From Rivularia sp. T60_A2020_040 (GTDB lineage: Bacteria > Cyanobacteriota > Cyanobacteriia > Cyanobacteriales > Nostocaceae), in NCBI GenBank assembly GCA_015272215.1, contig JACYMD010000015.1:1-62093 (forward strand): DNA of 62,093 nucleotides. The letters are read 5' to 3'. A program made the position numbers and the translations under genes. The notes below the pieces were generated by a model. That model was not told the DNA's origin. It did no database searches and saw only the letters and a list, made by a program, of their open reading frames with translations. This document shows positions 1 through 62,093 of this stretch, piece after piece; the first letter of the stretch is position 1, and each line of letters begins with the position of its first letter.

Positions 1-164
1 AGTTAGGAGTTAGGAGTTAGGAGTTAGGAGTTAGGAGTTAGTGGTTAGGAGTTAGGAGTTAGTGGTTAGGAGTTAGAAGTTAGGAGTTAGGAGTTAGGAG
101 TTAGGAGTTAGAAGTTAGTGGTTAGGAGTTAATTAACTGTCAACTGTCAACTGTCAACTGTCAA
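1..164. repeat. Heptamer STRR block downstream of cpcE
   Basis: Positions 1-135 are almost entirely tandem copies of a 7-bp unit (AGTTAGG) with a few GTGGTT variants, and 138-164 is a second 7-bp array (CTGTCAA). Such STRRs are typical of filamentous cyanobacteria. No gene fits here. cpcF, the usual partner of cpcE, is not visible and would have to lie left of the window or elsewhere. Strand of function, if any, is unknown. Confidence 0.9.
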
Positions 165-992
165 CTATAAAAGCGAATCCATTAATTGCATTAACTTAAT
201 AGCGTTATCATTGAGAGTAAGTGTTTCTTCGCCTTTGAGTTGATGCTCTAATAAACCCTTGAGAGCTATCAGTTTAAAGCTGTTTTCAACGGGAGCGATC
301 GCAATTGTGTCTGCTGCTTTCATATAGCCAATAGCACCCAAGTCACTTAATGCCATGCGACGCAATTTTAAATCGCTGTTTTGCAATACTTGTACCAAAC
401 GCTCTCCATATTCTGGTTCACTTGTTAATTGATACATTGCTCTAGCTGCGGCGCATTGCACCCGGATTACCGGATGTTCGAGAAATGGCTGAATCATATC
501 TATGGCAACAGTAGCACCAATTGCTCCTAAAGCCTCTAATACTGCTTCGTAAGGCTGGACTAAGTGCGGTCTTCCGGGTATTTGTACCGCAGCTGCCACA
601 CCTCCATCTAATAGCTTTAATAATGCAGGAATAGCTATTGGATCACCCAACATTTCTAAAGATTGGGCTGCGGCTTCCCTTACGTAAAAGTCAGAGCATT
701 CTAAGCATTTAATTAAACCCGGCACGGCTCGGTTATCACTTAATTTACCCAATGCTCTGGCAGCATTACGTCGTAATGGATAGCCACCTAACTCGGTTCT
801 ATCGGCTTCATCATCTAAAGCTGCAATTAAGGTATCAACAACTTCCGGATTATTGACACGAAACTTACCCAACCACCAAGCAGCATAATAGCGGAGACTT
901 AAATCTGAAGATTGTAAATTGACAATCGCTTGTTGTGGGGTTAACGGTGGTGCGTTATCTGTTGAATATTCTTCCGCACTCGGTTCAATCAT
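165..992 (-). CDS. cpcE: Phycocyanin alpha-subunit phycocyanobilin lyase, CpcE subunit
   Basis: CpcE works with CpcF to attach phycocyanobilin to Cys84 of the phycocyanin alpha subunit (known for the family). The 275-residue product is built of HEAT/PBS-lyase-like helical repeats from about residue 20 to the end (e.g. LRYYAAWWLGKF, RRNAARALGKL, VREAAAQSLEMLG), the family's usual size and architecture. The ATG at 992 lies 15 bp after the cpcD stop, so it is the last gene of the cpcBACDE operon seen here. Immediately downstream are heptamer repeats rather than cpcF. A PecE-type function is possible from the fold alone, but the neighbourhood (cpcBACD) favours CpcE. Confidence 0.9.
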   Translation of the reverse strand: MIEPSAEEYSTDNAPPLTPQQAIVNLQSSDLSLRYYAAWWLGKFRVNNPEVVDTLIAALDDEADRTELGGYPLRRNAARALGKLSDNRAVPGLIKCLECSDFYVREAAAQSLEMLGDPIAIPALLKLLDGGVAAAVQIPGRPHLVQPYEAVLEALGAIGATVAIDMIQPFLEHPVIRVQCAAARAMYQLTSEPEYGERLVQVLQNSDLKLRRMALSDLGAIGYMKAADTIAIAPVENSFKLIALKGLLEHQLKGEETLTLNDNAIKLMQLMDSLL

Positions 993-1007
993 CCATCACC
1001 CTTTTTA

Positions 1008-1301
1008 CTATTTCTTCTCGGATTTTGATTTTTTCGGTTCGGATTCGCTATCAGGTTTGAGCGCAGATTCAGCAGTAACTTGCTCAATATTAATTATCTT
1101 ACCGCCCATGCGTGTTACTCGCTGCATTTCTTCGTTCATTCTATTGTACGGTACTGTCATAAATACACTACCGCTGCGACGAATTTGATAATTATTTTTA
1201 TCTGTTTGTTCGTTCTGACGCAAACCTACAACTTCATAACGAAACATCCGGCTACTAGCGCTAGAAATTCCATTTGTACCAACTGTTGTTTGTCCGTACA
1301 T
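1008..1301 (-). CDS. cpcD: Phycobilisome rod-capping linker CpcD
   Basis: Small linker that ends the distal phycocyanin disc of the phycobilisome rod. Residues 18-80 form the CpcD domain (MFRYEVVGLRQ, then IRRSGSVFMTVPYNRM, then TRMGGKIINIE). A strong ribosome site (AGGAGGG) precedes the ATG at 1301. The protein has 97 residues against about 80 for CpcD known from Nostoc: an extra, highly charged tail of about 17 residues (PDSESEPKKSKSEKK) follows the domain. The gap to cpcC is unusually long (173 bp) and holds repeat sequence. Confidence 0.93.
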   Translation of the reverse strand: MYGQTTVGTNGISSASSRMFRYEVVGLRQNEQTDKNNYQIRRSGSVFMTVPYNRMNEEMQRVTRMGGKIINIEQVTAESALKPDSESEPKKSKSEKK

Positions 1302-1321
1302 TTAATTATCCCTCCTTTGTG

Positions 1322-1420
1322 ATTTTGGATTTGAGATTTTGGATTTTAGATTGAGAGAATTCAGAATGAGAAGTTATCAGTTGTAGTTGTAGAGACGGGG
1401 CGTATTGCTACGTCTACAGG
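1322..1420. repeat. STRR and palindrome inserted between cpcC and cpcD
   Basis: Heptamer-type repeats (GATTTTGGATTT variants, about 1322-1352) followed by an imperfect GTAGAGACG/CGTCTACA palindrome (1388-1418) lie inside the cpc operon, between the cpcC stop and the ribosome site of cpcD. Both repeat families recur elsewhere in the window. Confidence 0.75.
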
Positions 1421-1474
1421 AATTAGGAGTTATTTCCCCCCATCCCCTTGTCTCCCCATCCCCTTGTCTCCCCT

Positions 1475-2335
1475 TTAAGCTTGGGTGATGCTGACGATTT
1501 TTCCACCTTTACGGAGAATTTCTTGCATCTTATTTGATAAACGTTCGTAAGGTACGACAATCGCGTAGCTACTGCGTCTCACTTTGGGATACCCTGGAGA
1601 AAGCTGACCAGTTACTTCGATGCGATATGAACGGTCTCCTACTCCAACTGCGTTACCTACATTCTTTCTCGGAGATACATCGTTACTTGCACGGTAACTC
1701 CAGTTACTATTACTACCTGATGGTCCAACAATTGAAGATGCACTGTTGGTTCCTAATTCCCTGGCTAAACGAGACTTGTTTCCTTCTACCTGAGCGCGAT
1801 CGCTATTGGCATAACCCCGGTATAAACGGAACATCCGATTAAATCCTACGGTTTTTTGTCCCGATTGAGTCGCAAATCCCCGATAATAAGGTACTATGTT
1901 ATCACCAAAATTTTCGGTGTACTCCACTGAATCAATGTAGGAGTCTATCTCAATGTCGTACCCTTGGTTATGATACAAATCGTTGTGGTAGCTAACTTCC
2001 GACTCGTCGTAAGGAGCGCGACCCAATAAGTGCTTGTAATTTAATTCAATAAATCGAGTTTGGAAATTGTTATAGAAAAACTTCTTCTTATACAATTCCG
2101 ATTTTGCAACTGCACGCACAAACTCGCGCACGCTCATGTTACCGTCACGCAAAAGTGACTCTGCACTTGTGAGTTTTTCCGCAGCCATTAAATAATCATT
2201 ACCTAAAAGCTGTTTGTACGTAGCACGAATTACGCCTTCTATATCTTCCTTGGTGGCGTTGAGGCGTAATTCCACTCGCGGTGACTCATCAAAGGCTTCT
2301 GTTCCCAATCTGGATGCTGCTGATGTAATCGCCAT
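1475..2335 (-). CDS. cpcC: Phycobilisome phycocyanin rod linker CpcC
   Basis: Rod linker that stacks phycocyanin hexamers. The 286-residue protein has the expected two parts: an N-terminal phycobilisome linker domain (about residues 20-180; motifs [50 protein letters not shown]) and a C-terminal CpcD-like domain (about 233-285; [33 protein letters not shown]). The ATG at 2335 follows an AAGGGGA ribosome site. Located downstream of cpcA behind a stable hairpin, which probably lowers its expression relative to the subunits. The serine/asparagine-rich stretch at 195-215 is the linker between domains. Confidence 0.93.
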
Positions 2336-2412
2336 TGCTATTATCCCCTTTTATTTTCACACAAATGGTGAATCGATTTTTGATATTTTTTTATCTATCT
2401 TTTAAAAACAAT

Positions 2413-2476
2413 GCCCGGAGACCGATACAACCGCTAGGTGATAAACCCCATCCAGCACTTGCATCCCTCTCCGGGC
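2413..2476 (-). terminator. Intra-operon attenuator hairpin between cpcA and cpcC
   Basis: Perfect 8-bp inverted repeat: GCCCGGAG at 2413-2420 and CTCCGGGC at 2469-2476, 12 bp after the cpcA stop. On the transcribed strand it is followed by ATTGTTTTTAAAAG, a weak T-run. Likely acts as a partial terminator or RNA-stability element giving more CpcBA than linker; this is inference from position and structure. Confidence 0.7.
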
Positions 2477-2488
2477 TGACCGCAATAT

Positions 2489-2977
2489 TTAGCTTAAAGC
2501 GTTGATTGCGTAATCCATGTAAGTGTTAGCTTCGTTAGCAGCTTGACCGCTTAAACCGTGATTGCTTTTGATGTACTTCAAAGCTTCTATATACCAGCTA
2601 GGAGACAAGTCAAAAGAACGGTTGATTTCATCCAAACCTGCAATTAAGTACTCGTCCATAGGACCTGTACCACCAGCAACCAAACAGTAAGTTACCATTC
2701 TTAAATAGTGACCTACGTCGCGAGCGCACTTGGATTTACCGCGAGAATCAGCAGCAAACTGAGGTCCCTGCATTTGAGTGGTGTAAGGAAACTTCTGATA
2801 AACAGCTTGAGCAGCACCATCAATCAATTGCTGAGCTTTGTTGGTCAAAGCACGAGCAGCTTCCATGCTCGCAGCAGCGCGATCAAAACGACCGTTAACT
2901 GCTTGCAATTCGGTGTTGCTTAAGAAACGACCTTGGGTATCGGCAGATGCAATTGCTTCGGTAATTGGTGTCTTCAT
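2489..2977 (-). CDS. cpcA: C-phycocyanin alpha subunit
   Basis: Light-harvesting biliprotein of the phycobilisome rod, pairing with CpcB. 162 residues, the normal length. The bilin-binding Cys84 is in the motif [17 protein letters not shown], and the family-typical [17 protein letters not shown] and [14 protein letters not shown] follow. The ATG at 2977 follows an AAAAGGAGA ribosome site; the N-terminus is MKTPIT, one residue shorter than the common MVKTPIT. Phycoerythrocyanin alpha was considered, but the sequence and the cpc neighbours fit phycocyanin. Confidence 0.95.
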
Positions 2978-3077
2978 GTCTTACAATCTCCTTTTATATC
3001 TTGTTCTTTTTTTTGCCTGGATACCGATTTTGATTTCCGGCTCCGGGTTTCTGTATTTTTGCTCTTACAGTCTTTTA

Positions 3078-3596
3078 CTACGCAACCGCAGCAGCAGCAC
3101 GGTCAAAGTAACCACCCAATTCAGACATTAACTGGCTGCAATCACCACTGGTGATTCCATTGGGATCGTTAGCCATTTTGATCGCAGTATCTTTCATTTT
3201 TTGAACACCAACTGCTACGGAAGAACCGGGTGTACCCAAAGCTTGGTAAGTTTCGCGCAAACCATTCAAGCAACGGTCATCTAGTACGCTCGCGTCACCT
3301 GCAATCATGGAATAAGTTACATAGCGCAAGATGATTTCCATGTCGCGTAAGCAAGCAGCCATACGACGGTTGGTATAAGCGTTTCCACCAGGAGCAATTA
3401 ACTGGGGCTGTTCTTCAAATAATGCACGAGCCGCATCGGTAACGATTTGAGAAGCATTGCTGGTAATGCGATTAACAGTATCTAGGCGCTTGTTGCCTTC
3501 TTTCACCATGTTGCTCAGAGCATCTAATTGCTCGTTGCTCAAGAATTCGCCTCTAGAGTCGGCTTGAGAAACTACCTTTGCGAATGCATCTAACAT
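3078..3596 (-). CDS. cpcB: C-phycocyanin beta subunit
   Basis: First gene of the cpc operon. 172 residues with both bilin-attachment cysteines visible: Cys82 in [16 protein letters not shown] and Cys153 in [10 protein letters not shown], plus Asn72 (GGNAYTN), the residue methylated in beta phycobiliproteins. The ATG at 3596 is preceded by an AGGAGA ribosome site. The N-terminus [13 protein letters not shown] is the usual one minus a Thr at position 2. Expected to assemble with CpcA into trimers and hexamers in thylakoid-attached rods. Confidence 0.96.
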
Positions 3597-4794
3597 CGAC
3601 TTTTTCTCCTGATTGCTTAGTTTTTATGTATGCCTTGATTAAAAATGGCAGTGTTTTATCAATGGATGGGATATAACAGATGTTGTTTTAACTGCCTTTT
3701 TGTTTTTCTCAATTTCTTTCTTCGACAATACCGAATTAGAAATATGAGAATCTTGGCTTATTTTATGAGAAATCGACAACCTTGACAAACTGATTGTCTC
3801 TTTTAAGTTTTGCCTGTTATTTAACCCCTCCAAATTATGTTTATACACTGCTATCAAGGCATAATGTATTACAAAATATTAATAAATACGATACTGCAAT
3901 AAGAAAAACCTCAAGTCCTTCACATATAAGAACTTTGCCTGAATAAAGATGCTTTTTTCTCGTTACAAAAGTTCATATATTTAATTAAAATCGCTGATCT
4001 ATTTATTTTTCAAGTTTTCTTAACTATCCCAAAACTCTATGTATCGCAAGTAATTGAGTACCATGATACAATTCGAGCCAATAGCGACCGACTTAATAGT
4101 TGTTAACAAAAACGACTATTAACTAAATGTAAAGATTTGAAAATTATTTGGCGATCGCTAAATCAAAAAAAGCTGAAAAGCCTTGGAATTCAAAGCGATT
4201 AGTGAAAAGTTCCCAGGGAACAGTTACTCACACCAATCTGTAAATCGAGTAACCGAGAGTGAAAGTAGGAGCGGTTATAGTTCCTTTGAGCAGATGTCCA
4301 ACGAAGTGCTAACCTCTAACCAGATAGCTACGAAGGGCAAAAAGTTAGAAGGAAATGCCTGAATCCGCGTCTATTTATAGCGCGGAGTGGCTCAAAGAAC
4401 AAAAGAATATTAATTGTCTGCATTAACTTGTTGCGTTGAGGTTTTGAGTCTTCTACTGCTGAGTGAATACTATGCAAAAATAATACCTTAATAATTTATT
4501 TTTGCGTAATTATCTCATTTAAAACGGGAAAAGAAAGATATTTTGCTGACAAACAAGTATTAAAAGCAACTTGTATCTGGGAATAGTGAATCAAAACAAA
4601 TGGTTAACGTTTGATTATACAAATATTCCCTGAGAATCTTGCGATCGCCGGAATTATTGCTTGAGTTTTCAGTCAATATAGTGTTTCAATATTTATTAAT
4701 TTATTAATTTATTTATTTATGTAAAGATGAATTTCCAAATTTATAAATAGGATTGATATTTTCTATTTAAAATCGGATTTATGAAGAAACTCGC
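3597..4794. other. Long upstream region of the cpc operon, no convincing gene
   Basis: 1.2 kb between cpcB and the rluD-like gene. It is AT-rich except for a structured block at about 4160-4402 listed separately. A 72-codon frame just upstream of cpcB (minus) has no recognisable features and probably lies in the leader. HIP1 octamers occur at about 4151 and 4642. The cpc promoter must lie here, but I could not assign a unique -35/-10 pair. Short ATTTATT repeats occupy about 4690-4720. Confidence 0.7.
4160..4402 (-). ncRNA. Candidate structured RNA upstream of cpcB (unidentified)
   Basis: Several inverted repeats cluster in otherwise AT-rich DNA: 4280-4291 with 4390-4400 (GCTCAAAGAAC pairing with GTTCCTTTGAGC, one bulge), 4364-4369 with 4381-4386 (TCCGCG/CGCGGA), 4315-4320 with 4344-4349 (TCTAAC/GTTAGA), 4223-4229 with 4247-4253 (GTTACTC/GAGTAAC), and the palindrome GTTCCCAGGGAAC at 4209-4221. 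On the minus strand the block ends with a 6-bp hairpin (4169-4184) running into seven T residues, resembling an intrinsic terminator; this is why the minus strand is preferred. I do not recognise it as 6S, tmRNA, RNase P or a named riboswitch. It could be a free RNA or part of the cpc leader. Confidence 0.35.
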
Positions 4795-5724
4795 TTAACG
4801 TCGTCGTAAAACTTGTAATAAAGTTAAAAATACTTGAGGAAGAGGTGCAACAACTTCGACTAAATTGTTAGAAATAGGATGTTGTAACTGAAGTTTCCAA
4901 GCGTGTAAAGCTTGTCCGGGTAAGTTCACTCCTACCGAACGACCGGAACTATAAACAGAATCTCCGACAATGGGATGACCGATTTGAGCGCTGTGGACGC
5001 GAATTTGATGGGTACGTCCAGTTTCTAACTGAAAGTGCATTAATGTATAATTTCCTAAACGTTCTTTGATTTGCCAATGGGTAACAGCTTCTCGTCCACC
5101 TTTTTCTACGGGGACAACCGCCATTTTTTTGCGTTCTTTGGGATGACGACCTATAGGTAAATTAATGGTACCGGATTCTTGTTGGGTAACACCATAGACT
5201 ACACCAAGATATTCTCGTCGTGCAGTTTTGGCTTTAAGTTGGGCTTGTAAATTGTGATGTGCAACTTCTGTTTTGGCGATCGCGATCGCGCCTGTGGTAT
5301 CTTTATCAAGTCTGTGGACAATTCCGGGACGTTGAACGCCGCCAATTCCTGGTAAATTGGGACAATGGGCTAAAAGTGCATTCACTAAAGTTCCATCGGG
5401 ATGACCTGGTGCGGGATGAACTACTAAACCTGCTGGTTTATTTAAAATTAGTATGTGATCGTCTTCGTAAAGAATATCTAAAGGTATATTTTCCGAACGT
5501 AATTCTAAAGGTTCGGGTTGGGGTATCGTTAAAATAATCAAATCCCCTGCTTTGATGGCGACTTTTTTCGAGTGACACACTTCACCATTCAGCTCAACGT
5601 TACCTTGTTCGATCAACTGTTGAATTCGCGAGCGCGATAAATCGGTTTTCTTTTGAGAAAGATAACTATCTAAACGGGAAGCGTTTTGTTCTACTTTTAA
5701 AGATATTGATTGATTTGCTCTCAT
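4795..5724 (-). CDS. RluA/RluD-family 23S rRNA pseudouridine synthase
   Basis: Converts specific uridines of RNA, usually 23S rRNA, to pseudouridine. An S4 RNA-binding domain spans about residues 10-70 (RLDSYLSQKKTDLSRSRIQQLIEQG), followed by the catalytic domain with the family signature GIVHRLDKDTTG, whose Asp (about residue 140) is the catalytic nucleophile, then GRTHQIRVH and GDSVY. About 309 residues from the ATG at 5724, matching RluD length. An upstream in-frame TTG at 5760 would add 12 residues but has no better ribosome site. Stands alone. RluD is the likeliest member, but substrate cannot be fixed from motifs. Confidence 0.9.
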   Translation of the reverse strand: MRANQSISLKVEQNASRLDSYLSQKKTDLSRSRIQQLIEQGNVELNGEVCHSKKVAIKAGDLIILTIPQPEPLELRSENIPLDILYEDDHILILNKPAGLVVHPAPGHPDGTLVNALLAHCPNLPGIGGVQRPGIVHRLDKDTTGAIAIAKTEVAHHNLQAQLKAKTARREYLGVVYGVTQQESGTINLPIGRHPKERKKMAVVPVEKGGREAVTHWQIKERLGNYTLMHFQLETGRTHQIRVHSAQIGHPIVGDSVYSSGRSVGVNLPGQALHAWKLQLQHPISNNLVEVVAPLPQVFLTLLQVLRRR

Positions 5725-5760
5725 TTGTGCAACTTCTCGAAATTGCTTCTTTCGGTACAA

Positions 5761-6286
5761 AAGGTAATTGACAAGTCGTTTTTTTAGTGTCTAGTTAAAC
5801 TCAATACAATAATCTATCATTATATTTTATTTAGCGCTAACAGATGATTAGTTTTTAGCAAAGATGGTTTATCGAAGGCAATATTTTGACAAGGAGATTC
5901 ATCGCATTTTGACCTAAATACTTAAAATTGTCAAAATATTAAAGTCTTAAATCCTATAAGTTAACTCCGACTGTTGAATTGATCAAAGCGTTGGAAGATA
6001 TGTAATAATTACAACTTTAATGTTAGTATAAAAAACATGATTAGTTTTAAGTGCATTGCTTGACTATTTTTAAAATAATTTTGCAATGGTCAAGTTTCCC
6101 TAAATGATTCGGCTCAAAGTTCCTTATTTTTGTTCTAGTATTTAAATGAGTGACGTTATAAGGAAGGCTTAACGGAGTGTTAATAACTATCTAAAGAGTA
6201 AAATTGACTATTTATTAGACATTTTTGGCTTTTCTTTATTTAGTGAAAGCATTTTGAGTAGTAAATTGAAACCGAATTAATTAGAT
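5761..6286. other. Intergenic region without a visible gene
   Basis: 526 bp of AT-rich DNA between two divergent genes (rluD-like to the left, response regulator to the right). No supported reading frame or strong inverted repeat. It should hold both promoters; I could not place them. A weak TTAA pair 11 bp apart (6169-6187) is too degenerate to call a Pho box. Confidence 0.6.
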
Positions 6287-7063
6287 ATGCAAAATAATCA
6301 ATTTTCTTTACAAAAATATTTGTCGTTGGATTTAGAACAAACGGAAGATTATCAAAATCCAGAAGTAGATTTATTTGAAAATTTGAAAGATCACGATGAT
6401 GCTTTTAGTGAAAGTTATACAGAACTCAGCAGTAAAAATGAAAATTTAGATAATTCAAATTTAAACGCATCTCAACCTGATGTTAATCAAAATAATGACA
6501 ATTTACATGATAGCGGAAATAGCTTTCTAAATACCAGGATTAATCAGGCTGATGATGCGATTAAAGAGGATTATTCCACTGTAGAAGAAAATGAAATCCA
6601 CTATCTTAATTTCATTAGAAAATCTCAAATAGCAGTTTATCAACAAAATACTTTAAAAAATCATCGTTACAGCGATTATCAGCAAGAAGAGAATCTCAAG
6701 ACTTATACCGTTGTTTGTATTGATGATAGTAGAGCGGTAGTCAACGCGATTAAAATGTATTTAGATGATAAAATATTTTCTGTAATTGGCATCAATGATC
6801 CACTAAAAGCTCTAATGCAAATTGTCCGCTTAAAGCCGGATATAATTTTATTAGATATTAGTATGCCGACATTAGATGGATATGAATTATGTTCTCTATT
6901 AAGAAAACATTCTTCCTTAAAAGAAACCCCGGTAATTATGATTACGGGAAGAAAAGGAATCATCAATAGAGTTAAAGCCAAAATGGTAAAAGCATCAGAT
7001 TATTTAACAAAACCCTTTCAGAAAAAAGATTTGCTCAAAGTAATATTTAAATATATTGTTTGA
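6287..7063 (+). CDS. Response regulator with C-terminal receiver domain
   Basis: Two-component signalling protein. Residues 1-135 are low-complexity, Asn/Asp/Glu-rich and look disordered. Residues 140-258 form a CheY-like receiver: acidic pocket Asp146-Asp147 (VVCIDDSRA), phospho-acceptor Asp190 (IILLDISMPTLDGYE), Thr220 and Lys242 (TKPFQ). No DNA-binding output domain follows. Cyanobacterial receivers of this kind often act in PatA/PilG-like chemotaxis or pilus pathways, but the N-terminal PATAN domain of PatA is not evident here and no kinase or CheW gene is adjacent. Function is unassigned beyond phosphorelay. Confidence 0.88.
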   Translation: MQNNQFSLQKYLSLDLEQTEDYQNPEVDLFENLKDHDDAFSESYTELSSKNENLDNSNLNASQPDVNQNNDNLHDSGNSFLNTRINQADDAIKEDYSTVEENEIHYLNFIRKSQIAVYQQNTLKNHRYSDYQQEENLKTYTVVCIDDSRAVVNAIKMYLDDKIFSVIGINDPLKALMQIVRLKPDIILLDISMPTLDGYELCSLLRKHSSLKETPVIMITGRKGIINRVKAKMVKASDYLTKPFQKKDLLKVIFKYIV

Positions 7064-7189
7064 TAATTATCCTATTTTATCAAAGGGAATAGTGGGAGAA
7101 AGGTAAAAATAAGTAGATTTACGGAAGTGCAGTGAAGGGATTGTTAAGTGTATAACAGTACTGAACTGATGATATGATCAAACAGCTTG

Positions 7190-7834
7190 ATGAAAAGCAT
7201 TTATTTAAACTTGTCCGTAAAAGCTTCAGCTACAGCGATTAGTTACAGATTTGTATCTACGATTTCTCTAACATTGCTATGCTTCTCCTCACCCTTACTC
7301 GTTATTAACACAGCTTCAGCACAAACACCGGATAATACTAACCTAGAACAAACAGCAGTTATGAGCATCAACTATGCAGTATCTACCTTAATGGAGGTAT
7401 TGCGAAGTGAAAATGTAGAAGCTAGAATCAATGCGGCTCGTGCATTAGGTGGAATGGGTACTCAAGCTAAAATAGCCGAACCCGCTTTAACAGTAGCATT
7501 ATATGACAAAGAACCGCGAGTGCGTTATAGTGCTGCAAGCGCGATCGCAAATTTGGGTGGAGATACCAAAGATGCTTTTCCAGTGTTAGTCAAAGCTTTA
7601 GAAGATGAATCGAAATGGATTCGTCACGATGCTGCCTATGCTTTGAGCAATATTGCATTGAATTTCCAAGGGAAAGTTCGTGATTTATCAGCAGAAGAAT
7701 TAAATCAAGCAGTTACTGACTTTGAAAATAGCTTAAAGGTAATGGAAGATTCCCAATTAGAGATTCCCCCACAAGCGATTAAATCTATTAACGATTCCCT
7801 GGATAGTTTGAAGAGAGAAAAACAGCGACAGTAA
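7190..7834 (+). CDS. Secreted HEAT-repeat protein
   Basis: About 214 residues from the ATG at 7190 (a TTG codon lies just before it). An N-terminal hydrophobic signal peptide is clear (SLTLLCFSSPLLVINTASA, likely cut before QTPDN), so the product is probably periplasmic or lumenal. Residues 60-150 hold three HEAT repeats (EARINAARALGGMG, PRVRYSAASAIANLG, KWIRHDAAYALSNIA), similar to those of PBS-lyase-like proteins but without link to bilin attachment. The C-terminus is charged and probably helical. HEAT repeats usually mediate protein contacts; partner unknown. A hairpin follows 9 bp after the stop. Confidence 0.82.
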   Translation: MKSIYLNLSVKASATAISYRFVSTISLTLLCFSSPLLVINTASAQTPDNTNLEQTAVMSINYAVSTLMEVLRSENVEARINAARALGGMGTQAKIAEPALTVALYDKEPRVRYSAASAIANLGGDTKDAFPVLVKALEDESKWIRHDAAYALSNIALNFQGKVRDLSAEELNQAVTDFENSLKVMEDSQLEIPPQAIKSINDSLDSLKREKQRQ

Positions 7835-7843
7835 TTTAGATTC

Positions 7844-7876
7844 AGAAGTCGGCTTTTTTAGAGAAATCCGACTTCT
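7844..7876 (+). terminator. Hairpin terminator after the HEAT protein gene
   Basis: AGAAGTCGG at 7844-7852 pairs with CCGACTTCT at 7868-7876, with a T-run inside the loop. It is a short member of the AAGTCGGG...CCCGACTT palindrome family found many times in the window. Confidence 0.7.
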
Positions 7877-8140
7877 ATGACTAAAGTAATGAATTTGAAA
7901 TATTCAACATCAGATTTGTACCACAAACATTTTTTTGTTTAAAATGTTAATTAAGTGGGTCAAAGTTGTTCAAAAAAAAATCCCCAACCCGATATCTTGC
8001 AATAATTTCAAAAAAACAGCTTTCATACTTCAATTTATTTCGTTAGCGAGAAAATTAGCTCTCGCAGAGAATGCAAGACATTAACAAAGACTTTTCCAAT
8101 ATTCCAACATTCCCACAAATTATCAACAGAAGGTGTAGAA

Positions 8141-8545
8141 ATGAATAGAACATTAAATAGAACATTCAAAAGTGTATTCTTACCCAGCTTATTAGCTACA
8201 GGTATATTCGGTGCTACTTTCGTACCAGCGAAACCTGCTGCTGCCGATGATAAATTACTCGAAGACGTAGGAATTGGTGCTGCTGCTGGTGCTATTACCG
8301 GAATTATTACCAACAACGATTCCATTTTCACCAACGCTGCTAATGGTGCTGCTGCTGGTGCTGCCGTGAATGCTGCAAATAGCGGTAGAAGAAACAAAAA
8401 AGATCGTAACCTTGTTCAAGATGTCGGAGTTGGTGCCGCCGGTGGTACTGTAGCAGGAGAAATTACCAACCGTAGAGGTACCCTGAGTAATACAATTAAC
8501 GGTGCTGCTGCGGGTGCCGCTATCAACATTTTAAGGAAGAAGTAG
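8141..8545 (+). CDS. Small exported glycine-zipper protein
   Basis: 134 residues. A signal peptide is visible (residues 1-35, ending AAA before DDK). The mature part consists of two repeats of a glycine/alanine-zipper unit (EDVGIGAAAGAITGIITN... then NAANGAAAGAAVN, and QDVGVGAAGGTVAGEITN... then NTINGAAAGAAIN), a pattern typical of membrane-inserting or oligomerising Gly-zipper proteins. An internal duplication is obvious at both protein and DNA level. The ATG follows GAAGG. No specific function can be assigned; it may be an envelope protein. Confidence 0.78.
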   Translation: MNRTLNRTFKSVFLPSLLATGIFGATFVPAKPAAADDKLLEDVGIGAAAGAITGIITNNDSIFTNAANGAAAGAAVNAANSGRRNKKDRNLVQDVGVGAAGGTVAGEITNRRGTLSNTINGAAAGAAINILRKK

Positions 8546-8550
8546 GAATA

Positions 8551-8652
8551 GTTAGGAGTTAGGAATTAGGAGTTAGGAGTTAAAAAATATAAAATCAAGC
8601 ATAGTGGGAGCATCTTGCTCCCTATTCCCTATTCCCTATTCCCTATTCCCGA
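8551..8652. repeat. STRR arrays and GGGAGC palindrome
   Basis: GTTAGGA-type heptamers (8551-8582), a perfect palindrome GGGAGCATCTTGCTCCC (8606-8622), then tandem CTATTCC heptamers (about 8622-8652). A second copy of the palindrome type is at 43207-43223. Lies between two plus-strand genes. Confidence 0.85.
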
Positions 8653-8791
8653 TTACTAAATTCTTAATTGTTAGCTTTAAATGCAGCTTACCTTGAAGTA
8701 AAACTTTACTTAACCTAACCAATAGCACAAATCAGGTATTCTACTTAATACGACGAACTATTTGTTACATTAAGCGCTTACCTGAGTAGAA

Positions 8792-9445
8792 ATGAGCAGA
8801 CTATTTGATGCTTTCTTAGCAGGGGGCTTCATGATGTTTCCCCTGCTAATTTTATCGGTTATTACTTTAGCCTACGCAATGCAACGCAGTTGGTTTTGGT
8901 TGAAGTTGGTAGTTGAAGAAAAACAGGTAGTCCAGGATGTGTTAACGGTAGCACAATACGATTTGAGCAAAGCAGAAAAAATCGCAAGGGGTAACAAAGA
9001 TTTAGCAATTGCACGTTTTCTTTCTGCACCGCTAAAACTGAATAATCCAACTGAGGAAAGCTTTCATTTAGCAGTAAAAGCAGCGGCTGATAAGGAATTA
9101 GTTGATATCGGCGGAAGTGACAAACTGTTGGAGAGTATAATTATTATTGCACCTTTATTGGGCATTTTGGGTACTGCTGGTAATTTAATTACCACTTTCA
9201 TGACTTTTAGAAATGGTGGTGCAGACGGTAGCAATAGTAGTGCTGTTGCAGATTCGATTTTGCAAGCATTGATTAGTAGTGCAGCAGGTATTGGGGTAGC
9301 TATTCTCGCATTTGCTTTTTTTCGGCTTTTTGTAATATTGCGTGTGCGTCGTGTGGATTATTTTTCTACACTGGGTAATCAATTAGAGTTGATTTATTTG
9401 GACTTTTGGCACAAACCAGTTGAAGATGCCAAAATCAGTGAATAA
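8792..9445 (+). CDS. MotA/TolQ/ExbB-type proton channel protein
   Basis: Inner-membrane proton channel subunit used to energise outer-membrane transport or related work. 217 residues with three membrane segments in the ExbB pattern: about 10-33, 110-135 (ESIIIIAPLLGILGTAGNLITTF) and 155-180 (SSAAGIGVAILAFAFFRLF), with the cytoplasmic loop between the first two. The motif IAPLLGILGTAGNLI matches the family (APLLGLLGTVxGxI). No ExbD gene follows. Opposite, converging on it, is a TonB-like gene at 9659-11053, so the pair may cooperate (inference). Confidence 0.85.
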   Translation: MSRLFDAFLAGGFMMFPLLILSVITLAYAMQRSWFWLKLVVEEKQVVQDVLTVAQYDLSKAEKIARGNKDLAIARFLSAPLKLNNPTEESFHLAVKAAADKELVDIGGSDKLLESIIIIAPLLGILGTAGNLITTFMTFRNGGADGSNSSAVADSILQALISSAAGIGVAILAFAFFRLFVILRVRRVDYFSTLGNQLELIYLDFWHKPVEDAKISE

Positions 9446-9492
9446 ATAGTCTATCTAGGCTATCGAAATATTTAATTTATAACCTAATTAAA

Positions 9493-9526
9493 ATGTAGAG
9501 ACGTTGCACTGCAACGTCTCTTTACA
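9493..9526. terminator. GAGACG palindrome, likely bidirectional terminator
   Basis: GAGACGTTGC (9498-9507) and GCAACGTCTC (9511-9520) form a perfect 10-bp stem, extended by ATGTA/TACAT. Lies between the convergent exbB-like and tonB-like genes. Belongs to the GTAGAGACG interspersed family. Confidence 0.7.
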
Positions 9527-9601
9527 TAAGATATTGTATCGAATTAATGTTCTATATTGCTGATTTTAAATATAAAACCAATTGGATAACCAAAACGTTT
9601 A

Positions 9602-9627
9602 TAGAGACGCAAAGATTCGCGTCTCTA
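9602..9627. terminator. Second GAGACG palindrome between convergent genes
   Basis: TAGAGACGC (9602-9610) pairs with GCGTCTCTA (9619-9627). Same interspersed family as the element at 9493. Confidence 0.65.
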
Positions 9628-9658
9628 CATTCTTATTACCTATAAAATCAATTACAAA

Positions 9659-11053
9659 TTAAGCAGGATTATTTTTCAACAAAAGAACAATTGCTCCTTT
9701 ACCTTCTTGTGTACTTACAAAAGAAATATACTTGATAAATTCACCTTTCTTAACTTCATAGACAAGCTCAGAAGCTTCATCCTTTTTGATTTGAGATACT
9801 TCAAAACCTTCCAATTCTAGGTTACTTTTAATAAGTAAAACCAATTCTTCAGGAGTGTTTTTTACATCTTTACCCAAGACTTTTTCTACTTCGGGAGTGA
9901 CTGCAAAATCCTTTTCTTCCATCCAACCAAGTTTGGTATAAAGATTGCTGAATGTTACATCAAATACTTGTTGCTCAGTCTGAGAATTTTCTTGCAGATT
10001 TTGATTACTTAATCTGTAACAATCAACTCTCTCTGAAGATAAAAGAATCATTGTACCCGGCTCTTTAGTTGCAAAAAGTTGCAAAAATTGAGTTAGATTT
10101 TCTTTGGAAACTTGATAAACTTTTGTATCAGGTTCGTCAGTGAGTTTTTCTACTTGGAAATCTGTATCTGCTAACCTTGTTTCAAAATAAGCTGCAACTG
10201 CATCCAACGAATCAGATGTAAGTCGAGTACGTCTATCTAGTCTTGCGATTTGTGTTCCACAAAAAATAGGTCTAACGCTGATGTAATTGGGAAAGTCAGC
10301 AAATGGATGTACACGACGTTCTGTTGTGTTGTTTGCTTCAGAAGATGTTTCTTCTGGTTGTGATTCAGTTGTTGTATCGGTAGATTCTGATTGTGTTGTT
10401 TGCTCTGATTCAGTTGTTGTATCGGTAGATTCTGGTTGTGCTATTTGCTCTGGTTCGGATACTGTATTTGTAGGTTCTGGTACTGATTCAGTAACTGGTT
10501 CGGATGCTGGTTCGTCAACAGCTATATCAGGTTTAAAAGCAATCTGTGGTTCTGAATTAGGTTGAGTTAAGGATACATCATCACTTACAGTTGGCAATTC
10601 TGGTGAGGAAGAGATATCATCATCACTTACAGTTGGAAATTCTGGTGAGGAGGAAATATCATCTCCACCAGATGAAAAATTAGAAGTAGGTGTTTCATCC
10701 AAAGAAGAAGCACCCGATTCACTATCAGTTAAATCAGGAGTTGTATTGTCTTCATTGGTTGTATTGTCCAAATCACTTAGTAAGGGTGGTTCTCCGGGTA
10801 CTGTTACCACGTCTCCTTGTTTTAAGGAATCTCCAGTTCCTGGTTGGATGGGAGAACTATCTTGATTAAGTAAGCTTTCATCGGTTCCTGCTTCTGATAC
10901 ATTTGTAGTGTCTGTTGTATCCACATTGGCGGAATTGGAAGATATTGGTGCTACAAGTAGTAAACCGTGTAAAGTTGCTGAAACTAGCAACATTTGTGGA
11001 GAAACTTGTCGCAACGGAACGAACAAACTATTTACAAGAAATGACTTAATCAT
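9659..11053 (-). CDS. Divergent TonB-like envelope protein with duplicated C-terminal module
   Basis: 464 residues. The N-terminus is a single membrane anchor (about 20-36) containing SATLHGLLL, which matches the SxxxH motif (Ser25, His29) that TonB uses to contact ExbB/ExbD. Residues 40-240 are a long acidic Ser/Thr/Glu/Pro-rich spacer with internal repeats (DDISSSPE..PTVSDD twice; ESTDTTTESEQTTQ units), analogous to the periplasm-spanning region of TonB. The C-terminal part carries two related modules, about 282-340 (ETRLADTDFQVEKL, then VYQVSKENLTQFLQLFATKE) and 401-460 (KSNLELEGFEVSQI, then VYEVKKGEFIKYISFVSTQE). These do not look like a standard TonB C-terminal domain. TonB function is inference; a plain cell-wall protein is the alternative. 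Confidence 0.6.
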   Translation of the reverse strand: MIKSFLVNSLFVPLRQVSPQMLLVSATLHGLLLVAPISSNSANVDTTDTTNVSEAGTDESLLNQDSSPIQPGTGDSLKQGDVVTVPGEPPLLSDLDNTTNEDNTTPDLTDSESGASSLDETPTSNFSSGGDDISSSPEFPTVSDDDISSSPELPTVSDDVSLTQPNSEPQIAFKPDIAVDEPASEPVTESVPEPTNTVSEPEQIAQPESTDTTTESEQTTQSESTDTTTESQPEETSSEANNTTERRVHPFADFPNYISVRPIFCGTQIARLDRRTRLTSDSLDAVAAYFETRLADTDFQVEKLTDEPDTKVYQVSKENLTQFLQLFATKEPGTMILLSSERVDCYRLSNQNLQENSQTEQQVFDVTFSNLYTKLGWMEEKDFAVTPEVEKVLGKDVKNTPEELVLLIKSNLELEGFEVSQIKKDEASELVYEVKKGEFIKYISFVSTQEGKGAIVLLLKNNPA

Positions 11054-11747
11054 GTATTTGGCTCTGGAAATCTGGATTGCACAAACCTAAGAAAAACTCA
11101 AGGCAAGATAGATGCATGGAGCGAAACCAGATAATTATTGTGAGTAAGTATAAAGTATGAATTACTAACTTCAAAATCTCATACTTTAGACTAGTTTTAC
11201 CCAATTTTAGATAATTCTGTATATCAATAGTAGCATTTTTTAGGAACCTATATATTATCTTTCTTTCTGATTTAATTAGTTTAATTGGGAATATTTAAAT
11301 CATATTTATAGCGAAAAAATCATGTTTTATACAAAGTATAATTCATTGATAATTTAATTTGATCTAGCTAAAATTTACTTATAAACCAAGTATTTACGTC
11401 ATTGCGACTTAAACAATCAATTACAAAGTCTTAATTTTTCATAACTATTACCTAAGTCCTATTTAATTTTGTAGGTTATTACTCTAGCAATTAATCTCAG
11501 GGCTGTGGTATTAATTCATTTACTGAATACAAGCAAAAAGCAGGTAATTATACAAAGTTTGATGTTAATGCTTGAAATGGGAGTAGTCGAATTTTTTTTT
11601 GTAGAGTTGAGAGAAATGGGATGAAACATTGATTGTTAAATATCTTTTCTGATCTAATTACTATCAGAAAAAGAAAGTGAGACTCGTATTTTTTCAGGTT
11701 TGTTCGGTTGCAGTTTATTTGTTTGTATTTACAAAGTTTGTTTCTTC
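11054..11747. other. AT-rich intergenic region, no gene seen
   Basis: About 690 bp between divergent genes. No supported frame. A weak Pho-box-like series with 11-bp spacing is at 11408-11448 (one perfect octamer, CTTAATTT at 11430-11437, one 7/8 match CTTAAACA at 11408, degenerate octamers between and after). Not strong enough to call. Confidence 0.5.
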
Positions 11748-12533
11748 ATGAGTAAGTTAATTCCAGCCATTATCGTCAAAAATCTTGCTTTGTACTACGG
11801 TAATTTGAAAGCACTTCAAGGAGTGTCTTTAAATATTTACCAGCAGCAAGTAACAGCGCTTATTGGTTCTTCCGGTTGTGGTAAATCGGCTTTGATTAAA
11901 TCTCTAAATCGCATCGGTGAATTAGAGGCTAATATCAAAGTTGATGGAAAGGTTGAATTTTTCGGTCAAGATATCTACTCTTATAGTGTCAATCTTAATC
12001 GATTACGCCATCAAATCGGTATGGTTTTCCCAAAGCCGAATTTATTTCCCATGAGCATTTATGATAATGTAGCTTATGGAATTCGCGTTGCTAGACATTG
12101 CCCCAAATCTGAATTAGATGGTATCGTCGAGTCTGCAATCAAAGATGCAGTATTATGGGATGAAGTCAAGAACAAACTTGATAAACCTGCATTAAGTTTA
12201 TCTGCTGGTCAACAACAGCGTTTATGTATTGCACGTGCTTTAGCTGTGAAACCGAGAGTATTGTTAATGGATGAACCTTGTTCAGCATTAGAACCTGTTG
12301 CAACGATGAAGATTGAAGAATTAATTGAGAGTTTGCGCGGTAAATTAACAATTGTCATTGTGAGTGATAATGTAGAACAAGCGCAACGTATCGCCGACTT
12401 TATCGCATTCTTTAGTACTGATCAAAACCGTGTAGGACAAATGGTTGAATTTGGTACCACAGAACAAATATTCAAAAATCCTCTCAATCAACGTACCCGC
12501 GATTACGTTTCCGGACATTTGAGTTTAAGATAA
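11748..12533 (+). CDS. PstB paralogue with altered ATPase motifs
   Basis: 261 residues from the ATG at 11748 (a TTG at 11700 is in frame but would add a Cys-rich stretch unlike PstB). Clearly related to PstB, the phosphate-transporter ATPase, over its full length (LKALQGVSLNIY, FEFG..PLNQRTRDYVSGH). Key positions differ from the canonical PstB at 12702-13496: Walker A is GSSGCGKSA; the Q-loop Gln is Pro (MVFPKPNLFP versus [10 protein letters not shown]); the signature is LSAGQ instead of LSGGQ; Walker B reads DEPCSALEP; the switch His is Asp (IVSDNVEQA versus IVTHNMQQA). ATP binding may persist but normal hydrolysis is doubtful. Converges on the end of pstSCAB. Possibly a regulatory or decoy ATPase. 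Confidence 0.85.
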   Translation: MSKLIPAIIVKNLALYYGNLKALQGVSLNIYQQQVTALIGSSGCGKSALIKSLNRIGELEANIKVDGKVEFFGQDIYSYSVNLNRLRHQIGMVFPKPNLFPMSIYDNVAYGIRVARHCPKSELDGIVESAIKDAVLWDEVKNKLDKPALSLSAGQQQRLCIARALAVKPRVLLMDEPCSALEPVATMKIEELIESLRGKLTIVIVSDNVEQAQRIADFIAFFSTDQNRVGQMVEFGTTEQIFKNPLNQRTRDYVSGHLSLR

Positions 12534-12545
12534 ACTCTGGGTGCA

Positions 12546-12609
12546 AGAAGTCGGGTTTTTAGAATTAGTCTCAGTAGGACAGTTACAACTTTTTAAAAAC
12601 CCGACTTCT
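12546..12609. terminator. AAGTCGGG palindrome between convergent pst genes
   Basis: AGAAGTCGG (12546-12554) and CCGACTTCT (12601-12609) with GGTTTTT/AAAAACC extension. Lies 12 bp after the PstB-paralogue stop; with the next palindrome it probably terminates transcription from both sides. Confidence 0.75.
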
Positions 12610-12623
12610 AGTTCGGTTAAGAA

Positions 12624-12678
12624 GTCGGGTTTTTAAAATCACTATGGGTAGAACATTTATATCTGATAAAAACCCGAC
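12624..12678. terminator. Second AAGTCGGG palindrome, pstB side
   Basis: GTCGGGTTTTT (12624-12634) pairs with AAAAACCCGAC (12668-12678), 23 bp from the pstB stop. Reads as a terminator in either direction because both arms carry T/A runs. Confidence 0.75.
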
Positions 12679-12701
12679 GAATGAGCATTGCAGATTACTA
12701 A

Positions 12702-13496
12702 TTAACCAAAACGACCGTTAATGTAATCGGATGTTTGTTTCTCTTTGGGATGATTAAAAATAGTATATGTGTCGTTAAACTCAACCAAGTTACCCACATA
12801 CATGAAAGCCGTAAAGTCAGATATACGTTGCGCTTGTTGCATATTGTGAGTGACAATCAAAATAGTCACTTGGTTTTTAATTTGAGAAATTAACTGTTCG
12901 ATGCTATCTGTAGACATTGGGTCAAGAGCAGATGTGGGTTCATCGAATAGGATAATTTCTGGGTCAGTAGCTAAAGCACGTGCAATACACAAACGTTGCT
13001 GTTGTCCACCGGAAAGAGCAGTACCTGGTTGTAGCAAACGGTCTTTGACTTCATTCCACAATGCTGCACCATGCAATGCTTTTTCTACTTTCTCGTCAAG
13101 AATTCTTTTTTTGGTTTCTCCTCGTACCCGCAATCCATAAGCAACGTTTTCATAAATTGATTTGGGGAAAGGATTAGGTCTTTGGAAAACCATACTAATC
13201 CGCATCCGTACTTCAATTGGATCTACTTTGGGGCTAAGAAGATTGACACCATCCGGTTGTAGAGCAATTTCACCTCGGTATTTGTTACCAGGGTACAAAT
13301 CATGCATCCGGTTGAAGCAACGTAGCAAGGTTGTTTTACCACAACCAGAAGGACCAATCAATGCCGTCACTTTTTTTTCGTAGACAGGCATCATAATATC
13401 TTTGAGAGCGTGTACCTTACCACCGTAGTAGAAATTGAGGTAATTAACTTCAGCTTTCAAGGGTAATTGGTTGGATGTATTTGTTAGTTCTACCAT
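12702..13496 (-). CDS. pstB: Phosphate ABC transporter ATP-binding protein PstB
   Basis: ATPase that powers high-affinity phosphate import with PstS, PstC and PstA. 264 residues with every expected motif intact: Walker [10 protein letters not shown] (about 48-56), Q-loop [10 protein letters not shown], signature [15 protein letters not shown], Walker [14 protein letters not shown], switch histidine IVTHNMQQA, and the PstB-type C-terminus DYINGRFG. Overlaps pstA by 7 bp, so translational coupling is likely. Last gene of pstSCAB. No phoU follows; instead two palindromes and a convergent PstB paralogue. Confidence 0.95.
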
Positions 13497-14374
13497 TTGA
13501 TGTTCTTCCTTAAACGATAGCGAATGTAAATTGCAACACCGTTCATAGCCAAGGTCATAAACACAAGCACGAAACCAGCAGCAGCAGCAGCAATCTGAAA
13601 TTCTTCTTGGGGACGATCAGTCCAGTTGAACATTTGAATTGGTAAAACTGTGTAAGGGTCAAATAACCCTGTTGGCAAGAAGGCGATAAAAGCAACCGCA
13701 CCAACTACAATTAGGGGAGCAGTTTCACCAAATGCCCTAGCTAATGCAATGATAATCCCGGTGAGGATTGTGCTAAATGAGTAAGGTAGAACGTGATCCC
13801 AAACAGTCTGCCATTTAGAAGCTCCACAAGCATAAGCTGCTTCACGGATACTACCAGGAATAGCTCGAATTGCCTCGCGGGTTGCCACAATGATTACTGG
13901 TAGCACTAAAAGAGCCAAAGTTAACCCAGCAGATAGCACACTACGGTCTAACTGTAAACCATAGACAAACAAACCCAGACCCAAAAGACCGTAAATAATC
14001 GAGGGTATCCCGGCTAAATTAGCAACGTTAATCTCGATTACATCGGTAAACCAGTTTTTTGCAGCGTACTCTTCTAGATAAATACCTGCTGCAATCCCCA
14101 CAGGAATTGCCGCCAAAGCCGTAACTAAAATTACAATTATGCTTCCCACCCAAGCCGCAAAAATACCTGCTTCTAACGGGTCACTACTGGGAAAACTAGT
14201 CAAAAATTGCCAGTTGAGGCGGGGTAAACCATCGAAAAACAAGTCAACAAGCAGTACTACCAAAATGCCGACACCAATCAGCATCGATGCCAAGCCGATG
14301 TAGCTAAAAATCTTGTCTGATAACTTGTTGCGAGCGATGGTTTGGCGGATTTTTTGAATATTTACACTTGTCAT
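13490..14374 (-). CDS. pstA: Phosphate ABC transporter permease PstA
   Basis: Inner-membrane permease subunit. 294 residues, six predicted membrane helices (first at about 28-48), and the EAA-type cytoplasmic loop that docks on PstB ([21 protein letters not shown]). Motifs [12 protein letters not shown] and [17 protein letters not shown] are typical. The ATG at 14374 sits one base beyond the pstC stop, showing tight operon organisation pstS-pstC-pstA-pstB. Confidence 0.95.
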
Positions 14375-14375
14375 A

Positions 14376-15305
14376 TCAATAAACTTCCCGATAGCGTTTG
14401 GTGAGGATATGACCGATAATATTGAAAACTAATGTCATTAACAATAAAGTCAGACCAACTGCGAAAATAGTTTGATACTCCAAGCTACCGTAGGGAATAT
14501 CACCTTTACTTACAGAAACAATATAAGCAGTCATAGTTTGCGATGGGTCCATCGGATTCAAAGTCAAGTTGGGTTGTCCACCAGCTGCGATCGCAACTAC
14601 CATTGTCTCCCCAATCGCTCTGGAAATTCCCAAAATATAAGCCGCAGATATCCCGGAAATCGCCGATGGTAGAATCACCTTGATTGCAGTTTGGAAGCGA
14701 GTCGCACCTGTAGCGTAAGAACCTTCCCGCAAATAATCGGGAACTGAGCGCATCGCATCTTCACTCAAAGAACTAATATAGGGAATAATCATAATCCCCA
14801 TTACCATCCCCGCACTCAACATATTTGAGTAAGGTAAATCTGGTAAAAAAGTCTGCAAGAATGGTGTGACAAATAGTAGAGCAAAATAACCGTAAACAAC
14901 GGTGGGAACACCAGCTAGCAATTCCAAAGCCGGTTTAACTGTCTCTCGTACTGTTACCGGAGCAAATTCACTCAGGTAAATCGCGGCAATGGTTCCCAAA
15001 GGTATGGCAACACACAAAGCCACAAAAGTAGTCACCAAAGTTCCAGACACCAGGGTAATAATTCCGAAGTGCTTGTCTTCAAACAAAGGTGTCCACTGGG
15101 TATCTGTCAAAAATTCCCAAACAGATACTTCCTTGAAAAATGAAGCAGACTCGTACAGCAAGATAGAAAGAATCCCTACCGTAATTGCTACAGACGAAAA
15201 AGCTGCAAGAAACAAGATAATCTCAATTACCTTTTCTCGCACGTTCCGCAATACCTTTGGAGATAGTGCGGTTTTAGTCGGTTGTTTTGCAGATGTTTTA
15301 GTCAC
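14376..15305 (-). CDS. pstC: Phosphate ABC transporter permease PstC
   Basis: Partner permease of PstA. 309 residues with six membrane helices from about residue 30, the motifs PLGTIAAIYLSEFAP and GVPTVVYGYFALLFVTP, and the EAA loop (REGSYATGATRFQTAIKVILP). Starts with GTG at 15305, preceded by GGAG five bases upstream, which supports this start. About 345 bp separate it from pstS, with a hairpin in the gap, so it is probably expressed below pstS. Confidence 0.95.
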   Translation of the reverse strand: MTKTSAKQPTKTALSPKVLRNVREKVIEIILFLAAFSSVAITVGILSILLYESASFFKEVSVWEFLTDTQWTPLFEDKHFGIITLVSGTLVTTFVALCVAIPLGTIAAIYLSEFAPVTVRETVKPALELLAGVPTVVYGYFALLFVTPFLQTFLPDLPYSNMLSAGMVMGIMIIPYISSLSEDAMRSVPDYLREGSYATGATRFQTAIKVILPSAISGISAAYILGISRAIGETMVVAIAAGGQPNLTLNPMDPSQTMTAYIVSVSKGDIPYGSLEYQTIFAVGLTLLLMTLVFNIIGHILTKRYREVY

Positions 15306-15528
15306 TATTCTCCGTTATGATCCGAATAGTCAATATTTGATTTTGATGGTACAGTAAATCGGAATTATCCCTGGAGTCAATTTAATACAAGACTCAGGAT
15401 ATTCTTACAAACCCTACATTTTTTAGCAGATGCTTATTGCGTAAATTCTATTACCAATGGAAAATCCCAAATTTTTGACTCTAAATTTTTCCTGGGAAGT
15501 TATTTTCTCCCTCGACGAAACCCCCCTC

Positions 15529-15557
15529 TTTCCCGATTCAAGGATAAAAGGGGGGTT
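15529..15557 (-). terminator. Hairpin between pstS and pstC
   Basis: AACCCCCC (15529-15536) and GGGGGGTT (15550-15557) form a perfect 8-bp GC-rich stem in the pstS-pstC gap. No long T-run follows on the minus strand, so partial termination or transcript stabilisation is more likely than full termination. Excess binding protein over permease is usual for such transporters. Confidence 0.6.
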
Positions 15558-15650
15558 GTGATGTCTAATTGGCTGACGCTCAAGGTAGAATGCACCCATT
15601 ATATTCAGTCTATTTAGTTAATAGTTGATGTAGGAAACTATTAGGATAAA

Positions 15651-16643
15651 TTAGTCTCTAGGTGTAGCCAAAAGTTCGCTAATTTTTACACCAATTTTCT
15701 CTTTACCACCGAATACAGAACCAGTTTGCTTACGATTGAAGCGGTTCAAAATAGCGGTATAAGCAGTGTTAGGTAGAGCTACGTAAGCAACTTTTTTGTT
15801 GATAGCAGCACCATTTTTGAGGTAATACTCAACAAATTGCTTAACTTGGGGTTTGTTAGCAGATTTAGCGCTGACGTAGATGAAGATGGGACGAGATAGA
15901 GGGGAGTACTTACCGCTTCTAATGGTAGATTCAGAAGGTAATACACCATTAATAGATGCAGCTTGCAACTTGGTCTTATTTTCTTCGTAGTAAGCGTAAC
16001 CAAGATAACCGATTGCGTTGCGATCGCGAAGAACTCCATTAATTGTAACGTTGTCATCTTCAGTTGCAGTGTAGTCACCACGACTGGATTTAGATTTACC
16101 AACAATTGCTTCGGTGAAGTAATCGAAAGTACCAGAGTTGGTACCAGCACCGAACAATCCTATACGAGCATTAGGGAAACCAGAGCGAATTTGATTCCAG
16201 TTTTTGATTTTACCTTGTGCTGCGGGTTCCCACATTTTCTTGAGTTCAGCAACAGTCAGGTTTTTAGCCCAAGTGTTTTGCTTGTTGATTATCACTGTCA
16301 AACCGTCATAAGCAACAGGAATTTCGATATATTTGATACCAGCTTTTTTGCACTCGGCAATTTCTTTTGCCAAAATAGGACGAGAAGCATTGGAAATATC
16401 GGTTTCTCCACGGCAGAATTTTTTGAAACCACCACCAGTACCAGAAACACCAACGGTTACACGGGTTTTACCACCTGTAGCTTTGGTAAATCCTTCTGCT
16501 GCAGCTTCTGTCAAAGGGAAAACGGTGCTGGAACCGTCAACCCGAATAGCTGCATTTTGAGACATAGCAGCAGGAACTGCAACTGAAATACTTGCTGCAA
16601 CTGCGGCAACAACACCCAATACTCTTACTTTCAAACTGTTCAC
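15651..16643 (-). CDS. pstS: Periplasmic phosphate-binding protein PstS
   Basis: Captures phosphate for PstCAB. The start is taken as the GTG at 16643 because TAGGAG lies 7 bp upstream; an earlier in-frame GTG at 16685 would add 14 residues. The 330-residue product begins with a signal peptide ([23 protein letters not shown]) and shows the PstS phosphate loops: [35 protein letters not shown] and [12 protein letters not shown]. It could be called SphX-like; cyanobacteria carry both related forms. First gene of pstSCAB, with a Pho box about 130 bp upstream. Confidence 0.95.
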
Positions 16644-16775
16644 AAAGAAACTCCTAATTGAGATTTTTCGCTTCCGCGTAATCACACAACTAACAGAATC
16701 TCCGTATTAGGTTAAAAGCAAGTTATTGTTTTTACACAATTACGTAAAGCTTTTCCTAAAATATGCTTGTAATTA

Positions 16776-16794
16776 TGGTTAAGTTTAGATTAAA
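16776..16794 (-). promoter_or_regulatory. Pho box upstream of pstS
   Basis: Read on the minus strand: TTTAATCT, three bases, CTTAACCA. Both octamers match the cyanobacterial Pho box consensus PyTTAAPyPy(T/A) perfectly and sit in the required 11-bp register; a third, degenerate repeat (TTACAAGC, 16765-16772) follows. It is 133 bp upstream of the chosen pstS start and should bind the SphR/PhoB response regulator under phosphate limitation (established for this motif; binding here is inferred). Confidence 0.85.
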
Positions 16795-17073
16795 TGCTTT
16801 ATAGCTAATGGTTTGAGGATTTTTTTTAAATTGCAATAAAAGCTACTTGTCTCAACTTCATATATTTCATATATTGGTTAACTTGTTACTGCATGACACA
16901 AATTTCAATATTGGTAATTGTAGCTTTACTTACGCATTTTTTCATCTTCTCTAAGAGGTATTTTTGCGATATTAGTGATAATCAAATCAAATGTTGTCTG
17001 GATAACGATATTGATGTGGCTGTATTTCAGAGAAACAATTGTCGTTGAAATAGAAAGATTATTTACAGTCAAG

Positions 17074-17871
17074 ATGAACAATTTGAAAATAGCTTTAAAA
17101 GTTGCAAAGTTAAATGTATATTATGGAGAAAAGCCGATTCTTAGAAATATTTCTCTTGACTGTTATCAAAATCAAATAACTGCTGTTTTGGGATGTGTAA
17201 ATTCAGGAAAATCAACTTTATTGAAAAGTTTAAATCGGTTAATTGAATCAGAAACTAACGTTAAATATGAAGGTAAAATAGAATTTTCTAGTCAGAATAT
17301 TTTTAATCATCGTACTAATTTGAATCGTTTACGTCGGCAAATTGGCATGATTTATGCGACTCCAAATACTTTTTCTATGAGTATTTATGAGAATATCGCT
17401 TCTCAAGTCAAGTTAACTGGTTATTATTCCAAAAATGAACTAAATACAATTGTAGAACTTGCCCTACGTCGCGTGGGGTTATGGAATGAAGTCAAATACA
17501 AATTGCATCAATCTGCAACTGATTTATCTTTGGTACAACAACAGTTACTTTGTATTGCTAGGGCTTTAGCTCTACAACCTAAAATTTTAATTATGGATGA
17601 ACCTTGTATGGAGTTGGGTATAGTTAGAGGCATGAGAATTGAAGAAGTTATTCAATCATTACGCCAAAATTTAACTATTATTATTGCAACGAAAAATCCT
17701 CAATTCGCATTACGTATATCTGATTATATCGGTTTGATGAGCGTGAATAATCATGTTGGGGAATTAGTTGATTTTTATCAGACTTCTCAATTTGGACAAA
17801 ATTGTTTAACTCCATGCCCTCAGACGGTAATCCTGGGGAACCAACAAGCAAAGCCCACTTATGTGGGCTAA
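17074..17871 (+). CDS. Second degenerate PstB paralogue, divergent from pstS
   Basis: 265 residues from the ATG at 17074 (a GTG at 16975 is in frame but the added 33 residues do not resemble PstB). Related to PstB throughout ([41 protein letters not shown]). Walker A (GCVNSGKST) is intact, but the Q-loop Gln is Ala (MIYATPNTFS), the signature is LSLVQ in place of LSGGQ, Walker B reads DEPCMELGI, and the switch His is Lys (IATKNPQFA). It should not hydrolyse ATP normally. After about residue 240 the C-terminus leaves the PstB pattern and its last codons overlap a hairpin. Closest relative is probably the paralogue at 11748. Confidence 0.82.
   Translation: MNNLKIALKVAKLNVYYGEKPILRNISLDCYQNQITAVLGCVNSGKSTLLKSLNRLIESETNVKYEGKIEFSSQNIFNHRTNLNRLRRQIGMIYATPNTFSMSIYENIASQVKLTGYYSKNELNTIVELALRRVGLWNEVKYKLHQSATDLSLVQQQLLCIARALALQPKILIMDEPCMELGIVRGMRIEEVIQSLRQNLTIIIATKNPQFALRISDYIGLMSVNNHVGELVDFYQTSQFGQNCLTPCPQTVILGNQQAKPTYVG
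17852..17869 (+). terminator. Hairpin at the 3' end of the PstB paralogue
   Basis: AGCCCAC (17852-17858) and GTGGGCT (17863-17869) form a 7-bp stem with a 4-base loop, overlapping the last codons and stop of the gene. It lies between this gene and the convergent polysaccharide cluster. No T-run. Confidence 0.55.
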
Positions 17872-17906
17872 TTAAATACATATTCATACAGAAATATAGA
17901 GTAACC

Positions 17907-19334
17907 TTAATAAGCGCCAGTTTTGTACAATAACACTTTAAAAGTGCGGAGAAAAATGTTCAAGTCAAGTGATATTGACCAATTCTCAATGTAGCTCATA
18001 TCTAATTTAATTACATCATCAAAATTATCGATTTCAGAACGTCCAGAAACTTGCCATAATCCAGTAATACCGGGAAGAACTTCTTGACGAATAAAATGTT
18101 TAGTTTGGAATTTTTGTACGTCGCGAATTGGTAAAGGACGAGGACCGATTAAACTCATTTCACCAACTAAAACATTAAAGAATTGCGGTAGTTCATCTAA
18201 ACTGTAACGACGTAAAAATTGACCGACTCTAGTGACTCTAGGGTCATCTTTCATTTTGAAAAACACACCATCTTTCATTTCATTTTTAGCTTCTAAAGAA
18301 ACTTGAATTTTTTCGGCATCGGTAATCATTGTGCGGAATTTCCAAATCAAAAACTCTCTACGATGTAAACCGATGCGCTTTTGACGGAAAAATATTGGTC
18401 CGGGAGAATCCAGTTTAATCAGTACAGCTATAGATAAATAAACAGGTGTGAGTAGGATTATTAAAAATAGCGCAAAATAAAAGTCAAATAACCGTTTGAA
18501 CCAAAAATCAACTCCAGGGAAAATTGGTGCTGTAATGGTGGGAAAAGGCAATTCTCCAATCAAACTAAACTGAGATTTGGAGAAAGGAAGTTTATTTTCT
18601 GTTGGTAGAATGTGTACGGTAATTCCTGCATTATAAAAATGCCAGCAAAGAAATGAGCGGTTTTTTATTGCATCCCAAGAAATAAATACTTCCTCTACAT
18701 TTTGGCTGCTTAAAAATGCAAAAGTCTTTTCTCGATTAGCCCAATCAAGACAGCTAGATTCTGCAAAACCTTGTACTGTATAACAATTATCTTTTTCGAC
18801 AATGTTGATTAATTGCTCTTTTTCTTGAGCGTCGGCGATGATAAAAATTGAATGACGAATGATACCTTTTTGACGCAGAAAATTAGTTGATAAATCAAAT
18901 ATTTTTCTGAAAGTACAGATAAAAGCGATAGATACAAGCCAATACAATAAATAATTAGAACGCTGAATGTAAGTACTTGGGTCGTAGATATAAGCGATGA
19001 ATAATAGCAGTATAGATGATAAGGAAATTGCTTTTATAATGCTTACATAATCGCGACGGTACATACCTGCTCGGTAAACACCACTGTTAGCAAGAATAGC
19101 AATTTGAACTCCTAAACTGAGTAGTAAAAATGGGAGATTTTTTGTCCATTCCGATTGTAAGGGAGAACTGTAAGTAATAGCTAAATTCCAAGCGATACTC
19201 AAGGATGAAATATCGAGGAGTGTTAATAGAATTACGCGCAACAATCGGATAAATAATCCTCGCTGTATAGTTGTACTTTTGGCGGAGCGTAAGTCCGGTT
19301 TGAAGCTATTTATGGCTATATTCACGTAAGACAC
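17907..19334 (-). CDS. Initiating sugar-phosphate transferase (WcaJ/WbaP-type)
   Basis: Transfers the first sugar phosphate onto undecaprenyl phosphate to start exopolysaccharide repeat-unit synthesis. 475 residues: four hydrophobic N-terminal segments (about 28-145), a soluble middle domain, then the membrane re-entry helix (LFDFYFALFLIILLTPVYL) and the PF02397 catalytic domain with SPGPIFFRQKRIG, WKFRTM, DPRVTRVGQFLRRYSLDELPQ, SLIGPRP and PGITGLWQVSGR. Last gene of the minus-strand cluster. Confidence 0.92.
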   Translation of the reverse strand: MSYVNIAINSFKPDLRSAKSTTIQRGLFIRLLRVILLTLLDISSLSIAWNLAITYSSPLQSEWTKNLPFLLLSLGVQIAILANSGVYRAGMYRRDYVSIIKAISLSSILLLFIAYIYDPSTYIQRSNYLLYWLVSIAFICTFRKIFDLSTNFLRQKGIIRHSIFIIADAQEKEQLINIVEKDNCYTVQGFAESSCLDWANREKTFAFLSSQNVEEVFISWDAIKNRSFLCWHFYNAGITVHILPTENKLPFSKSQFSLIGELPFPTITAPIFPGVDFWFKRLFDFYFALFLIILLTPVYLSIAVLIKLDSPGPIFFRQKRIGLHRREFLIWKFRTMITDAEKIQVSLEAKNEMKDGVFFKMKDDPRVTRVGQFLRRYSLDELPQFFNVLVGEMSLIGPRPLPIRDVQKFQTKHFIRQEVLPGITGLWQVSGRSEIDNFDDVIKLDMSYIENWSISLDLNIFLRTFKVLLYKTGAY

Positions 19335-19409
19335 GATAATGAAATCTCCTGTTATAAATGTGTGTGAAATAAGGTTAGTTAGATTATCAGAATTAATCTA
19401 ATAGAGTAT

Positions 19410-20186
19410 CTAGTAAGATTTTGCTCGATTAGAAAAACCAAGGATTTCCTGAATCAATAATTTACCGACAAACCAGGGTTGAACTAAATAGCGCTTCCAT
19501 AGTCTTTTAGGTTCGCTAAACAGACGATAAGACCATTCCAAACCCATTTTTCCCATCCACCGTGGTGGGGTGGGAACGACACCTGCAACATAGTCCATAC
19601 AAGCACCACTGGGTAGAATCGCATTAGTTTGAAGCTGGTCGAGATTATCGAGAATCCAACGTTCTTGACGAGGCATACTCATTCCTACCATTAAAATGTG
19701 AGGTTGGAAAGCGTTGATTGCAGCGATGGTAGTTTGATTCTCTGGACTATGTTTAGTCACATCGATATAACCATGAGCGCAAGCAATCTCTAAACCAGGG
19801 TATTTTTGACGTAAAATTTCTGCTCCTTGTTGAGCAACTCCCGGTTTGGAACCTAAATAAAATATGCGCCAATTTTTGTTAGCAGCTTCTTCCATTAAAG
19901 ACCATACCCAGTCAGCATAGGTAACTCGATGTTCTCGCTCGATGGAATATCCCCGCAGTTTACCAATGAATACTAATGGCATACCATCAATATGGATATA
20001 ATCAGCCTTGTTATAGAATTTACGCATCAAAGCGTCATGATGATAAATATACAGACTATGCAAATTGTGATTGGCAATAATCCATTTTTTTTGTTGTTGA
20101 ATAGATTGTGCAACTAAATTATTTAACTGGGAAATATTCAGTGCATCAACTTCAATGCCGAGAAATTTTAATGGGGAACGATTCAT
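19410..20186 (-). CDS. WecG/TagA/CpsF-family glycosyltransferase
   Basis: 258 residues, full length for the GT26 family, which adds N-acetylmannosamine(uronate)-type sugars to lipid-linked intermediates. Motifs: ANHNLHSLY, the catalytic-Asp segment IHIDGMPLV, FYLGSKPGVAQQGA, GMSMPRQERWI and the C-terminal PRWMGKMGLEWSYRLFSEPKRLWKRY. Sits between the initiating transferase and a GT4 gene, consistent with adding the second sugar. Acceptor and donor cannot be read from sequence. Confidence 0.92.
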   Translation of the reverse strand: MNRSPLKFLGIEVDALNISQLNNLVAQSIQQQKKWIIANHNLHSLYIYHHDALMRKFYNKADYIHIDGMPLVFIGKLRGYSIEREHRVTYADWVWSLMEEAANKNWRIFYLGSKPGVAQQGAEILRQKYPGLEIACAHGYIDVTKHSPENQTTIAAINAFQPHILMVGMSMPRQERWILDNLDQLQTNAILPSGACMDYVAGVVPTPPRWMGKMGLEWSYRLFSEPKRLWKRYLVQPWFVGKLLIQEILGFSNRAKSY

Positions 20187-20207
20187 AGGTTTAAGAGGTT
20201 TTAAAAG

Positions 20208-21359
20208 TTAAGTATTACTTGTGGATAAGAGAATATTTGCAATAGATTGCGCTCTTGCATTCCAGGAATATTTTTCTTTAATTAAGTTGTATGCAGCCTG
20301 AGCAAGGGGTTGATATTTTGCTTGATTTAAAGCAACATCTAATATTTTTTGAGCAATATCTTCGGTAGAGTAATCTGTTACTAAAAGATGTTGGAGATGA
20401 CGAAATTCTTCTAAACCACGCAATCCTTCAGGTGTGGAAATCACTAGTTTTTGACTTGCGAAATAATCAAGGGCTTTATTCCGCGCTCCTCCTGCTACTG
20501 CTTGTTTAGAAAATGGTAATAGAGTAATATCTGCATATTTAATGTGAGTTATAAAATCATTTCTACTGGGTAAGAATCCGGTGAATGAAATATTAGATGG
20601 TAATGTTTCTTGAATATCGTCTCTGTTGCGACCTATGATAATAAAATGTATTTTTTCTGGCTGATTTTCTAGTTTTTTAGCAATATCTATTGTCATAGAT
20701 ACTGACATATCATTAGTTGGGAATCCATAGGTTTTCGGTGCAACAACAACTACAATTTTAACTGGTCGTAATTGTTGATAAGGGTCTGTATAATTTAAAG
20801 AATGACTATTTAATAAATCTTCTGTAACTCCATTTCCTATACAGGATATTTGTTTGGGAGTTATTCCATACCACTGAGAAATTAATTTTGGGGTAGATTC
20901 CCCAGCAGCAATGATAGGATGACCAGAAAAAATGAGTATTCCTTGAGCAATATAGGTTTTAATACATTGTTTGAACTCTTGAAACCAATTATTAACTGAA
21001 GATAAACGTGTCCAATATTCATAAGCAGAAAAAGTATGAAAATCCAAGACAAGAGAGCAATTTTGAGTTTTTTTGAGTTTAAGAGCAATCATTGCAGCTA
21101 TACTTGGAAGTGTTTCTTGAGCATATATAATATCTGGACGAAACTCATCAATAGATTTCTGTACTGCTTTAATATATGATTTAATATTTCTAGAACCTAC
21201 AGAAATTGCCGGTGCATAATTAACAGATGAACAATCTAATCCTAGTTGACATACATCAAAATATTTAACTAAATATTGTCCAAGATAAAAAGGTCTGGTA
21301 AAAGCACCAAAAGGCTCGCTAGAATCAAGATTAGAAACAATTAATAAACGTTTGCTCAT
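20208..21359 (-). CDS. Glycosyltransferase family 4
   Basis: 383 residues with the GT-B fold layout: N-terminal acceptor domain (about 1-175) and C-terminal Rossmann domain with VKIVVVVAPKTYGFPTNDM, IHFIIIGRNRD and the donor-binding Glu segment (FASQKLVISTPEGLRGLEEF). Related to capsule and LPS glycosyltransferases. Starts with ATG at 21359; only 21 bp separate it from the TagA-like gene. A 196-bp gap with a CTCTGCG repeat lies upstream. Confidence 0.85.
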   Translation of the reverse strand: MSKRLLIVSNLDSSEPFGAFTRPFYLGQYLVKYFDVCQLGLDCSSVNYAPAISVGSRNIKSYIKAVQKSIDEFRPDIIYAQETLPSIAAMIALKLKKTQNCSLVLDFHTFSAYEYWTRLSSVNNWFQEFKQCIKTYIAQGILIFSGHPIIAAGESTPKLISQWYGITPKQISCIGNGVTEDLLNSHSLNYTDPYQQLRPVKIVVVVAPKTYGFPTNDMSVSMTIDIAKKLENQPEKIHFIIIGRNRDDIQETLPSNISFTGFLPSRNDFITHIKYADITLLPFSKQAVAGGARNKALDYFASQKLVISTPEGLRGLEEFRHLQHLLVTDYSTEDIAQKILDVALNQAKYQPLAQAAYNLIKEKYSWNARAQSIANILLSTSNT

Positions 21360-21469
21360 AATATAATTGGTAATTGATAATTGTTGATTGGTGATTGAGA
21401 ATAATATTAATGAGTTCTGGTTATTTTTTAATTACTCCCCCGAATCGCTTTAAGATTACCTTTCTCTTT

Positions 21470-21515
21470 TTACCTCTTTTCTCTGCGTACTCTGCGTCTC
21501 TGCGGTTTTTAAAAT
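21470..21515. repeat. CTCTGCG interspersed repeat
   Basis: Tandem ...CTCTGCGTACTCTGCG... units in the gap between two glycosyltransferase genes. A related, more degenerate element is at about 28664-28700 (CTCTGCGCCTTCC...). Such elements are common in filamentous cyanobacterial intergenic DNA. Confidence 0.6.
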
Positions 21516-21555
21516 TAGTAATCATAAGAGCAGGAAGGGAGTAGTATTATGTAAT

Positions 21556-22446
21556 TTACTGCGGTATTTCTTCGGCAAATGTTGGAGATGCAGCCAGGTT
21601 TTTATAACCAATAACGGCGCGAATATAAGGTAATAACCAGTAAATTAACCAAAATGGTCCGGAATGACGGGAGCAGAATGTAGTCCAAGGTTTGAGTGGA
21701 AATCCTTTTACTTGTAATATTTTTCGTAAGCGTTGTTGCAACGGTAAATTAGTATCAGCCCAGCTATTACGAATAGAATTTTTACTACAAGTACCAACAT
21801 ATCCAGGTGCAATCCAAATAGAACAGCCTAATTTACGCGCTCTGAGACTATAATCTAAGTCTCCTAAACTATGAATGAATGCTGCGTCAATATTGCCAAC
21901 TTTTGCGACAACACTATGAGGAATTAACACGCAATTACCAAACATCGCATCACATTGCTGTATCACTTGAGTTGGTTCTAAAAATTCAAATTTATTGGAA
22001 TACCATTTTTTAGATTTAACTGCACCTCCATAGGTGGGTTTTCCAGAAATTGCATCTTGAGTAGTACCTACGACAATCGAATTTTCACAACCTTGTTTAC
22101 TCAAATAAATTTGAATATTCAACAATTTATCTAAGGTATCGGTTTCTAAAAACGTGTCGTCATTCAACCAAAGATAATAATTGTAAGAATTTTTAATTGC
22201 TTCTGCGAATGCTAAACGCATTCCTCCAACCCAGAATAAATTACCGTTTCCTTGGAGAATTTTTACTTGTGGAAATTCTGCTTTGATTGCTTCTGCTGTA
22301 CCATCAGAACTACCATCATCAGTTAGAAAAACATCAAATGTATTTGTTTGTTGATGCAAGGCACGTAGACAAGCAAGGGTTGTTTCGCGTCGGTTAAAGC
22401 AGGTCATGATGACTGCTATTTGTGCTTTGTTTATTGTAGTTTTCAT
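21556..22446 (-). CDS. Glycosyltransferase family 2 (rhamnosyltransferase-like)
   Basis: 296 residues, GT-A fold. N-terminal nucleotide-binding strand AVIMTCFNRRETTLACL, DDGSSDGTAEA, the metal-binding acidic motif in YLWLNDDTFLETD, and a GDLDYSLRARKLG segment equivalent to the family's ED.DF..R box. The WVGGMRLAF insertion is typical of rhamnosyltransferase-like GT2 enzymes. Cytoplasmic or membrane-associated; part of the polysaccharide operon. Confidence 0.87.
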   Translation of the reverse strand: MKTTINKAQIAVIMTCFNRRETTLACLRALHQQTNTFDVFLTDDGSSDGTAEAIKAEFPQVKILQGNGNLFWVGGMRLAFAEAIKNSYNYYLWLNDDTFLETDTLDKLLNIQIYLSKQGCENSIVVGTTQDAISGKPTYGGAVKSKKWYSNKFEFLEPTQVIQQCDAMFGNCVLIPHSVVAKVGNIDAAFIHSLGDLDYSLRARKLGCSIWIAPGYVGTCSKNSIRNSWADTNLPLQQRLRKILQVKGFPLKPWTTFCSRHSGPFWLIYWLLPYIRAVIGYKNLAASPTFAEEIPQ

Positions 22447-22512
22447 TGATTGAAAATAATAGGTTTTACTGTGAAGTAATCGTAAAATATCTCTGAAATT
22501 TGTTGATTTAAT

Positions 22513-23529
22513 TTAAAGATTTGCTACCCGTTCTATCCAACCACTCAAGTTAATATTCAAATTAAAATTATTCAATTTTTTCTCAAATTTTCTCACTGTC
22601 AACATATGTCTATGTAATACAGAAGTTCGGGGCATTTGATGAGCAATTACTCGTTCACATAGCCATTTGTATTTATCGGAATCTAGGTTGAAGTTTTTCA
22701 GTTTTTTGATTTGTTGATTCCAGTCATGATAGTAGAATAAGTTAAAATAATGCATCGAAATTAAATCATCCCATTTTTTTAACCGCCATTGTTTTGATAG
22801 TCGATTGTGTAAAGGTAATGGATAACTATAATTATCGGAAAAATGCGAAACATTTTCTGATAAAGCGCATAAAGTTACAGATAAAACGGATTGTTCGACA
22901 AAATAAATACCCTGGGGAGGAGCAATATCTAAACGCATTACTTTTTCAAAGTTTTCTTTCCAGGATGTAAATATACCTGCATTTCTTCTCACAGCAACTA
23001 AACCGGAATTCCAATAAGCTCTAATTTTTTTGTTCCCAATTGGAGAATTGACAAATACTTCTTTTTTAACTCCTAATACTTCGTAAAGTTTTTGCCAGTA
23101 CCATTCGTGGGGGTCGTTTTTACCTGTAGAACCGATACCTTGACCGTATTCGGGGCGCATTTTTACATTACAATCTGCTGGGAGTAAAAATTCTGTTGGT
23201 TCTGCGAAAAAGCATTTATCACTATCAAGAAAAACTAGAATTTCTGCATCTATATTTTGTTCTGCGTATGCACAAGTTAAGGGTTTATTTGCTAAATAGT
23301 ATTCATGAAATTCTTGGTTTATTGGTAGTTGTTGATGAATGACTCCTAATTGTTCAAATGCTTTTTGGGTTTCTATGGCAATTGGTGTACCTGTTCGAGG
23401 ATGAAAACTATATATTGGTGTATCTTTTAAGTTGTCGCAGAATTTACGAATACTTTCTGCGAGCATCAATGATTGAGGTTCTAAACGACCTGGTTCTGTA
23501 CAAATTATAAAGGCTAATGGTGTTGTCAT
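22513..23529 (-). CDS. Putative GT-A-type glycosyltransferase of the polysaccharide cluster
   Basis: 338 residues. No standard GT signature at the start, but the GT-A pattern is present: LAFIICTEPGRLEPQSLMLAE, then a DxD-like metal motif in ILVFLDSDKCFFAEPTEF (about residue 95), and a segment with YWNSGLVAVRR typical of nucleotide-diphospho-sugar transferases. Position inside the operon supports a role in exopolysaccharide assembly. Donor and acceptor unknown. Confidence 0.7.
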   Translation of the reverse strand: MTTPLAFIICTEPGRLEPQSLMLAESIRKFCDNLKDTPIYSFHPRTGTPIAIETQKAFEQLGVIHQQLPINQEFHEYYLANKPLTCAYAEQNIDAEILVFLDSDKCFFAEPTEFLLPADCNVKMRPEYGQGIGSTGKNDPHEWYWQKLYEVLGVKKEVFVNSPIGNKKIRAYWNSGLVAVRRNAGIFTSWKENFEKVMRLDIAPPQGIYFVEQSVLSVTLCALSENVSHFSDNYSYPLPLHNRLSKQWRLKKWDDLISMHYFNLFYYHDWNQQIKKLKNFNLDSDKYKWLCERVIAHQMPRTSVLHRHMLTVRKFEKKLNNFNLNINLSGWIERVANL

Positions 23530-23572
23530 TTGATTTTAATCCTTGATGGTATTTTTAAGTGGTTAAAGATTA

Positions 23573-24907
23573 CTAATAAACCTTACTAGACGCTGAGAGC
23601 GCTGAGGAAAGAGGTAAGGAGGTAGAAGTAGTTTTAAGAAAGGGATTATTTGATTGATTATTCTGATAAATAATTTCTGCAAATAATTGAGAATAACGTT
23701 TTGCTTGTAGTTCGAGAGTGAATTCTCGTTGGGCTTTTTCTCGTGCGTAGAAAGATAGTTTTTCGTGTCTTTGAGTGTTTTCTAAAACCCAAATAATTCC
23801 TTGAGCAAAATCATCAATATCGTAAGGTTTGGCTAAATAACCACACTGTTGATGTTCAACTATATCTTTTAAACCAGTTGCGTTAAATGCTACTACCGGA
23901 GTTCCACAAGCAAGGGATTCGGAGGCAGTTTGTCCGAAGGATTCTTGTAGAGATGGAACTAGCATTACATCGGCAGCGGAATAAACGGCAGCTAAAGATG
24001 TATCATCATATAAATGTCCTAAGTAATAAGTTTTGAATCCTAATTCTGGTGGATTTTCTGGTTGAGCAGCACCAAAAATTACTATTTCAGTGTTATTTTT
24101 GCAATCAGATTGACTGAGTTTTTGTAAGGCTGGTTGTAATAAATGAAATCCTTTATTTTTATCGCTGGTTGCTTCTAATGCTCCGAATAAAATCAGTTTT
24201 TTATCTTGAGGTAAATTGAGAATTTCGCGAGCTATATTTTGGGGAATTGGTCGATATTTTTGAGTGTTCAATCCATGAGGAATTACTTCTATTCGTGAGT
24301 TTTTAAATAATGAACTGGACTTAGCACATTCAGCTATCCAATTACTAGGAGCAATTAAGGTTAGATTTAGGTTGCTAAAAGCTTTGACTTTACGATTGTG
24401 TACCCAATGAGATAAATCGCGTTCGCGATTGCTATTAAGTTGCGGGCAAGCACCACAAGATTGGGTATAGCGTTGACAATCTCTAGCAACGTGACAACCT
24501 CCAGTGAATACCCACATATCATGAAGTGTCCATACTAAAGGCTGTTTGAGTTTTGCAATGGATTCTATTTGCATAAAAGCTCCACTAATCCAATGCAAAT
24601 TAATAATATCTGGGTTAATTTTATTGACTTGGGGGACAACTCTATCTGGTAACCATTGACTAAAAAATGTACTTTTGGTTCTATTTTTATAAAGCTTCAA
24701 AGGTAAGGTTTCAAATGTTAATTTGGTTTTAGCTATACCTTGGAATAATCGGATTTTTGGCGCAATTACTGTTTTATCACTACTCGATTTTTCTTGCACT
24801 AACATTTGTGAATCGAATCCGATATGTTGTAATCCTTTATGTAATCGATATGCAGCCCTAGCAGCACCACCGCTAATATCATGAGTACTTAAATGTAAGA
24901 TTTTCAT
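23573..24907 (-). CDS. Glycosyltransferase family 4 (WcaC/colanic-acid type)
   Basis: 444 residues. N-terminus MKILHLSTHDISGGAARAAYRLHKGL with the glycine-rich acceptor loop, a Cys-containing segment typical of this subgroup (HDMWVFTGGCHVARDCQRY), and the GT4 donor site ALQESFGQTASESLACGTPVVA with the EX7E motif. The last 20 or so residues (Ser/Leu-rich, TTSTSLPLSSALSASSKVY) are encoded by DNA resembling an intergenic repeat also found at about 32828-32880, so the C-terminus may be repeat-derived. Confidence 0.9.
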   Translation of the reverse strand: MKILHLSTHDISGGAARAAYRLHKGLQHIGFDSQMLVQEKSSSDKTVIAPKIRLFQGIAKTKLTFETLPLKLYKNRTKSTFFSQWLPDRVVPQVNKINPDIINLHWISGAFMQIESIAKLKQPLVWTLHDMWVFTGGCHVARDCQRYTQSCGACPQLNSNRERDLSHWVHNRKVKAFSNLNLTLIAPSNWIAECAKSSSLFKNSRIEVIPHGLNTQKYRPIPQNIAREILNLPQDKKLILFGALEATSDKNKGFHLLQPALQKLSQSDCKNNTEIVIFGAAQPENPPELGFKTYYLGHLYDDTSLAAVYSAADVMLVPSLQESFGQTASESLACGTPVVAFNATGLKDIVEHQQCGYLAKPYDIDDFAQGIIWVLENTQRHEKLSFYAREKAQREFTLELQAKRYSQLFAEIIYQNNQSNNPFLKTTSTSLPLSSALSASSKVY

Positions 24908-24936
24908 TGATTATTTCTCTCTTTTGATAATTAATA

Positions 24937-26184
24937 TTAAGCTTGTGCTAAATTGAGTAATGTTCTTCTTCTAACTCTGTGATATTCCATTGTTAAAGTT
25001 AGAGAAGTTGTCAAATACATAAACCAATTCCAACTAGGAGTTAATAATCTAGCTTCAGAAATATTCACGATAATAATGATGACAAGCATTTGCATTGGTA
25101 AATAATCTTCAGGTTTTTTCGCAACTAATACAACTCGATAAAGTGCCATCGTAAAGAAGCGAATAAAACCGATAATAAAAATTAAAAATCCACCAATTCC
25201 TACATCTAACAGTATCTCCAAAAAGCCATTATGAGAATTACTCGCCCATTCGTAAGTTAATCTGGTATTAGAAGCGAATGGACTAGTCCAAAATCCAGCG
25301 TATCCGTAACCAAATAAAGGTCTTTTGAGAATTTGCTTTAATACAGGTTCCCATAAGTCTGTACGTCCACTTAAAGTTAAATCTTTGCCAGATGTACCAA
25401 CTAAAGTTTCTGCGTTACCTACAATTAATATTAAACCGCTAACTAATAATATTAAAACAAAACTAATTGCAATTATCTGTAATTTATAGTTATTGTTTGT
25501 ACTAAGTTTAAATAAAGGTAAAAGAGATATCATTGTGATAACAATCATTAAAGAAGTTGTGGAACGAGAGAGAATAATTAAACAAATAGATAATGCAAAT
25601 ATTGTTAATCTGAGCCAGCGAAATCGAGATTCACTCAACGCTAAATGTAAAAAAATTCCTGCACTCCAAGCCATCATGTATCCCAATTCATTTTTATGAC
25701 CAAAAATTCCAGCCCACATACCACCAGGCAATTCTGGTGTTGTATGAATTCCTCCAAAACTTGGTATTAAGGGAAAAATTATTGATAAAATTGTTGTTGT
25801 TCCCAACGCAAAAGCGATGAATCTAATTTGTTCTTTGAAGCTATAGCGCATCGCTAAATAAATTGCCAGAAAATATATTCTAATTAAACCTCGGATGTAT
25901 GTTAAACTCGAAGCCATATCTGCTGACCATAATACAGAAAATAGAATTAATATTAATAGTAATAATTGAAATACACCTTTACTACCAACATATATAAATC
26001 CTTTCCAATAGTTTGCAATCAAAACAGATAATATTAAATATGATATAGCATTTAATAATTTATCTATAATTGCACCACCTAAAGGATGTTCGGAAATTTC
26101 ATGAACTGGTTTAATTGTCAAAGCACCGACAGTAATAAGTATTAGTACAAGAGTGGCAAGTTTTTCAATGCGCTCAATTTTCAT
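24937..26184 (-). CDS. O-antigen ligase/polymerase family protein (Wzy/ExoQ-like)
   Basis: 415 residues with about ten hydrophobic segments and the Wzy_C-type periplasmic loop: LTLSGRTDLWEPVLKQILKRPLFGYGYAGFW followed by SNSHNGFLEILLDVG, where the conserved Arg and His lie. Polymerises or ligates lipid-linked oligosaccharide repeats on the periplasmic side. With the flippase at 27302 and the Wzc-like protein at 29646 it indicates a Wzx/Wzy-type pathway. Confidence 0.88.
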   Translation of the reverse strand: MKIERIEKLATLVLILITVGALTIKPVHEISEHPLGGAIIDKLLNAISYLILSVLIANYWKGFIYVGSKGVFQLLLLILILFSVLWSADMASSLTYIRGLIRIYFLAIYLAMRYSFKEQIRFIAFALGTTTILSIIFPLIPSFGGIHTTPELPGGMWAGIFGHKNELGYMMAWSAGIFLHLALSESRFRWLRLTIFALSICLIILSRSTTSLMIVITMISLLPLFKLSTNNNYKLQIIAISFVLILLVSGLILIVGNAETLVGTSGKDLTLSGRTDLWEPVLKQILKRPLFGYGYAGFWTSPFASNTRLTYEWASNSHNGFLEILLDVGIGGFLIFIIGFIRFFTMALYRVVLVAKKPEDYLPMQMLVIIIIVNISEARLLTPSWNWFMYLTTSLTLTMEYHRVRRRTLLNLAQA

Positions 26185-26232
26185 TTTTTACCTCAATAAA
26201 CTATGTACTCCCTATTCCCCCCAACCCTATAT

Positions 26233-27177
26233 TTACGAATGCATAATTAATTTTTTATCCTGAAGTATTTTCTTCAAATTTTGTTTAAAAATATCTATCC
26301 GACTTGCATGATATACAGTATCTTGAATAAACTTATCTGCTTGTAAGTTTTTTACTATATAAGGTGGATGGTTTAAAGGGAATTTCATTTCTTCTGTAGG
26401 AAGATTGATAAATGAAAAGTCTTGAGAAGAATTAAAATTTGTGGAGTCTTCACCAACACCAACATTACTAATTAAATTGACATTAGGAATAATATTTAAT
26501 CCACCTTGCATCCAACAAGCAAATGTCCATTGATAATCCCAAGTGATACCTGTCGGATTTTCATAAATAGAATCAAATATATTTTCCCAATAACTTACCG
26601 CTTTAGAATTGGGAAGAATGCTCTCTAAAATATTTGATTGTTTAATTTCTTGCCATAATTTAATATGTAAATCATAATGTTGCCAAGCACGCCTCCAACT
26701 TGCCCATCCCCAACAGTGACTATAAGATGAAAAGTAATAACTATAATCGGTACGTTTTCTTCCTAATTGGGCATTTTGAGCGGCAATGGAAGTAATTCTA
26801 CTATCGTATCGATATTTTTCTAGTAATTCTTCACAAAACCGGAAAAATGTGATATTCGGGATACAATCATCTTCTAAAATAATTGTTTCTTCTACATTAT
26901 TAAATACCCAATCTAAACCACTATAAACTCTTTTTGCACAGCCTAAGTTCACCTCAGAGTAATTTTTGATAACTTCACAATCCCAATCAACCTTGTCGAT
27001 AATTGCCCGTGTTGCAGCGCATTTTTCCGCTTCACCTTCGCGGTCGTTTCGAGGTCCATCGGCAATCACAAATAGCTTTTTAGGTTTAACTTGACGAATA
27101 AGTTCAAATACTTTAATGGTAGTATGTGGACGTTTAAAAATAATAAAAGTAATTGGTGTTTCTAGTTGTTTGCTCAT
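26233..27177 (-). CDS. GT2-like glycosyltransferase (HlpA-like family)
   Basis: 314 residues from the ATG at 27177, chosen because GGAG lies 9 bp upstream; an upstream TTG at 27192 overlaps that ribosome site. GT-A fold features: ITFIIFKRPHTTIKVFELI, LFVIADGPRN, NLGCAKRVYSGLDW, and the acidic metal motif ETIILEDDCIPNITFFRF. The SHCWGWASWRRAW segment is typical of a family often annotated hemolytic protein HlpA-like, which appears to be glycosyltransferases. Specific sugar unknown. Confidence 0.8.
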   Translation of the reverse strand: MSKQLETPITFIIFKRPHTTIKVFELIRQVKPKKLFVIADGPRNDREGEAEKCAATRAIIDKVDWDCEVIKNYSEVNLGCAKRVYSGLDWVFNNVEETIILEDDCIPNITFFRFCEELLEKYRYDSRITSIAAQNAQLGRKRTDYSYYFSSYSHCWGWASWRRAWQHYDLHIKLWQEIKQSNILESILPNSKAVSYWENIFDSIYENPTGITWDYQWTFACWMQGGLNIIPNVNLISNVGVGEDSTNFNSSQDFSFINLPTEEMKFPLNHPPYIVKNLQADKFIQDTVYHASRIDIFKQNLKKILQDKKLIMHS

Positions 27178-27301
27178 GATTATGTTCTCCAATTTATGAT
27201 AATTTTAATTTTATTTACTTTGATATACGAGAATAAAAAATACAAACAATATGTTGAAATATGCAATTTAAAATTAATATTATAAAAAGATTATTTACTA
27301 A

Positions 27302-28642
27302 TTAATATTTAGAAAAAGGTAAAAAAGACTGGATTTGAATTTGAAATAATTTGCGCGTTCTTTTATCTACAGCATTACTTAAAAAAGCTGCCACAGCTTG
27401 AGATGAAATAGTTGCGATCGCGGCACCAAGTCCAGCATATTCAGGTATAAGTAAAAAGTTGAGGATGATGTTAAGAATTGCTCCGAGTAAAGTTTTACCT
27501 AAAGAGACATGATTTAATCCTTCTGCTATAAACCAAGGTGATGTTGCTACACCCATAAACACGAATAAAGAAGCCCAAATATGCACTGCTAAAATTGCTC
27601 CAGCTTCTACATATCCACTACCAAACATCATCAAAACGATATCTTTGGAAAAGAATGTCATAGGAATCGAAATTGCTAGGGAGATATATGTTAATAAGCG
27701 TAATAACTGTCCGATTCGTTTATAGTAATGATGCTCTGATTTCTCTTTAGCCGCATAAATTGCCGGAGCAACAGAAGAGACAATCGTAGTCGGAATAAAA
27801 TACCATAATTCCGAAATACGTACAGCCGCAGAGTAAATACCAACTTCGTTATTACCCTTCATTTGACCTAACATTATCTGGTCAATTTTCATAAATATTA
27901 AAATAGCAAATCCCGAAAAAATTAATGGGAAACTTTCTTTAAGCAGCTTTTTTGCAGTTCCAAAATTCCATTTCCAGTTCCATAATTTAGAAAATCCTTT
28001 AAAGTGGTAAATACCAATTAAACCAATAGCACTCATCGCAATTTCTGCTAATGTCACCCAAGCAAATGCTAATAACGGTGCTTTAACTAAAATTAAACCC
28101 ACTTTCAGCAAAATACTTAATAAATAGGTGATATTTTTCGCAATCACGCTGTACTTTGATTGCACCTGCGACTGAAACCATAAATCAATAGTATCAGCAG
28201 AGCGAAAAATTCCGGTTATGGCTAATATTGTCACCAGCCATATTGTTAATGGTTTATTTCCTTCTAAAAAAAATATACTACCTACTACTAATAAAACCGA
28301 AACAATTCCACCTATTAATTTTAAACCAAAAGTAGTTCCTAAAATTTCTGATTTATCTGATGATTCTCGCACTAAATGACGCACTACTACATCATCTAAA
28401 CCCAAGGTAAAAACTGGTGTAAATAAACTAACAAAAGCCAATCCATAATTAAAAAGTCCATATTGCTGAGTCCCCAAATAACGCGCTACCCATACTCCGA
28501 CAAACAAACCTCCACCCATCCGCAAAACGCGATCGCAAAATAACCATCCAGTATTACTAACAATTGCTCGTAGTTTTGAATGAGATTTAAAATATGATAG
28601 ATTTTTAACTTTTAAGTTTCTCAGCATTAATAAAACTCTCAT
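27302..28642 (-). CDS. Polysaccharide flippase (Wzx-type, MOP superfamily)
   Basis: 446 residues with 12-14 hydrophobic segments and Polysacc_synt features: N-terminal GWLFCDRVLRMGGGLFVGVWVARYLG, FNYGLAFVSLFTP, and the middle motif KIDQIMLGQMKGNNEVGIYSAA that is diagnostic of Wzx-like flippases. Moves lipid-linked repeat units across the inner membrane. A HIP1 octamer lies near each end of the gene. Confidence 0.92.
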   Translation of the reverse strand: MRVLLMLRNLKVKNLSYFKSHSKLRAIVSNTGWLFCDRVLRMGGGLFVGVWVARYLGTQQYGLFNYGLAFVSLFTPVFTLGLDDVVVRHLVRESSDKSEILGTTFGLKLIGGIVSVLLVVGSIFFLEGNKPLTIWLVTILAITGIFRSADTIDLWFQSQVQSKYSVIAKNITYLLSILLKVGLILVKAPLLAFAWVTLAEIAMSAIGLIGIYHFKGFSKLWNWKWNFGTAKKLLKESFPLIFSGFAILIFMKIDQIMLGQMKGNNEVGIYSAAVRISELWYFIPTTIVSSVAPAIYAAKEKSEHHYYKRIGQLLRLLTYISLAISIPMTFFSKDIVLMMFGSGYVEAGAILAVHIWASLFVFMGVATSPWFIAEGLNHVSLGKTLLGAILNIILNFLLIPEYAGLGAAIATISSQAVAAFLSNAVDKRTRKLFQIQIQSFLPFSKY

Positions 28643-28713
28643 TTTCTCAACATTTATCTTTGTGTAACTCTGCGCCTTCCTCCGCGCCCCTTTGCGTTAA
28701 AAAATATGATTTA

Positions 28714-29649
28714 TTACTTATTTAACTTTCCAGCCAACAAAATCTTTAAATAATATCCAAACAACAATAATACTCCTTTAATTTTCCAATAAAAATTTGG
28801 CTCTAATAAACAGATAATTTTTAGATATAATTGAAAATCTTTATTTGTAGGACAAGGAATAGTTTTTAACTCATTTAGTGATGTGTAAGCTAAAAATAAA
28901 GGTAAACTTAAACTATTTTTTTGCATAATATGATTGATAATTGCCGAACGCTTTAACAATCTCTTATATTCAAAACTGATATTTATCTCTAAAGATTTAT
29001 CATTGTGAAAATGATTATTTTTATGTATTCTATACATAACCAAAGGTTGAGACATATAAAACTTTTTCGCTCCCACTAAAGAAGCCCCCCATATTAAACA
29101 ATCATCAGAACGAACCCTCCAATCATCCGTATATGGAATCGGCAAAATTTTATTTACGATTTCTCGACGCATTGACAATGTAGAAGTAATAGAACCAATC
29201 CATTCTCCAAGACAATATGTTTTAATTACGGAATAACCCAAATCTAAATCATATGCATATTCTTGAAATACCCCTTCTGCTACTCCAAATTTTTTATAAC
29301 CACAAAATAGAAAATCGCACTCTTGATAGCGTCGATAAAAATTCAGCGCATTTTCTAAATATTCCGGTTCATACATATCATCCGCATCCAGAAAAAAAAT
29401 AATATCTCCATTTGCAGCTAAAAATCCTTCATTAAATGAAGATAATTGCCCTTGATTTTTTTCCTTCAATATATATTTAATATTTGCTTCTCCCTCAAAC
29501 TTCTTAATTACTTCTGCTGAATTATCCGTAGATGCATCATCAACAATGATAATTTCATCAAATTTTACGCTTTGATTTAAAACACTGTTAACAGCATCAG
29601 GCAGAAAATTCGCGTAATTATAATTATTAATTAAACAAGTTGTTTTCAT
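28714..29649 (-). CDS. Glycosyltransferase family 2
   Basis: 311 residues, clear GT2: CLINNYNYANFLPDAVNSVL, EIIIVDDASTDNSAEVI, NQGQLSSFNEGF and the DxD motif in IIFFLDADDMYEPEYL. It ends in a hydrophobic segment (LLLFGYYLKILLAGKL) that may associate with the membrane. The ATG overlaps the stop of the Wzc-like gene by 4 bp (ATGA), indicating translational coupling. Confidence 0.9.
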   Translation of the reverse strand: MKTTCLINNYNYANFLPDAVNSVLNQSVKFDEIIIVDDASTDNSAEVIKKFEGEANIKYILKEKNQGQLSSFNEGFLAANGDIIFFLDADDMYEPEYLENALNFYRRYQECDFLFCGYKKFGVAEGVFQEYAYDLDLGYSVIKTYCLGEWIGSITSTLSMRREIVNKILPIPYTDDWRVRSDDCLIWGASLVGAKKFYMSQPLVMYRIHKNNHFHNDKSLEINISFEYKRLLKRSAIINHIMQKNSLSLPLFLAYTSLNELKTIPCPTNKDFQLYLKIICLLEPNFYWKIKGVLLLFGYYLKILLAGKLNK

Positions 29650-31910
29650 GATTTTTCTCCTTGAGACTCAGAAACTTCACTTTTTGGAATTTTCTTGAAC
29701 ATAGTTTGTTTAATTGGTGAAAACTCATTCGGACTTGTTACCGACTCTATCGCTTCCTTGGTGTAATACAAATAGCTATTCGGTTCATTTTTTACATTCA
29801 AACCATTAACAACTATCCCTAAAACTTTCTGATTTGACTGAGTTAAATATTCCTTCGCTGCATTTGCACTGTCTAAATCGACAACACCAGGGCGAACTAC
29901 CAGTAAAATACCATCAGTCAAGTCACTTAATATTGCTGCATCCGCTGTTCCAACTACAGATGGAGTATCAAAAATTACGAAATCATATTGTTGTGTAAAA
30001 TTATCCAATAATATTGCCATTCGCTGAGAATCAAGTAGAGCAATGGGATTGGGAGGTACAACCCCAGAACAAAGTACATCTAAATTAGGTAATACCTCTT
30101 GTACAGCAGCATTAATATTTAAACGATCAATAATTACATTACTTAGACCAAGCGCATTAGTTAGCCCCCAAGTATGATGCTGGATGGGATGACGCATATC
30201 TGCATCCACTAGCAATACCCGTCTTCCCGTGCTAGCCATTGCTACAGCCAGATTTGCTGCAACTTCCGATTTTCCTTCTTTGTTAACAGAACTTGTGACA
30301 ACTATACTTTTTAACTGAGTATCCGAGCAGAGGAATTTCAAATTAGCTTGTAATATTTGATATGCATTGCCTACGGGAAATTCCGGAATATCTCTACCGA
30401 TAATTTGAGGAATAGGTCTGTTAACCCCAGCAACGGAAGAACTATGTTTGCTATGTTTCCCGACTGCGGGAATCACTCCGAGCAACGTGTATTTAAGAAC
30501 TGCTCTGGCTTCTTTAACTGTCTTAACAGAGCGGTCTATTAAGTCTAAACCAAAGGCTGTCATGATACCTAATAAGACACCCGCAGCACCTCCACCGACG
30601 ATAAATAGCAGCTTTCGCGGTCCCTGGGGTACATCAGGTACTAAAGCTGCGGAAATAATCCGTGCATTGGGAATCTTTTGATTTTCTGCGACATTAATTT
30701 CCTGACTTTTCGTCAACAGGGTTTCGTAGGTTAATTGTGCTGCTTTGAGTTTACGTTCTAATTCGCGCTGATTTTGTTCTAATTTTGGTAGATTCTCCGC
30801 TCGTTGTTTATACACAGAAAATTTGTTAGACAGGGAAATAATCTGTTGTTCCAACCCAACACGCTCTGCTTCCACACGGGTAATCTCTGCAATCAAACCT
30901 TGTCTGAGTTCTCCTAATTGTAAATTTCCCTGTTGAACTTGCTGTTTATTCCCCGCAATTTGCGTTGTTCTTTGATTGAGCAGATTTCTTAAGGCTGCAA
31001 CTTTTTCTTCCCAACTCACAACACTAGGGTGTCCCGATTTAAAACGAGTTTTCTCTAACGCTAATTGACTTTCTGCTTCCTGTAACTGAGCAAGTACTTT
31101 TTGTACTCCTGGTGTTTGACTCAACTGTGCAGATATCACAGCTTGTTGTGGTTCCACCTGAGCTTCAGCCCGTAAAGTTGCTAAACGTGCAGTTATATTC
31201 GCTAATTGAGCTTGAGTTTGAGATATTTGTTCTTCTAACTTATTAATTGTTCCAACTGCTGCATTCGCTTCTTCATCTAAAGCAATGATTCGATATTGTT
31301 CTTTAAATCGTCGCAGTTCTAATTCGGCTTTTTTCACAGATGATTCTGCTTTTGGTAATTGCTCTAAAAGAAACTTACGTGCGGTTTGTGCTTCTCCTTG
31401 ATTCGCTAAAATATTTTGCTGAATATACTTATCGATAACTGTATTAACAATGTTGGCTGCTTTTTCAGGATTTGGATCAGCATAAGAAATCAATAAAACA
31501 TCACTACCTTTAATTCCTTCAACATACAATTGCCCAGCCAAAGTAGAAACTGGCAAGATTTCACCTTTTTCATCGGTAAGATTTAGTGCGCTAATTGTTT
31601 CTTGAAGTACAGGATTTGATGTAACAATACGTGTCTGAGTATCTAAAGGATTATTATTTTGAGTTAATGCTTCCAAGCGTCCTAAATCTTCCGATACTCC
31701 CGTCAGAGAAGAAGTCCGATTACTCTTAATCATTACACTTCCTTCTGCTCTATAGGTAGGTTTGAGCGATAATGCATATAATGTTGCTCCCGTCACCGTC
31801 AGCGCACAAACCCCCAAAGCAGGTAACCACCGACGTTTGAGAACCTGGAAATATTTTTGAATATCTATTTCTTCAATTTTTTCAATATTGTCTAGAGTTT
31901 CCATTGTCAT
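29646..31910 (-). CDS. Wzc-like chain-length determinant and tyrosine kinase
   Basis: Controls polysaccharide chain length and export. About 754 residues from the ATG at 31910 (31904 also possible; an in-frame TTG is at 31922). An N-terminal Wzz domain with a first membrane helix near residue 35, long coiled coils (about 190-430), a Pro-rich second membrane segment (PDVPQGPRKLLFIVGGGAAG), then the BY-kinase domain: Walker A KEGKSEVAANLA, Walker A' VLLVDADMRHP and Walker B YDFVIFDTPSV. A short tyrosine cluster (NSYLYYTKEA) is near the end. First gene of the 11-gene cluster. No Wza-type outer-membrane exporter is in the window. Confidence 0.93.
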   Translation of the reverse strand: MTMETLDNIEKIEEIDIQKYFQVLKRRWLPALGVCALTVTGATLYALSLKPTYRAEGSVMIKSNRTSSLTGVSEDLGRLEALTQNNNPLDTQTRIVTSNPVLQETISALNLTDEKGEILPVSTLAGQLYVEGIKGSDVLLISYADPNPEKAANIVNTVIDKYIQQNILANQGEAQTARKFLLEQLPKAESSVKKAELELRRFKEQYRIIALDEEANAAVGTINKLEEQISQTQAQLANITARLATLRAEAQVEPQQAVISAQLSQTPGVQKVLAQLQEAESQLALEKTRFKSGHPSVVSWEEKVAALRNLLNQRTTQIAGNKQQVQQGNLQLGELRQGLIAEITRVEAERVGLEQQIISLSNKFSVYKQRAENLPKLEQNQRELERKLKAAQLTYETLLTKSQEINVAENQKIPNARIISAALVPDVPQGPRKLLFIVGGGAAGVLLGIMTAFGLDLIDRSVKTVKEARAVLKYTLLGVIPAVGKHSKHSSSVAGVNRPIPQIIGRDIPEFPVGNAYQILQANLKFLCSDTQLKSIVVTSSVNKEGKSEVAANLAVAMASTGRRVLLVDADMRHPIQHHTWGLTNALGLSNVIIDRLNINAAVQEVLPNLDVLCSGVVPPNPIALLDSQRMAILLDNFTQQYDFVIFDTPSVVGTADAAILSDLTDGILLVVRPGVVDLDSANAAKEYLTQSNQKVLGIVVNGLNVKNEPNSYLYYTKEAIESVTSPNEFSPIKQTMFKKIPKSEVSESQGEKS

Positions 31911-33157
31911 AGCTACAAACAATCTATAATAATCTTGAAAATTGATATAATTGACAGCAGAAAATTAGCCGTTTTAAATGTACAATGCAATCAATACACG
32001 TCCATTTAAACCGACATTTAGCATAGAAATACTGCAAATAAATCTACCCAAAGCAGACTTTAGAAAGACATGATAGAAACTACCTCAATCCAACTCTAAA
32101 ATCATCAATTAAAGTCTTTTGCTACAGAACTTTTTTGATATAATTGATTAACAACCGCTGGAAAATGCAAAGCCTGATGCTAATGGATAAAACCTAGATG
32201 CTGTTGCTAATTAATCTTTCACACTGTTAAAACTAACAGATTACTTGGCTAATTGACATTACCGAAAACTGCAATAATAAAGTTCCACCCAGGTGGTAGA
32301 GTCGCTTTTCAAAAACCAAACTTACTCATTAATTTTCATAGCTTATCCACTAGCTTTTAGTTAATCTCAGTATTTATACAATTAGTACCATAACATCCAA
32401 CAGCAGTAATTCAACTTAAATAAAAGTACTTTACAAAAAAATTATACATACCTCCACATAACGCAGATTTATTTTTTGCAGACAAAATTTTGAAACCCTT
32501 GATAACTCTTTCATGGAGAATTTTAGTTTATTTAATTTATAGAAATTAAAATTCATCATGTAAATTAATTTACATTTAAATAAAAATAAATCTTCGATTA
32601 ATGTGTCGGGTTGTTTAATATGACTTTCTTCATATCTTGCACCATAGAAATCTATCGTTAAAATAACTACTAATTGTTTGACTTCGTTTTTACCCGCCTG
32701 AGACTGCAAGTCCCAGTCTGATAGCATAAGTCCATTAAAATGGACTAAAAATATTACCGTTTTACATTACTCCCTTCCCGGCAGAAGATTACCGTTCGCG
32801 CAGCGTCTCCCCCAGGGAGAAATAAAAAACCCTTCTAGACGCTCTTAGCGCTTCTTGAAAGAGGTAAAAAGAAATAACAATCAGGAGGGGGATAGGAGTA
32901 GTTGTATTTTTATTTATAGTATTACAAAAAAAATGCCTTACTCAAAAATTTATTTTCTAAATAATCTGAAATTTACTAACATTAAATATCAAAATCTTCT
33001 GATTCTTCTATAAATCATTCACAATGTTATTAACAGCATATTAAATGCTTGCTTTTGATTTCAATATCTATCTAATTAATTTCTCAAATACAAAGTCAAA
33101 AAAAATTGGTATTATCTAAACTGTCAAGCAAAAAAATAACATTTGAACTATGCTTTG
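31911..33157. other. Long intergenic region upstream of the polysaccharide operon
   Basis: About 1.2 kb with no convincing gene. A 98-codon minus-strand frame (32431-32727) shows no recognisable domain and low-complexity composition. A CCACC-CA-GGTGG palindrome lies near 32286. At about 32795-32880 are fragments of interspersed repeats (CGCGCAGCGTCTCC, then a block resembling the DNA at 23577-23625). The polysaccharide-cluster promoter should lie in the left part. Confidence 0.6.
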
Positions 33158-33176
33158 TTTAACCAAAACTTAACCT
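33158..33176 (+). promoter_or_regulatory. Pho box upstream of the nuclease/5'-nucleotidase gene
   Basis: TTTAACCA (33158-33165), three A residues, CTTAACCT (33169-33176): two perfect matches to PyTTAAPyPy(T/A) in the exact 11-bp register, oriented like the pstS box relative to its gene. An AT-rich stretch that could hold a -10 element follows (33186-33215). The downstream gene at 33726 encodes phosphate-releasing enzymes, the type of gene expected in a Pho regulon. The 550-bp distance implies a long leader. Confidence 0.75.
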
Positions 33177-33328
33177 AAAATGGTTTATTTTTTAATCCAC
33201 TTTTCTTAGTATTTAGAATGTAAGTATTAATATTTACAGGAGCTTATTGATTAACTCAGGAAAAACTCTGACAAGAGATTCTGAACTAGAAATAAATGCT
33301 TGAAGTTGTTAATTAGCAAACAAATCCT

Positions 33329-33475
33329 ATGACTCAGACAACTGGAATCGTGCGTGCTGGACTTGTGATCAACAAGGTTTTGAGCAACTCAAATAAATTA
33401 GTAGCGGATGTAAACCAGGATACTGGTAATCATGCTAGTGAGATGAAAAAATACTCGAACCAAATGCATTTTTAA
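33329..33475 (+). CDS. Possible 48-residue leader-encoded protein
   Basis: ATG at 33329 to TAA at 33475, between the Pho box and the large secreted enzyme gene. The product begins MTQTTGIVRAGLVINKVL and is moderately hydrophobic in its first third and polar in the rest. The codon pattern (GTGCGTGCTGGACTTGTG) is less AT-rich than its surroundings, which is the main reason to list it. No clear ribosome site and no recognised family. May be a fragment of a lost gene. Confidence 0.3.
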   Translation: MTQTTGIVRAGLVINKVLSNSNKLVADVNQDTGNHASEMKKYSNQMHF

Positions 33476-33725
33476 TTCAGAAAATACGGATACCAATTCT
33501 AGTTAATTCTGAGATGGTAGTAACGAGAAAATCAGACATATATATTTGAGTAATTTTTCATGACGAGAGAGTTTTCTTAATTGAGTAAATTACTCTGCAA
33601 CTAGTTTGATTTATATCTATTTGAATGAATCAATTTAGTTGGGTGATTTGGAAATTGTGGTTTGTAGAAAAATCAAATCATACTAACTTGAAAATTCTGT
33701 ATTTTTGATTCATAGGAGCATTTGA

Positions 33726-36700
33726 GTGGCTGACATATTTATTTCTGAGTACATTGAAGGTAGTAGTAATAATAAAGCGATAGAACTCTATAATCCAACA
33801 GATTCAGTAGTTGATTTAGCCGCTGATAATTACACCATTGAACTTTACAGCAACGGAGCTTCATCTCCAAGTCAAAGTTTATCTTTAACAGGTACCATTG
33901 CGAGTAAAGATGTTTTTGTAATTACTCGTTCTAATGCTGACGAAGCGATTAAAACAGTTGCTGATATCACCAATGCTGATTCAGTAATCAATTTTAATGG
34001 TGACGATGCAATTGTAATCAAGAAAAATGGTGCCGTTATTGATGTAATTGGACAAGTTGGTTTCGATCCTGGTAGTGAGTGGGGTAGTGGGGATACTTCT
34101 ACTGCAAACAACACTATTCGTAGAAAACTAACTATTACATCAGGTGATACTAATCCTGGTGATGCTTTTGATCCTTCAGTAGAATGGGATGGTTTTCCTC
34201 AAGACACATTTAATGGATTGGGTTCTGATAATTCTGATGATAACGACAACAATGGTGGTTCTAGTGTCAAAATCTATGACATCCAAGGCGCTGCTCACAC
34301 TTCACCACTTGTAGGTGAATCTGTAACTACCACTGGTATTGTCACCGCAGTTGATCGCAACGGTTTTTATCTCCAAGATGCTACAGGAGATGGAAATAAT
34401 GCAACTTCCGACGCTATATTCGTATTTACTAGTTCTGCTCCTACAGTCACAGTTGGTGATGATATCGAAGTTAGCGGTACAGTTAGGGAATCTTTCCCTG
34501 GTGGTGCTGCTACTGGTAATCTTTCCACAACTCAAATTGGTGGAAGTCCTACTGTCACCGTAAAATCTAGTGGTAATACGCTTCCTACAGCAACCATTAT
34601 TGGTGCAGGTGGGAGAATTCCTCCTACCGAAAATATTGATGATGATGCTTTCGGTACTATTGCTGGTAAAGGCAATTTTGATCCAGATACTGATGGAATT
34701 GATTTCTTCGAGTCGTTAGAAGCAATGCTGGTGACAGCGAAAGATGCTGTTGCTGTTGCTGGTACTAACCGTTTTAGGGAAATTTTCACAGTTGTCGATG
34801 ATGGTACGGATGCTACAGGTATCAGTCAGCGCGGTACTTTGAATATCAGCCCCGATGATTTTAACCCCGAAAGAGTCCAAATTCAACAAAATACGGAGAT
34901 TTTAACAGGGTTTACTATTCCTCAAGTAGATACTGGAGCAAAATTAGGAGATGTTACCGGGGTTGTTGGTTATGGTTTCGGTAACTTCGAGATTTACCCA
35001 ACTCAATCGTTTACTGTTACTCCTGCAACTATCCAACCAAAAACCACAACTATTGAAGGTGATGCAGATAAACTGACAGTTGCTAGCTACAACGTGCTGA
35101 ATCTCGATCCCAACGATGCTGATGGGGATACAGATGTAGCTGATGGAAGATTTGACGCGATCGCAACTCAAATCGTCAGTAACTTAAAAACTCCTGACAT
35201 CATCGGTTTACAGGAAGTTCAGGATAATACTGGTTCCACCAATGATGGTGTGACAGCAGCAGATCAAACTTTACAACAACTAGTTGATGCGATCGCGGCT
35301 GCTGGTGGTCCGACATACAGTTTTATCGACAACACCTTTATCAGTAATAACACTAGCGGTGGTCAACCTGGTGGTAATATCCGCACTGCTTTCCTCTACA
35401 ATTCCGACCGCGTAAACTTAGTAGATGGTTCAGTTGCCACAATTCAAGATACTGCCTTCGCTGGTAGTCGCTTACCTTTAGTAGCTAAATTTACCTTCAA
35501 TGGTGAAGAAGTTACGGTTGTGAATAACCACTTCTCCTCTAAAGGTGGTAGCGCTCCAATTTTGGGAGTACAGCAACCCTTTGAAGCCCGTCAAGAAGAA
35601 GTCGCAGTCAACGGAAGTCTTGATGAACGTCAAGCCCAAGCCCAAGCTGTTAAAGGTTACGTTGACGGTATTTTAGCCGCAGACGCTAACTCTAATGTTG
35701 TCGTCCTCGGTGACTTCAACGAATTTGAATTTGTCTCTCCTGTAACAACTTTGGCAGAGAGCTTGACAAACTTGACAGAAACTGTTCCAGAAGACGAACG
35801 TTACACTTTTAACTTCCAAGGTAATTCCCAATCCTTGGATCATATTTTGGTTAGTGCTAATTTAGCTGACAATGCCGAGTTTGACATCGTACACGTAAAC
35901 TCGGAATTTGCGGAAACTGCTCAAAGAGCAAGTGATCATGACCCATTAGTTGCAAGTTTATCAATTCCTAAAAATATGGCTTCTCAAAAAATTAACCTCA
36001 GTCAAATCAGTACTTTTCAGGGAACTGGCGCGGAAATCCTAGCACACGACCCCACAACCCAACGTTTGTTTGTTACTACTGGGGATACTGTAGAAATTAT
36101 CGATATTAGTAACCCAGCTAGTCCTACTAAGTTTGGTGAAATTGATATTACTACTATTGGTGGTGGTGTTAATAGCGTTGCAGTTAAAAACGGTATCGTA
36201 GCCGTAGCAGTGGAAGCTAATACTGCACAAGAGCCTGGTGTAGTCGCATTCTACAACACCGACGGTGTATTCCAAAGTTCCGTTGTAGTGGGTGCGCTTC
36301 CCGATATGCTCACCTTTACCCCCGATGGAACCAAAATCTTGGTTGCTAACGAAGGTGAACCCAATGCTGATTATACTGTTGACCCAGAAGGTTCTATCAG
36401 TATTATTGATATCTCTAGTGGTATTGGTAGCGCAACAGTAACCACTGCTGGCTTTACTGGCTTTAATAACCAGAAACAAGCGTTAATTAACAAAGGTGTC
36501 CGGATTTTTGGACCGAATGCTACTGTTGCTCAAGATTTAGAACCAGAATATATTGCAGTATCTGCCGACGGTAGCAAAGCATTTGTGACTTTACAGGAAA
36601 ACAACGCGATCGCTGTTCTTGATATCGCTAGGGCAACAGTTACCGATGTTTTACCTTTGGGTTATAAAGAACACTTTCAACCTGGAAATGGTTTTGATGC

Positions 36701-39700
36701 TAGCGATCGCGATGTTGATGGCAGCAGTGGTGGTGGTGGTAAAATTAACATTCAAAATTATCCTGTGTTGGGGATGTACCAACCGGATAGTATTGCTTCC
36801 TTTGAAGCTGATGGTAAAACCTACTATCTCACCGCAAATGAAGGGGATGCACGCATTCGTCCCACAGAGGATGATATTCTCCCAGCTCCCAATAATGACG
36901 AGGGAGATATTTTTAATGAAGAAGTCAGAGTTGGCAATAATGCAGTTGTTTTAGACCCTACCGCTTTCCCTAATGCTGCAACCCTCAAAAACAATGCTAA
37001 TCTTGGTCGTTTAACAATTACCAACACCCTGGGAGATACAGATGGTGATGGCGACTACGATAAATTGTATGCTTTTGGTGCGCGTTCTTTCTCTATTTGG
37101 GATGACCAAGGTAAATTAGTATTTGACAGTGGTGACCAGTTAGAACGAATTACCGCAGAACAAACACCGACGTTGTTTAATGCGAATAACGGATTAACCA
37201 GTAATTTTGATACCCGTTCCGACAACAAAGGACCAGAGCCAGAAGCTGCCACAGTTGGTGTGATCAACGGTAAACCCTACGGATTCGTTGGTTTAGAACG
37301 TGCTGGTGGTGGTGTAATGGTTTACGATCTGAGCAACCCCGCAGCGCCGGAATTCATTCAGTACATTCGTACCGAAGGTGATATTTCTCCAGAAGGATTT
37401 AAGTTTATCTCCGCTGCGGAAAGTCCGAATGGGAATCCCGTATTGGCAGTTGCGAACGAAATAAGCAACACAACCACACTTTATAATATTGACCTTCCCA
37501 ATTTCACCCTACAACTACTCCACGCAGCAGACCAAGAAGCAGGTATCCCAGCACTTGATGACGCACCCCGTTTTAGTGCTGTATTGAATGCACTGAAAAA
37601 TCAAGATGCTGATAACGATGGAAATGTTGACTATGAAAATACTGTCATACTTTCCTCCGGTGACGCTTACATTCCTGGTTTATTTTTAAACGCAGCAGCA
37701 GACCCTTCCCTTACTTCATTATTAGGTAAAGAAGGTAGAGGACGCGCTGATATTATCATCCAAAACGAACTTGGTTTCCAAGCCATTGCTTTTGGTAATC
37801 ATGAATTCGATTTTGGTACAGGCTTTATTGAATCGGTAATTGCTCCCGATGGTGATTATCCCGGTGCGAATTTCCCTTATTTGAGCGCAAACCTCGACTT
37901 CACACCCAACGAGGACTTAGCTCCTTTAGTCACTGCTGACGGTCAAGAAGCGAGCGATATCCCTGGTAAAATTGCCAAGAGTACAGTAATTACCGTTAAC
38001 GACGAAAAAATTGGTGTAGTCGGTGCTACCACTCCTGCCCTAGCGCGGATTTCTTCTCCTGGAACTGTTGGTATTCTCCCGGAAGACTCCGATGATATTG
38101 CTGCTCTAGCTGCGGAAATTCAAAAATCCGTAGATGAACTCACAGCAACTGGGATTAATAAAGTCATTCTTCTCGCTCATATGCAACAAATTGGCATTGA
38201 GCAACAGTTGGCTGGTTTACTCAAAGATGTCGATATTATCATGGCGGGTGGTTCCAATACTCGCTTGGTAGACGAAACCGACCGTTTGCGAGATGGAGAT
38301 ACTGCTCAAGGTGTTTACCCAATTCTTCTCAAGTCTGCTACTGGACAAGATGTTGCTCTTGTCAATACCGATGGTAATTATAAATACGTTGGTCGTTTGG
38401 TAGTTGATTTTGATGGTCAAGGTAACATCATTACAGATAGTATTGACCCCACTGTCAGTGGTGCTTATGCTACCGATGATGCAGGAGTTGCAGCCCTAAA
38501 TGCTCAGGAATTAGTAGACCCAGAAATCAAAGCCATTACCGATGCTTTACGCCAAGTAATTCAGGCGCAAGATGGTAACGTTTTGGGTATTACCGAAGTT
38601 TTCCTCAACGGTACTCGCTCAGATGTCAGAACTCAAGAAACCAACTTGGGTAACTTAACAGCCGATGCAAACCTTGATTATGTTAAAGGTTTAGATTCAA
38701 CCGTTGCTGTCTCCATTAAAAACGGTGGTGGTATCCGCGATAGCATTGGTCGGATTGATACACCTCCTGGTGCTATTGAGTCGGAAAAACTTCCCCCCCA
38801 AGGAAACGAGTTATCTGGTAAACCTGATGGTGGTATTTCTCAACCAGATGCAGAAAATGCGCTCAGGTTTAACAATGATTTAACTTTAATTACACTAACC
38901 CCAGAACAATTAAAACAAGTTCTTGAGCATGGTGTAGCAAAAGTAGCACCAGGTGCTACCCGTGGTGAATTCCCCCAAATTGGTGGTGTTTCCTTCAGCT
39001 TTGATGCAACCCAACCCGCAGGACAACGCATCCAAAACGCTGCGATTCTCAATGATGATGGTACTGTCAAAGAAGCTTTAATTAAAGATGGTGAAATCCA
39101 AGGAGATGCAAACCGGGGTATCCGAATTGTTACCCTCAGTTTCTTAGCTAATCGTGGTGATAGTTATCCTTTTGCTGATTTTGTCACAGCAAATCCCACC
39201 TTTGCGAATCGAGTTGATTTAATTGGGGAAACTACTACAGACCTCAACCTCAATGGTATTATTGATGCACCTGTTAACCCTGCCTTATTCGACCCCGGTA
39301 ACGCTAATTTTGCGGCTTCTGGTACCGAACAAGACGCATTTGCTGAGTATCTCTTAGCTAACTTTAATACACCGGAAACTGCCTTTAAAGTTGCTGATGT
39401 TCCAGCAACACAAGATATGCGGATTCAGAACTTGGCTTTACGTGATGATACGGTATTGAAAGGTTTCGGTAATGTTATAGAAAACACTTCTAGTGCAATT
39501 CTTGACGATGGAACTGAAGTTGAATTCATTGATTTAAGAAGTTTAACTGGTCAAGCAACAGTTAACTTTACCATCAATAGAGAAGCTAACTTCAACAATC
39601 AAGTTTACTTCTATAAAGTTGATGATATCACTGGTACTGTTGGCGGTGTTGCTGTTAATGACAGCGGTTATCTGCAAGCTGCTTTGAACAACCGAGTTTC

Positions 39701-39980
39701 TCCTGAATTCTCCACCAGCGATGACAATACAGAAAGCGGAAGCTTCTTGTTTGAAGCTGGTTCGATAGTAGTTCCCCTAATTATCGCTGATGGTAACTTA
39801 ACTGAAGCACTCAGCGGTGCAGCTGAAGTTTACTTCTCATACTTGGGAGCTAACACAGACGACGGTAACTTCGATCACGTCAAATTAGTTGGTGAAAACA
39901 CCTTCGGTTTTGAAGATTTACCCAACGGTGGTGATAGAGATTTCAACGATATTGTTATTAAGATTGAGAGTATTGCTTAA
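33726..39980 (+). CDS. Giant secreted nuclease/5'-nucleotidase fusion with DUF4114 tail
   Basis: 2084 residues; GTG start at 33726 with TAGGAG 8 bp upstream. Domains in order: lamin-tail domain (about 3-140, FISEYIEGSSNNKAIELYNP); OB-like region (180-430) as in NucH/ExeM nucleases; endonuclease/exonuclease/phosphatase domain (445-745; SYNVLNLD, IIGLQEVQD, VVLGDFNEFEF, SDHDPLVAS); choice-of-anchor-I propeller (755-1250); 5'-nucleotidase metallophosphatase (1255-1900; SSGDAYIPG, FGNHEFDFG, LLAHMQQ, NLGNLTADA, KNGGGIRD); DUF4114 (about 1940-2084; FGFEDLPNGGDRDFND). The usual GHSH metal motif reads GGSNT. No signal peptide. Probably degrades extracellular DNA and releases phosphate; secretion by the nearby type I exporter is inferred. 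Confidence 0.9.
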   Translation: MADIFISEYIEGSSNNKAIELYNPTDSVVDLAADNYTIELYSNGASSPSQSLSLTGTIASKDVFVITRSNADEAIKTVADITNADSVINFNGDDAIVIKKNGAVIDVIGQVGFDPGSEWGSGDTSTANNTIRRKLTITSGDTNPGDAFDPSVEWDGFPQDTFNGLGSDNSDDNDNNGGSSVKIYDIQGAAHTSPLVGESVTTTGIVTAVDRNGFYLQDATGDGNNATSDAIFVFTSSAPTVTVGDDIEVSGTVRESFPGGAATGNLSTTQIGGSPTVTVKSSGNTLPTATIIGAGGRIPPTENIDDDAFGTIAGKGNFDPDTDGIDFFESLEAMLVTAKDAVAVAGTNRFREIFTVVDDGTDATGISQRGTLNISPDDFNPERVQIQQNTEILTGFTIPQVDTGAKLGDVTGVVGYGFGNFEIYPTQSFTVTPATIQPKTTTIEGDADKLTVASYNVLNLDPNDADGDTDVADGRFDAIATQIVSNLKTPDIIGLQEVQDNTGSTNDGVTAADQTLQQLVDAIAAAGGPTYSFIDNTFISNNTSGGQPGGNIRTAFLYNSDRVNLVDGSVATIQDTAFAGSRLPLVAKFTFNGEEVTVVNNHFSSKGGSAPILGVQQPFEARQEEVAVNGSLDERQAQAQAVKGYVDGILAADANSNVVVLGDFNEFEFVSPVTTLAESLTNLTETVPEDERYTFNFQGNSQSLDHILVSANLADNAEFDIVHVNSEFAETAQRASDHDPLVASLSIPKNMASQKINLSQISTFQGTGAEILAHDPTTQRLFVTTGDTVEIIDISNPASPTKFGEIDITTIGGGVNSVAVKNGIVAVAVEANTAQEPGVVAFYNTDGVFQSSVVVGALPDMLTFTPDGTKILVANEGEPNADYTVDPEGSISIIDISSGIGSATVTTAGFTGFNNQKQALINKGVRIFGPNATVAQDLEPEYIAVSADGSKAFVTLQENNAIAVLDIARATVTDVLPLGYKEHFQPGNGFDASDRDVDGSSGGGGKINIQNYPVLGMYQPDSIASFEADGKTYYLTANEGDARIRPTEDDILPAPNNDEGDIFNEEVRVGNNAVVLDPTAFPNAATLKNNANLGRLTITNTLGDTDGDGDYDKLYAFGARSFSIWDDQGKLVFDSGDQLERITAEQTPTLFNANNGLTSNFDTRSDNKGPEPEAATVGVINGKPYGFVGLERAGGGVMVYDLSNPAAPEFIQYIRTEGDISPEGFKFISAAESPNGNPVLAVANEISNTTTLYNIDLPNFTLQLLHAADQEAGIPALDDAPRFSAVLNALKNQDADNDGNVDYENTVILSSGDAYIPGLFLNAAADPSLTSLLGKEGRGRADIIIQNELGFQAIAFGNHEFDFGTGFIESVIAPDGDYPGANFPYLSANLDFTPNEDLAPLVTADGQEASDIPGKIAKSTVITVNDEKIGVVGATTPALARISSPGTVGILPEDSDDIAALAAEIQKSVDELTATGINKVILLAHMQQIGIEQQLAGLLKDVDIIMAGGSNTRLVDETDRLRDGDTAQGVYPILLKSATGQDVALVNTDGNYKYVGRLVVDFDGQGNIITDSIDPTVSGAYATDDAGVAALNAQELVDPEIKAITDALRQVIQAQDGNVLGITEVFLNGTRSDVRTQETNLGNLTADANLDYVKGLDSTVAVSIKNGGGIRDSIGRIDTPPGAIESEKLPPQGNELSGKPDGGISQPDAENALRFNNDLTLITLTPEQLKQVLEHGVAKVAPGATRGEFPQIGGVSFSFDATQPAGQRIQNAAILNDDGTVKEALIKDGEIQGDANRGIRIVTLSFLANRGDSYPFADFVTANPTFANRVDLIGETTTDLNLNGIIDAPVNPALFDPGNANFAASGTEQDAFAEYLLANFNTPETAFKVADVPATQDMRIQNLALRDDTVLKGFGNVIENTSSAILDDGTEVEFIDLRSLTGQATVNFTINREANFNNQVYFYKVDDITGTVGGVAVNDSGYLQAALNNRVSPEFSTSDDNTESGSFLFEAGSIVVPLIIADGNLTEALSGAAEVYFSYLGANTDDGNFDHVKLVGENTFGFEDLPNGGDRDFNDIVIKIESIA

Positions 39981-39994
39981 TTAAGTGAGATGAA

Positions 39995-40054
39995 AAGTCG
40001 GGTTTTTAGGATAAATATCTGTAATCTCACAGAACATTTATAAAAACCCGACTT
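39995..40054 (+). terminator. AAGTCGGG palindrome after the nuclease fusion gene
   Basis: AAGTCGGG (39995-40002) with TTTTTA and the partner AAAAACCCGACTT ending at 40054. Starts 15 bp after the stop. Confidence 0.75.
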
Positions 40055-40131
40055 CTTTGATTGTCATCGAACTGAGGCTATCAAATAATTACACGTAGTT
40101 ACTGAGCGGTTTACTATGTGTTTTTTTATTT

Positions 40132-40161
40132 TGTAGAGACGCGAAATTTCTCGTCTCTACA
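40132..40161. repeat. TGTAGAGACG palindrome
   Basis: TGTAGAGACG (40132-40141) and CGTCTCTACA (40152-40161), perfect 10-bp arms. Same family as 9493, 9602, 1388 and 47964. A degenerate AAGTCGGG palindrome follows at about 40225-40286. Confidence 0.75.
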
Positions 40162-40293
40162 TCATCATCACTACTGATACTAATGTAGTAAGCGCGTAAT
40201 TCAGATAAACCCGTTGGAATTAAAAAGTCGGGTTTTTATCAGAATTTTCTGATGTTAGGGATATTTATATTGTACAAACTTGACTTCTGAAGA

Positions 40294-40449
40294 TTACGTT
40301 AAATTACTAGCATTTATTTCCTGTAAAATAGCTAAATTTACTCCACTAATATCCATATTTTGTTTTAAGACAAATACATCATTACCAGTACCACCATCAT
40401 GTCCCCAAACTTCACCCCAAGGAGTTTGTTCTTCGTATATACCGTTCAA
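40294..40449 (-). pseudogene. Inverted fragment of an RTX-type calcium-binding protein
   Basis: On the minus strand this stretch translates to a segment containing WGHDGGTGNDVFVLKQ, which fits the RTX nonapeptide pattern GGxGxDxFVL, followed by about 25 polar residues. It has no start of its own and joins head-to-head with the DUF4114 tail fragment at 40445. Looks like a piece of another secreted protein gene left after rearrangement. Confidence 0.55.
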
Positions 40450-40540
40450 ATTTGAAGACTTAGCAAACCGTGGCGATAGAGGCAGCATAGCTGAACGCGA
40501 TTTCAACGATATTGAAATTAAGGTCAATTTTACTGTTTAA
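40445..40540 (+). pseudogene. Remnant of a DUF4114 C-terminal tail
   Basis: 32 codons ending in a stop at 40540: FKFEDLANRGDRG, SIAERDFNDIEIKV, NFTV. This is the last segment of a DUF4114 domain, matching the ends of the genes at 33726 and 41188, but with no upstream domain. The conserved Gly before Asp is Arg (NRGD instead of NGGD). It shares a six-residue insertion (GSIAER) with the CAP protein, so it is closer to that copy. A palindrome follows 8 bp after the stop. Confidence 0.75.
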
Positions 40541-40548
40541 GTAGGGTA

Positions 40549-40612
40549 AGAAGTCGGGTTTTTTTGAGAATTTTCGGATGTTACCGATACTTATCGTAAA
40601 AACCCGACTTCT
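40549..40612 (+). terminator. AAGTCGGG palindrome after the DUF4114 remnant
   Basis: AGAAGTCGGG (40549-40558) and CCCGACTTCT (40603-40612), perfect arms with T/A-rich extensions. A lone half-element follows at 40628-40645. Confidence 0.75.
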
Positions 40613-40648
40613 ATAAGGGATGAGGTAAGAAGTCGGGCTTTTTATTCC

Positions 40649-40712
40649 CAATTATCAATTACCAATTACCAATTACCCATTACCAATTACCAATTACCCA
40701 TTACCAATTACC
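40649..40712. repeat. STRR array (ATTACCA heptamers)
   Basis: About nine tandem 7-bp units of the type AATTACC with ACCCATT variants. The reverse-complement type occurs upstream of tyrA (61017-61090). The remaining DNA to 41187 shows no gene. Confidence 0.85.
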
Positions 40713-41187
40713 TACAAAAGTAACGATACTAGCTAGATTATCTCCTATAAAAAAACTACTATATTTAGCAACCAATAAATTTCAAGGAATAATTAGTTAA
40801 AAATACAGTTTATCTACCTATTATTTACATAAGTAATTGTAGGATAAGCAAAGCTTATCCCACAAATAACAAGCCCTCAGAAAAACTACCTTCTGCCGTA
40901 AAAACAGCCCTTACAGCTCGCAATTTATCTATCCGGATTTTACTCGAAGAAATCAAATAGGTGTGTTTGCTAAAAAACAAAATAGTAATTAATTCTCAAT
41001 TATTCTTTTCTAATTTTTTTCATTTTTAGTTAATTCTCCTTGGTTATTTTTTATTATCTAAAAATTAAAAATTTCCCAACACCAATAACATCTACTTCCA
41101 CAATTTTCTAATTAATAACTATTCTGGGTGCCAAAATCTGCTAATGTCCGTAATCCTTCTGTACGTGTTCCTTTATAAGCAGTAATC

Positions 41188-43077
41188 ATGGCTAATCCCA
41201 ATGCAAAAGAGCAGTATATGCTCGAATTAATCAACCGGATGCGAACAAATCCCCAGGCTGAGTACGATATTCTTGTTAATTCTACTAACCCAGATATTCA
41301 AACCGCTCTGAGCTATTTCAAGGTTAATTTAACGGAGTTGAAATCTCAGTGGGATCAACTTCAAAGCGCACAACCTGTAGCTTGGTCTAATAAATTACAT
41401 GACTCGGCGGTTACTCATACTCAGTTGATGATTGATTATGACCTGCAATCCCATAATTTACCAAACGAACCATCTCTTCGCGATCGCATTCTCAATACTG
41501 GTTATCAATTTACGACGGTGGCGGAAAATATCTACGCATACGGAAGTTCGGTTTTGGAAAGTCATGCAGCTTTTGCCATCGATTGGGGAAATAACCCTAA
41601 TGGTATCCAAAATGGAACAGGACATCGTAATGCTATCATGTCGAATAATTATCGAGAAGTCGGGGTTGGTATTCTATCAGAAAATAATCGCTCTACACAA
41701 GTCGGTTCTTTACTCACTACTCAACATTTTGCTAACAGTCAACAACTTTCCACAACTAATACTTCTTGGTTACTCGGTACGGTATTCCGCGATGTTGACG
41801 ACGATGATTTCTACAGCATCGGTGAAGGTTTAAGTGATATTACTGTTAATATTAGTGAGATTAGTAACCTCAATTTCAATACCTCAATCAAAACTCTAAG
41901 TGCTGGTGGATACCAAACTTTATTATCTCCTGGAGAATATCAAGTCGAATTCATCCGAGAAAATAATACTCTTAAAACTCAACAAGTCAGCATCGATAAG
42001 GAAAATATCAAACTCGATTGGATGATAGATGGTAAAACTTACCAACTGGATAACGGAAAACGAGATGCTCACTATAATTCCGGTAGCGGTGACGCAATTG
42101 TATTTAATGCTTACACTGTGGAATCCCCATTTCAAACCATCGATTTTATTTCTGTCGGTTTATCTAACTTAGGTAATCCATCTGCTATTTTTCTCTATGA
42201 AGATAAAGACAACGACAAACAACCAGACAGCGATGAAAAGATATTAGAGCTTGAGACTAACTTTATAGATAGTCAGGGTTTTGCTCATATCTCGATTCCT
42301 CCCACAACAGTAGAAAATACCTTTTTTGTAGGTGCTTTATACAAACATAATGATAACCAACCAAACTGGATTCCCATAAGTAATAACAGTAATAACACTC
42401 CAACTAATCAATCTTGGATAGCTACTAGTAACAATGGTAATTTAGACCTAGAAAACTTTTCTACTTCTTTATTAGAGGATAAAAATTGGCTGTTGCGTGC
42501 TAGTTCATCAGACAACTCAATAATTACTCCTGTTGAACTACCGAATGATATACCCATCGGTACAAAGCTGCAAAAAAACAACAATATTGAGCTAGTAGAT
42601 TTAACCAACCAAATTGGTATGATTAAAACTACTGTTACAGTCACTCGTGATGCAGACTACGATAATGTAATCGGTTTTTACGTAATTAACGATGTCAACG
42701 GCGGCATCAAAATTAATGATGAAATCATAAATCCGGGTGATACAAGATACAAACAAGCAGCTTTACAAAACCGGATAACTAGCCTCGATTTACTGCAAAC
42801 TGAGGATTCTATTCCAAGTAACTTTAATGGAACATTGAACGGTGGTAGTATATTTGCTCCTTTTATCATTGTCGATGGAACATTTAATGATGCTTTAAAT
42901 AACAAAGTAGAAGTATACTTTGCATATCAAGGAGCAAATACTGATAAATTCGATCATATTCGCTTGTTGGGTGATAACACCTTTGGTTTTGAAGACTTAC
43001 CCAACGGTGGCGATAGAGGCAGCATAGCTGATCGCGATTACAATGATTTAATTATCAAGATGGACTTTAGCGTTTAA
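41188..43077 (+). CDS. Secreted CAP-domain protein with DUF4114 tail
   Basis: 629 residues, ATG at 41188, no signal peptide. A CAP/SCP-like domain (about 5-185; MLELINRMRTNPQAEY, HTQLMIDYDLQSHN, GTGHRNAIMSNNYREVGVGI) is followed by an SdrD-like Ig fold (193-272; GTVFRDVDDDDFYSIGEGLSD), a region of unknown type with an acidic Asp-rich segment (YEDKDNDKQPDSDEK), and DUF4114 (about 475-629; FGFEDLPNGGDRG, SIADRDYNDLIIKMDFSV). Bacterial CAP proteins are extracellular with varied roles, so no enzymatic function is claimed. A palindrome begins 22 bp after the stop. Type I secretion is inferred. Confidence 0.88.
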   Translation: MANPNAKEQYMLELINRMRTNPQAEYDILVNSTNPDIQTALSYFKVNLTELKSQWDQLQSAQPVAWSNKLHDSAVTHTQLMIDYDLQSHNLPNEPSLRDRILNTGYQFTTVAENIYAYGSSVLESHAAFAIDWGNNPNGIQNGTGHRNAIMSNNYREVGVGILSENNRSTQVGSLLTTQHFANSQQLSTTNTSWLLGTVFRDVDDDDFYSIGEGLSDITVNISEISNLNFNTSIKTLSAGGYQTLLSPGEYQVEFIRENNTLKTQQVSIDKENIKLDWMIDGKTYQLDNGKRDAHYNSGSGDAIVFNAYTVESPFQTIDFISVGLSNLGNPSAIFLYEDKDNDKQPDSDEKILELETNFIDSQGFAHISIPPTTVENTFFVGALYKHNDNQPNWIPISNNSNNTPTNQSWIATSNNGNLDLENFSTSLLEDKNWLLRASSSDNSIITPVELPNDIPIGTKLQKNNNIELVDLTNQIGMIKTTVTVTRDADYDNVIGFYVINDVNGGIKINDEIINPGDTRYKQAALQNRITSLDLLQTEDSIPSNFNGTLNGGSIFAPFIIVDGTFNDALNNKVEVYFAYQGANTDKFDHIRLLGDNTFGFEDLPNGGDRGSIADRDYNDLIIKMDFSV

Positions 43078-43099
43078 AACCGATATTTTCTGTTCGGTG

Positions 43100-43163
43100 A
43101 GAAGTCGGGTTTTTATAATGTTCATCTGGTTTTACGAATATTAAGCTTAAAAACCCGACTTCT
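43100..43163 (+). terminator. AAGTCGGG palindrome after the CAP gene
   Basis: AGAAGTCGGG (43100-43109) pairs with CCCGACTTCT (43154-43163), with TTTTTA/TAAAAA extension. Confidence 0.75.
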
Positions 43164-43206
43164 AATACTCCACCACATTAATTGTGATGGATAATTCATT
43201 AGTAGT

Positions 43207-43223
43207 GGGAGCGTCTCGCTCCC
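43207..43223. repeat. GGGAGC palindrome
   Basis: GGGAGCGTCTCGCTCCC, a perfect 7-bp stem with a 3-base loop. Same family as 8606-8622. Confidence 0.7.
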
Positions 43224-43404
43224 TGGTGAAATTTTTCTGCTACAAACTTCTAACTTGAACACAGAATTTAGATCATCGATAGCAGATGACAAAATATTTT
43301 CAACTAAATTCCTACACCAATACTCTTGATAATCCCCAGATTTACTTTTCCTATTTGGGGATAAATACTGATAGGATTGCTCACCTGATGGTTACTCAGC
43401 GTCC

Positions 43405-43487
43405 AGTTTTTTGACTTTGAGGATTTACCAAACCGTGGCTCATTATACTACAAAGACGATTTTGTCAAGGTCAATTTTACGGTTTAA
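43405..43487 (+). pseudogene. Second gene-less DUF4114 tail remnant
   Basis: In-frame segment from about 43405 to the TAA at 43485-43487: FFDFEDLPNRG, SLYYKDDFVKVNFTV. It keeps the FEDLPN and KVNFTV ends of a DUF4114 tail but the GGDxxFND core has decayed. The final five residues match the remnant at 40540, so both probably descend from one copy. Confidence 0.65.
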
Positions 43488-43896
43488 ATAATGCCGATTG
43501 ATTGTTTAATTAAAAGTATGTGTGAGCTGCTTGACAATCAGTTTATATTTATAGTCAGGTCAAAAACCGCATCTGAATTTTGAACAACGGTTAAACTATT
43601 AAATATACTTATTAAAAATTCAATAAAAGTAACAAAACTACCAATGAATCGAATATACCCTTTGCAATTACAAGATTTTTTAACTACTATAATTTTCAGT
43701 AATTATCCGAATAGCATATGTTCCCATATCTAGGTATTAATAACACTCAGGAGATAATAGTAAAATTAACCTTTAGCTTGTGCTTTATTCTTTATTAACC
43801 AAATTACAACTTGTTAATAACTTTATAAACATAATTTGATTGAAATGATTGAAAGTAATTTATCACAGCGGCAAACCGGATGATACAGATATTATT

Positions 43897-44649
43897 ATGA
43901 CCGCAATTTTGCAGATTGGCGATCGCACAATTAATCTTGATGAAATTGTTCCGCTGCTCAAGCAGTACGGAATGCTTCCTCAATTGCTAAAAGAGATAGT
44001 TATTGATAATGCAACAGCTTCTATTGGGCTTTCCGAAGAAGAAGTACAAAACGCATATAAACAGTTTTACCAGCAGCAGCAATTAGGGGATGAAGAGCAA
44101 TTACAAGCTTGGCTCAAATCCCGTGGTTGGGAGCGCCAACAACTAGAGTATTTGGTAACTCGCACTATCAAACTAGAAAAATTCAAACAAGAGACTTGGG
44201 GGACGAAATTAGAATCATATTTTCTGCAACGCAAGGAAAAATTAGATAAAGTAATTTATTCGTTAATTCGGGTAAAGGATATTGCCATTGCCCAAGAATT
44301 ATATTTTCGGGTTCAAGAAAATGAGCAGCCTTTCGCAGAGTTGGCTCGCGAGTATTCTCAAGGGCCAGAAGCACAAACTGGTGGTTTAATTGGTCCAGTA
44401 GAGTTAGGGGTTCCTCATCCAATTTTAGCAAAAATGTTACTCAAATCTCAACCGGGACAAGTATTACCACCGACTCGTTTGGGAGATTGGATTTTAATTG
44501 TTCGGTTAGACAATTTTATTCCAGCGCAGTTGGATGCAGCAACGCAACAGCGATTGTTAAACGAGCAATTTGAAGCTTGGTTACAAGGAGAAATTGCTTC
44601 TGCAATCAAAGATGGTAAGTTGTCGGTGGATAATTCTACTCAAAGCTAG
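43897..44649 (+). CDS. Parvulin-type peptidylprolyl isomerase of the secretion cluster
   Basis: 250 residues from the ATG at 43897; an upstream in-frame TTG at 43849 would add 16. The N-terminal half is SurA-like helical (LLKQYGMLPQLLKEIVIDN), and about residues 125-220 form a PPIC rotamase domain (AQELYFRVQENEQPFAELAREYSQGPEAQTGGLIGPVELG). No signal peptide, so it is probably cytoplasmic and may handle export substrates before transport. It precedes the ABC exporter and HlyD genes on the same strand, an arrangement I associate with cyanobacterial type I secretion loci (from memory). Confidence 0.85.
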   Translation: MTAILQIGDRTINLDEIVPLLKQYGMLPQLLKEIVIDNATASIGLSEEEVQNAYKQFYQQQQLGDEEQLQAWLKSRGWERQQLEYLVTRTIKLEKFKQETWGTKLESYFLQRKEKLDKVIYSLIRVKDIAIAQELYFRVQENEQPFAELAREYSQGPEAQTGGLIGPVELGVPHPILAKMLLKSQPGQVLPPTRLGDWILIVRLDNFIPAQLDAATQQRLLNEQFEAWLQGEIASAIKDGKLSVDNSTQS

Positions 44650-44651
44650 TT

Positions 44652-44806
44652 CGATTTTGGATTTTAGATTTGAGATTTTGGATTGGAATTTAAGCAGTTT
44701 AACTCAAACAAAAACGCATCCCCATTCAAATCATCCAAAATTACTCATCTTTTTTATATAAGGTTAATCTAAAATCCAAAATCCAAAATCCAAAATCCAA
44801 AATTAC
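44652..44806. repeat. Inverted STRR arrays abutting the exporter start codon
   Basis: GATTTTGGATTTTAG-type heptamers (about 44654-44687) and, in inverse orientation, five AAAATCC heptamers (44769-44804), directly before the ATG at 44808. The two arrays can pair over about 30 bp. No Shine-Dalgarno sequence is visible before the ATG. Confidence 0.8.
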
Positions 44807-44807
44807 A

Positions 44808-47800
44808 ATGGCTTATACAACAACTAACATTCAAGAATTTTTAGCCGAGATTAATCCCTTTAACCAGCTACAACCGGCTGTACTGTCAAAGCTTTTAGAA
44901 AAAGCACAACTGTACCGCTACCGGATGGGACAAGTGATTTTAGCGCGGGAAAAAATGCCCGCTCAAGTATCAATTTTGCATTCGGGACAAGTGCGTTTAT
45001 TGGGTTACGAGCCGGAAACCCAAATACCCGTAACTTTGGCAAGATTACAACCTGGAGAGGTTATGGGTTGGCTGGAAGTTTTACGGGGAGTAGGTGGTTC
45101 TACTGCCATTGCTTCCACGGAAGTTATATGTATTAACTTAAATACTGAGGATTTTCTGGCTTTATTAAGTCAAGAAGAAAGTTTTGCATCCTATTTTTAT
45201 CTTAGTGCGGGAATAGTTGAAGTATTTGAATTACTCTCGAAGCAACTCAAAACTCATGCCAATAGCCAGTTGATTCTAGAAGCATCCGATTGCAATAATT
45301 GTAAGGAATTAGCGCTAAAAATTTTTGATGATGCTCAGATTGCTAATTTAACAACTCGCGAAGCTGCCAAGCAATTAAGTCAAGATTATCTGTGGTTAGT
45401 CAGTGGAGGAACAGTTTCTCCCGATGTAATCGGTAATCGCTTTGACTCCACCGAATCTTTACCAAAAGGAAGTCGAGTACGTTTGTTAGGTTTACCTTTC
45501 AATGTTTTTTCACCCCAACCAAGGCTCGAAGATATCGGGGAAGAAGCGCAACAAGCTCATATCGCCGAAGTTATTCCTGGTGGAAATTCAACAACATATG
45601 ACGATATTCCTTACGCACCATTAGAACCTCCAGAAGCCGCAAACAATACTAAGCGAGATTCTGCTGCTAGTAAATATCCTCACGTGCGCGGTAGTGGCGG
45701 ATTAAACGCGATTCTGGCTTGTTTCCAGATGTTGAGCAAGCATTTAAATATGCCTTTCCGTCGGGAAGTGATTCGTAAAGTATTAATTAATCAACAAAAA
45801 CGCACGGGTTCGTTATCGTTGCAACAGTGCGGTGCTGTAGCCCAATTAGTCGGTTTAAGACCACAATTAATCGGCGTACCTGCAAGCGCTATTGGTAGAA
45901 TTGAAGCACCCGCCATCGTACAATGGCAAGACAGTTTTGCTGTACTTTACGAAATTAGCCCTAAAACCATCGTTCTTGGGGTACCAGAATCGGGAATCCT
46001 GCGTCAAAAACCCTCTGATGTCGCCCAAGTGTTGCTGCAATCGAACCCCCAACCCAAAGAAGAGCAACAACAAGATGTCGTTCCCGTACTGCTGCTGCAA
46101 GCCACCTCGGAAACACCGCAACAAAAATTTGGTCTGAGTTGGTTTTTACCTTCCTTAGTTAAGTATAAAGGGGTACTAACAGAAGTATTTGTTGCCTCCT
46201 TCTTCGTGCAGCTATTTGGTTTAGCAAACCCTTTAGTAACTCAGGTAATCATCGATAAAGTCATTAACCAGAACAGCCCAGATACTCTACAAGTTCTCGG
46301 TATATTCCTCTTGGTTATTGCAGTATTTGAGGCAGTACTTACCAGTATTCGGACTTATTTATTCGTTGATACCACCAACCGCATTGACTTAACCTTGGGT
46401 TCGGAAATTATCGACCACTTGTTACGCTTACCATTACGCTACTTTGAAAAGCGACCCGTGGGTGAACTTTCCACCAGGGTAAACGAATTAGAAAAAATTC
46501 GGCAATTTTTAACCGGAACCGCTTTAACTGTAGTGTTAGATGCGATTTTCTCGGTAATTTACATCGTGGTGATGTTTATCTATAGCTGGTTACTGGCTTT
46601 AGTTGCTCTGGCAACATTACCATTATTTGCCATCCTTACCTTCGTGGTTTCTCCCATCGTCCGCCGACAACTACGAGTCAAAGCAGAACGTAACGCCGAA
46701 GCGCAATCCCACCTAGTAGAGATTTTATCAGGTATTCAAACAGTTAAAGCCCAAAATATCGAATTGCGATCGCGCTGGCAGTGGCAAGAACGTTATGCTC
46801 GCTATGTGAGTGCTGGCTTCAAAACAGTGTTAACTTCTACTACTGCTAGTTCTACCAGTGGATTTCTCAACAAACTTTCCGGCTTACTCGTACTTTGGGT
46901 AGGGGCTTTTTTAGTATTAGAGCAAAAATTAACTTTAGGGGAATTAATCGCTTTTCGCATCATCGCTGGTTACGTAACTTCTCCCTTGCTACGTCTTACC
47001 CAACTATGGCAAAACTTCCAAGAAACTGCTTTATCCTTAGAACGTTTGAGCGACATTATCGACTCACCCCAAGAAGCCACTGAAGAAGATAAAGGTAACA
47101 TCCCCATGCCGATGATTGAAGGGGCTGTTAAATTTGATAACGTCTCCTTCCGCTTCAAACCCACTGGACCGATGCAGTTAAATAACATTAACTTAGAATT
47201 TCCGGCGGGGGTATTTGTTGGTGTCGTCGGACAAAGTGGTTCCGGTAAAAGTACATTAATGAAACTGGTACCGCGTTTATATCCGTTAGAATCCGGACGC
47301 ATTCTCATCGACGGTTACGACATTAATAAAGTAGAACTTTACTCCCTGCGAGAGCAAGTAGGGATTGTACCTCAAGATACTTTACTTTTTGAAGGACCAG
47401 TCCAGGAAAATATCGCTTTAAATTATCCTGATGCCACCCCAGAGGAGATTATCGAAGCAGCTAAAATCGCAGTGGCACATGATTTTATCATGGAGCTACC
47501 CAATGGGTACAATAGTAGAGTCGGCGAACGAGGTAGCGCTTTATCCGGCGGACAGCGACAAAGAATCGCAATTGCTCGGACAATTTTACAAAATCCCCGT
47601 TTATTAATCCTTGATGAAGCTACTAGCGCTCTAGACTACGAATCCGAACGTCAGGTATGCTTAAATTTAGCAGAAGCCTTCAAAGGAAGGACTGTATTTT
47701 TTATAACTCATAGATTAAGTACTATCCGCAATGCCGATACTATCTTGATGTTAGATAAAGGTTACGTTGTAGAACAAGGAACCCATCAAGAATTAATGTC

Positions 47801-47852
47801 ACTCAAAGGACGTTATTACTGTCTGTATCAACAACAGGAAGCGCAAATTTAA
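44808..47852 (+). CDS. HetC/HlyB-like ABC exporter with cyclic-nucleotide-binding and C39-like domains
   Basis: 1014 residues. Order: cyclic-nucleotide-binding-type domain (about 15-130; YRYRMGQVILAREKMPAQV, LQPGEVMGWLEVL); linker; C39-like domain (about 285-420; RGSGGLNAILACFQML, IVQWQDSFAVLYEI), where the catalytic Cys and His of true C39 peptidases are not in place; membrane domain (about 440-720); ABC ATPase with intact Walker A GQSGSGKST, LSGGQRQRIAIARTIL, LLILDEATSALD and THRLSTIRNAD. Same architecture as HetC but without hetP nearby. With the PPIase and HlyD it forms a type I exporter; the likely cargo is the adjacent DUF4114 proteins (inference). Confidence 0.9.
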   Translation: MAYTTTNIQEFLAEINPFNQLQPAVLSKLLEKAQLYRYRMGQVILAREKMPAQVSILHSGQVRLLGYEPETQIPVTLARLQPGEVMGWLEVLRGVGGSTAIASTEVICINLNTEDFLALLSQEESFASYFYLSAGIVEVFELLSKQLKTHANSQLILEASDCNNCKELALKIFDDAQIANLTTREAAKQLSQDYLWLVSGGTVSPDVIGNRFDSTESLPKGSRVRLLGLPFNVFSPQPRLEDIGEEAQQAHIAEVIPGGNSTTYDDIPYAPLEPPEAANNTKRDSAASKYPHVRGSGGLNAILACFQMLSKHLNMPFRREVIRKVLINQQKRTGSLSLQQCGAVAQLVGLRPQLIGVPASAIGRIEAPAIVQWQDSFAVLYEISPKTIVLGVPESGILRQKPSDVAQVLLQSNPQPKEEQQQDVVPVLLLQATSETPQQKFGLSWFLPSLVKYKGVLTEVFVASFFVQLFGLANPLVTQVIIDKVINQNSPDTLQVLGIFLLVIAVFEAVLTSIRTYLFVDTTNRIDLTLGSEIIDHLLRLPLRYFEKRPVGELSTRVNELEKIRQFLTGTALTVVLDAIFSVIYIVVMFIYSWLLALVALATLPLFAILTFVVSPIVRRQLRVKAERNAEAQSHLVEILSGIQTVKAQNIELRSRWQWQERYARYVSAGFKTVLTSTTASSTSGFLNKLSGLLVLWVGAFLVLEQKLTLGELIAFRIIAGYVTSPLLRLTQLWQNFQETALSLERLSDIIDSPQEATEEDKGNIPMPMIEGAVKFDNVSFRFKPTGPMQLNNINLEFPAGVFVGVVGQSGSGKSTLMKLVPRLYPLESGRILIDGYDINKVELYSLREQVGIVPQDTLLFEGPVQENIALNYPDATPEEIIEAAKIAVAHDFIMELPNGYNSRVGERGSALSGGQRQRIAIARTILQNPRLLILDEATSALDYESERQVCLNLAEAFKGRTVFFITHRLSTIRNADTILMLDKGYVVEQGTHQELMSLKGRYYCLYQQQEAQI

Positions 47853-47872
47853 AAAAATGGTAATTGGAGATG

Positions 47873-48054
47873 GGGACAAGGGGACAAGGGGACAAGGGGA
47901 CAAGGGGACAAATTAAAAACTCCTAACTCTTAACTCTTAACTCTTAACTCCTAACTCCGGTACAGACGTAGCAGTGCTACGTCTCTACAACAATAACTCC
48001 GGTGGTACTCACTCCTAACCTTCAATCTAAAATCTAAAATCTAAAATCTAAAAT
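47873..48054. repeat. STRR arrays and palindrome between exporter and HlyD genes
   Basis: GGGACAA heptamers (47873-47910), TTAACTC heptamers (47919-47957), a perfect AGACGTAGC/GCTACGTCT palindrome (47964-47984), then four AAAATCT heptamers (about 48023-48054), ending just before the HlyD ATG. Confidence 0.85.
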
Positions 48055-48060
48055 TATTTT

Positions 48061-49611
48061 ATGACTCAATTAAACGGAAATCTCAACGGTAATGGCTCCC
48101 GACAAACCCTACTCCCTGGATTAGGGAATAGTCCCCAAGATTCTATCCCTCAAAAAAATGGTAAATCAAGAGTTTCGGAGTTTGATCAACCTGTAATTTT
48201 GCGGCGATCGCCATTATTTTCACGGGCGGCGCTATGGAGTATTTTGGGTGTAACTGTTTTTACCGTTACCTGGGCGTATTTTTCTCGAATTGACCAAGCT
48301 GTCCCCGCTCAAGGAAAGCTGGAACCTCAAGGAACGGTTAGAGAAGTCCAGGTTCCTGTAAATGGTATGGTGAAAGAGGTGTTTGTTAAGGATGGAGACC
48401 GGGTAAAACAAGGAGACTTGCTGCTACGTCTTGATCATGCTGGTGCTGAAGCAGAATTGGTTTCCACCAGAAAAGTTCGGGAAGCTCTAAAATTAGAAAA
48501 TCAATTTTATCGCAGTTTATTTAGTGGTTCAGGTTCTTTACCAACAACAGCTTCGATCCAAGTACCCCAAGAAATGGGAAATTTAGCTCAAAGTCGGGCT
48601 GCTTTATTAAAAGAAAATCAATTTTATCGAGTACTATTGAGCGGAAATAGCAATGGTGTAAATTTGACCGGAGAGCAGCAACTGCGTTTATTTTCCAGCC
48701 AAGAACAATTAAGGTCTCAAGGCGCTCAAATCAAGTTAGAACAAGCCCAATTACAACAACAATTAGCACAAACTAAAGAAAAACTGGATAATTCTCGAAA
48801 TATTCTCAGTATTAATCAAGGTATTCTTAACGATTTAGAACCATTGTACAGAGAAGGGGCGATCGCTCGTTTACAATACCTACAACAAAAGCAAGAGGTT
48901 AGCAACCGTCAAAGTGAAGTTGCTCAACTTTCTCAAGAAATACAGCGTTTGAGGTTGGCTATTACTCAAACAGGTCAGCAGTTGCAAAATGCTTTATCAA
49001 CTTCCACTAAAGATATATTGACTCAAATCGCAGACAATGAAAAACGTATTGCTGAAATTGACAGTCAAATTAATAAATCTATAGTCGAAAATGAAAAACG
49101 AATTGCCGAACTCGATGGTCAAATCAAGCAAGCTTCATTAACTAGAGAATACCAAGTTGTCAAAGCTCCGGTAGATGGAGTTGTATTTGATATGAAAGCC
49201 AGTAATCCTGGATATGTAGCTAATACGACGGAACCCGTACTGAAAGTCGTACCGGAACAATCTTTGATGGCGGAAGTGTTTATTACTAACAAAGATATCG
49301 GGTTTGTTAAAGAAGGAATGCCGGTTGATGTTAGATTTGAAAGCTATAATTTCAGTGAATTCGGCGATATTAAAGGCACCCTGGTTTCAATTGGTAAAGA
49401 TGCTTTACCGCCGGATCAAATTCATCCTTACTACCGTTTTCCAGCAAAAATTGAGTTAGATCGACAAACTTTAGCAGCGAACGGAAGGCAATTACCTCTG
49501 CAATCGGGAATGTCTGTTACTGCAAATATTAAAACTAGGGATAGAAGTATTTTAAGTATATTTACTGACAAGTTTACTCAAACAGCCGAAAGTGTGAAAT
49601 TTGTCAGATAG
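48061..49611 (+). CDS. HlyD-family membrane fusion protein
   Basis: Periplasmic adaptor linking the ABC exporter to an outer-membrane TolC-type channel. 516 residues: short cytoplasmic N-terminus, one membrane helix (about 58-80, RAALWSILGVTVFTVTWAYF), barrel-sandwich half (QGTVREVQVPVNGMVKEVFVKDGDRVKQGDLLLRLD), long coiled-coil hairpin (about 215-370), second half of the lipoyl-like domain (VKAPVDGVVFDMKASNPGYVA) and C-terminal barrels. No TolC homologue is in the window. The ATG is preceded by heptamer repeats instead of a clear ribosome site. Confidence 0.92.
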   Translation: MTQLNGNLNGNGSRQTLLPGLGNSPQDSIPQKNGKSRVSEFDQPVILRRSPLFSRAALWSILGVTVFTVTWAYFSRIDQAVPAQGKLEPQGTVREVQVPVNGMVKEVFVKDGDRVKQGDLLLRLDHAGAEAELVSTRKVREALKLENQFYRSLFSGSGSLPTTASIQVPQEMGNLAQSRAALLKENQFYRVLLSGNSNGVNLTGEQQLRLFSSQEQLRSQGAQIKLEQAQLQQQLAQTKEKLDNSRNILSINQGILNDLEPLYREGAIARLQYLQQKQEVSNRQSEVAQLSQEIQRLRLAITQTGQQLQNALSTSTKDILTQIADNEKRIAEIDSQINKSIVENEKRIAELDGQIKQASLTREYQVVKAPVDGVVFDMKASNPGYVANTTEPVLKVVPEQSLMAEVFITNKDIGFVKEGMPVDVRFESYNFSEFGDIKGTLVSIGKDALPPDQIHPYYRFPAKIELDRQTLAANGRQLPLQSGMSVTANIKTRDRSILSIFTDKFTQTAESVKFVR

Positions 49612-49651
49612 GGTATATAGCAAATTTCAGTTGAGTCCAATACACTAAAAT

Positions 49652-49707
49652 CTCACTCCCTTCCCCTCTCCTTGCTAAGGAGAGGGGTGCCCGAAGGGCG
49701 GGGTGAG
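49652..49707. repeat. CCCCTCTCCTT palindromic repeat
   Basis: CCCCTCTCCTT (49663-49673) and AAGGAGAGGGG (49677-49687) form a perfect 11-bp stem, flanked by CTCAC/GTGAG at 49652 and 49707 with a GCCCGAAGGGC inner palindrome. Typical interspersed element of cyanobacterial genomes; may end the hlyD transcript. Confidence 0.75.
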
Positions 49708-49743
49708 GTAAAACTGGTATTGCAGCCAAGTGAAAACCGCTAT

Positions 49744-49806
49744 AGAAGTCGGGTTTTTACAACCAGTATCTGTAACACCCTTACAAGTAAAAAAAACCCG
49801 ACTTCT
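49744..49806 (+). terminator. AAGTCGGG palindrome after hlyD
   Basis: AGAAGTCGGG (49744-49753) and CCCGACTTCT (49797-49806), about 130 bp past the hlyD stop. Confidence 0.7.
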
Positions 49807-50360
49807 GAAGATTGCGGAGTCCAAAAAATTTATAATCAGAAATTATGAACAATTAATAAACTTTCTATAAAGAAATAAAATATGTGTGTTGGTTTACTTA
49901 CTTTCTTTTTTTTTAGATTATTGTATATAATTAAGTTCCCCAAAAAAGTGTAAGTTAATGTTCCCTATGTTTTGCTCAGCCGAGAAATAAGTGTAAGAAA
50001 GTAGTTTTTTTGATGGTAGAAAATAAATAATTCATTAATTTCTATCAAAAAGGCAATATTTCGTGTTCTACTTCTAACACGCGCTGAGTCAACAAAATTT
50101 ATCAGTGTTTACAGAACATTTCCGGAGGGCAAGCAGAATATACTGTATTACAGTATTGCAGCTTACTAAAACTCGGAAAAGTTGAAATAAAGGTAATTAC
50201 AACCTTCTATATCAGACTTTAGAACTGATGCACAATAGTAGGTTAATATTTTCCCACCCTATTTAATTTTTTTTTAACGGCTAGTAGTTTGGTTTTCAAG
50301 AAAACTTTTCAAGTTTTCTTAATCTCACACTGCCCAAATAAGTATTTTTGACACTAAAGG

Positions 50361-52016
50361 ATGAAATCGCCTTCAGACATTTTTGAATGCCTTCATCTAA
50401 GAAAACATATCTACACCAATACTAACAAAATGTTGATAACAATGCCAAATTCTACAGAAGTTAACGTCATCCCTCGCGAAAACCAAAACCTTGGTACAGC
50501 ATCTCTTAACCTTGATGACAATGCGAATTATCAAATAACTCTCTCGCCGGTAAATCAAAATACTCAGTACAACTTTGCTTATATTATTGACGTATCAGAC
50601 AGCATGAGCGGGGAGCCGCTTCAAGCAGCGAAAAATGCTTATATTAGTTTAACAAACTCATTAATTGATAGCGGGATTGCAGAGGTATCGCAATTTGCGG
50701 TAATTCCTTTTGGCTCTGATGCATTGCTCAACGCACCCTTAAATCCAGCACAAGCAATCTCAACCATTGAAGGTTTATCTCTTAATGGTTTTACTAATTT
50801 TAATGCAGCACTGGAAAAAGCCAATCAGTTCTTTTCTACAGTACCTCCGGGAGCAACCAATAAAGTTTATTTTCTCTCTGATGGGTTTTCAACCACAGGA
50901 GGAAGTTTTAAGAATACAGCAAAAGCCCTACAATCGGTAGCTGATGTTCAAGCTTACGGTTTTGGTGCTGCAAATATCCAACAATTAAATATTGTAGATT
51001 CAGACAAACCTACAATCGTTTCCCAAACATCAGAATTAGCAGATGAATTTGTTAATTCTATACTTTCTCGCGATGATATCTCTAAGATTAATATTCTTTT
51101 AGATGACAAAATTATTCAAACCATTCAACCCGAAGAGTTGAAAGAAAGTTCTGCTGGTTTAACTTTTACAGGTTCCATTGACGGTTTAAATCCCGAAAAG
51201 GATACACAAAATAAGCTGTCCGCAGAAATAGTTTATACTGACAAAACCCCCGACACTACAGTTGATTTAGTCGTTAATTCAGAAACAGATAAAAATAATA
51301 ATCAAGAAAATCTGGGTAATCCAGTTCCACAAACGATACAAGTAGTTCCAAAACTGGGTAATGAGCTTCCTATTCTCAGCGTTGACGATAATATGGGAAC
51401 CAACATCATTGAATTTCCTACAACCTTTGAGAATAACAAACCAGAATATCCCAAAGTTGCGGTAATCGAAAACGATAATGTCGAACAAACTCCACAAATT
51501 GTTCCCCAAAATGCAGTTCAAAATATCATCGATGGCAACTTACTTAACTTAGAATCCTTTACAGGTAATGTTGCAATCACTTTTGCTGTAGATAGAGAAG
51601 CATTATTTGATAATACTGTCGGTTTTTACAAAATTGAAGACGCAGAAGGAACCATTACCGAGCCAATAACTGGAAATAAGCTTAAACCTAGTGATGGTAA
51701 AGCTTATGCAGAATTAGCTCTGAAGCTTCATCAACCCGAACTTGAATTAACGGTAGATAACCTCAGTTCCACTATTATCCAAGACAGCCTCTCAGGAGGA
51801 TATCTTTATGCTCCCTTCATGATTGCTGACGGGAATCTCGATACCCTCAAAGGAGACTTTAGTCAAGTCTATTTCTCCTTTGCTCAAGCTAATTCCGATG
51901 GAGTAGAGCATATTCGTTCTCTAGGAAACAATAGCTTGGGTTTTGAAGATTTATGGAAGGGTGGCGATAACGACTTCAACGATATGGTTATTCGTACTGA
52001 GATTACAATGGTTTAA
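50361..52016 (+). CDS. Secreted VWA-domain protein with DUF4114 tail
   Basis: 551 residues from ATG 50361; in-frame ATGs at 50430 and 50442 are plausible because the first 23-27 residues look unlike the rest. A von Willebrand factor A domain (about 65-235) keeps the MIDAS motif DVSDSMSG and FLSDGFS, so divalent-metal-dependent adhesion is likely. A middle region of about 150 residues is unassigned. The C-terminus (about 400-551) is DUF4114, ending LGFEDLWKGGDNDFNDMVIRT. No signal peptide, as in the other two DUF4114 proteins, suggesting the same export route. Two copies of the palindrome follow. Confidence 0.88.
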   Translation: MKSPSDIFECLHLRKHIYTNTNKMLITMPNSTEVNVIPRENQNLGTASLNLDDNANYQITLSPVNQNTQYNFAYIIDVSDSMSGEPLQAAKNAYISLTNSLIDSGIAEVSQFAVIPFGSDALLNAPLNPAQAISTIEGLSLNGFTNFNAALEKANQFFSTVPPGATNKVYFLSDGFSTTGGSFKNTAKALQSVADVQAYGFGAANIQQLNIVDSDKPTIVSQTSELADEFVNSILSRDDISKINILLDDKIIQTIQPEELKESSAGLTFTGSIDGLNPEKDTQNKLSAEIVYTDKTPDTTVDLVVNSETDKNNNQENLGNPVPQTIQVVPKLGNELPILSVDDNMGTNIIEFPTTFENNKPEYPKVAVIENDNVEQTPQIVPQNAVQNIIDGNLLNLESFTGNVAITFAVDREALFDNTVGFYKIEDAEGTITEPITGNKLKPSDGKAYAELALKLHQPELELTVDNLSSTIIQDSLSGGYLYAPFMIADGNLDTLKGDFSQVYFSFAQANSDGVEHIRSLGNNSLGFEDLWKGGDNDFNDMVIRTEITMV

Positions 52017-52025
52017 CCTCCAAAC

Positions 52026-52181
52026 AAGTCGGGTTTTTAAGGGAAATATCTCTAATCTCAGACAATTAATTGTTCAAAAAACCCGACTTCTCACCCACAT
52101 CAACCAAGATTCAAGAAGTCGGGTTTTTAAGGGAAATATCTGTAATCTCAGACAATTAATTGTTCAAAAAACCCGACTTCT
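52026..52181 (+). repeat. Tandem duplicate of the AAGTCGGG palindrome
   Basis: Two nearly identical copies (52026-52089 and about 52114-52181) stand 90 bp apart as direct repeats, including the loop; one mismatch is seen (TCTCTAATC versus TCTGTAATC). The first begins 9 bp after the VWA gene stop. Each can form a terminator-like stem. Confidence 0.8.
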
Positions 52182-52310
52182 CACCCAAACAAAACCGTAT
52201 AAGTATTCTTGCCAACACAATATTAATATTATTACCTTTAAAATCAAACAGCTTGCATATAAATACTTAAGTAGAAATGCAAGTATTATTTAAAACCTAA
52301 CTAAAAAAAT

Positions 52311-53039
52311 ATGAATAAAACCGTACAAATTCAGGAAATAGCGATCGCGATTACAGCTAAAGACTTGAATCCTAACGTTGTTAACCTGGATTTTTTGAAA
52401 TACAGCAATATTATCTCATCTGATTGGCAACTAGCACGTCCTCCGGTTCAAACAAAAAACTTGACTCAGCTTGTTTTTGAAAATGGCATTGCAATTGTCA
52501 CACAACCGAACCGGATAATTTTTGCAGAAGCTATTGATAAAAAAGATATTCAACAAGCAATTATTGCTCAATTAGCTGTTAAATATATAGAAAAGTTACC
52601 TAAGATAGAATATCAAGCTGTAGGTATTAATCCCAAAGGATTTGTAACTTTTACAGAATCAAATAGTGCAACCAACTATGTATTAAAAAAACTGCTCGCT
52701 TCCGGAGAATGGCGAGAATTTGGTAAAACACCCGTAAAAGCTGCAATCCAATTATCCTATACTTTAGAAGATTATATATTAAATTTAACTATCAACGAAG
52801 GATTGCTGAAAATGTCAGAAGAAAAATCTCTCCCAGCAATATTATTTTCCGGCAATTTTAACTACAATATTGTTGGTAATAATCAACAAGAAAGACTGCA
52901 AAATTTATATCAAATTATTCAGAATTGGAACAAAAACTTAGAAACTTATCAACAACTAATTAACGACAAATTTTTATCTGATCGATTTGAGGATAAAAAC
53001 GTGCTTCCCTTTGGTATTGCCATTTCTCCATCAATCTAA
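52311..53039 (+). CDS. Conserved-looking protein of unknown function
   Basis: 242 residues, ATG at 52311. No signal peptide, membrane segment or motif recognised. Predicted mixed alpha/beta; alternating hydrophobic strands occur at 9-16 (EIAIAITA), 63-75 (QLVFENGIAIVTQ) and 101-115. It precedes the NYN-LOTUS gene on the same strand by about 260 bp, so they may or may not share a promoter. Normal codon and base use for the window. I cannot assign a family. Confidence 0.7.
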   Translation: MNKTVQIQEIAIAITAKDLNPNVVNLDFLKYSNIISSDWQLARPPVQTKNLTQLVFENGIAIVTQPNRIIFAEAIDKKDIQQAIIAQLAVKYIEKLPKIEYQAVGINPKGFVTFTESNSATNYVLKKLLASGEWREFGKTPVKAAIQLSYTLEDYILNLTINEGLLKMSEEKSLPAILFSGNFNYNIVGNNQQERLQNLYQIIQNWNKNLETYQQLINDKFLSDRFEDKNVLPFGIAISPSI

Positions 53040-53297
53040 AATATCAGCAATATCAGCGCGATCGCAATATAAACTATTAATAATTATTAATCTTTTTTGT
53101 TCTGATTATTTTCCCCAATCCTCTTTCTGACTATAATCTCAAAGATAGAGGGTTGATAATTGTGATTTTTCTTCAAATTGGCTTGCTTAAGCAATTTTAC
53201 GGTTATCAGATAAATTATTTAGTAGATATAAAAGGAAATATACCATTTTAAAATTGGTATTAGTTAGGATGTCCTATCTACTGTAATCAAACGAGCT

Positions 53298-54845
53298 ATG
53301 ACTGTTACGCTGACTAAATACCCTACAGCATTGTTAAATAAAATTGGCTCCTATGTTTGCCAAGCAGTTATTTATATTCAACAACAGCAACCAGAGCTTT
53401 TGCTCGATAAGTACAAAAATATATCATGGCGTGACAATAGTAATCAATCGCGTTTGAAAGCAAAGTTAATTGAAGCAATTAGTAATGCTCAAGATTGGGA
53501 ATCCTTAATTGCTAGAATGGATATATTTATTAAAGCTTTGCTAATACCTTCAGCGATTAACACACCTGTTTTAGTAAAATTACAAGAAAAAATTCGTCAA
53601 CTTAATCCCAATATTTCCGAGTCAAAGACTTCTGAAAATAAACAAGATGTAAGCAAAATAGCCAAAGAATCTGAAATTGAGAATATTGCAGCAAAACCGG
53701 ATGAGAATAATCAAACAAGCTTAAAAGAACATCAATCGGAAAATCAGCAAGATATTATAAACTCTGCACCAATTGAATCTTTAAACCCGAAGAATGAGTT
53801 AAAACATGAATTAAAAGTTTCTGAAAATCAACAAGATATAAATCAAGATATAAATTCAATTAACAAAGAAATATCTGTAAACAATAAAAATCAACAGCAA
53901 ACGGGAATAGCAGTATTACTTTTAGATGTAGAAAACATTCAAATTACAACGGAAACAGAACAGGTTTTAAAAAATATTTGTAATCATCCCATTCAAATTA
54001 AAACTGCCTTTGCAAACTGGCAAAGTATGGGTAAAAAAGACATTGAATTTCATCATCGTGGATACGATTTAATTCATGTTCCTCGCGGTAAAGATAATGC
54101 TGACGGTAAAATGATTGCTTTTGGTTCACAAATTGATGAATATTATCCGAAAGTCAAAGAAGTTTTGGTTTGTTCCTCAGATACAGTCATGACTAATTTA
54201 TGTAACCATCTTCAACAAAAAGGATTAACTGTTTATCAAATTAGTCAACAATCGAGCAATTTAACTATATTTAATAGTAAAACAAATGAAACCACAAACC
54301 ACACAGTTTTACCTTCCATAGAAAAAGTTTTAGATCAAATTAAAGACATCATTAAAGAACAACAACTACAAACATCAAATCAATGGATAAAGCTGACTCA
54401 AATTTGCAAAATATTTAAAGAAAAGTATAGCTTTGGTGTCAATAAAGTTGTATCTCATCACCTTCCAGGTAAAACTGTAAAAAATATTTTTGTCGCTCAA
54501 CCTGAATTTGTCATTTATCAAATACCCGAAAATCCAGAGGTATATATTACCTTGTTCAAGATACCCAGTGAACAAAAATCAGATAATCAAATATTGACAT
54601 TTGAAAATAAATCTAGTTTAGAAGAAGCATTAGTTAAAATTATTACTCAAGCAGCAAGTGAAAACCCAAGTAATTATATTCCTATCCACACTGTAGGCGA
54701 AAGATTTAATAAACAGTACGGTAAAGGAATTACCAAAATACTCAAAGAATTAAACCTGAGTTGTAATTTTGTCAACTTCTTACAGTCGTGCAACTTGGTC
54801 GAAATCAAGAAAACAGGTAATATATGGCAAGTAACTCTAAAGTGA
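53298..54845 (+). CDS. NYN-domain putative RNase with two LOTUS (OST-HTH) domains
   Basis: 515 residues. An unassigned helical N-terminus (1-105) and a disordered Asn/Gln/Glu-rich linker (about 106-200) lead to an NYN (PIN-like) nuclease domain (about 205-335) with the expected acidic residues: VLLLDVENIQ, KDNADGKMIAFG and VLVCSSDTVMTNLC. Two OST-HTH/LOTUS winged-helix domains follow (about 345-430 and 440-515). LOTUS domains bind RNA or helicases, and NYN domains cut RNA, as in eukaryotic MARF1, so an RNA-processing role is likely. Substrate unknown. Confidence 0.82.
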   Translation: MTVTLTKYPTALLNKIGSYVCQAVIYIQQQQPELLLDKYKNISWRDNSNQSRLKAKLIEAISNAQDWESLIARMDIFIKALLIPSAINTPVLVKLQEKIRQLNPNISESKTSENKQDVSKIAKESEIENIAAKPDENNQTSLKEHQSENQQDIINSAPIESLNPKNELKHELKVSENQQDINQDINSINKEISVNNKNQQQTGIAVLLLDVENIQITTETEQVLKNICNHPIQIKTAFANWQSMGKKDIEFHHRGYDLIHVPRGKDNADGKMIAFGSQIDEYYPKVKEVLVCSSDTVMTNLCNHLQQKGLTVYQISQQSSNLTIFNSKTNETTNHTVLPSIEKVLDQIKDIIKEQQLQTSNQWIKLTQICKIFKEKYSFGVNKVVSHHLPGKTVKNIFVAQPEFVIYQIPENPEVYITLFKIPSEQKSDNQILTFENKSSLEEALVKIITQAASENPSNYIPIHTVGERFNKQYGKGITKILKELNLSCNFVNFLQSCNLVEIKKTGNIWQVTLK

Positions 54846-54925
54846 GGAGTTAGTGGATGGTGGATGGTGGTTAATGGTTAGGAGTTTTGACCTTTAACCT
54901 TTAACCTTTAACCTTTAACCTCACT
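54846..54925. repeat. STRR arrays (GGATGGT and CCTTTAA)
   Basis: Short GGATGGT units (54853-54870), a GTTAGGAG unit, and four TTTAACC heptamers (54890-54920), between the NYN-LOTUS gene and the HPPD gene. Confidence 0.8.
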
Positions 54926-54994
54926 ATCTACTGCTTAGGAGTGACTTGAAAATCGAGCAAAAAAAGGCAGAATTTACAAACAGATAAGCTGTTA

Positions 54995-56128
54995 ATGCCT
55001 CTTGCTTCAATCAAAATGAGAATTGCTTACGTTCACTTCTATGTCGAAGATGCCACAATTTGGCGTGATTGGTTTGTGCATCATCTTGGTTTTGAAAAAT
55101 TAGACGATGGTGCTGTTATCCCCAGCTTCCCCGGTAGAGGAGATACACCTTCTCATACCCGCACGGAAGTAGTTAAAAGCGGCTCAGTTTGCTTTGTGCT
55201 GTCTTCAGCAATATCATCTATTAGCCCAGTAGCTGAATATCTCACTCAACATCCACCCGGTGTGGTAGATGTCGCTTTTGAAGTGGAAAATTTATCCGCG
55301 ACAATAACCCTAGCCAAAGCTTATGGAACGCATATTATACAACAACCCATCCTCCAGTTCCCAAAAAATCAACAAAAAAATCAAATTTACACTAAGCAAG
55401 CGAAAATTATTGCTTGGGGAGGACTTACTCATACTTTATTGGAAACACAATTAAAAGAGAGTACAATTGAAAATTATTCCTCTCCTTGTTCCATTCAAGC
55501 AATAGATCACCTTGTACTCAATGTAGCGCTAGGTGATTTAAAAGCTGCTGTTAATTGGTATGAGAATATTTTGGGTTTTCAACCCCAACAAAAATTTAAC
55601 ATTCAAACCGAATATTCTGCATTACACAGTCAAGTAATGGTTTCTCCTGATGGGCGTGTACAATTACCAATTAACGAACCTACAACTCCCAATTCCCAAA
55701 TTCAGGAATTTCTCAACGCTAACCGAGGAGCAGGAATTCAACATATTGCTTTAAAAACCAGAGATATTATCAGTAGTATCGCTGAATTTCGCGCCCGTGG
55801 CTTGTCTTTTTTGCCTATTTCTCAAAGCTACTATTCCCAATTACAGCAACGAGCAAATTTACCTCTCAAATCACATGAACTAATTGCGATCGCCAAACAA
55901 GAAATTTTGGTAGATTGGAAAGAAGATTATCCTAATGCTTTACTTTTACAAATTTTTACACGACCAATTTTTGCTCAACCTACCTTTTTCTTTGAGTTCA
56001 TAGAACGTAGAGAATCCGCTCAAGGTTTTGGAGAAGGTAATTTTCGCGCTTTATTTGAAGCAATGGAACTCGAACAAATTAAACGTGGAAGTCTACAAAT
56101 AGGAGATAAAAAAGTGAGTAAGGAATAG
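54995..56128 (+). CDS. hppD: 4-Hydroxyphenylpyruvate dioxygenase
   Basis: Converts 4-hydroxyphenylpyruvate to homogentisate, the precursor of tocopherol (and of plastoquinone in plants). 377 residues with two vicinal-oxygen-chelate halves; the C-terminal half carries the metal ligands His in AIDHLVLNV, His in GIQHIALKT and Glu in FFFEFIERR, and ends with the family signature GFGEGNFRALFEAMELEQIKRGSL-like segment. An in-frame ATG at 55016 could be the true start. Followed by DAHP synthase 117 bp downstream. The related hydroxymandelate synthase was considered but is unlikely outside antibiotic clusters. Confidence 0.88.
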   Translation: MPLASIKMRIAYVHFYVEDATIWRDWFVHHLGFEKLDDGAVIPSFPGRGDTPSHTRTEVVKSGSVCFVLSSAISSISPVAEYLTQHPPGVVDVAFEVENLSATITLAKAYGTHIIQQPILQFPKNQQKNQIYTKQAKIIAWGGLTHTLLETQLKESTIENYSSPCSIQAIDHLVLNVALGDLKAAVNWYENILGFQPQQKFNIQTEYSALHSQVMVSPDGRVQLPINEPTTPNSQIQEFLNANRGAGIQHIALKTRDIISSIAEFRARGLSFLPISQSYYSQLQQRANLPLKSHELIAIAKQEILVDWKEDYPNALLLQIFTRPIFAQPTFFFEFIERRESAQGFGEGNFRALFEAMELEQIKRGSLQIGDKKVSKE

Positions 56129-56245
56129 AGTTTCTCAACCAGCTAAAATTTAAATAGATGAGTATATACACTTGTAGAAAAGCCTATATATCTACAAGTG
56201 CAGCAGCAAATAGAAGTAATTTAAAATAAATTCAGGAAATAAAAA

Positions 56246-57301
56246 ATGATTGTAGTCATGAAAGTCGGTTCCCCAGAAGCGGAAATACAACGCATTAATC
56301 AAGAAATGATTAATTGGGGATTGACTCCAGAGAAAATAATTGGTCAACATAAGGTAGTAATTGGTTTAGTTGGAGAAACAGCGAATTTAGATCCATTGCA
56401 AATTCAGGAAGTAAGTCCTTGGATTGAACAAGTATTGCGGGTAGAAAAGCCTTACAAACGTGCTAGTCGTCAGTTTCGACATGGTGAAGCTTCGGGGATT
56501 ATAGTTAATACTCCCGATGGTGAAGTTACATTTGGTGAAAATTATCCTTTAGTAGTAATCGCGGGTCCTTGTTCGGTAGAAAATGAGGAAATGATTGTAG
56601 AAACCGCACAGCGTGTTAAAGCTGCTGGAGCCAAATTTCTGCGTGGTGGTGCTTACAAACCCCGGACTTCACCTTATGCTTTCCAAGGACATGGTGAAAG
56701 CGCGTTAGAATTATTAGCAACAGCTAGAGAAGTCAGCGGATTAGGAATTATTACCGAAGTCATGGATGCTGCTGATTTGGATAAAATTGCCGAAGTCGCC
56801 GATGTTGTGCAAGTGGGTGCGAGAAATATGCAGAATTTCTCATTGTTAAAAAAAGTCGGAGCGCAACCCAAACCCGTTTTACTCAAGCGGGGAATTTCTG
56901 CGACCATTGAAGAATGGTTGATGGCTGCTGAATATGTACTTGCTTCGGGAAATTCTAACGTCATTTTATGCGAACGTGGTATTCGTTCCTTCGACCGTCA
57001 GTATACTCGTAATACCTTAGATTTATCAGTAATACCAGTGTTGCGACAGCTCACTCATTTACCAATTATGATCGACCCTTCACACGGTACAGGGTTATCA
57101 GAATTTGTTCCTTCAATGTCCATGGCTGCTATAGCTGCCGGATGCGATTCTTTAATGATAGAAGTTCATCCCAACCCCGCGAAAGCTTTATCTGATGGAC
57201 CTCAATCCCTAACACCAGAACGTTTTGACCGTTTGATGCAAGAATTAGCAGTAATTGGTAAAGCCGTCGGACGTTGGGAACAAGCAGTTGCGATCGCCTG
57301 A
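56246..57301 (+). CDS. aroF: 3-Deoxy-7-phosphoheptulonate (DAHP) synthase, AroF/type I-beta
   Basis: First step of the shikimate pathway: phosphoenolpyruvate + erythrose 4-phosphate to DAHP. 351 residues: a ferredoxin-like regulatory N-terminus (1-90) as in Thermotoga-type enzymes that are feedback-inhibited by tyrosine, then the TIM barrel with [55 protein letters not shown] and [13 protein letters not shown] at 56246. Located near HPPD and TyrA, a tyrosine-centred grouping. Confidence 0.95.
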
Positions 57302-57304
57302 CGG

Positions 57305-57420
57305 AGATGGGGGGACAAGGAGATGGGGAGACAAGGAGATGGGAGATAAGGAGATGGGGAGACAAGGGGAAATTAACTGTCAACTGTCAACTGTCAACTG
57401 TCAACTGTCAACTAACTCCT
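57305..57420. repeat. STRR arrays between convergent genes
   Basis: GGAGATGGGGAGACAA units (57305-57370) then six CAACTGT heptamers (about 57373-57413), filling the gap between aroF and the lipoprotein gene. The CAACTGT array matches that at 138-164. Confidence 0.85.
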
Positions 57421-57429
57421 CACTCTTAT

Positions 57430-58377
57430 TTACCGTCTTCTACGTCCTCCGCTACCAAAACTACCACGACTGCGAGTTCCCGAACTCCGAGAACGAGTTC
57501 CGCTACCAAAACTACTGTTGGACGGATTCTTTCTCACAGACTCCGATTTTCCGGATTGTTTCAGTGTACTGCTGCCAAAACCGGAACCCGTAGCGCGACT
57601 GTTACCAGTATTTGTGTTAGGAGTTGTACGACTGTTACCAGTATTTGTATTGGGGGTGGTACGTCTGATAGTTGAAGTTCCAGTTCCAGGACTTGTTCTT
57701 CTGAGGTTTCCTGTAGTGCGGAAAGTGGTACGGTTTCTAACTGCTGCTGGTGGTTCGTTATAACGCTGACGATATCTATCAACTGCCACATCATAACTGT
57801 TACCATATCCACCAAAACCAGTATATACAGACCTTCCTGGTTGATACGCAGGTGGTACATAATACTGGGGTCTAAATAATAAACTACCGATTGCTTGGCC
57901 CGCGACTGCACCAGCAAAGGGAGCCCAAAAGCCGTTGTTTCGTTGAACTACAACAGTTTCTTGTCGTCCAGTTTGGGGATCGGTTTTTGTTTCGGTAACA
58001 TTTTGAACATATTCAATTTTAAAATCTGGTGTTAAATAAAGTGCAGGCTCTGCGTTTTCTACTTTCAGGTAGCTGGCTTTACCTTCCTTAATTTGCTCTT
58101 CAGTAAGCCGTGCCATTTGCAATTTATCAGTTTTAAAAGTGGGCTTAGGACTATTTAACAAAAATAGTGTATACTCCCCATCAGCATCGTTATAACTAGC
58201 TTGCTGTACGGGATATTCACCATCATTAATTTTAGTGTTAGTCGGGGTTTGGCTTACATTTCTGGCTTGTGGCATATTTTGGTTACTTTGGTTAGTACCA
58301 CCACAAGCAACTGTTGTAAAGCACAAACTGAATGCTAAAAAAACAGCTGTAAACTTACGCAAAATTTTCATATCCAT
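57430..58377 (-). CDS. Putative lipoprotein with Arg/Ser/Gly-rich C-terminus
   Basis: 315 residues. Signal peptide with a lipobox (FSLCFTTVACGG, Cys at about 25), so probably membrane-anchored. A globular part (about 50-155) is followed by a short hydrophobic glycine-rich stretch (FAGAVAGQAIGSLLFRP), and the last 110 residues are low complexity: PNTNTGNSR repeats and SFGSGTRSRSSGTRSR ending in RRRR. The 36-bp DNA repeat encoding PNTNTGNSR suggests recent slippage. The basic tail could bind nucleic acid, polysaccharide or membrane. Function unknown. Confidence 0.7.
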   Translation of the reverse strand: MDMKILRKFTAVFLAFSLCFTTVACGGTNQSNQNMPQARNVSQTPTNTKINDGEYPVQQASYNDADGEYTLFLLNSPKPTFKTDKLQMARLTEEQIKEGKASYLKVENAEPALYLTPDFKIEYVQNVTETKTDPQTGRQETVVVQRNNGFWAPFAGAVAGQAIGSLLFRPQYYVPPAYQPGRSVYTGFGGYGNSYDVAVDRYRQRYNEPPAAVRNRTTFRTTGNLRRTSPGTGTSTIRRTTPNTNTGNSRTTPNTNTGNSRATGSGFGSSTLKQSGKSESVRKNPSNSSFGSGTRSRSSGTRSRGSFGSGGRRRR

Positions 58378-58445
58378 ATACTTTTATTCTATCTTTGAGC
58401 TTAACAACTTCTTTATTGGCTTGAGAGGTACGGAGAACCGTCTTT

Positions 58446-59027
58446 TTATAAAGGAATTAATTCGTGATAATGCTGTAATAATTGGTCGTTAGTCAGTTCA
58501 TCACCTAACTGTGCGGGTGAAAAATGTACTTGAACTGCTCGTATTTTATGTTTGTAATGTAAGTCAATAAAAGCTTTTAAACCTTCTTGAAGATCGGCAA
58601 TGTTTGACAAATCATCTTCTAATTCCGGTACTTCTCCTTCATAAGCCACCGTAATCATCACCACTACATTACGGGTTACAGGAACGGTAAAAGATTCATC
58701 GACATCAGAATAATTGGACGGTGGTTCGCTTAAATAACGTTGTGCCGAATCGGTAAATAATTCTTGAAAATAGTCTCCCGCGTCACCTTCTTCCCAAAAT
58801 ACATCACCTTCATTCGCACTGGACATCCAGTATTCATCGTATTGTAATAAGGTTTCGCAGATTGAAACTAATTGTTCCCCCAAAACCTCTATATCACCTT
58901 CAGCGTCAACTGCTTCTCTAGCGCTACGATTTAATACTCCTAAAATAGGCGCGACTTCCGAACCACTTAGGTGTAACATGATACGACAAACTACATATCT
59001 AGTACGACCCATCATTTTATTAAACAT
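58446..59027 (-). CDS. DUF1517 family protein
   Basis: 193 residues. Resembles the C-terminal region of DUF1517 proteins shared by cyanobacteria and plant chloroplasts (SVICETLLQYDEYW-like segment, ANEGDVFWEEGDAGDYFQELF, FTVPVTRNVVVMITVAYEGEVPEL). It lacks the N-terminal hydrophobic segment often seen in the family and is probably soluble. Highly acidic. Lies 68 bp upstream of the lipoprotein gene on the same strand. Function unknown. Confidence 0.72.
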   Translation of the reverse strand: MFNKMMGRTRYVVCRIMLHLSGSEVAPILGVLNRSAREAVDAEGDIEVLGEQLVSICETLLQYDEYWMSSANEGDVFWEEGDAGDYFQELFTDSAQRYLSEPPSNYSDVDESFTVPVTRNVVVMITVAYEGEVPELEDDLSNIADLQEGLKAFIDLHYKHKIRAVQVHFSPAQLGDELTNDQLLQHYHELIPL

Positions 59028-59430
59028 ACTTTTTGCTCCTTAATTCTCGTTGCTTTGAATAAATAATATTATGGTTTGAACTTAGCATCGGGCAATATGT
59101 ATTTTTTAGACCCAAAGACCGAAAGGCATTGCTTTTTTAATATTTATTTAATATTTATTTAATATTTATTTTAAATTTATTTAATAAATCTATTACTGGA
59201 GTTGTCAAGATTTAAAATAATCAAAAATCAGACTTTTGATAATCTCAGATTAATTAATTATTGAAAATATTTTGATAATTTTATAAGTGTTCCTCAATAC
59301 AACTTAAACCATGATAAAAAAGAAATCATTACTATCAAGTATAAAAGATTTAGCTTAGATAACTTAGATATCTATATCTTTAGGTCTATATCCTTATATA
59401 TATCTTTTGGTGTAATCTTCCATTTAATAA
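59028..59430. other. Very AT-rich intergenic region with short repeats
   Basis: About 400 bp without a gene. At about 59137-59190 there are tandem ATATTTATTTA units (11-12 bp), followed by TATATCT-rich DNA near 59375-59410. No clear terminator. Confidence 0.65.
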
Positions 59431-60990
59431 TCAAGTAAGATAGTGAAAACCTTTAAAAAAATCCCTGCTTGCATTTATTGATGGTTGTCTGGATTGAGAA
59501 AGTTCGCTCAATTCATCTTCATCTAAATCAATTTCAATTTGAGGATGATCAATTAATCTTTTGCCAAAATGGGGACTATCATAAACAGTCAAATTTTTGG
59601 CGCTAGAATTTATTAAAATTGTTTGCGTAGGAGCTTGAAAAAAGTTGATTTTTGCGGCAATCCCTAAAATTTTTGTCACACCTTTGATATAATCTGCATT
59701 TTTCCTTACTTTATCCAATCGAGTCATTAATTGCTGCATCCGTTGCATAGTAATTAACTGTCCATATTCCTCTTGACTGGCAATCATTTCTATAGCAAGA
59801 TATATATTTTTATGAGTTGCAGCAGCGTCTTTAAAAGGAAGAATTGCCATATAAGCAATAGGAAATAAACTTTCGTCACTGTCTGCACGGAAAGTAAAAA
59901 CAGTACGACGACGGCCAATTTCCATACTAGGAGGTTGATGTAATCCTTGATATTTTTGAGTTATTTGAAAATAGGCACCAGCTAAAGCAAAATTTGCTTC
60001 TGGATCTAAAGGTCGATCTACAATAATACGAATAGTTGGTGGAGTTTCGTTAAAAAATTCTCCCGAATCTTCCGCAGTTAAGTAATGAATAATAGAACGA
60101 TCGCCTTTTTGGCTCAAATCCACCCATTCACAAATCAACATATCTGTTTTCAACCCAAAGCGAGAAGTAGCGTAAAGTTTTGCTCCAGTTAAAGTTGCTC
60201 CAGTTAAATCAGCACCCACCCATTCAGCTTGAATTAATTTTGCTTCAGTTAAATCAGCGTGTACCAAACTAGTATTAGTTAAATTAGCATTGCTTAAATC
60301 GGCTCCAGCAAGATTCGCACCGCTTAATTTTGCACCGCTTAAATCAGTCCAAGAAAGATTTGCACCTCTTAAATCAGCCCAGCGAAGATTTGCATCGCTA
60401 AGATTAGCACCACTAAGGTTAGCACGAAACATATTTACTTGACGAAGTTCGGCTTCTCGTAAATTAGCACCACTTAAATCAGCACGAACTAAATCGGTAT
60501 TATTTAAAGTAGCTCGCTCCAGATTCGCTGCAACCAAAGACGCACCTCTCAAACAAGCTTGATTCAAATTCGCATTACGTAAAACAGCGTGACGGAGTGT
60601 AGCCTCCCGTAAATCAGCATTACTTAAATTTGCTTCTAGTAAATTAGCACGAGTGAAATCAGCGCGAATTAATTCACTTTGGATTAAAGAAGCTCTCACC
60701 AATTGAGCATGACTCAAATTAGCTCGAATTAAATTAGCCACATTCAAACTCGCGTGGGTAAGATTAGCTCCTTCAAGATGAGCGCCACTAAGTCTTGCCA
60801 CATTAAGTTGAGCATAGCTAAAATTAGCCTTAGTAAGATTAGCGCCGCTAAAATTTACAACACTTAAATTACTATGGCTAAAATCCGCACCACTGAGTTT
60901 TACTCCACATAAATTAGCTTCGGGAAGTTGAATATTTCTAAAATCCGTACATCCCTTGTGGTATTTTTCCAATAATTCATCTACAGTCAT
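59431..60990 (-). CDS. Pentapeptide-repeat protein with unassigned C-terminal domain
   Basis: 519 residues. Residues about 18-275 are near-perfect A(D/N)Lxx pentapeptide repeats (around 50 coils, e.g. ANLCGVKLSGADFSHSNLS), which fold as a right-handed quadrilateral beta-helix. The remaining 240 residues form a separate domain (TIRIIVDRPLDPEANFALAG, RRRTVFTFRADSDESLFPIAY, NIYLAIEMIASQEEYGQL) without a recognised signature. No signal peptide. Pentapeptide proteins are abundant in cyanobacteria with mostly unknown function. The ATG at 60990 is followed upstream by STRRs. Confidence 0.85.
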   Translation of the reverse strand: MTVDELLEKYHKGCTDFRNIQLPEANLCGVKLSGADFSHSNLSVVNFSGANLTKANFSYAQLNVARLSGAHLEGANLTHASLNVANLIRANLSHAQLVRASLIQSELIRADFTRANLLEANLSNADLREATLRHAVLRNANLNQACLRGASLVAANLERATLNNTDLVRADLSGANLREAELRQVNMFRANLSGANLSDANLRWADLRGANLSWTDLSGAKLSGANLAGADLSNANLTNTSLVHADLTEAKLIQAEWVGADLTGATLTGAKLYATSRFGLKTDMLICEWVDLSQKGDRSIIHYLTAEDSGEFFNETPPTIRIIVDRPLDPEANFALAGAYFQITQKYQGLHQPPSMEIGRRRTVFTFRADSDESLFPIAYMAILPFKDAAATHKNIYLAIEMIASQEEYGQLITMQRMQQLMTRLDKVRKNADYIKGVTKILGIAAKINFFQAPTQTILINSSAKNLTVYDSPHFGKRLIDHPQIEIDLDEDELSELSQSRQPSINASRDFFKGFHYLT

Positions 60991-61016
60991 CGATGCAACC
61001 TCTGATTTTATTTAAT

Positions 61017-61160
61017 AATTGGTAATTGGTAATTGGTAATGGGAAATTGGTAATGGGTAATGGGGAATTGGTAATTGGTAATTGGTAATTAAACTCCTAA
61101 CTCCTAACTCCTAACTCCTAACTCCTTTAATCCAAAATCCAAAATCTAAAATCTAAAATA
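61017..61160. repeat. Composite STRR block upstream of tyrA
   Basis: GGTAATT heptamers (61017-61090), CTCCTAA heptamers (61092-61124) and AAAATCT/AAAATCC heptamers (61130-61160), three of the arrays seen elsewhere in the window, in one 140-bp block between divergent genes. Confidence 0.85.
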
Positions 61161-61187
61161 AAATAACCCTTCTCCTAAAAATTAAGT

Positions 61188-62030
61188 ATGATAATCGGTA
61201 TTATTGGTCTCGGATTAATCGGTGGTTCTTTAGGTTTAGACTTAAAAAAGCAAGGACATCACGTTTTAGGAGTTAGTCGCCGTGAGTCAACTACTCAAAG
61301 AGCAATTTCTCTTGGTGCTGTTTCCCAAGCGTCAATTAATATGAACTTGCTATCAGAAGCAGAAGTAGTATTTATTTGTACACCTCTGGGACTTATTATT
61401 CCCACACTTGAGCAATTGATTGCTTATTTGCCAAATTCTTGTGTCATAACTGATGTTGGCTCGGTGAAAACCCCTATTGTGAAAGCGATTGCACCTGTAT
61501 GGGAAAATTTTGTCGGCGGACATCCAATGGCAGGTAGTATTGATTCAGGTATAGAAGCTGCCCGTTCAAAATTATTTACCGATAAACCTTATGTACTTAC
61601 ACCTATTAATACAACTCCAACCAGTGCGATCGCAATTATTGAAGATTTGATCGGTCAACTTGGTGTTAATATTCATTACTGTTCCCCAGAAGAACATGAT
61701 AAAGCAGTTAGCTTGATTTCTCATTTACCAGTAATGGTGAGTGCTTCCTTAATTGCAGCTTGCGAAAAAGAACCCGATTCTCAAGTTCATCAATTAGCTC
61801 AAAAGTTTGCCAGTTCAGGTTTTCGCGATACATCTCGCGTTGGTGGAGGAAATCCGGAATTGGGAGTAATGATGGCAAAATACAATCGAGAAGCATTGTT
61901 AATGTCGCTGCAAAAGTATCGCTCGAATTTAGATGAATTAGTTAATTTAATTGAACGAGAAGATTGGGTAAGTTTAGAGCAAATATTGCATTCAACTCAG
62001 CAAGCTCGGAATAAGTTTGTTAAAGATTGA
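61188..62030 (+). CDS. tyrA: Arogenate/prephenate dehydrogenase TyrA
   Basis: Oxidative decarboxylation of arogenate (or prephenate) to tyrosine (or 4-hydroxyphenylpyruvate). 280 residues: Rossmann motif GIIGLGLIGGSLG at the N-terminus; SRRE after the second beta-strand suits NADP; catalytic His112 in GGHPMAGS; SLISHLPVMVSASL and SSGFRDTSRVGGGNPELG follow. No ACT or chorismate-mutase domain. Cyanobacterial TyrA is usually an NADP-dependent arogenate dehydrogenase, so that is the likelier activity. The remaining 62 bp to the window end hold nothing recognisable. Confidence 0.92.
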   Translation: MIIGIIGLGLIGGSLGLDLKKQGHHVLGVSRRESTTQRAISLGAVSQASINMNLLSEAEVVFICTPLGLIIPTLEQLIAYLPNSCVITDVGSVKTPIVKAIAPVWENFVGGHPMAGSIDSGIEAARSKLFTDKPYVLTPINTTPTSAIAIIEDLIGQLGVNIHYCSPEEHDKAVSLISHLPVMVSASLIAACEKEPDSQVHQLAQKFASSGFRDTSRVGGGNPELGVMMAKYNREALLMSLQKYRSNLDELVNLIEREDWVSLEQILHSTQQARNKFVKD

Positions 62031-62093
62031 TCTATAATTCAATACAGTTCAGTTAAGGATATAAATTAATTACCGCAAACAAAACAGATCGAC

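Follow-up and report, generated by a model that had tools for sequence, protein, structure and literature searches.

The locus described here raises the question of whether a single phosphate-regulated gene in a cyanobacterium can both cut DNA outside the cell and release its phosphate. In water, a sizeable share of the available phosphorus is present as dissolved DNA, and in the usual picture DNA cutting and phosphate release are carried out by separate enzymes. In the window (the whole 62,093-nucleotide stretch of Rivularia sp. T60_A2020_040 that was analysed), one long gene very probably belongs to the Pho regulon, carries the functions of phoA and nucH on one chain, is exported by a type I system and frees phosphate for import by PstSCAB. 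The promoter elements, the gene and the phosphate-transport genes of the same window are as follows.

33158..33176, + strand: Pho box, perfect direct octamers TTTAACCA and CTTAACCT with a 3-bp spacer (sequence, pattern count, conservation)
33191..33198, + strand: third octamer, TTTAATCC, in 11-bp register (sequence and alignment)
33208..33213, + strand: -10-like hexamer TAGTAT, 9 nt past the third octamer, putative promoter element (alignment)
33726..39980, + strand: fusion gene, GTG start, single ORF of 2084 aa (ORF and domain searches)
16776..16794, - strand: the window's other strict Pho box, an in-window positive control (pattern count)
12702..16685, - strand: pstS-C-A-B-like operon, with PBP_like_2, two BPD_transp_1 and ABC_tran domains (domain search)

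The two perfect Pho-box octamers that the original prediction had placed upstream of the fusion gene are present at 33158-33176, and the spacer between them reads AAA. The strict pattern YTTAAYYW-N3-YTTAAYYW occurs at two sites in the window, whereas 100 shuffles averaged 0.12 and never gave two; the narrower YTTAACCW-N3-YTTAACCW occurs once, with 0.00 expected from shuffles. Both strict boxes precede phosphate-type genes, the second one 91 bp ahead of a PstS-like gene, the first of the pstSCAB-like operon. Another pst-like operon elsewhere in the genome, its genes identified by eye, also has a Pho box. The third octamer and the -10-like hexamer did not figure in the original prediction. The register position at +22, between the Pho box and the third octamer, is degenerate, and the last base of the third octamer is off consensus; its core TTAA[TC] is kept in 9/9 aligned fusions, as is the hexamer in the form TA[AG][CT]AT.

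The Pho-box block is conserved upstream of nine aligned fusion genes (window included), three of which have the strict consensus and six a variant form. Scored over the six divergent fusions, the Pho box comes 4th among 702 windows of 19 bp (2 bp off the maximum) and 3rd among 676 windows of 45 bp (1 bp off the maximum), and parts of the leader score close to it (0.77-0.78 in 30-bp bins of the fusion alignment). At p<=0.01, a Pho box was found within 300 bp of 17/59 related loci vs 7/216 control ORFs; at p<=0.05, the counts were 24/59 vs 27/216, a control rate of 12.5% that is above nominal. None of five fusions has a site at p<=0.05 inside 300 bp; when 700 bp are scanned, two of these five get no further than p 0.065 and 0.075. 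Over the whole genome the loose pattern shows little enrichment (34 sites vs 27 for the reversed pattern). Judged by eye, only L115 among the Pho-pattern sites L111, L112, L114, L115 and L117 lies near phosphate genes, and perfect CC octamer pairs in the same genome also adjoin unrelated genes. Tandem YTTAAYYW octamers with 3-bp spacers stand upstream of the fusion gene, and the alignment shows the box conserved upstream of its orthologues. The fusion gene is probably a member of the SphR-controlled Pho regulon, for which induction and SphR binding are predicted.

The encoded protein comprises the following parts.

34266..35969, + strand: nuclease part, aa 181-748, closely similar to PDB 9sf9/9sf8 (profile and structure searches)
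36024..37493, + strand: beta-propeller of the choice-of-anchor I family, aa 767-1256, a candidate phosphatase of atypical-PhoA type (profile searches, alignment)
37482..39215, + strand: 5'-nucleotidase part, aa 1253-1830, predicted CD73/UshA fold with altered metal ligands (structure search, alignment, model)
39501..39977, + strand: DUF4114-containing C-terminal module, aa 1926-2084, candidate tail for type I secretion (comparison of tails)

An HMM domain search bore out the nuclease, choice-of-anchor I, 5'-nucleotidase and DUF4114 domains listed in the original prediction and added an N-terminal lamin tail (aa 2-111) that it had not contained. Behind this tail come, in order, the ExeM/NucH-like nuclease (ExeM/NucH profile at aa 202-746, Exo_endo_phos at aa 454-738), the choice-of-anchor I propeller (aa 767-1255), the 5'-nucleotidase (about aa 1263-1815) and the DUF4114 tail (aa 2009-2081). 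The fusion gene is the one match in the genome to the ExeM/NucH family and likewise to the choice-of-anchor I family. Its nuclease part shares full-length homology with the ExeM/NucH endonucleases of PDB 9sf9/9sf8 (aligned to 9sf9 over aa 181-746, E 7.4e-93) but, in contrast to them, is joined to phosphatase parts. It covers 545 of the 546 positions of the ExeM/NucH profile NF033681 and scores 195 bits vs a cut-off of 300. By these profile scores it is a homologue of ExeM/NucH, yet one not assigned to the NF033681 subfamily.

The propeller scores 590 bits against NF038117 (choice-of-anchor I), over the 300-bit cut-off, and among the best 80 of at least 490 confirmed loci the domain is found in cyanobacteria and also at Rhodobacteraceae and Bacteroidetes loci. 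The alignment of the propeller (A4) comprises the window and 49 of the 90 relatives that were available; invariant in it are the acidic residues E173, E175, D255, E273, D400 and E407 (alignment numbering). Where the propeller is encoded by a gene of its own, a signal peptide and a Pho box accompany it in 9/10 cases, a count over 14 loci from which L029, L030, L032 and L033 were left out as the motif missed the gene. This part, a choice-of-anchor-I propeller in the original prediction, is more likely a catalytic unit than an anchor or spacer, as these signal peptides and Pho boxes suggest. PpiC and ABC genes lie near propeller genes at 5/60 loci (raw count). A profile comparison with 16 PhoX sequences detected no homology to PhoX (hhalign probability 1.1). 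Among solved structures, the propeller profile matched generic propellers only (surface-layer protein 1l0q, hydrazine synthase beta), with gluconolactonase at E 0.018 and DFPase only at E ~2. A more specific reading is a serious but still tentative possibility: the propeller, whose annotation is only that of a domain bearing an anchor, may be the metal-dependent catalytic core of "atypical" PhoA, analogous rather than homologous to PhoX/Psip1. A single exported chain would then line up three phospho-hydrolases, expressed from a Pho promoter and with a genus-specific leader peptide.

For the 5'-nucleotidase part, the structure search returned 2z1a (E 2.5e-40) and CD73 (E 3.0e-38) and found no solved relative closer than CD73/UshA; the part shares with these the two-domain fold and the GD, GNHEFD and NGGGIR motifs but has DxE where they have DxH and GGSN where they have GHSN. 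The predicted model has the CD73 fold (mean pLDDT 94.5). Two of the canonical metal histidines of CD73 are replaced throughout the family: in alignment A2 (the window and 77 of the 114 relatives available), the H243 position is Gly in 78/78 members and the H38 position is Glu in 76 and Asp in 2. By structure search and model, the 5'-nucleotidase part has the CD73/UshA fold; the complete set of canonical metal histidines is absent family-wide (H38->E, H243->G). These replacements, together with the further alteration of L319, a relative from a small genome, are what could be expected if the 5'-nucleotidase part were catalytically dead and served for binding, the chain acting mainly in biofilm or DNA turnover as a nuclease outside the cell. 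That is quite unlikely: the substitutions look fixed rather than decaying, other residues are retained in all or nearly all members (Asp85, Asn117 and His118 in 78/78, Asp36 in 76/78, His220 in 75/78), the model keeps its fold and the Pho promoter suggests phosphate use.

Control and export of the fusion may involve the leader and a neighbouring gene cluster.

33329..33475, + strand: conserved leader ORF of 48 codons, MTQTTGIVRAGLVINKV... (ORF listing, comparison of loci)
33714..33718, + strand: AGGAG ribosome-binding sequence ahead of the GTG start (sequence)
41188..43077, + strand: CAP-domain protein that shares the C-terminal module of the fusion (domain and tail searches)
43849..44649, + strand: PpiC-type prolyl isomerase of the secretion cluster (domain search)
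44808..47852, + strand: type I secretion ABC transporter, cNMP-binding, C39-like and ABC (domain search)
48061..49611, + strand: HlyD-type membrane fusion protein (domain search)
50361..52016, + strand: VWA protein with the same C-terminal module as the fusion (domain and tail searches)

From the end of the Pho box to the GTG start is a long distance, 549 nt, and a conserved leader ORF whose first part looks coding lies between them. The Pho box might drive this ORF only, the fusion gene having its own promoter further down, and the weak conservation of the last 70 nt of the leader in the fusion alignment fits such an arrangement. However, consensus scans of 33100-33730 found neither a sigma-70-like nor a terminator-like site, the leader ORF (42-48 codons) and the fusion gene occur together at 7/7 fusion loci of the genus, and the L097 and L098 fusions keep the Pho box though no leader ORF was found there. 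Leader-only control is very unlikely, and Pho control of the fusion gene is retained. Beyond the genus, the leader ORF gave only weak matches, which were put down to chance (G043, E 0.057; L158, E 1.2; L096, E 2.3), and Rfam gave no credible match in 33000-33800 (best E 0.35, below gathering). Export by a route other than the neighbouring type I cluster, which would then serve other substrates only, has slightly more in its favour and is still unlikely. The fusion gene lies about 50-60 kb from the cluster in G045 and G083, and L051, a fusion of the genus, has no recognisable DUF4114 tail; conversely, no hydrophobic signal peptide is visible by eye in the N-terminal sequence, and proteins with the fusion-type C-terminal module flank the PpiC-ABC-HlyD cluster in 6/6 genus genomes (window included), a count over regions picked by tail matches that does not take in the genus genomes G104 and G383. 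The recurrence of the module on these flanking proteins makes type I export likely; the absent N-terminal signal, the conserved C-terminal module and the ABC-HlyD linkage are those expected of a type I substrate. The pattern scan of the window found no strict Pho box at the secretion cluster. No structure matched the C-terminal module at E 0.001, and a LecB-like lectin identity was set aside, its matches being weak (E ~0.04).

In the proposed mechanism, scarce phosphate would lead SphR (PhoB) to bind the 11-bp repeats at 33158-33198, in the place of a -35 element, and transcription would start near 33220. The 2084-aa protein would leave the cell via a type I system, probably that of the cluster at 43849-49611, recognised through its C-terminal DUF4114 module. 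Judging by their families, the ExeM/NucH-like part would then cut DNA outside the cell, the 5'-nucleotidase part would strip phosphate from the nucleotides, the propeller would most likely strip it from other monoesters and PstSCAB would import what is freed. With such a fusion the cell might use dissolved DNA as food, and a single chain would hold the steps together outside the cell, where diffusion loses intermediates. If the propeller is an active site, a domain of unknown function (choice-of-anchor I) becomes a phosphatase, the stand-alone protein having about 565 residues.

The phoA-nucH genes of PCC 6803 are activated by SphR (PMC1906773), and nucH (alr0276) goes up in phosphate-starved Nostoc PCC 7118 (PMC7564538). 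As originally proposed, the NucH and PhoA activities of Synechocystis appear fused here, the halves corresponding to a NucH-like nuclease and a cyanobacterial PhoA. What is an operon in Synechocystis is, by sequence comparison, carried on one chain, because the propeller-nucleotidase half shares 61% identity with L149, a PhoA of Synechocystis type. The promoter of L149 agrees at 27/30 bases with the boxes of sll0654 phoA-nucH published in PMC1906773, and that of L150 at 28/30. Like sll0654-type PhoA, the fusion unites choice-of-anchor I and 5'-nucleotidase in one protein similar to this promoter-matched orthologue. The parts are already known as separate genes. No description of a nuclease-PhoA fusion was found in the literature searched, and the words "fusion" and "fused" are absent from the available portion of PMC1906773, which leaves absence unproven. 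An origin by simple read-through from phoA into nucH finds no support, because the gene order is reversed, with the nuclease first, and because of the grouping in the nuclease tree. There, split genes of G020 and G069 group with the window and L051 (100/99) and the other fusions lie further out, in a midpoint-rooted tree that has long branches and open forks and on which the fusion label needs 4 changes. Fission or reshuffling is just as likely.

Other known systems resemble the fusion in part. PhoX and Psip1 share with choice-of-anchor I a beta-propeller, a phosphate-starvation promoter and acidic invariant residues, by analogy only, PhoX having no detectable sequence homology to it. The nuclease-phytase-PhoD chain L066 (G069) has the same nuclease part according to the tree and also puts several hydrolases on one chain, but carries phytase-like and PhoD parts in place of the propeller and 5'-nucleotidase, which are encoded by a separate gene beside it. 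The atypical alkaline phosphatase PhoA of Synechococcus elongatus PCC 7942 (Synpcc7942_1392) is of the L151 type, linked to L151 only by size, architecture and a weak promoter match (the published PhoA boxes match 23/30 upstream of L151, a tied best match). L151 has in common with the fusion its 5'-nucleotidase (61%) and choice-of-anchor I (60%) parts; unlike the fusion, the L151 type has the order reversed (5'-nucleotidase first), a DUF4214 tail and no nuclease. The phoA-nucH operon of PCC 6803 (sll0654-sll0656), with L149 and L150 as promoter-matched relatives of sll0654, has the enzyme families, the octamer, the 3-bp spacing and the presumed role in common with the fusion. In PCC 6803 the genes are separate, whereas the fusion is one chain in which the nuclease precedes the PhoA parts and the modules at both ends differ; its gene also has a leader ORF and an adjoining secretion cluster.

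The fusion gene, with its predicted Pho control, is a real feature of this Rivularia genome (6.0 Mb, of which the window is contig C90). A single ORF with a GTG start, seven bases behind an AGGAG, encodes the protein whose parts are listed here together with a short leader ORF.

Features of the fusion gene and its leader
33329-33475: leader ORF of 48 codons, between promoter and fusion gene
33726-39980, + strand: fusion gene, single ORF, GTG start, 2084 residues
aa 2-111 of the fusion protein: lamin-tail domain
aa 202-746: ExeM/NucH-like nuclease
aa 767-1255: choice-of-anchor I domain
about aa 1263-1815: 5'-nucleotidase
aa 2009-2081: DUF4114

The choice-of-anchor I and ExeM/NucH families have one match each in the whole genome, both within this gene. 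A second 5'-nucleotidase-like protein (561 aa, about 40% identity) is found at G000:C76:35558-36955 of the same genome.

The Pho box predicted ahead of the fusion gene holds up. The window has two copies of the strict double octamer (0.12 expected from shuffles), one upstream of the fusion gene and one upstream of a pstSCAB-like operon; another pst-like operon elsewhere in the genome likewise has a Pho-box site. The motif alone proves little, since the loose pattern gives 34 sites genome-wide versus 27 for the reversed pattern, and four of the five other regions with Pho-like sites that were inspected lack phosphate genes, some despite perfect CC octamers. We take the weight of the promoter evidence to rest on conservation, not on the motif by itself. 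Nine aligned fusion genes, seven of the genus (the window's included) and two from other genera, have in common the box, a third in-register octamer and, nine bases further on, a TA[AG][CT]AT hexamer; three of the nine retain strict octamers and the remaining ones have TTAAAC as the first repeat. When the six divergent members are compared, the box comes 4th among 702 windows of 19 bp and 3rd among 676 of 45 bp, with the conservation maximum one or two bases away; in 30-bp bins the leader ORF is almost as conserved. SphR is reported to bind at least three direct repeats (available text of PMC1906773), and activated Synechocystis promoters are described with Pho boxes that overlap the -35 region (available text of PMC13226834).

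Counterparts of the leader ORF (42-48 codons) lie upstream of the fusion in all seven genus fusion loci; outside the genus, the best match reaches only E 0.057 in 118 family genomes, and nothing better than E 1.2 is found in the fetched loci. Pairwise comparison of the 16 codons that follow the start gives 36, 43 and 98 differences at the three codon positions, as expected for coding sequence. Only this first part looks constrained, because over 40 codons the differences are 251, 196 and 322, and single changes are 105 synonymous versus 211 other.

The original prediction of PhoA and NucH activities in one chain is likewise supported. The propeller-nucleotidase half shares 61% identity with the 1403-residue PhoA-like protein of locus L149, and the published sll0654-sll0656 (phoA-nucH) Pho boxes find their best matches among the loci scanned upstream of L149 (27/30 bases) and of its relative L150 (28/30). 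On this identity and these boxes, the half is assigned as PhoA as Su and colleagues use the name (PMC1906773). Along its entire length the nuclease part can be aligned with PDB 9sf9/9sf8, and it contains motifs such as LQEVQDN, LGDFNEFE and SDHDPL, which we take to be catalytic.

Modelled at a mean pLDDT of 94.5, the 5'-nucleotidase part adopts the CD73 fold, with 2z1a and CD73 as best structure matches. Among 78 relatives, the CD73 residues that we presume to be metal ligands are partly replaced: the His38 position is Glu in 76 and Asp in 2, and His243 is Gly in all 78. Asp85, Asn117 and His118 are kept in 78/78, Asp36 in 76 and His220 in 75. The altered metal site of this putative 5'-nucleotidase is a family trait, not decay of the window's copy.

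Proteins with both propeller and nucleotidase parts cannot tell which part acts. Three observations suggest that the choice-of-anchor I propeller is itself a candidate enzyme: its invariant residues, the Pho boxes of stand-alone propeller genes and a gene pair at the small-genome locus L319. An alignment of 50 sequences has 33 invariant columns, 20 of them occupied by Asp, Glu, Asn or Arg; these 20 residues are complete in two of four distant small-genome homologues, and the other two retain 19 and 18. Stand-alone propeller genes span 564-626 codons stop to stop, with N termini that look signal-peptide-like by eye. Of ten upstream regions that could be read, nine hold Pho boxes at p<=0.02 (L022-L026, L028, L031, L034 and L035; L027 is the exception). 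Several share the window's layout, in which octamers at 0 and +11 are followed by a degenerate copy and then by another octamer at +33. The published Anabaena phoA boxes match best upstream of a stand-alone propeller gene, L105 (alr5291 boxes 25/30, Ava_2541 boxes 24/30; next-best locus 23). At L319 a propeller gene immediately precedes a separate 5'-nucleotidase gene. From gene order and a weak promoter match (22/30, level with unrelated loci), we infer that L319 is orthologous to the SYNW2390/SYNW2391 pair; under low phosphate, SYNW2391 protein is up and SYNW2390 was not detected (available text of PMC3865332). Against the enzyme reading, a search for sequence homology between propeller and PhoX found none. 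No paper in the literature searched pairs 'choice-of-anchor I' with 'phosphatase'. This family evidence is the aspect likeliest to surprise a specialist.

Across the family, 300 bp upstream of 59 choice-of-anchor I loci were compared with those of 216 other ORFs of the same loci. Pho-like sites occur in 17/59 versus 7/216 at p<=0.01 and in 24/59 versus 27/216 at p<=0.05, counts that describe a tendency because related genes are not independent. The fusions score 0/5 in this test since their box sits near -500; when the search is widened to 700 bp, three have a site at p<=0.025 and the other two at 0.065 and 0.075.

All three parts are present in seven of eight genus genomes. Besides the window's, the fusion is whole in one frame in G104, G045, G083 and G385; it is interrupted by a contig end in G386 and split over two frames in the draft genome G384, and G383 has nucleotidase parts and tails only, among the matches listed. 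The closest relative's gene (L279:2057-9105) lies in two reading frames of 443 and 1936 aa, which could reflect either an error in the draft or a true interruption. Among 81 nucleotidase-containing ORFs in named loci (best 80 of at least 490 confirmed), the nucleotidase stands alone in 38, follows the propeller in 17 and ends the full nuclease-propeller-nucleotidase order in 2, an uncultured Rhodobacteraceae bacterium and Reichenbachiella; other orders make up the remainder. The full order occurs in 5/60 fetched loci of the window's family (genus included) and in G222, from another family (locus L152). In the nuclease tree, split nucleases of genomes G020 and G069 cluster with those of the window and the fusion locus L051 (100/99). 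In G069 that NucH-like nuclease shares one chain with phytase-like and PhoD phosphatase domains (L066:13831-19899), and both a type I secretion cluster and a propeller-nucleotidase gene lie beside it.

No hydrophobic segment is seen by eye at the fusion protein's N terminus. Its last 160 residues, with DUF4114, reappear as the C terminus of otherwise unrelated CAP-domain, VWA, subtilase-like and propeller-repeat proteins of the same genome (41188-43077, 50361-52016 and loci L287 and L288), and this module could serve more generally as a tag for type I export. Tail-bearing CAP-domain and VWA genes bracket a PpiC-ABC-HlyD cluster directly downstream of the fusion (41188-52016), and five more genus genomes have the same cluster with tail-bearing genes at both sides, in regions picked by tail matches. 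The fusion gene adjoins the secretion cluster in the window and lies about 50-60 kb off in G045 and G083; the fusion of L051 is without the tail. These arrangements support, and do not prove, predicted type I export of the fusion protein. On the other side, the stretch 17907-31922, which separates the pst operon from the fusion gene, may be an exopolysaccharide cluster: Pfam identifies a sugar transferase there, and a glycosyltransferase and a chain-length/BY-kinase gene were recognised by eye.

As far as sequence tells, the reading as a Pho-controlled chain of fused nuclease and phosphatase is sound. What is new relative to the known Pho-regulon enzymes is their fusion in one chain and its link to a candidate secretion module.
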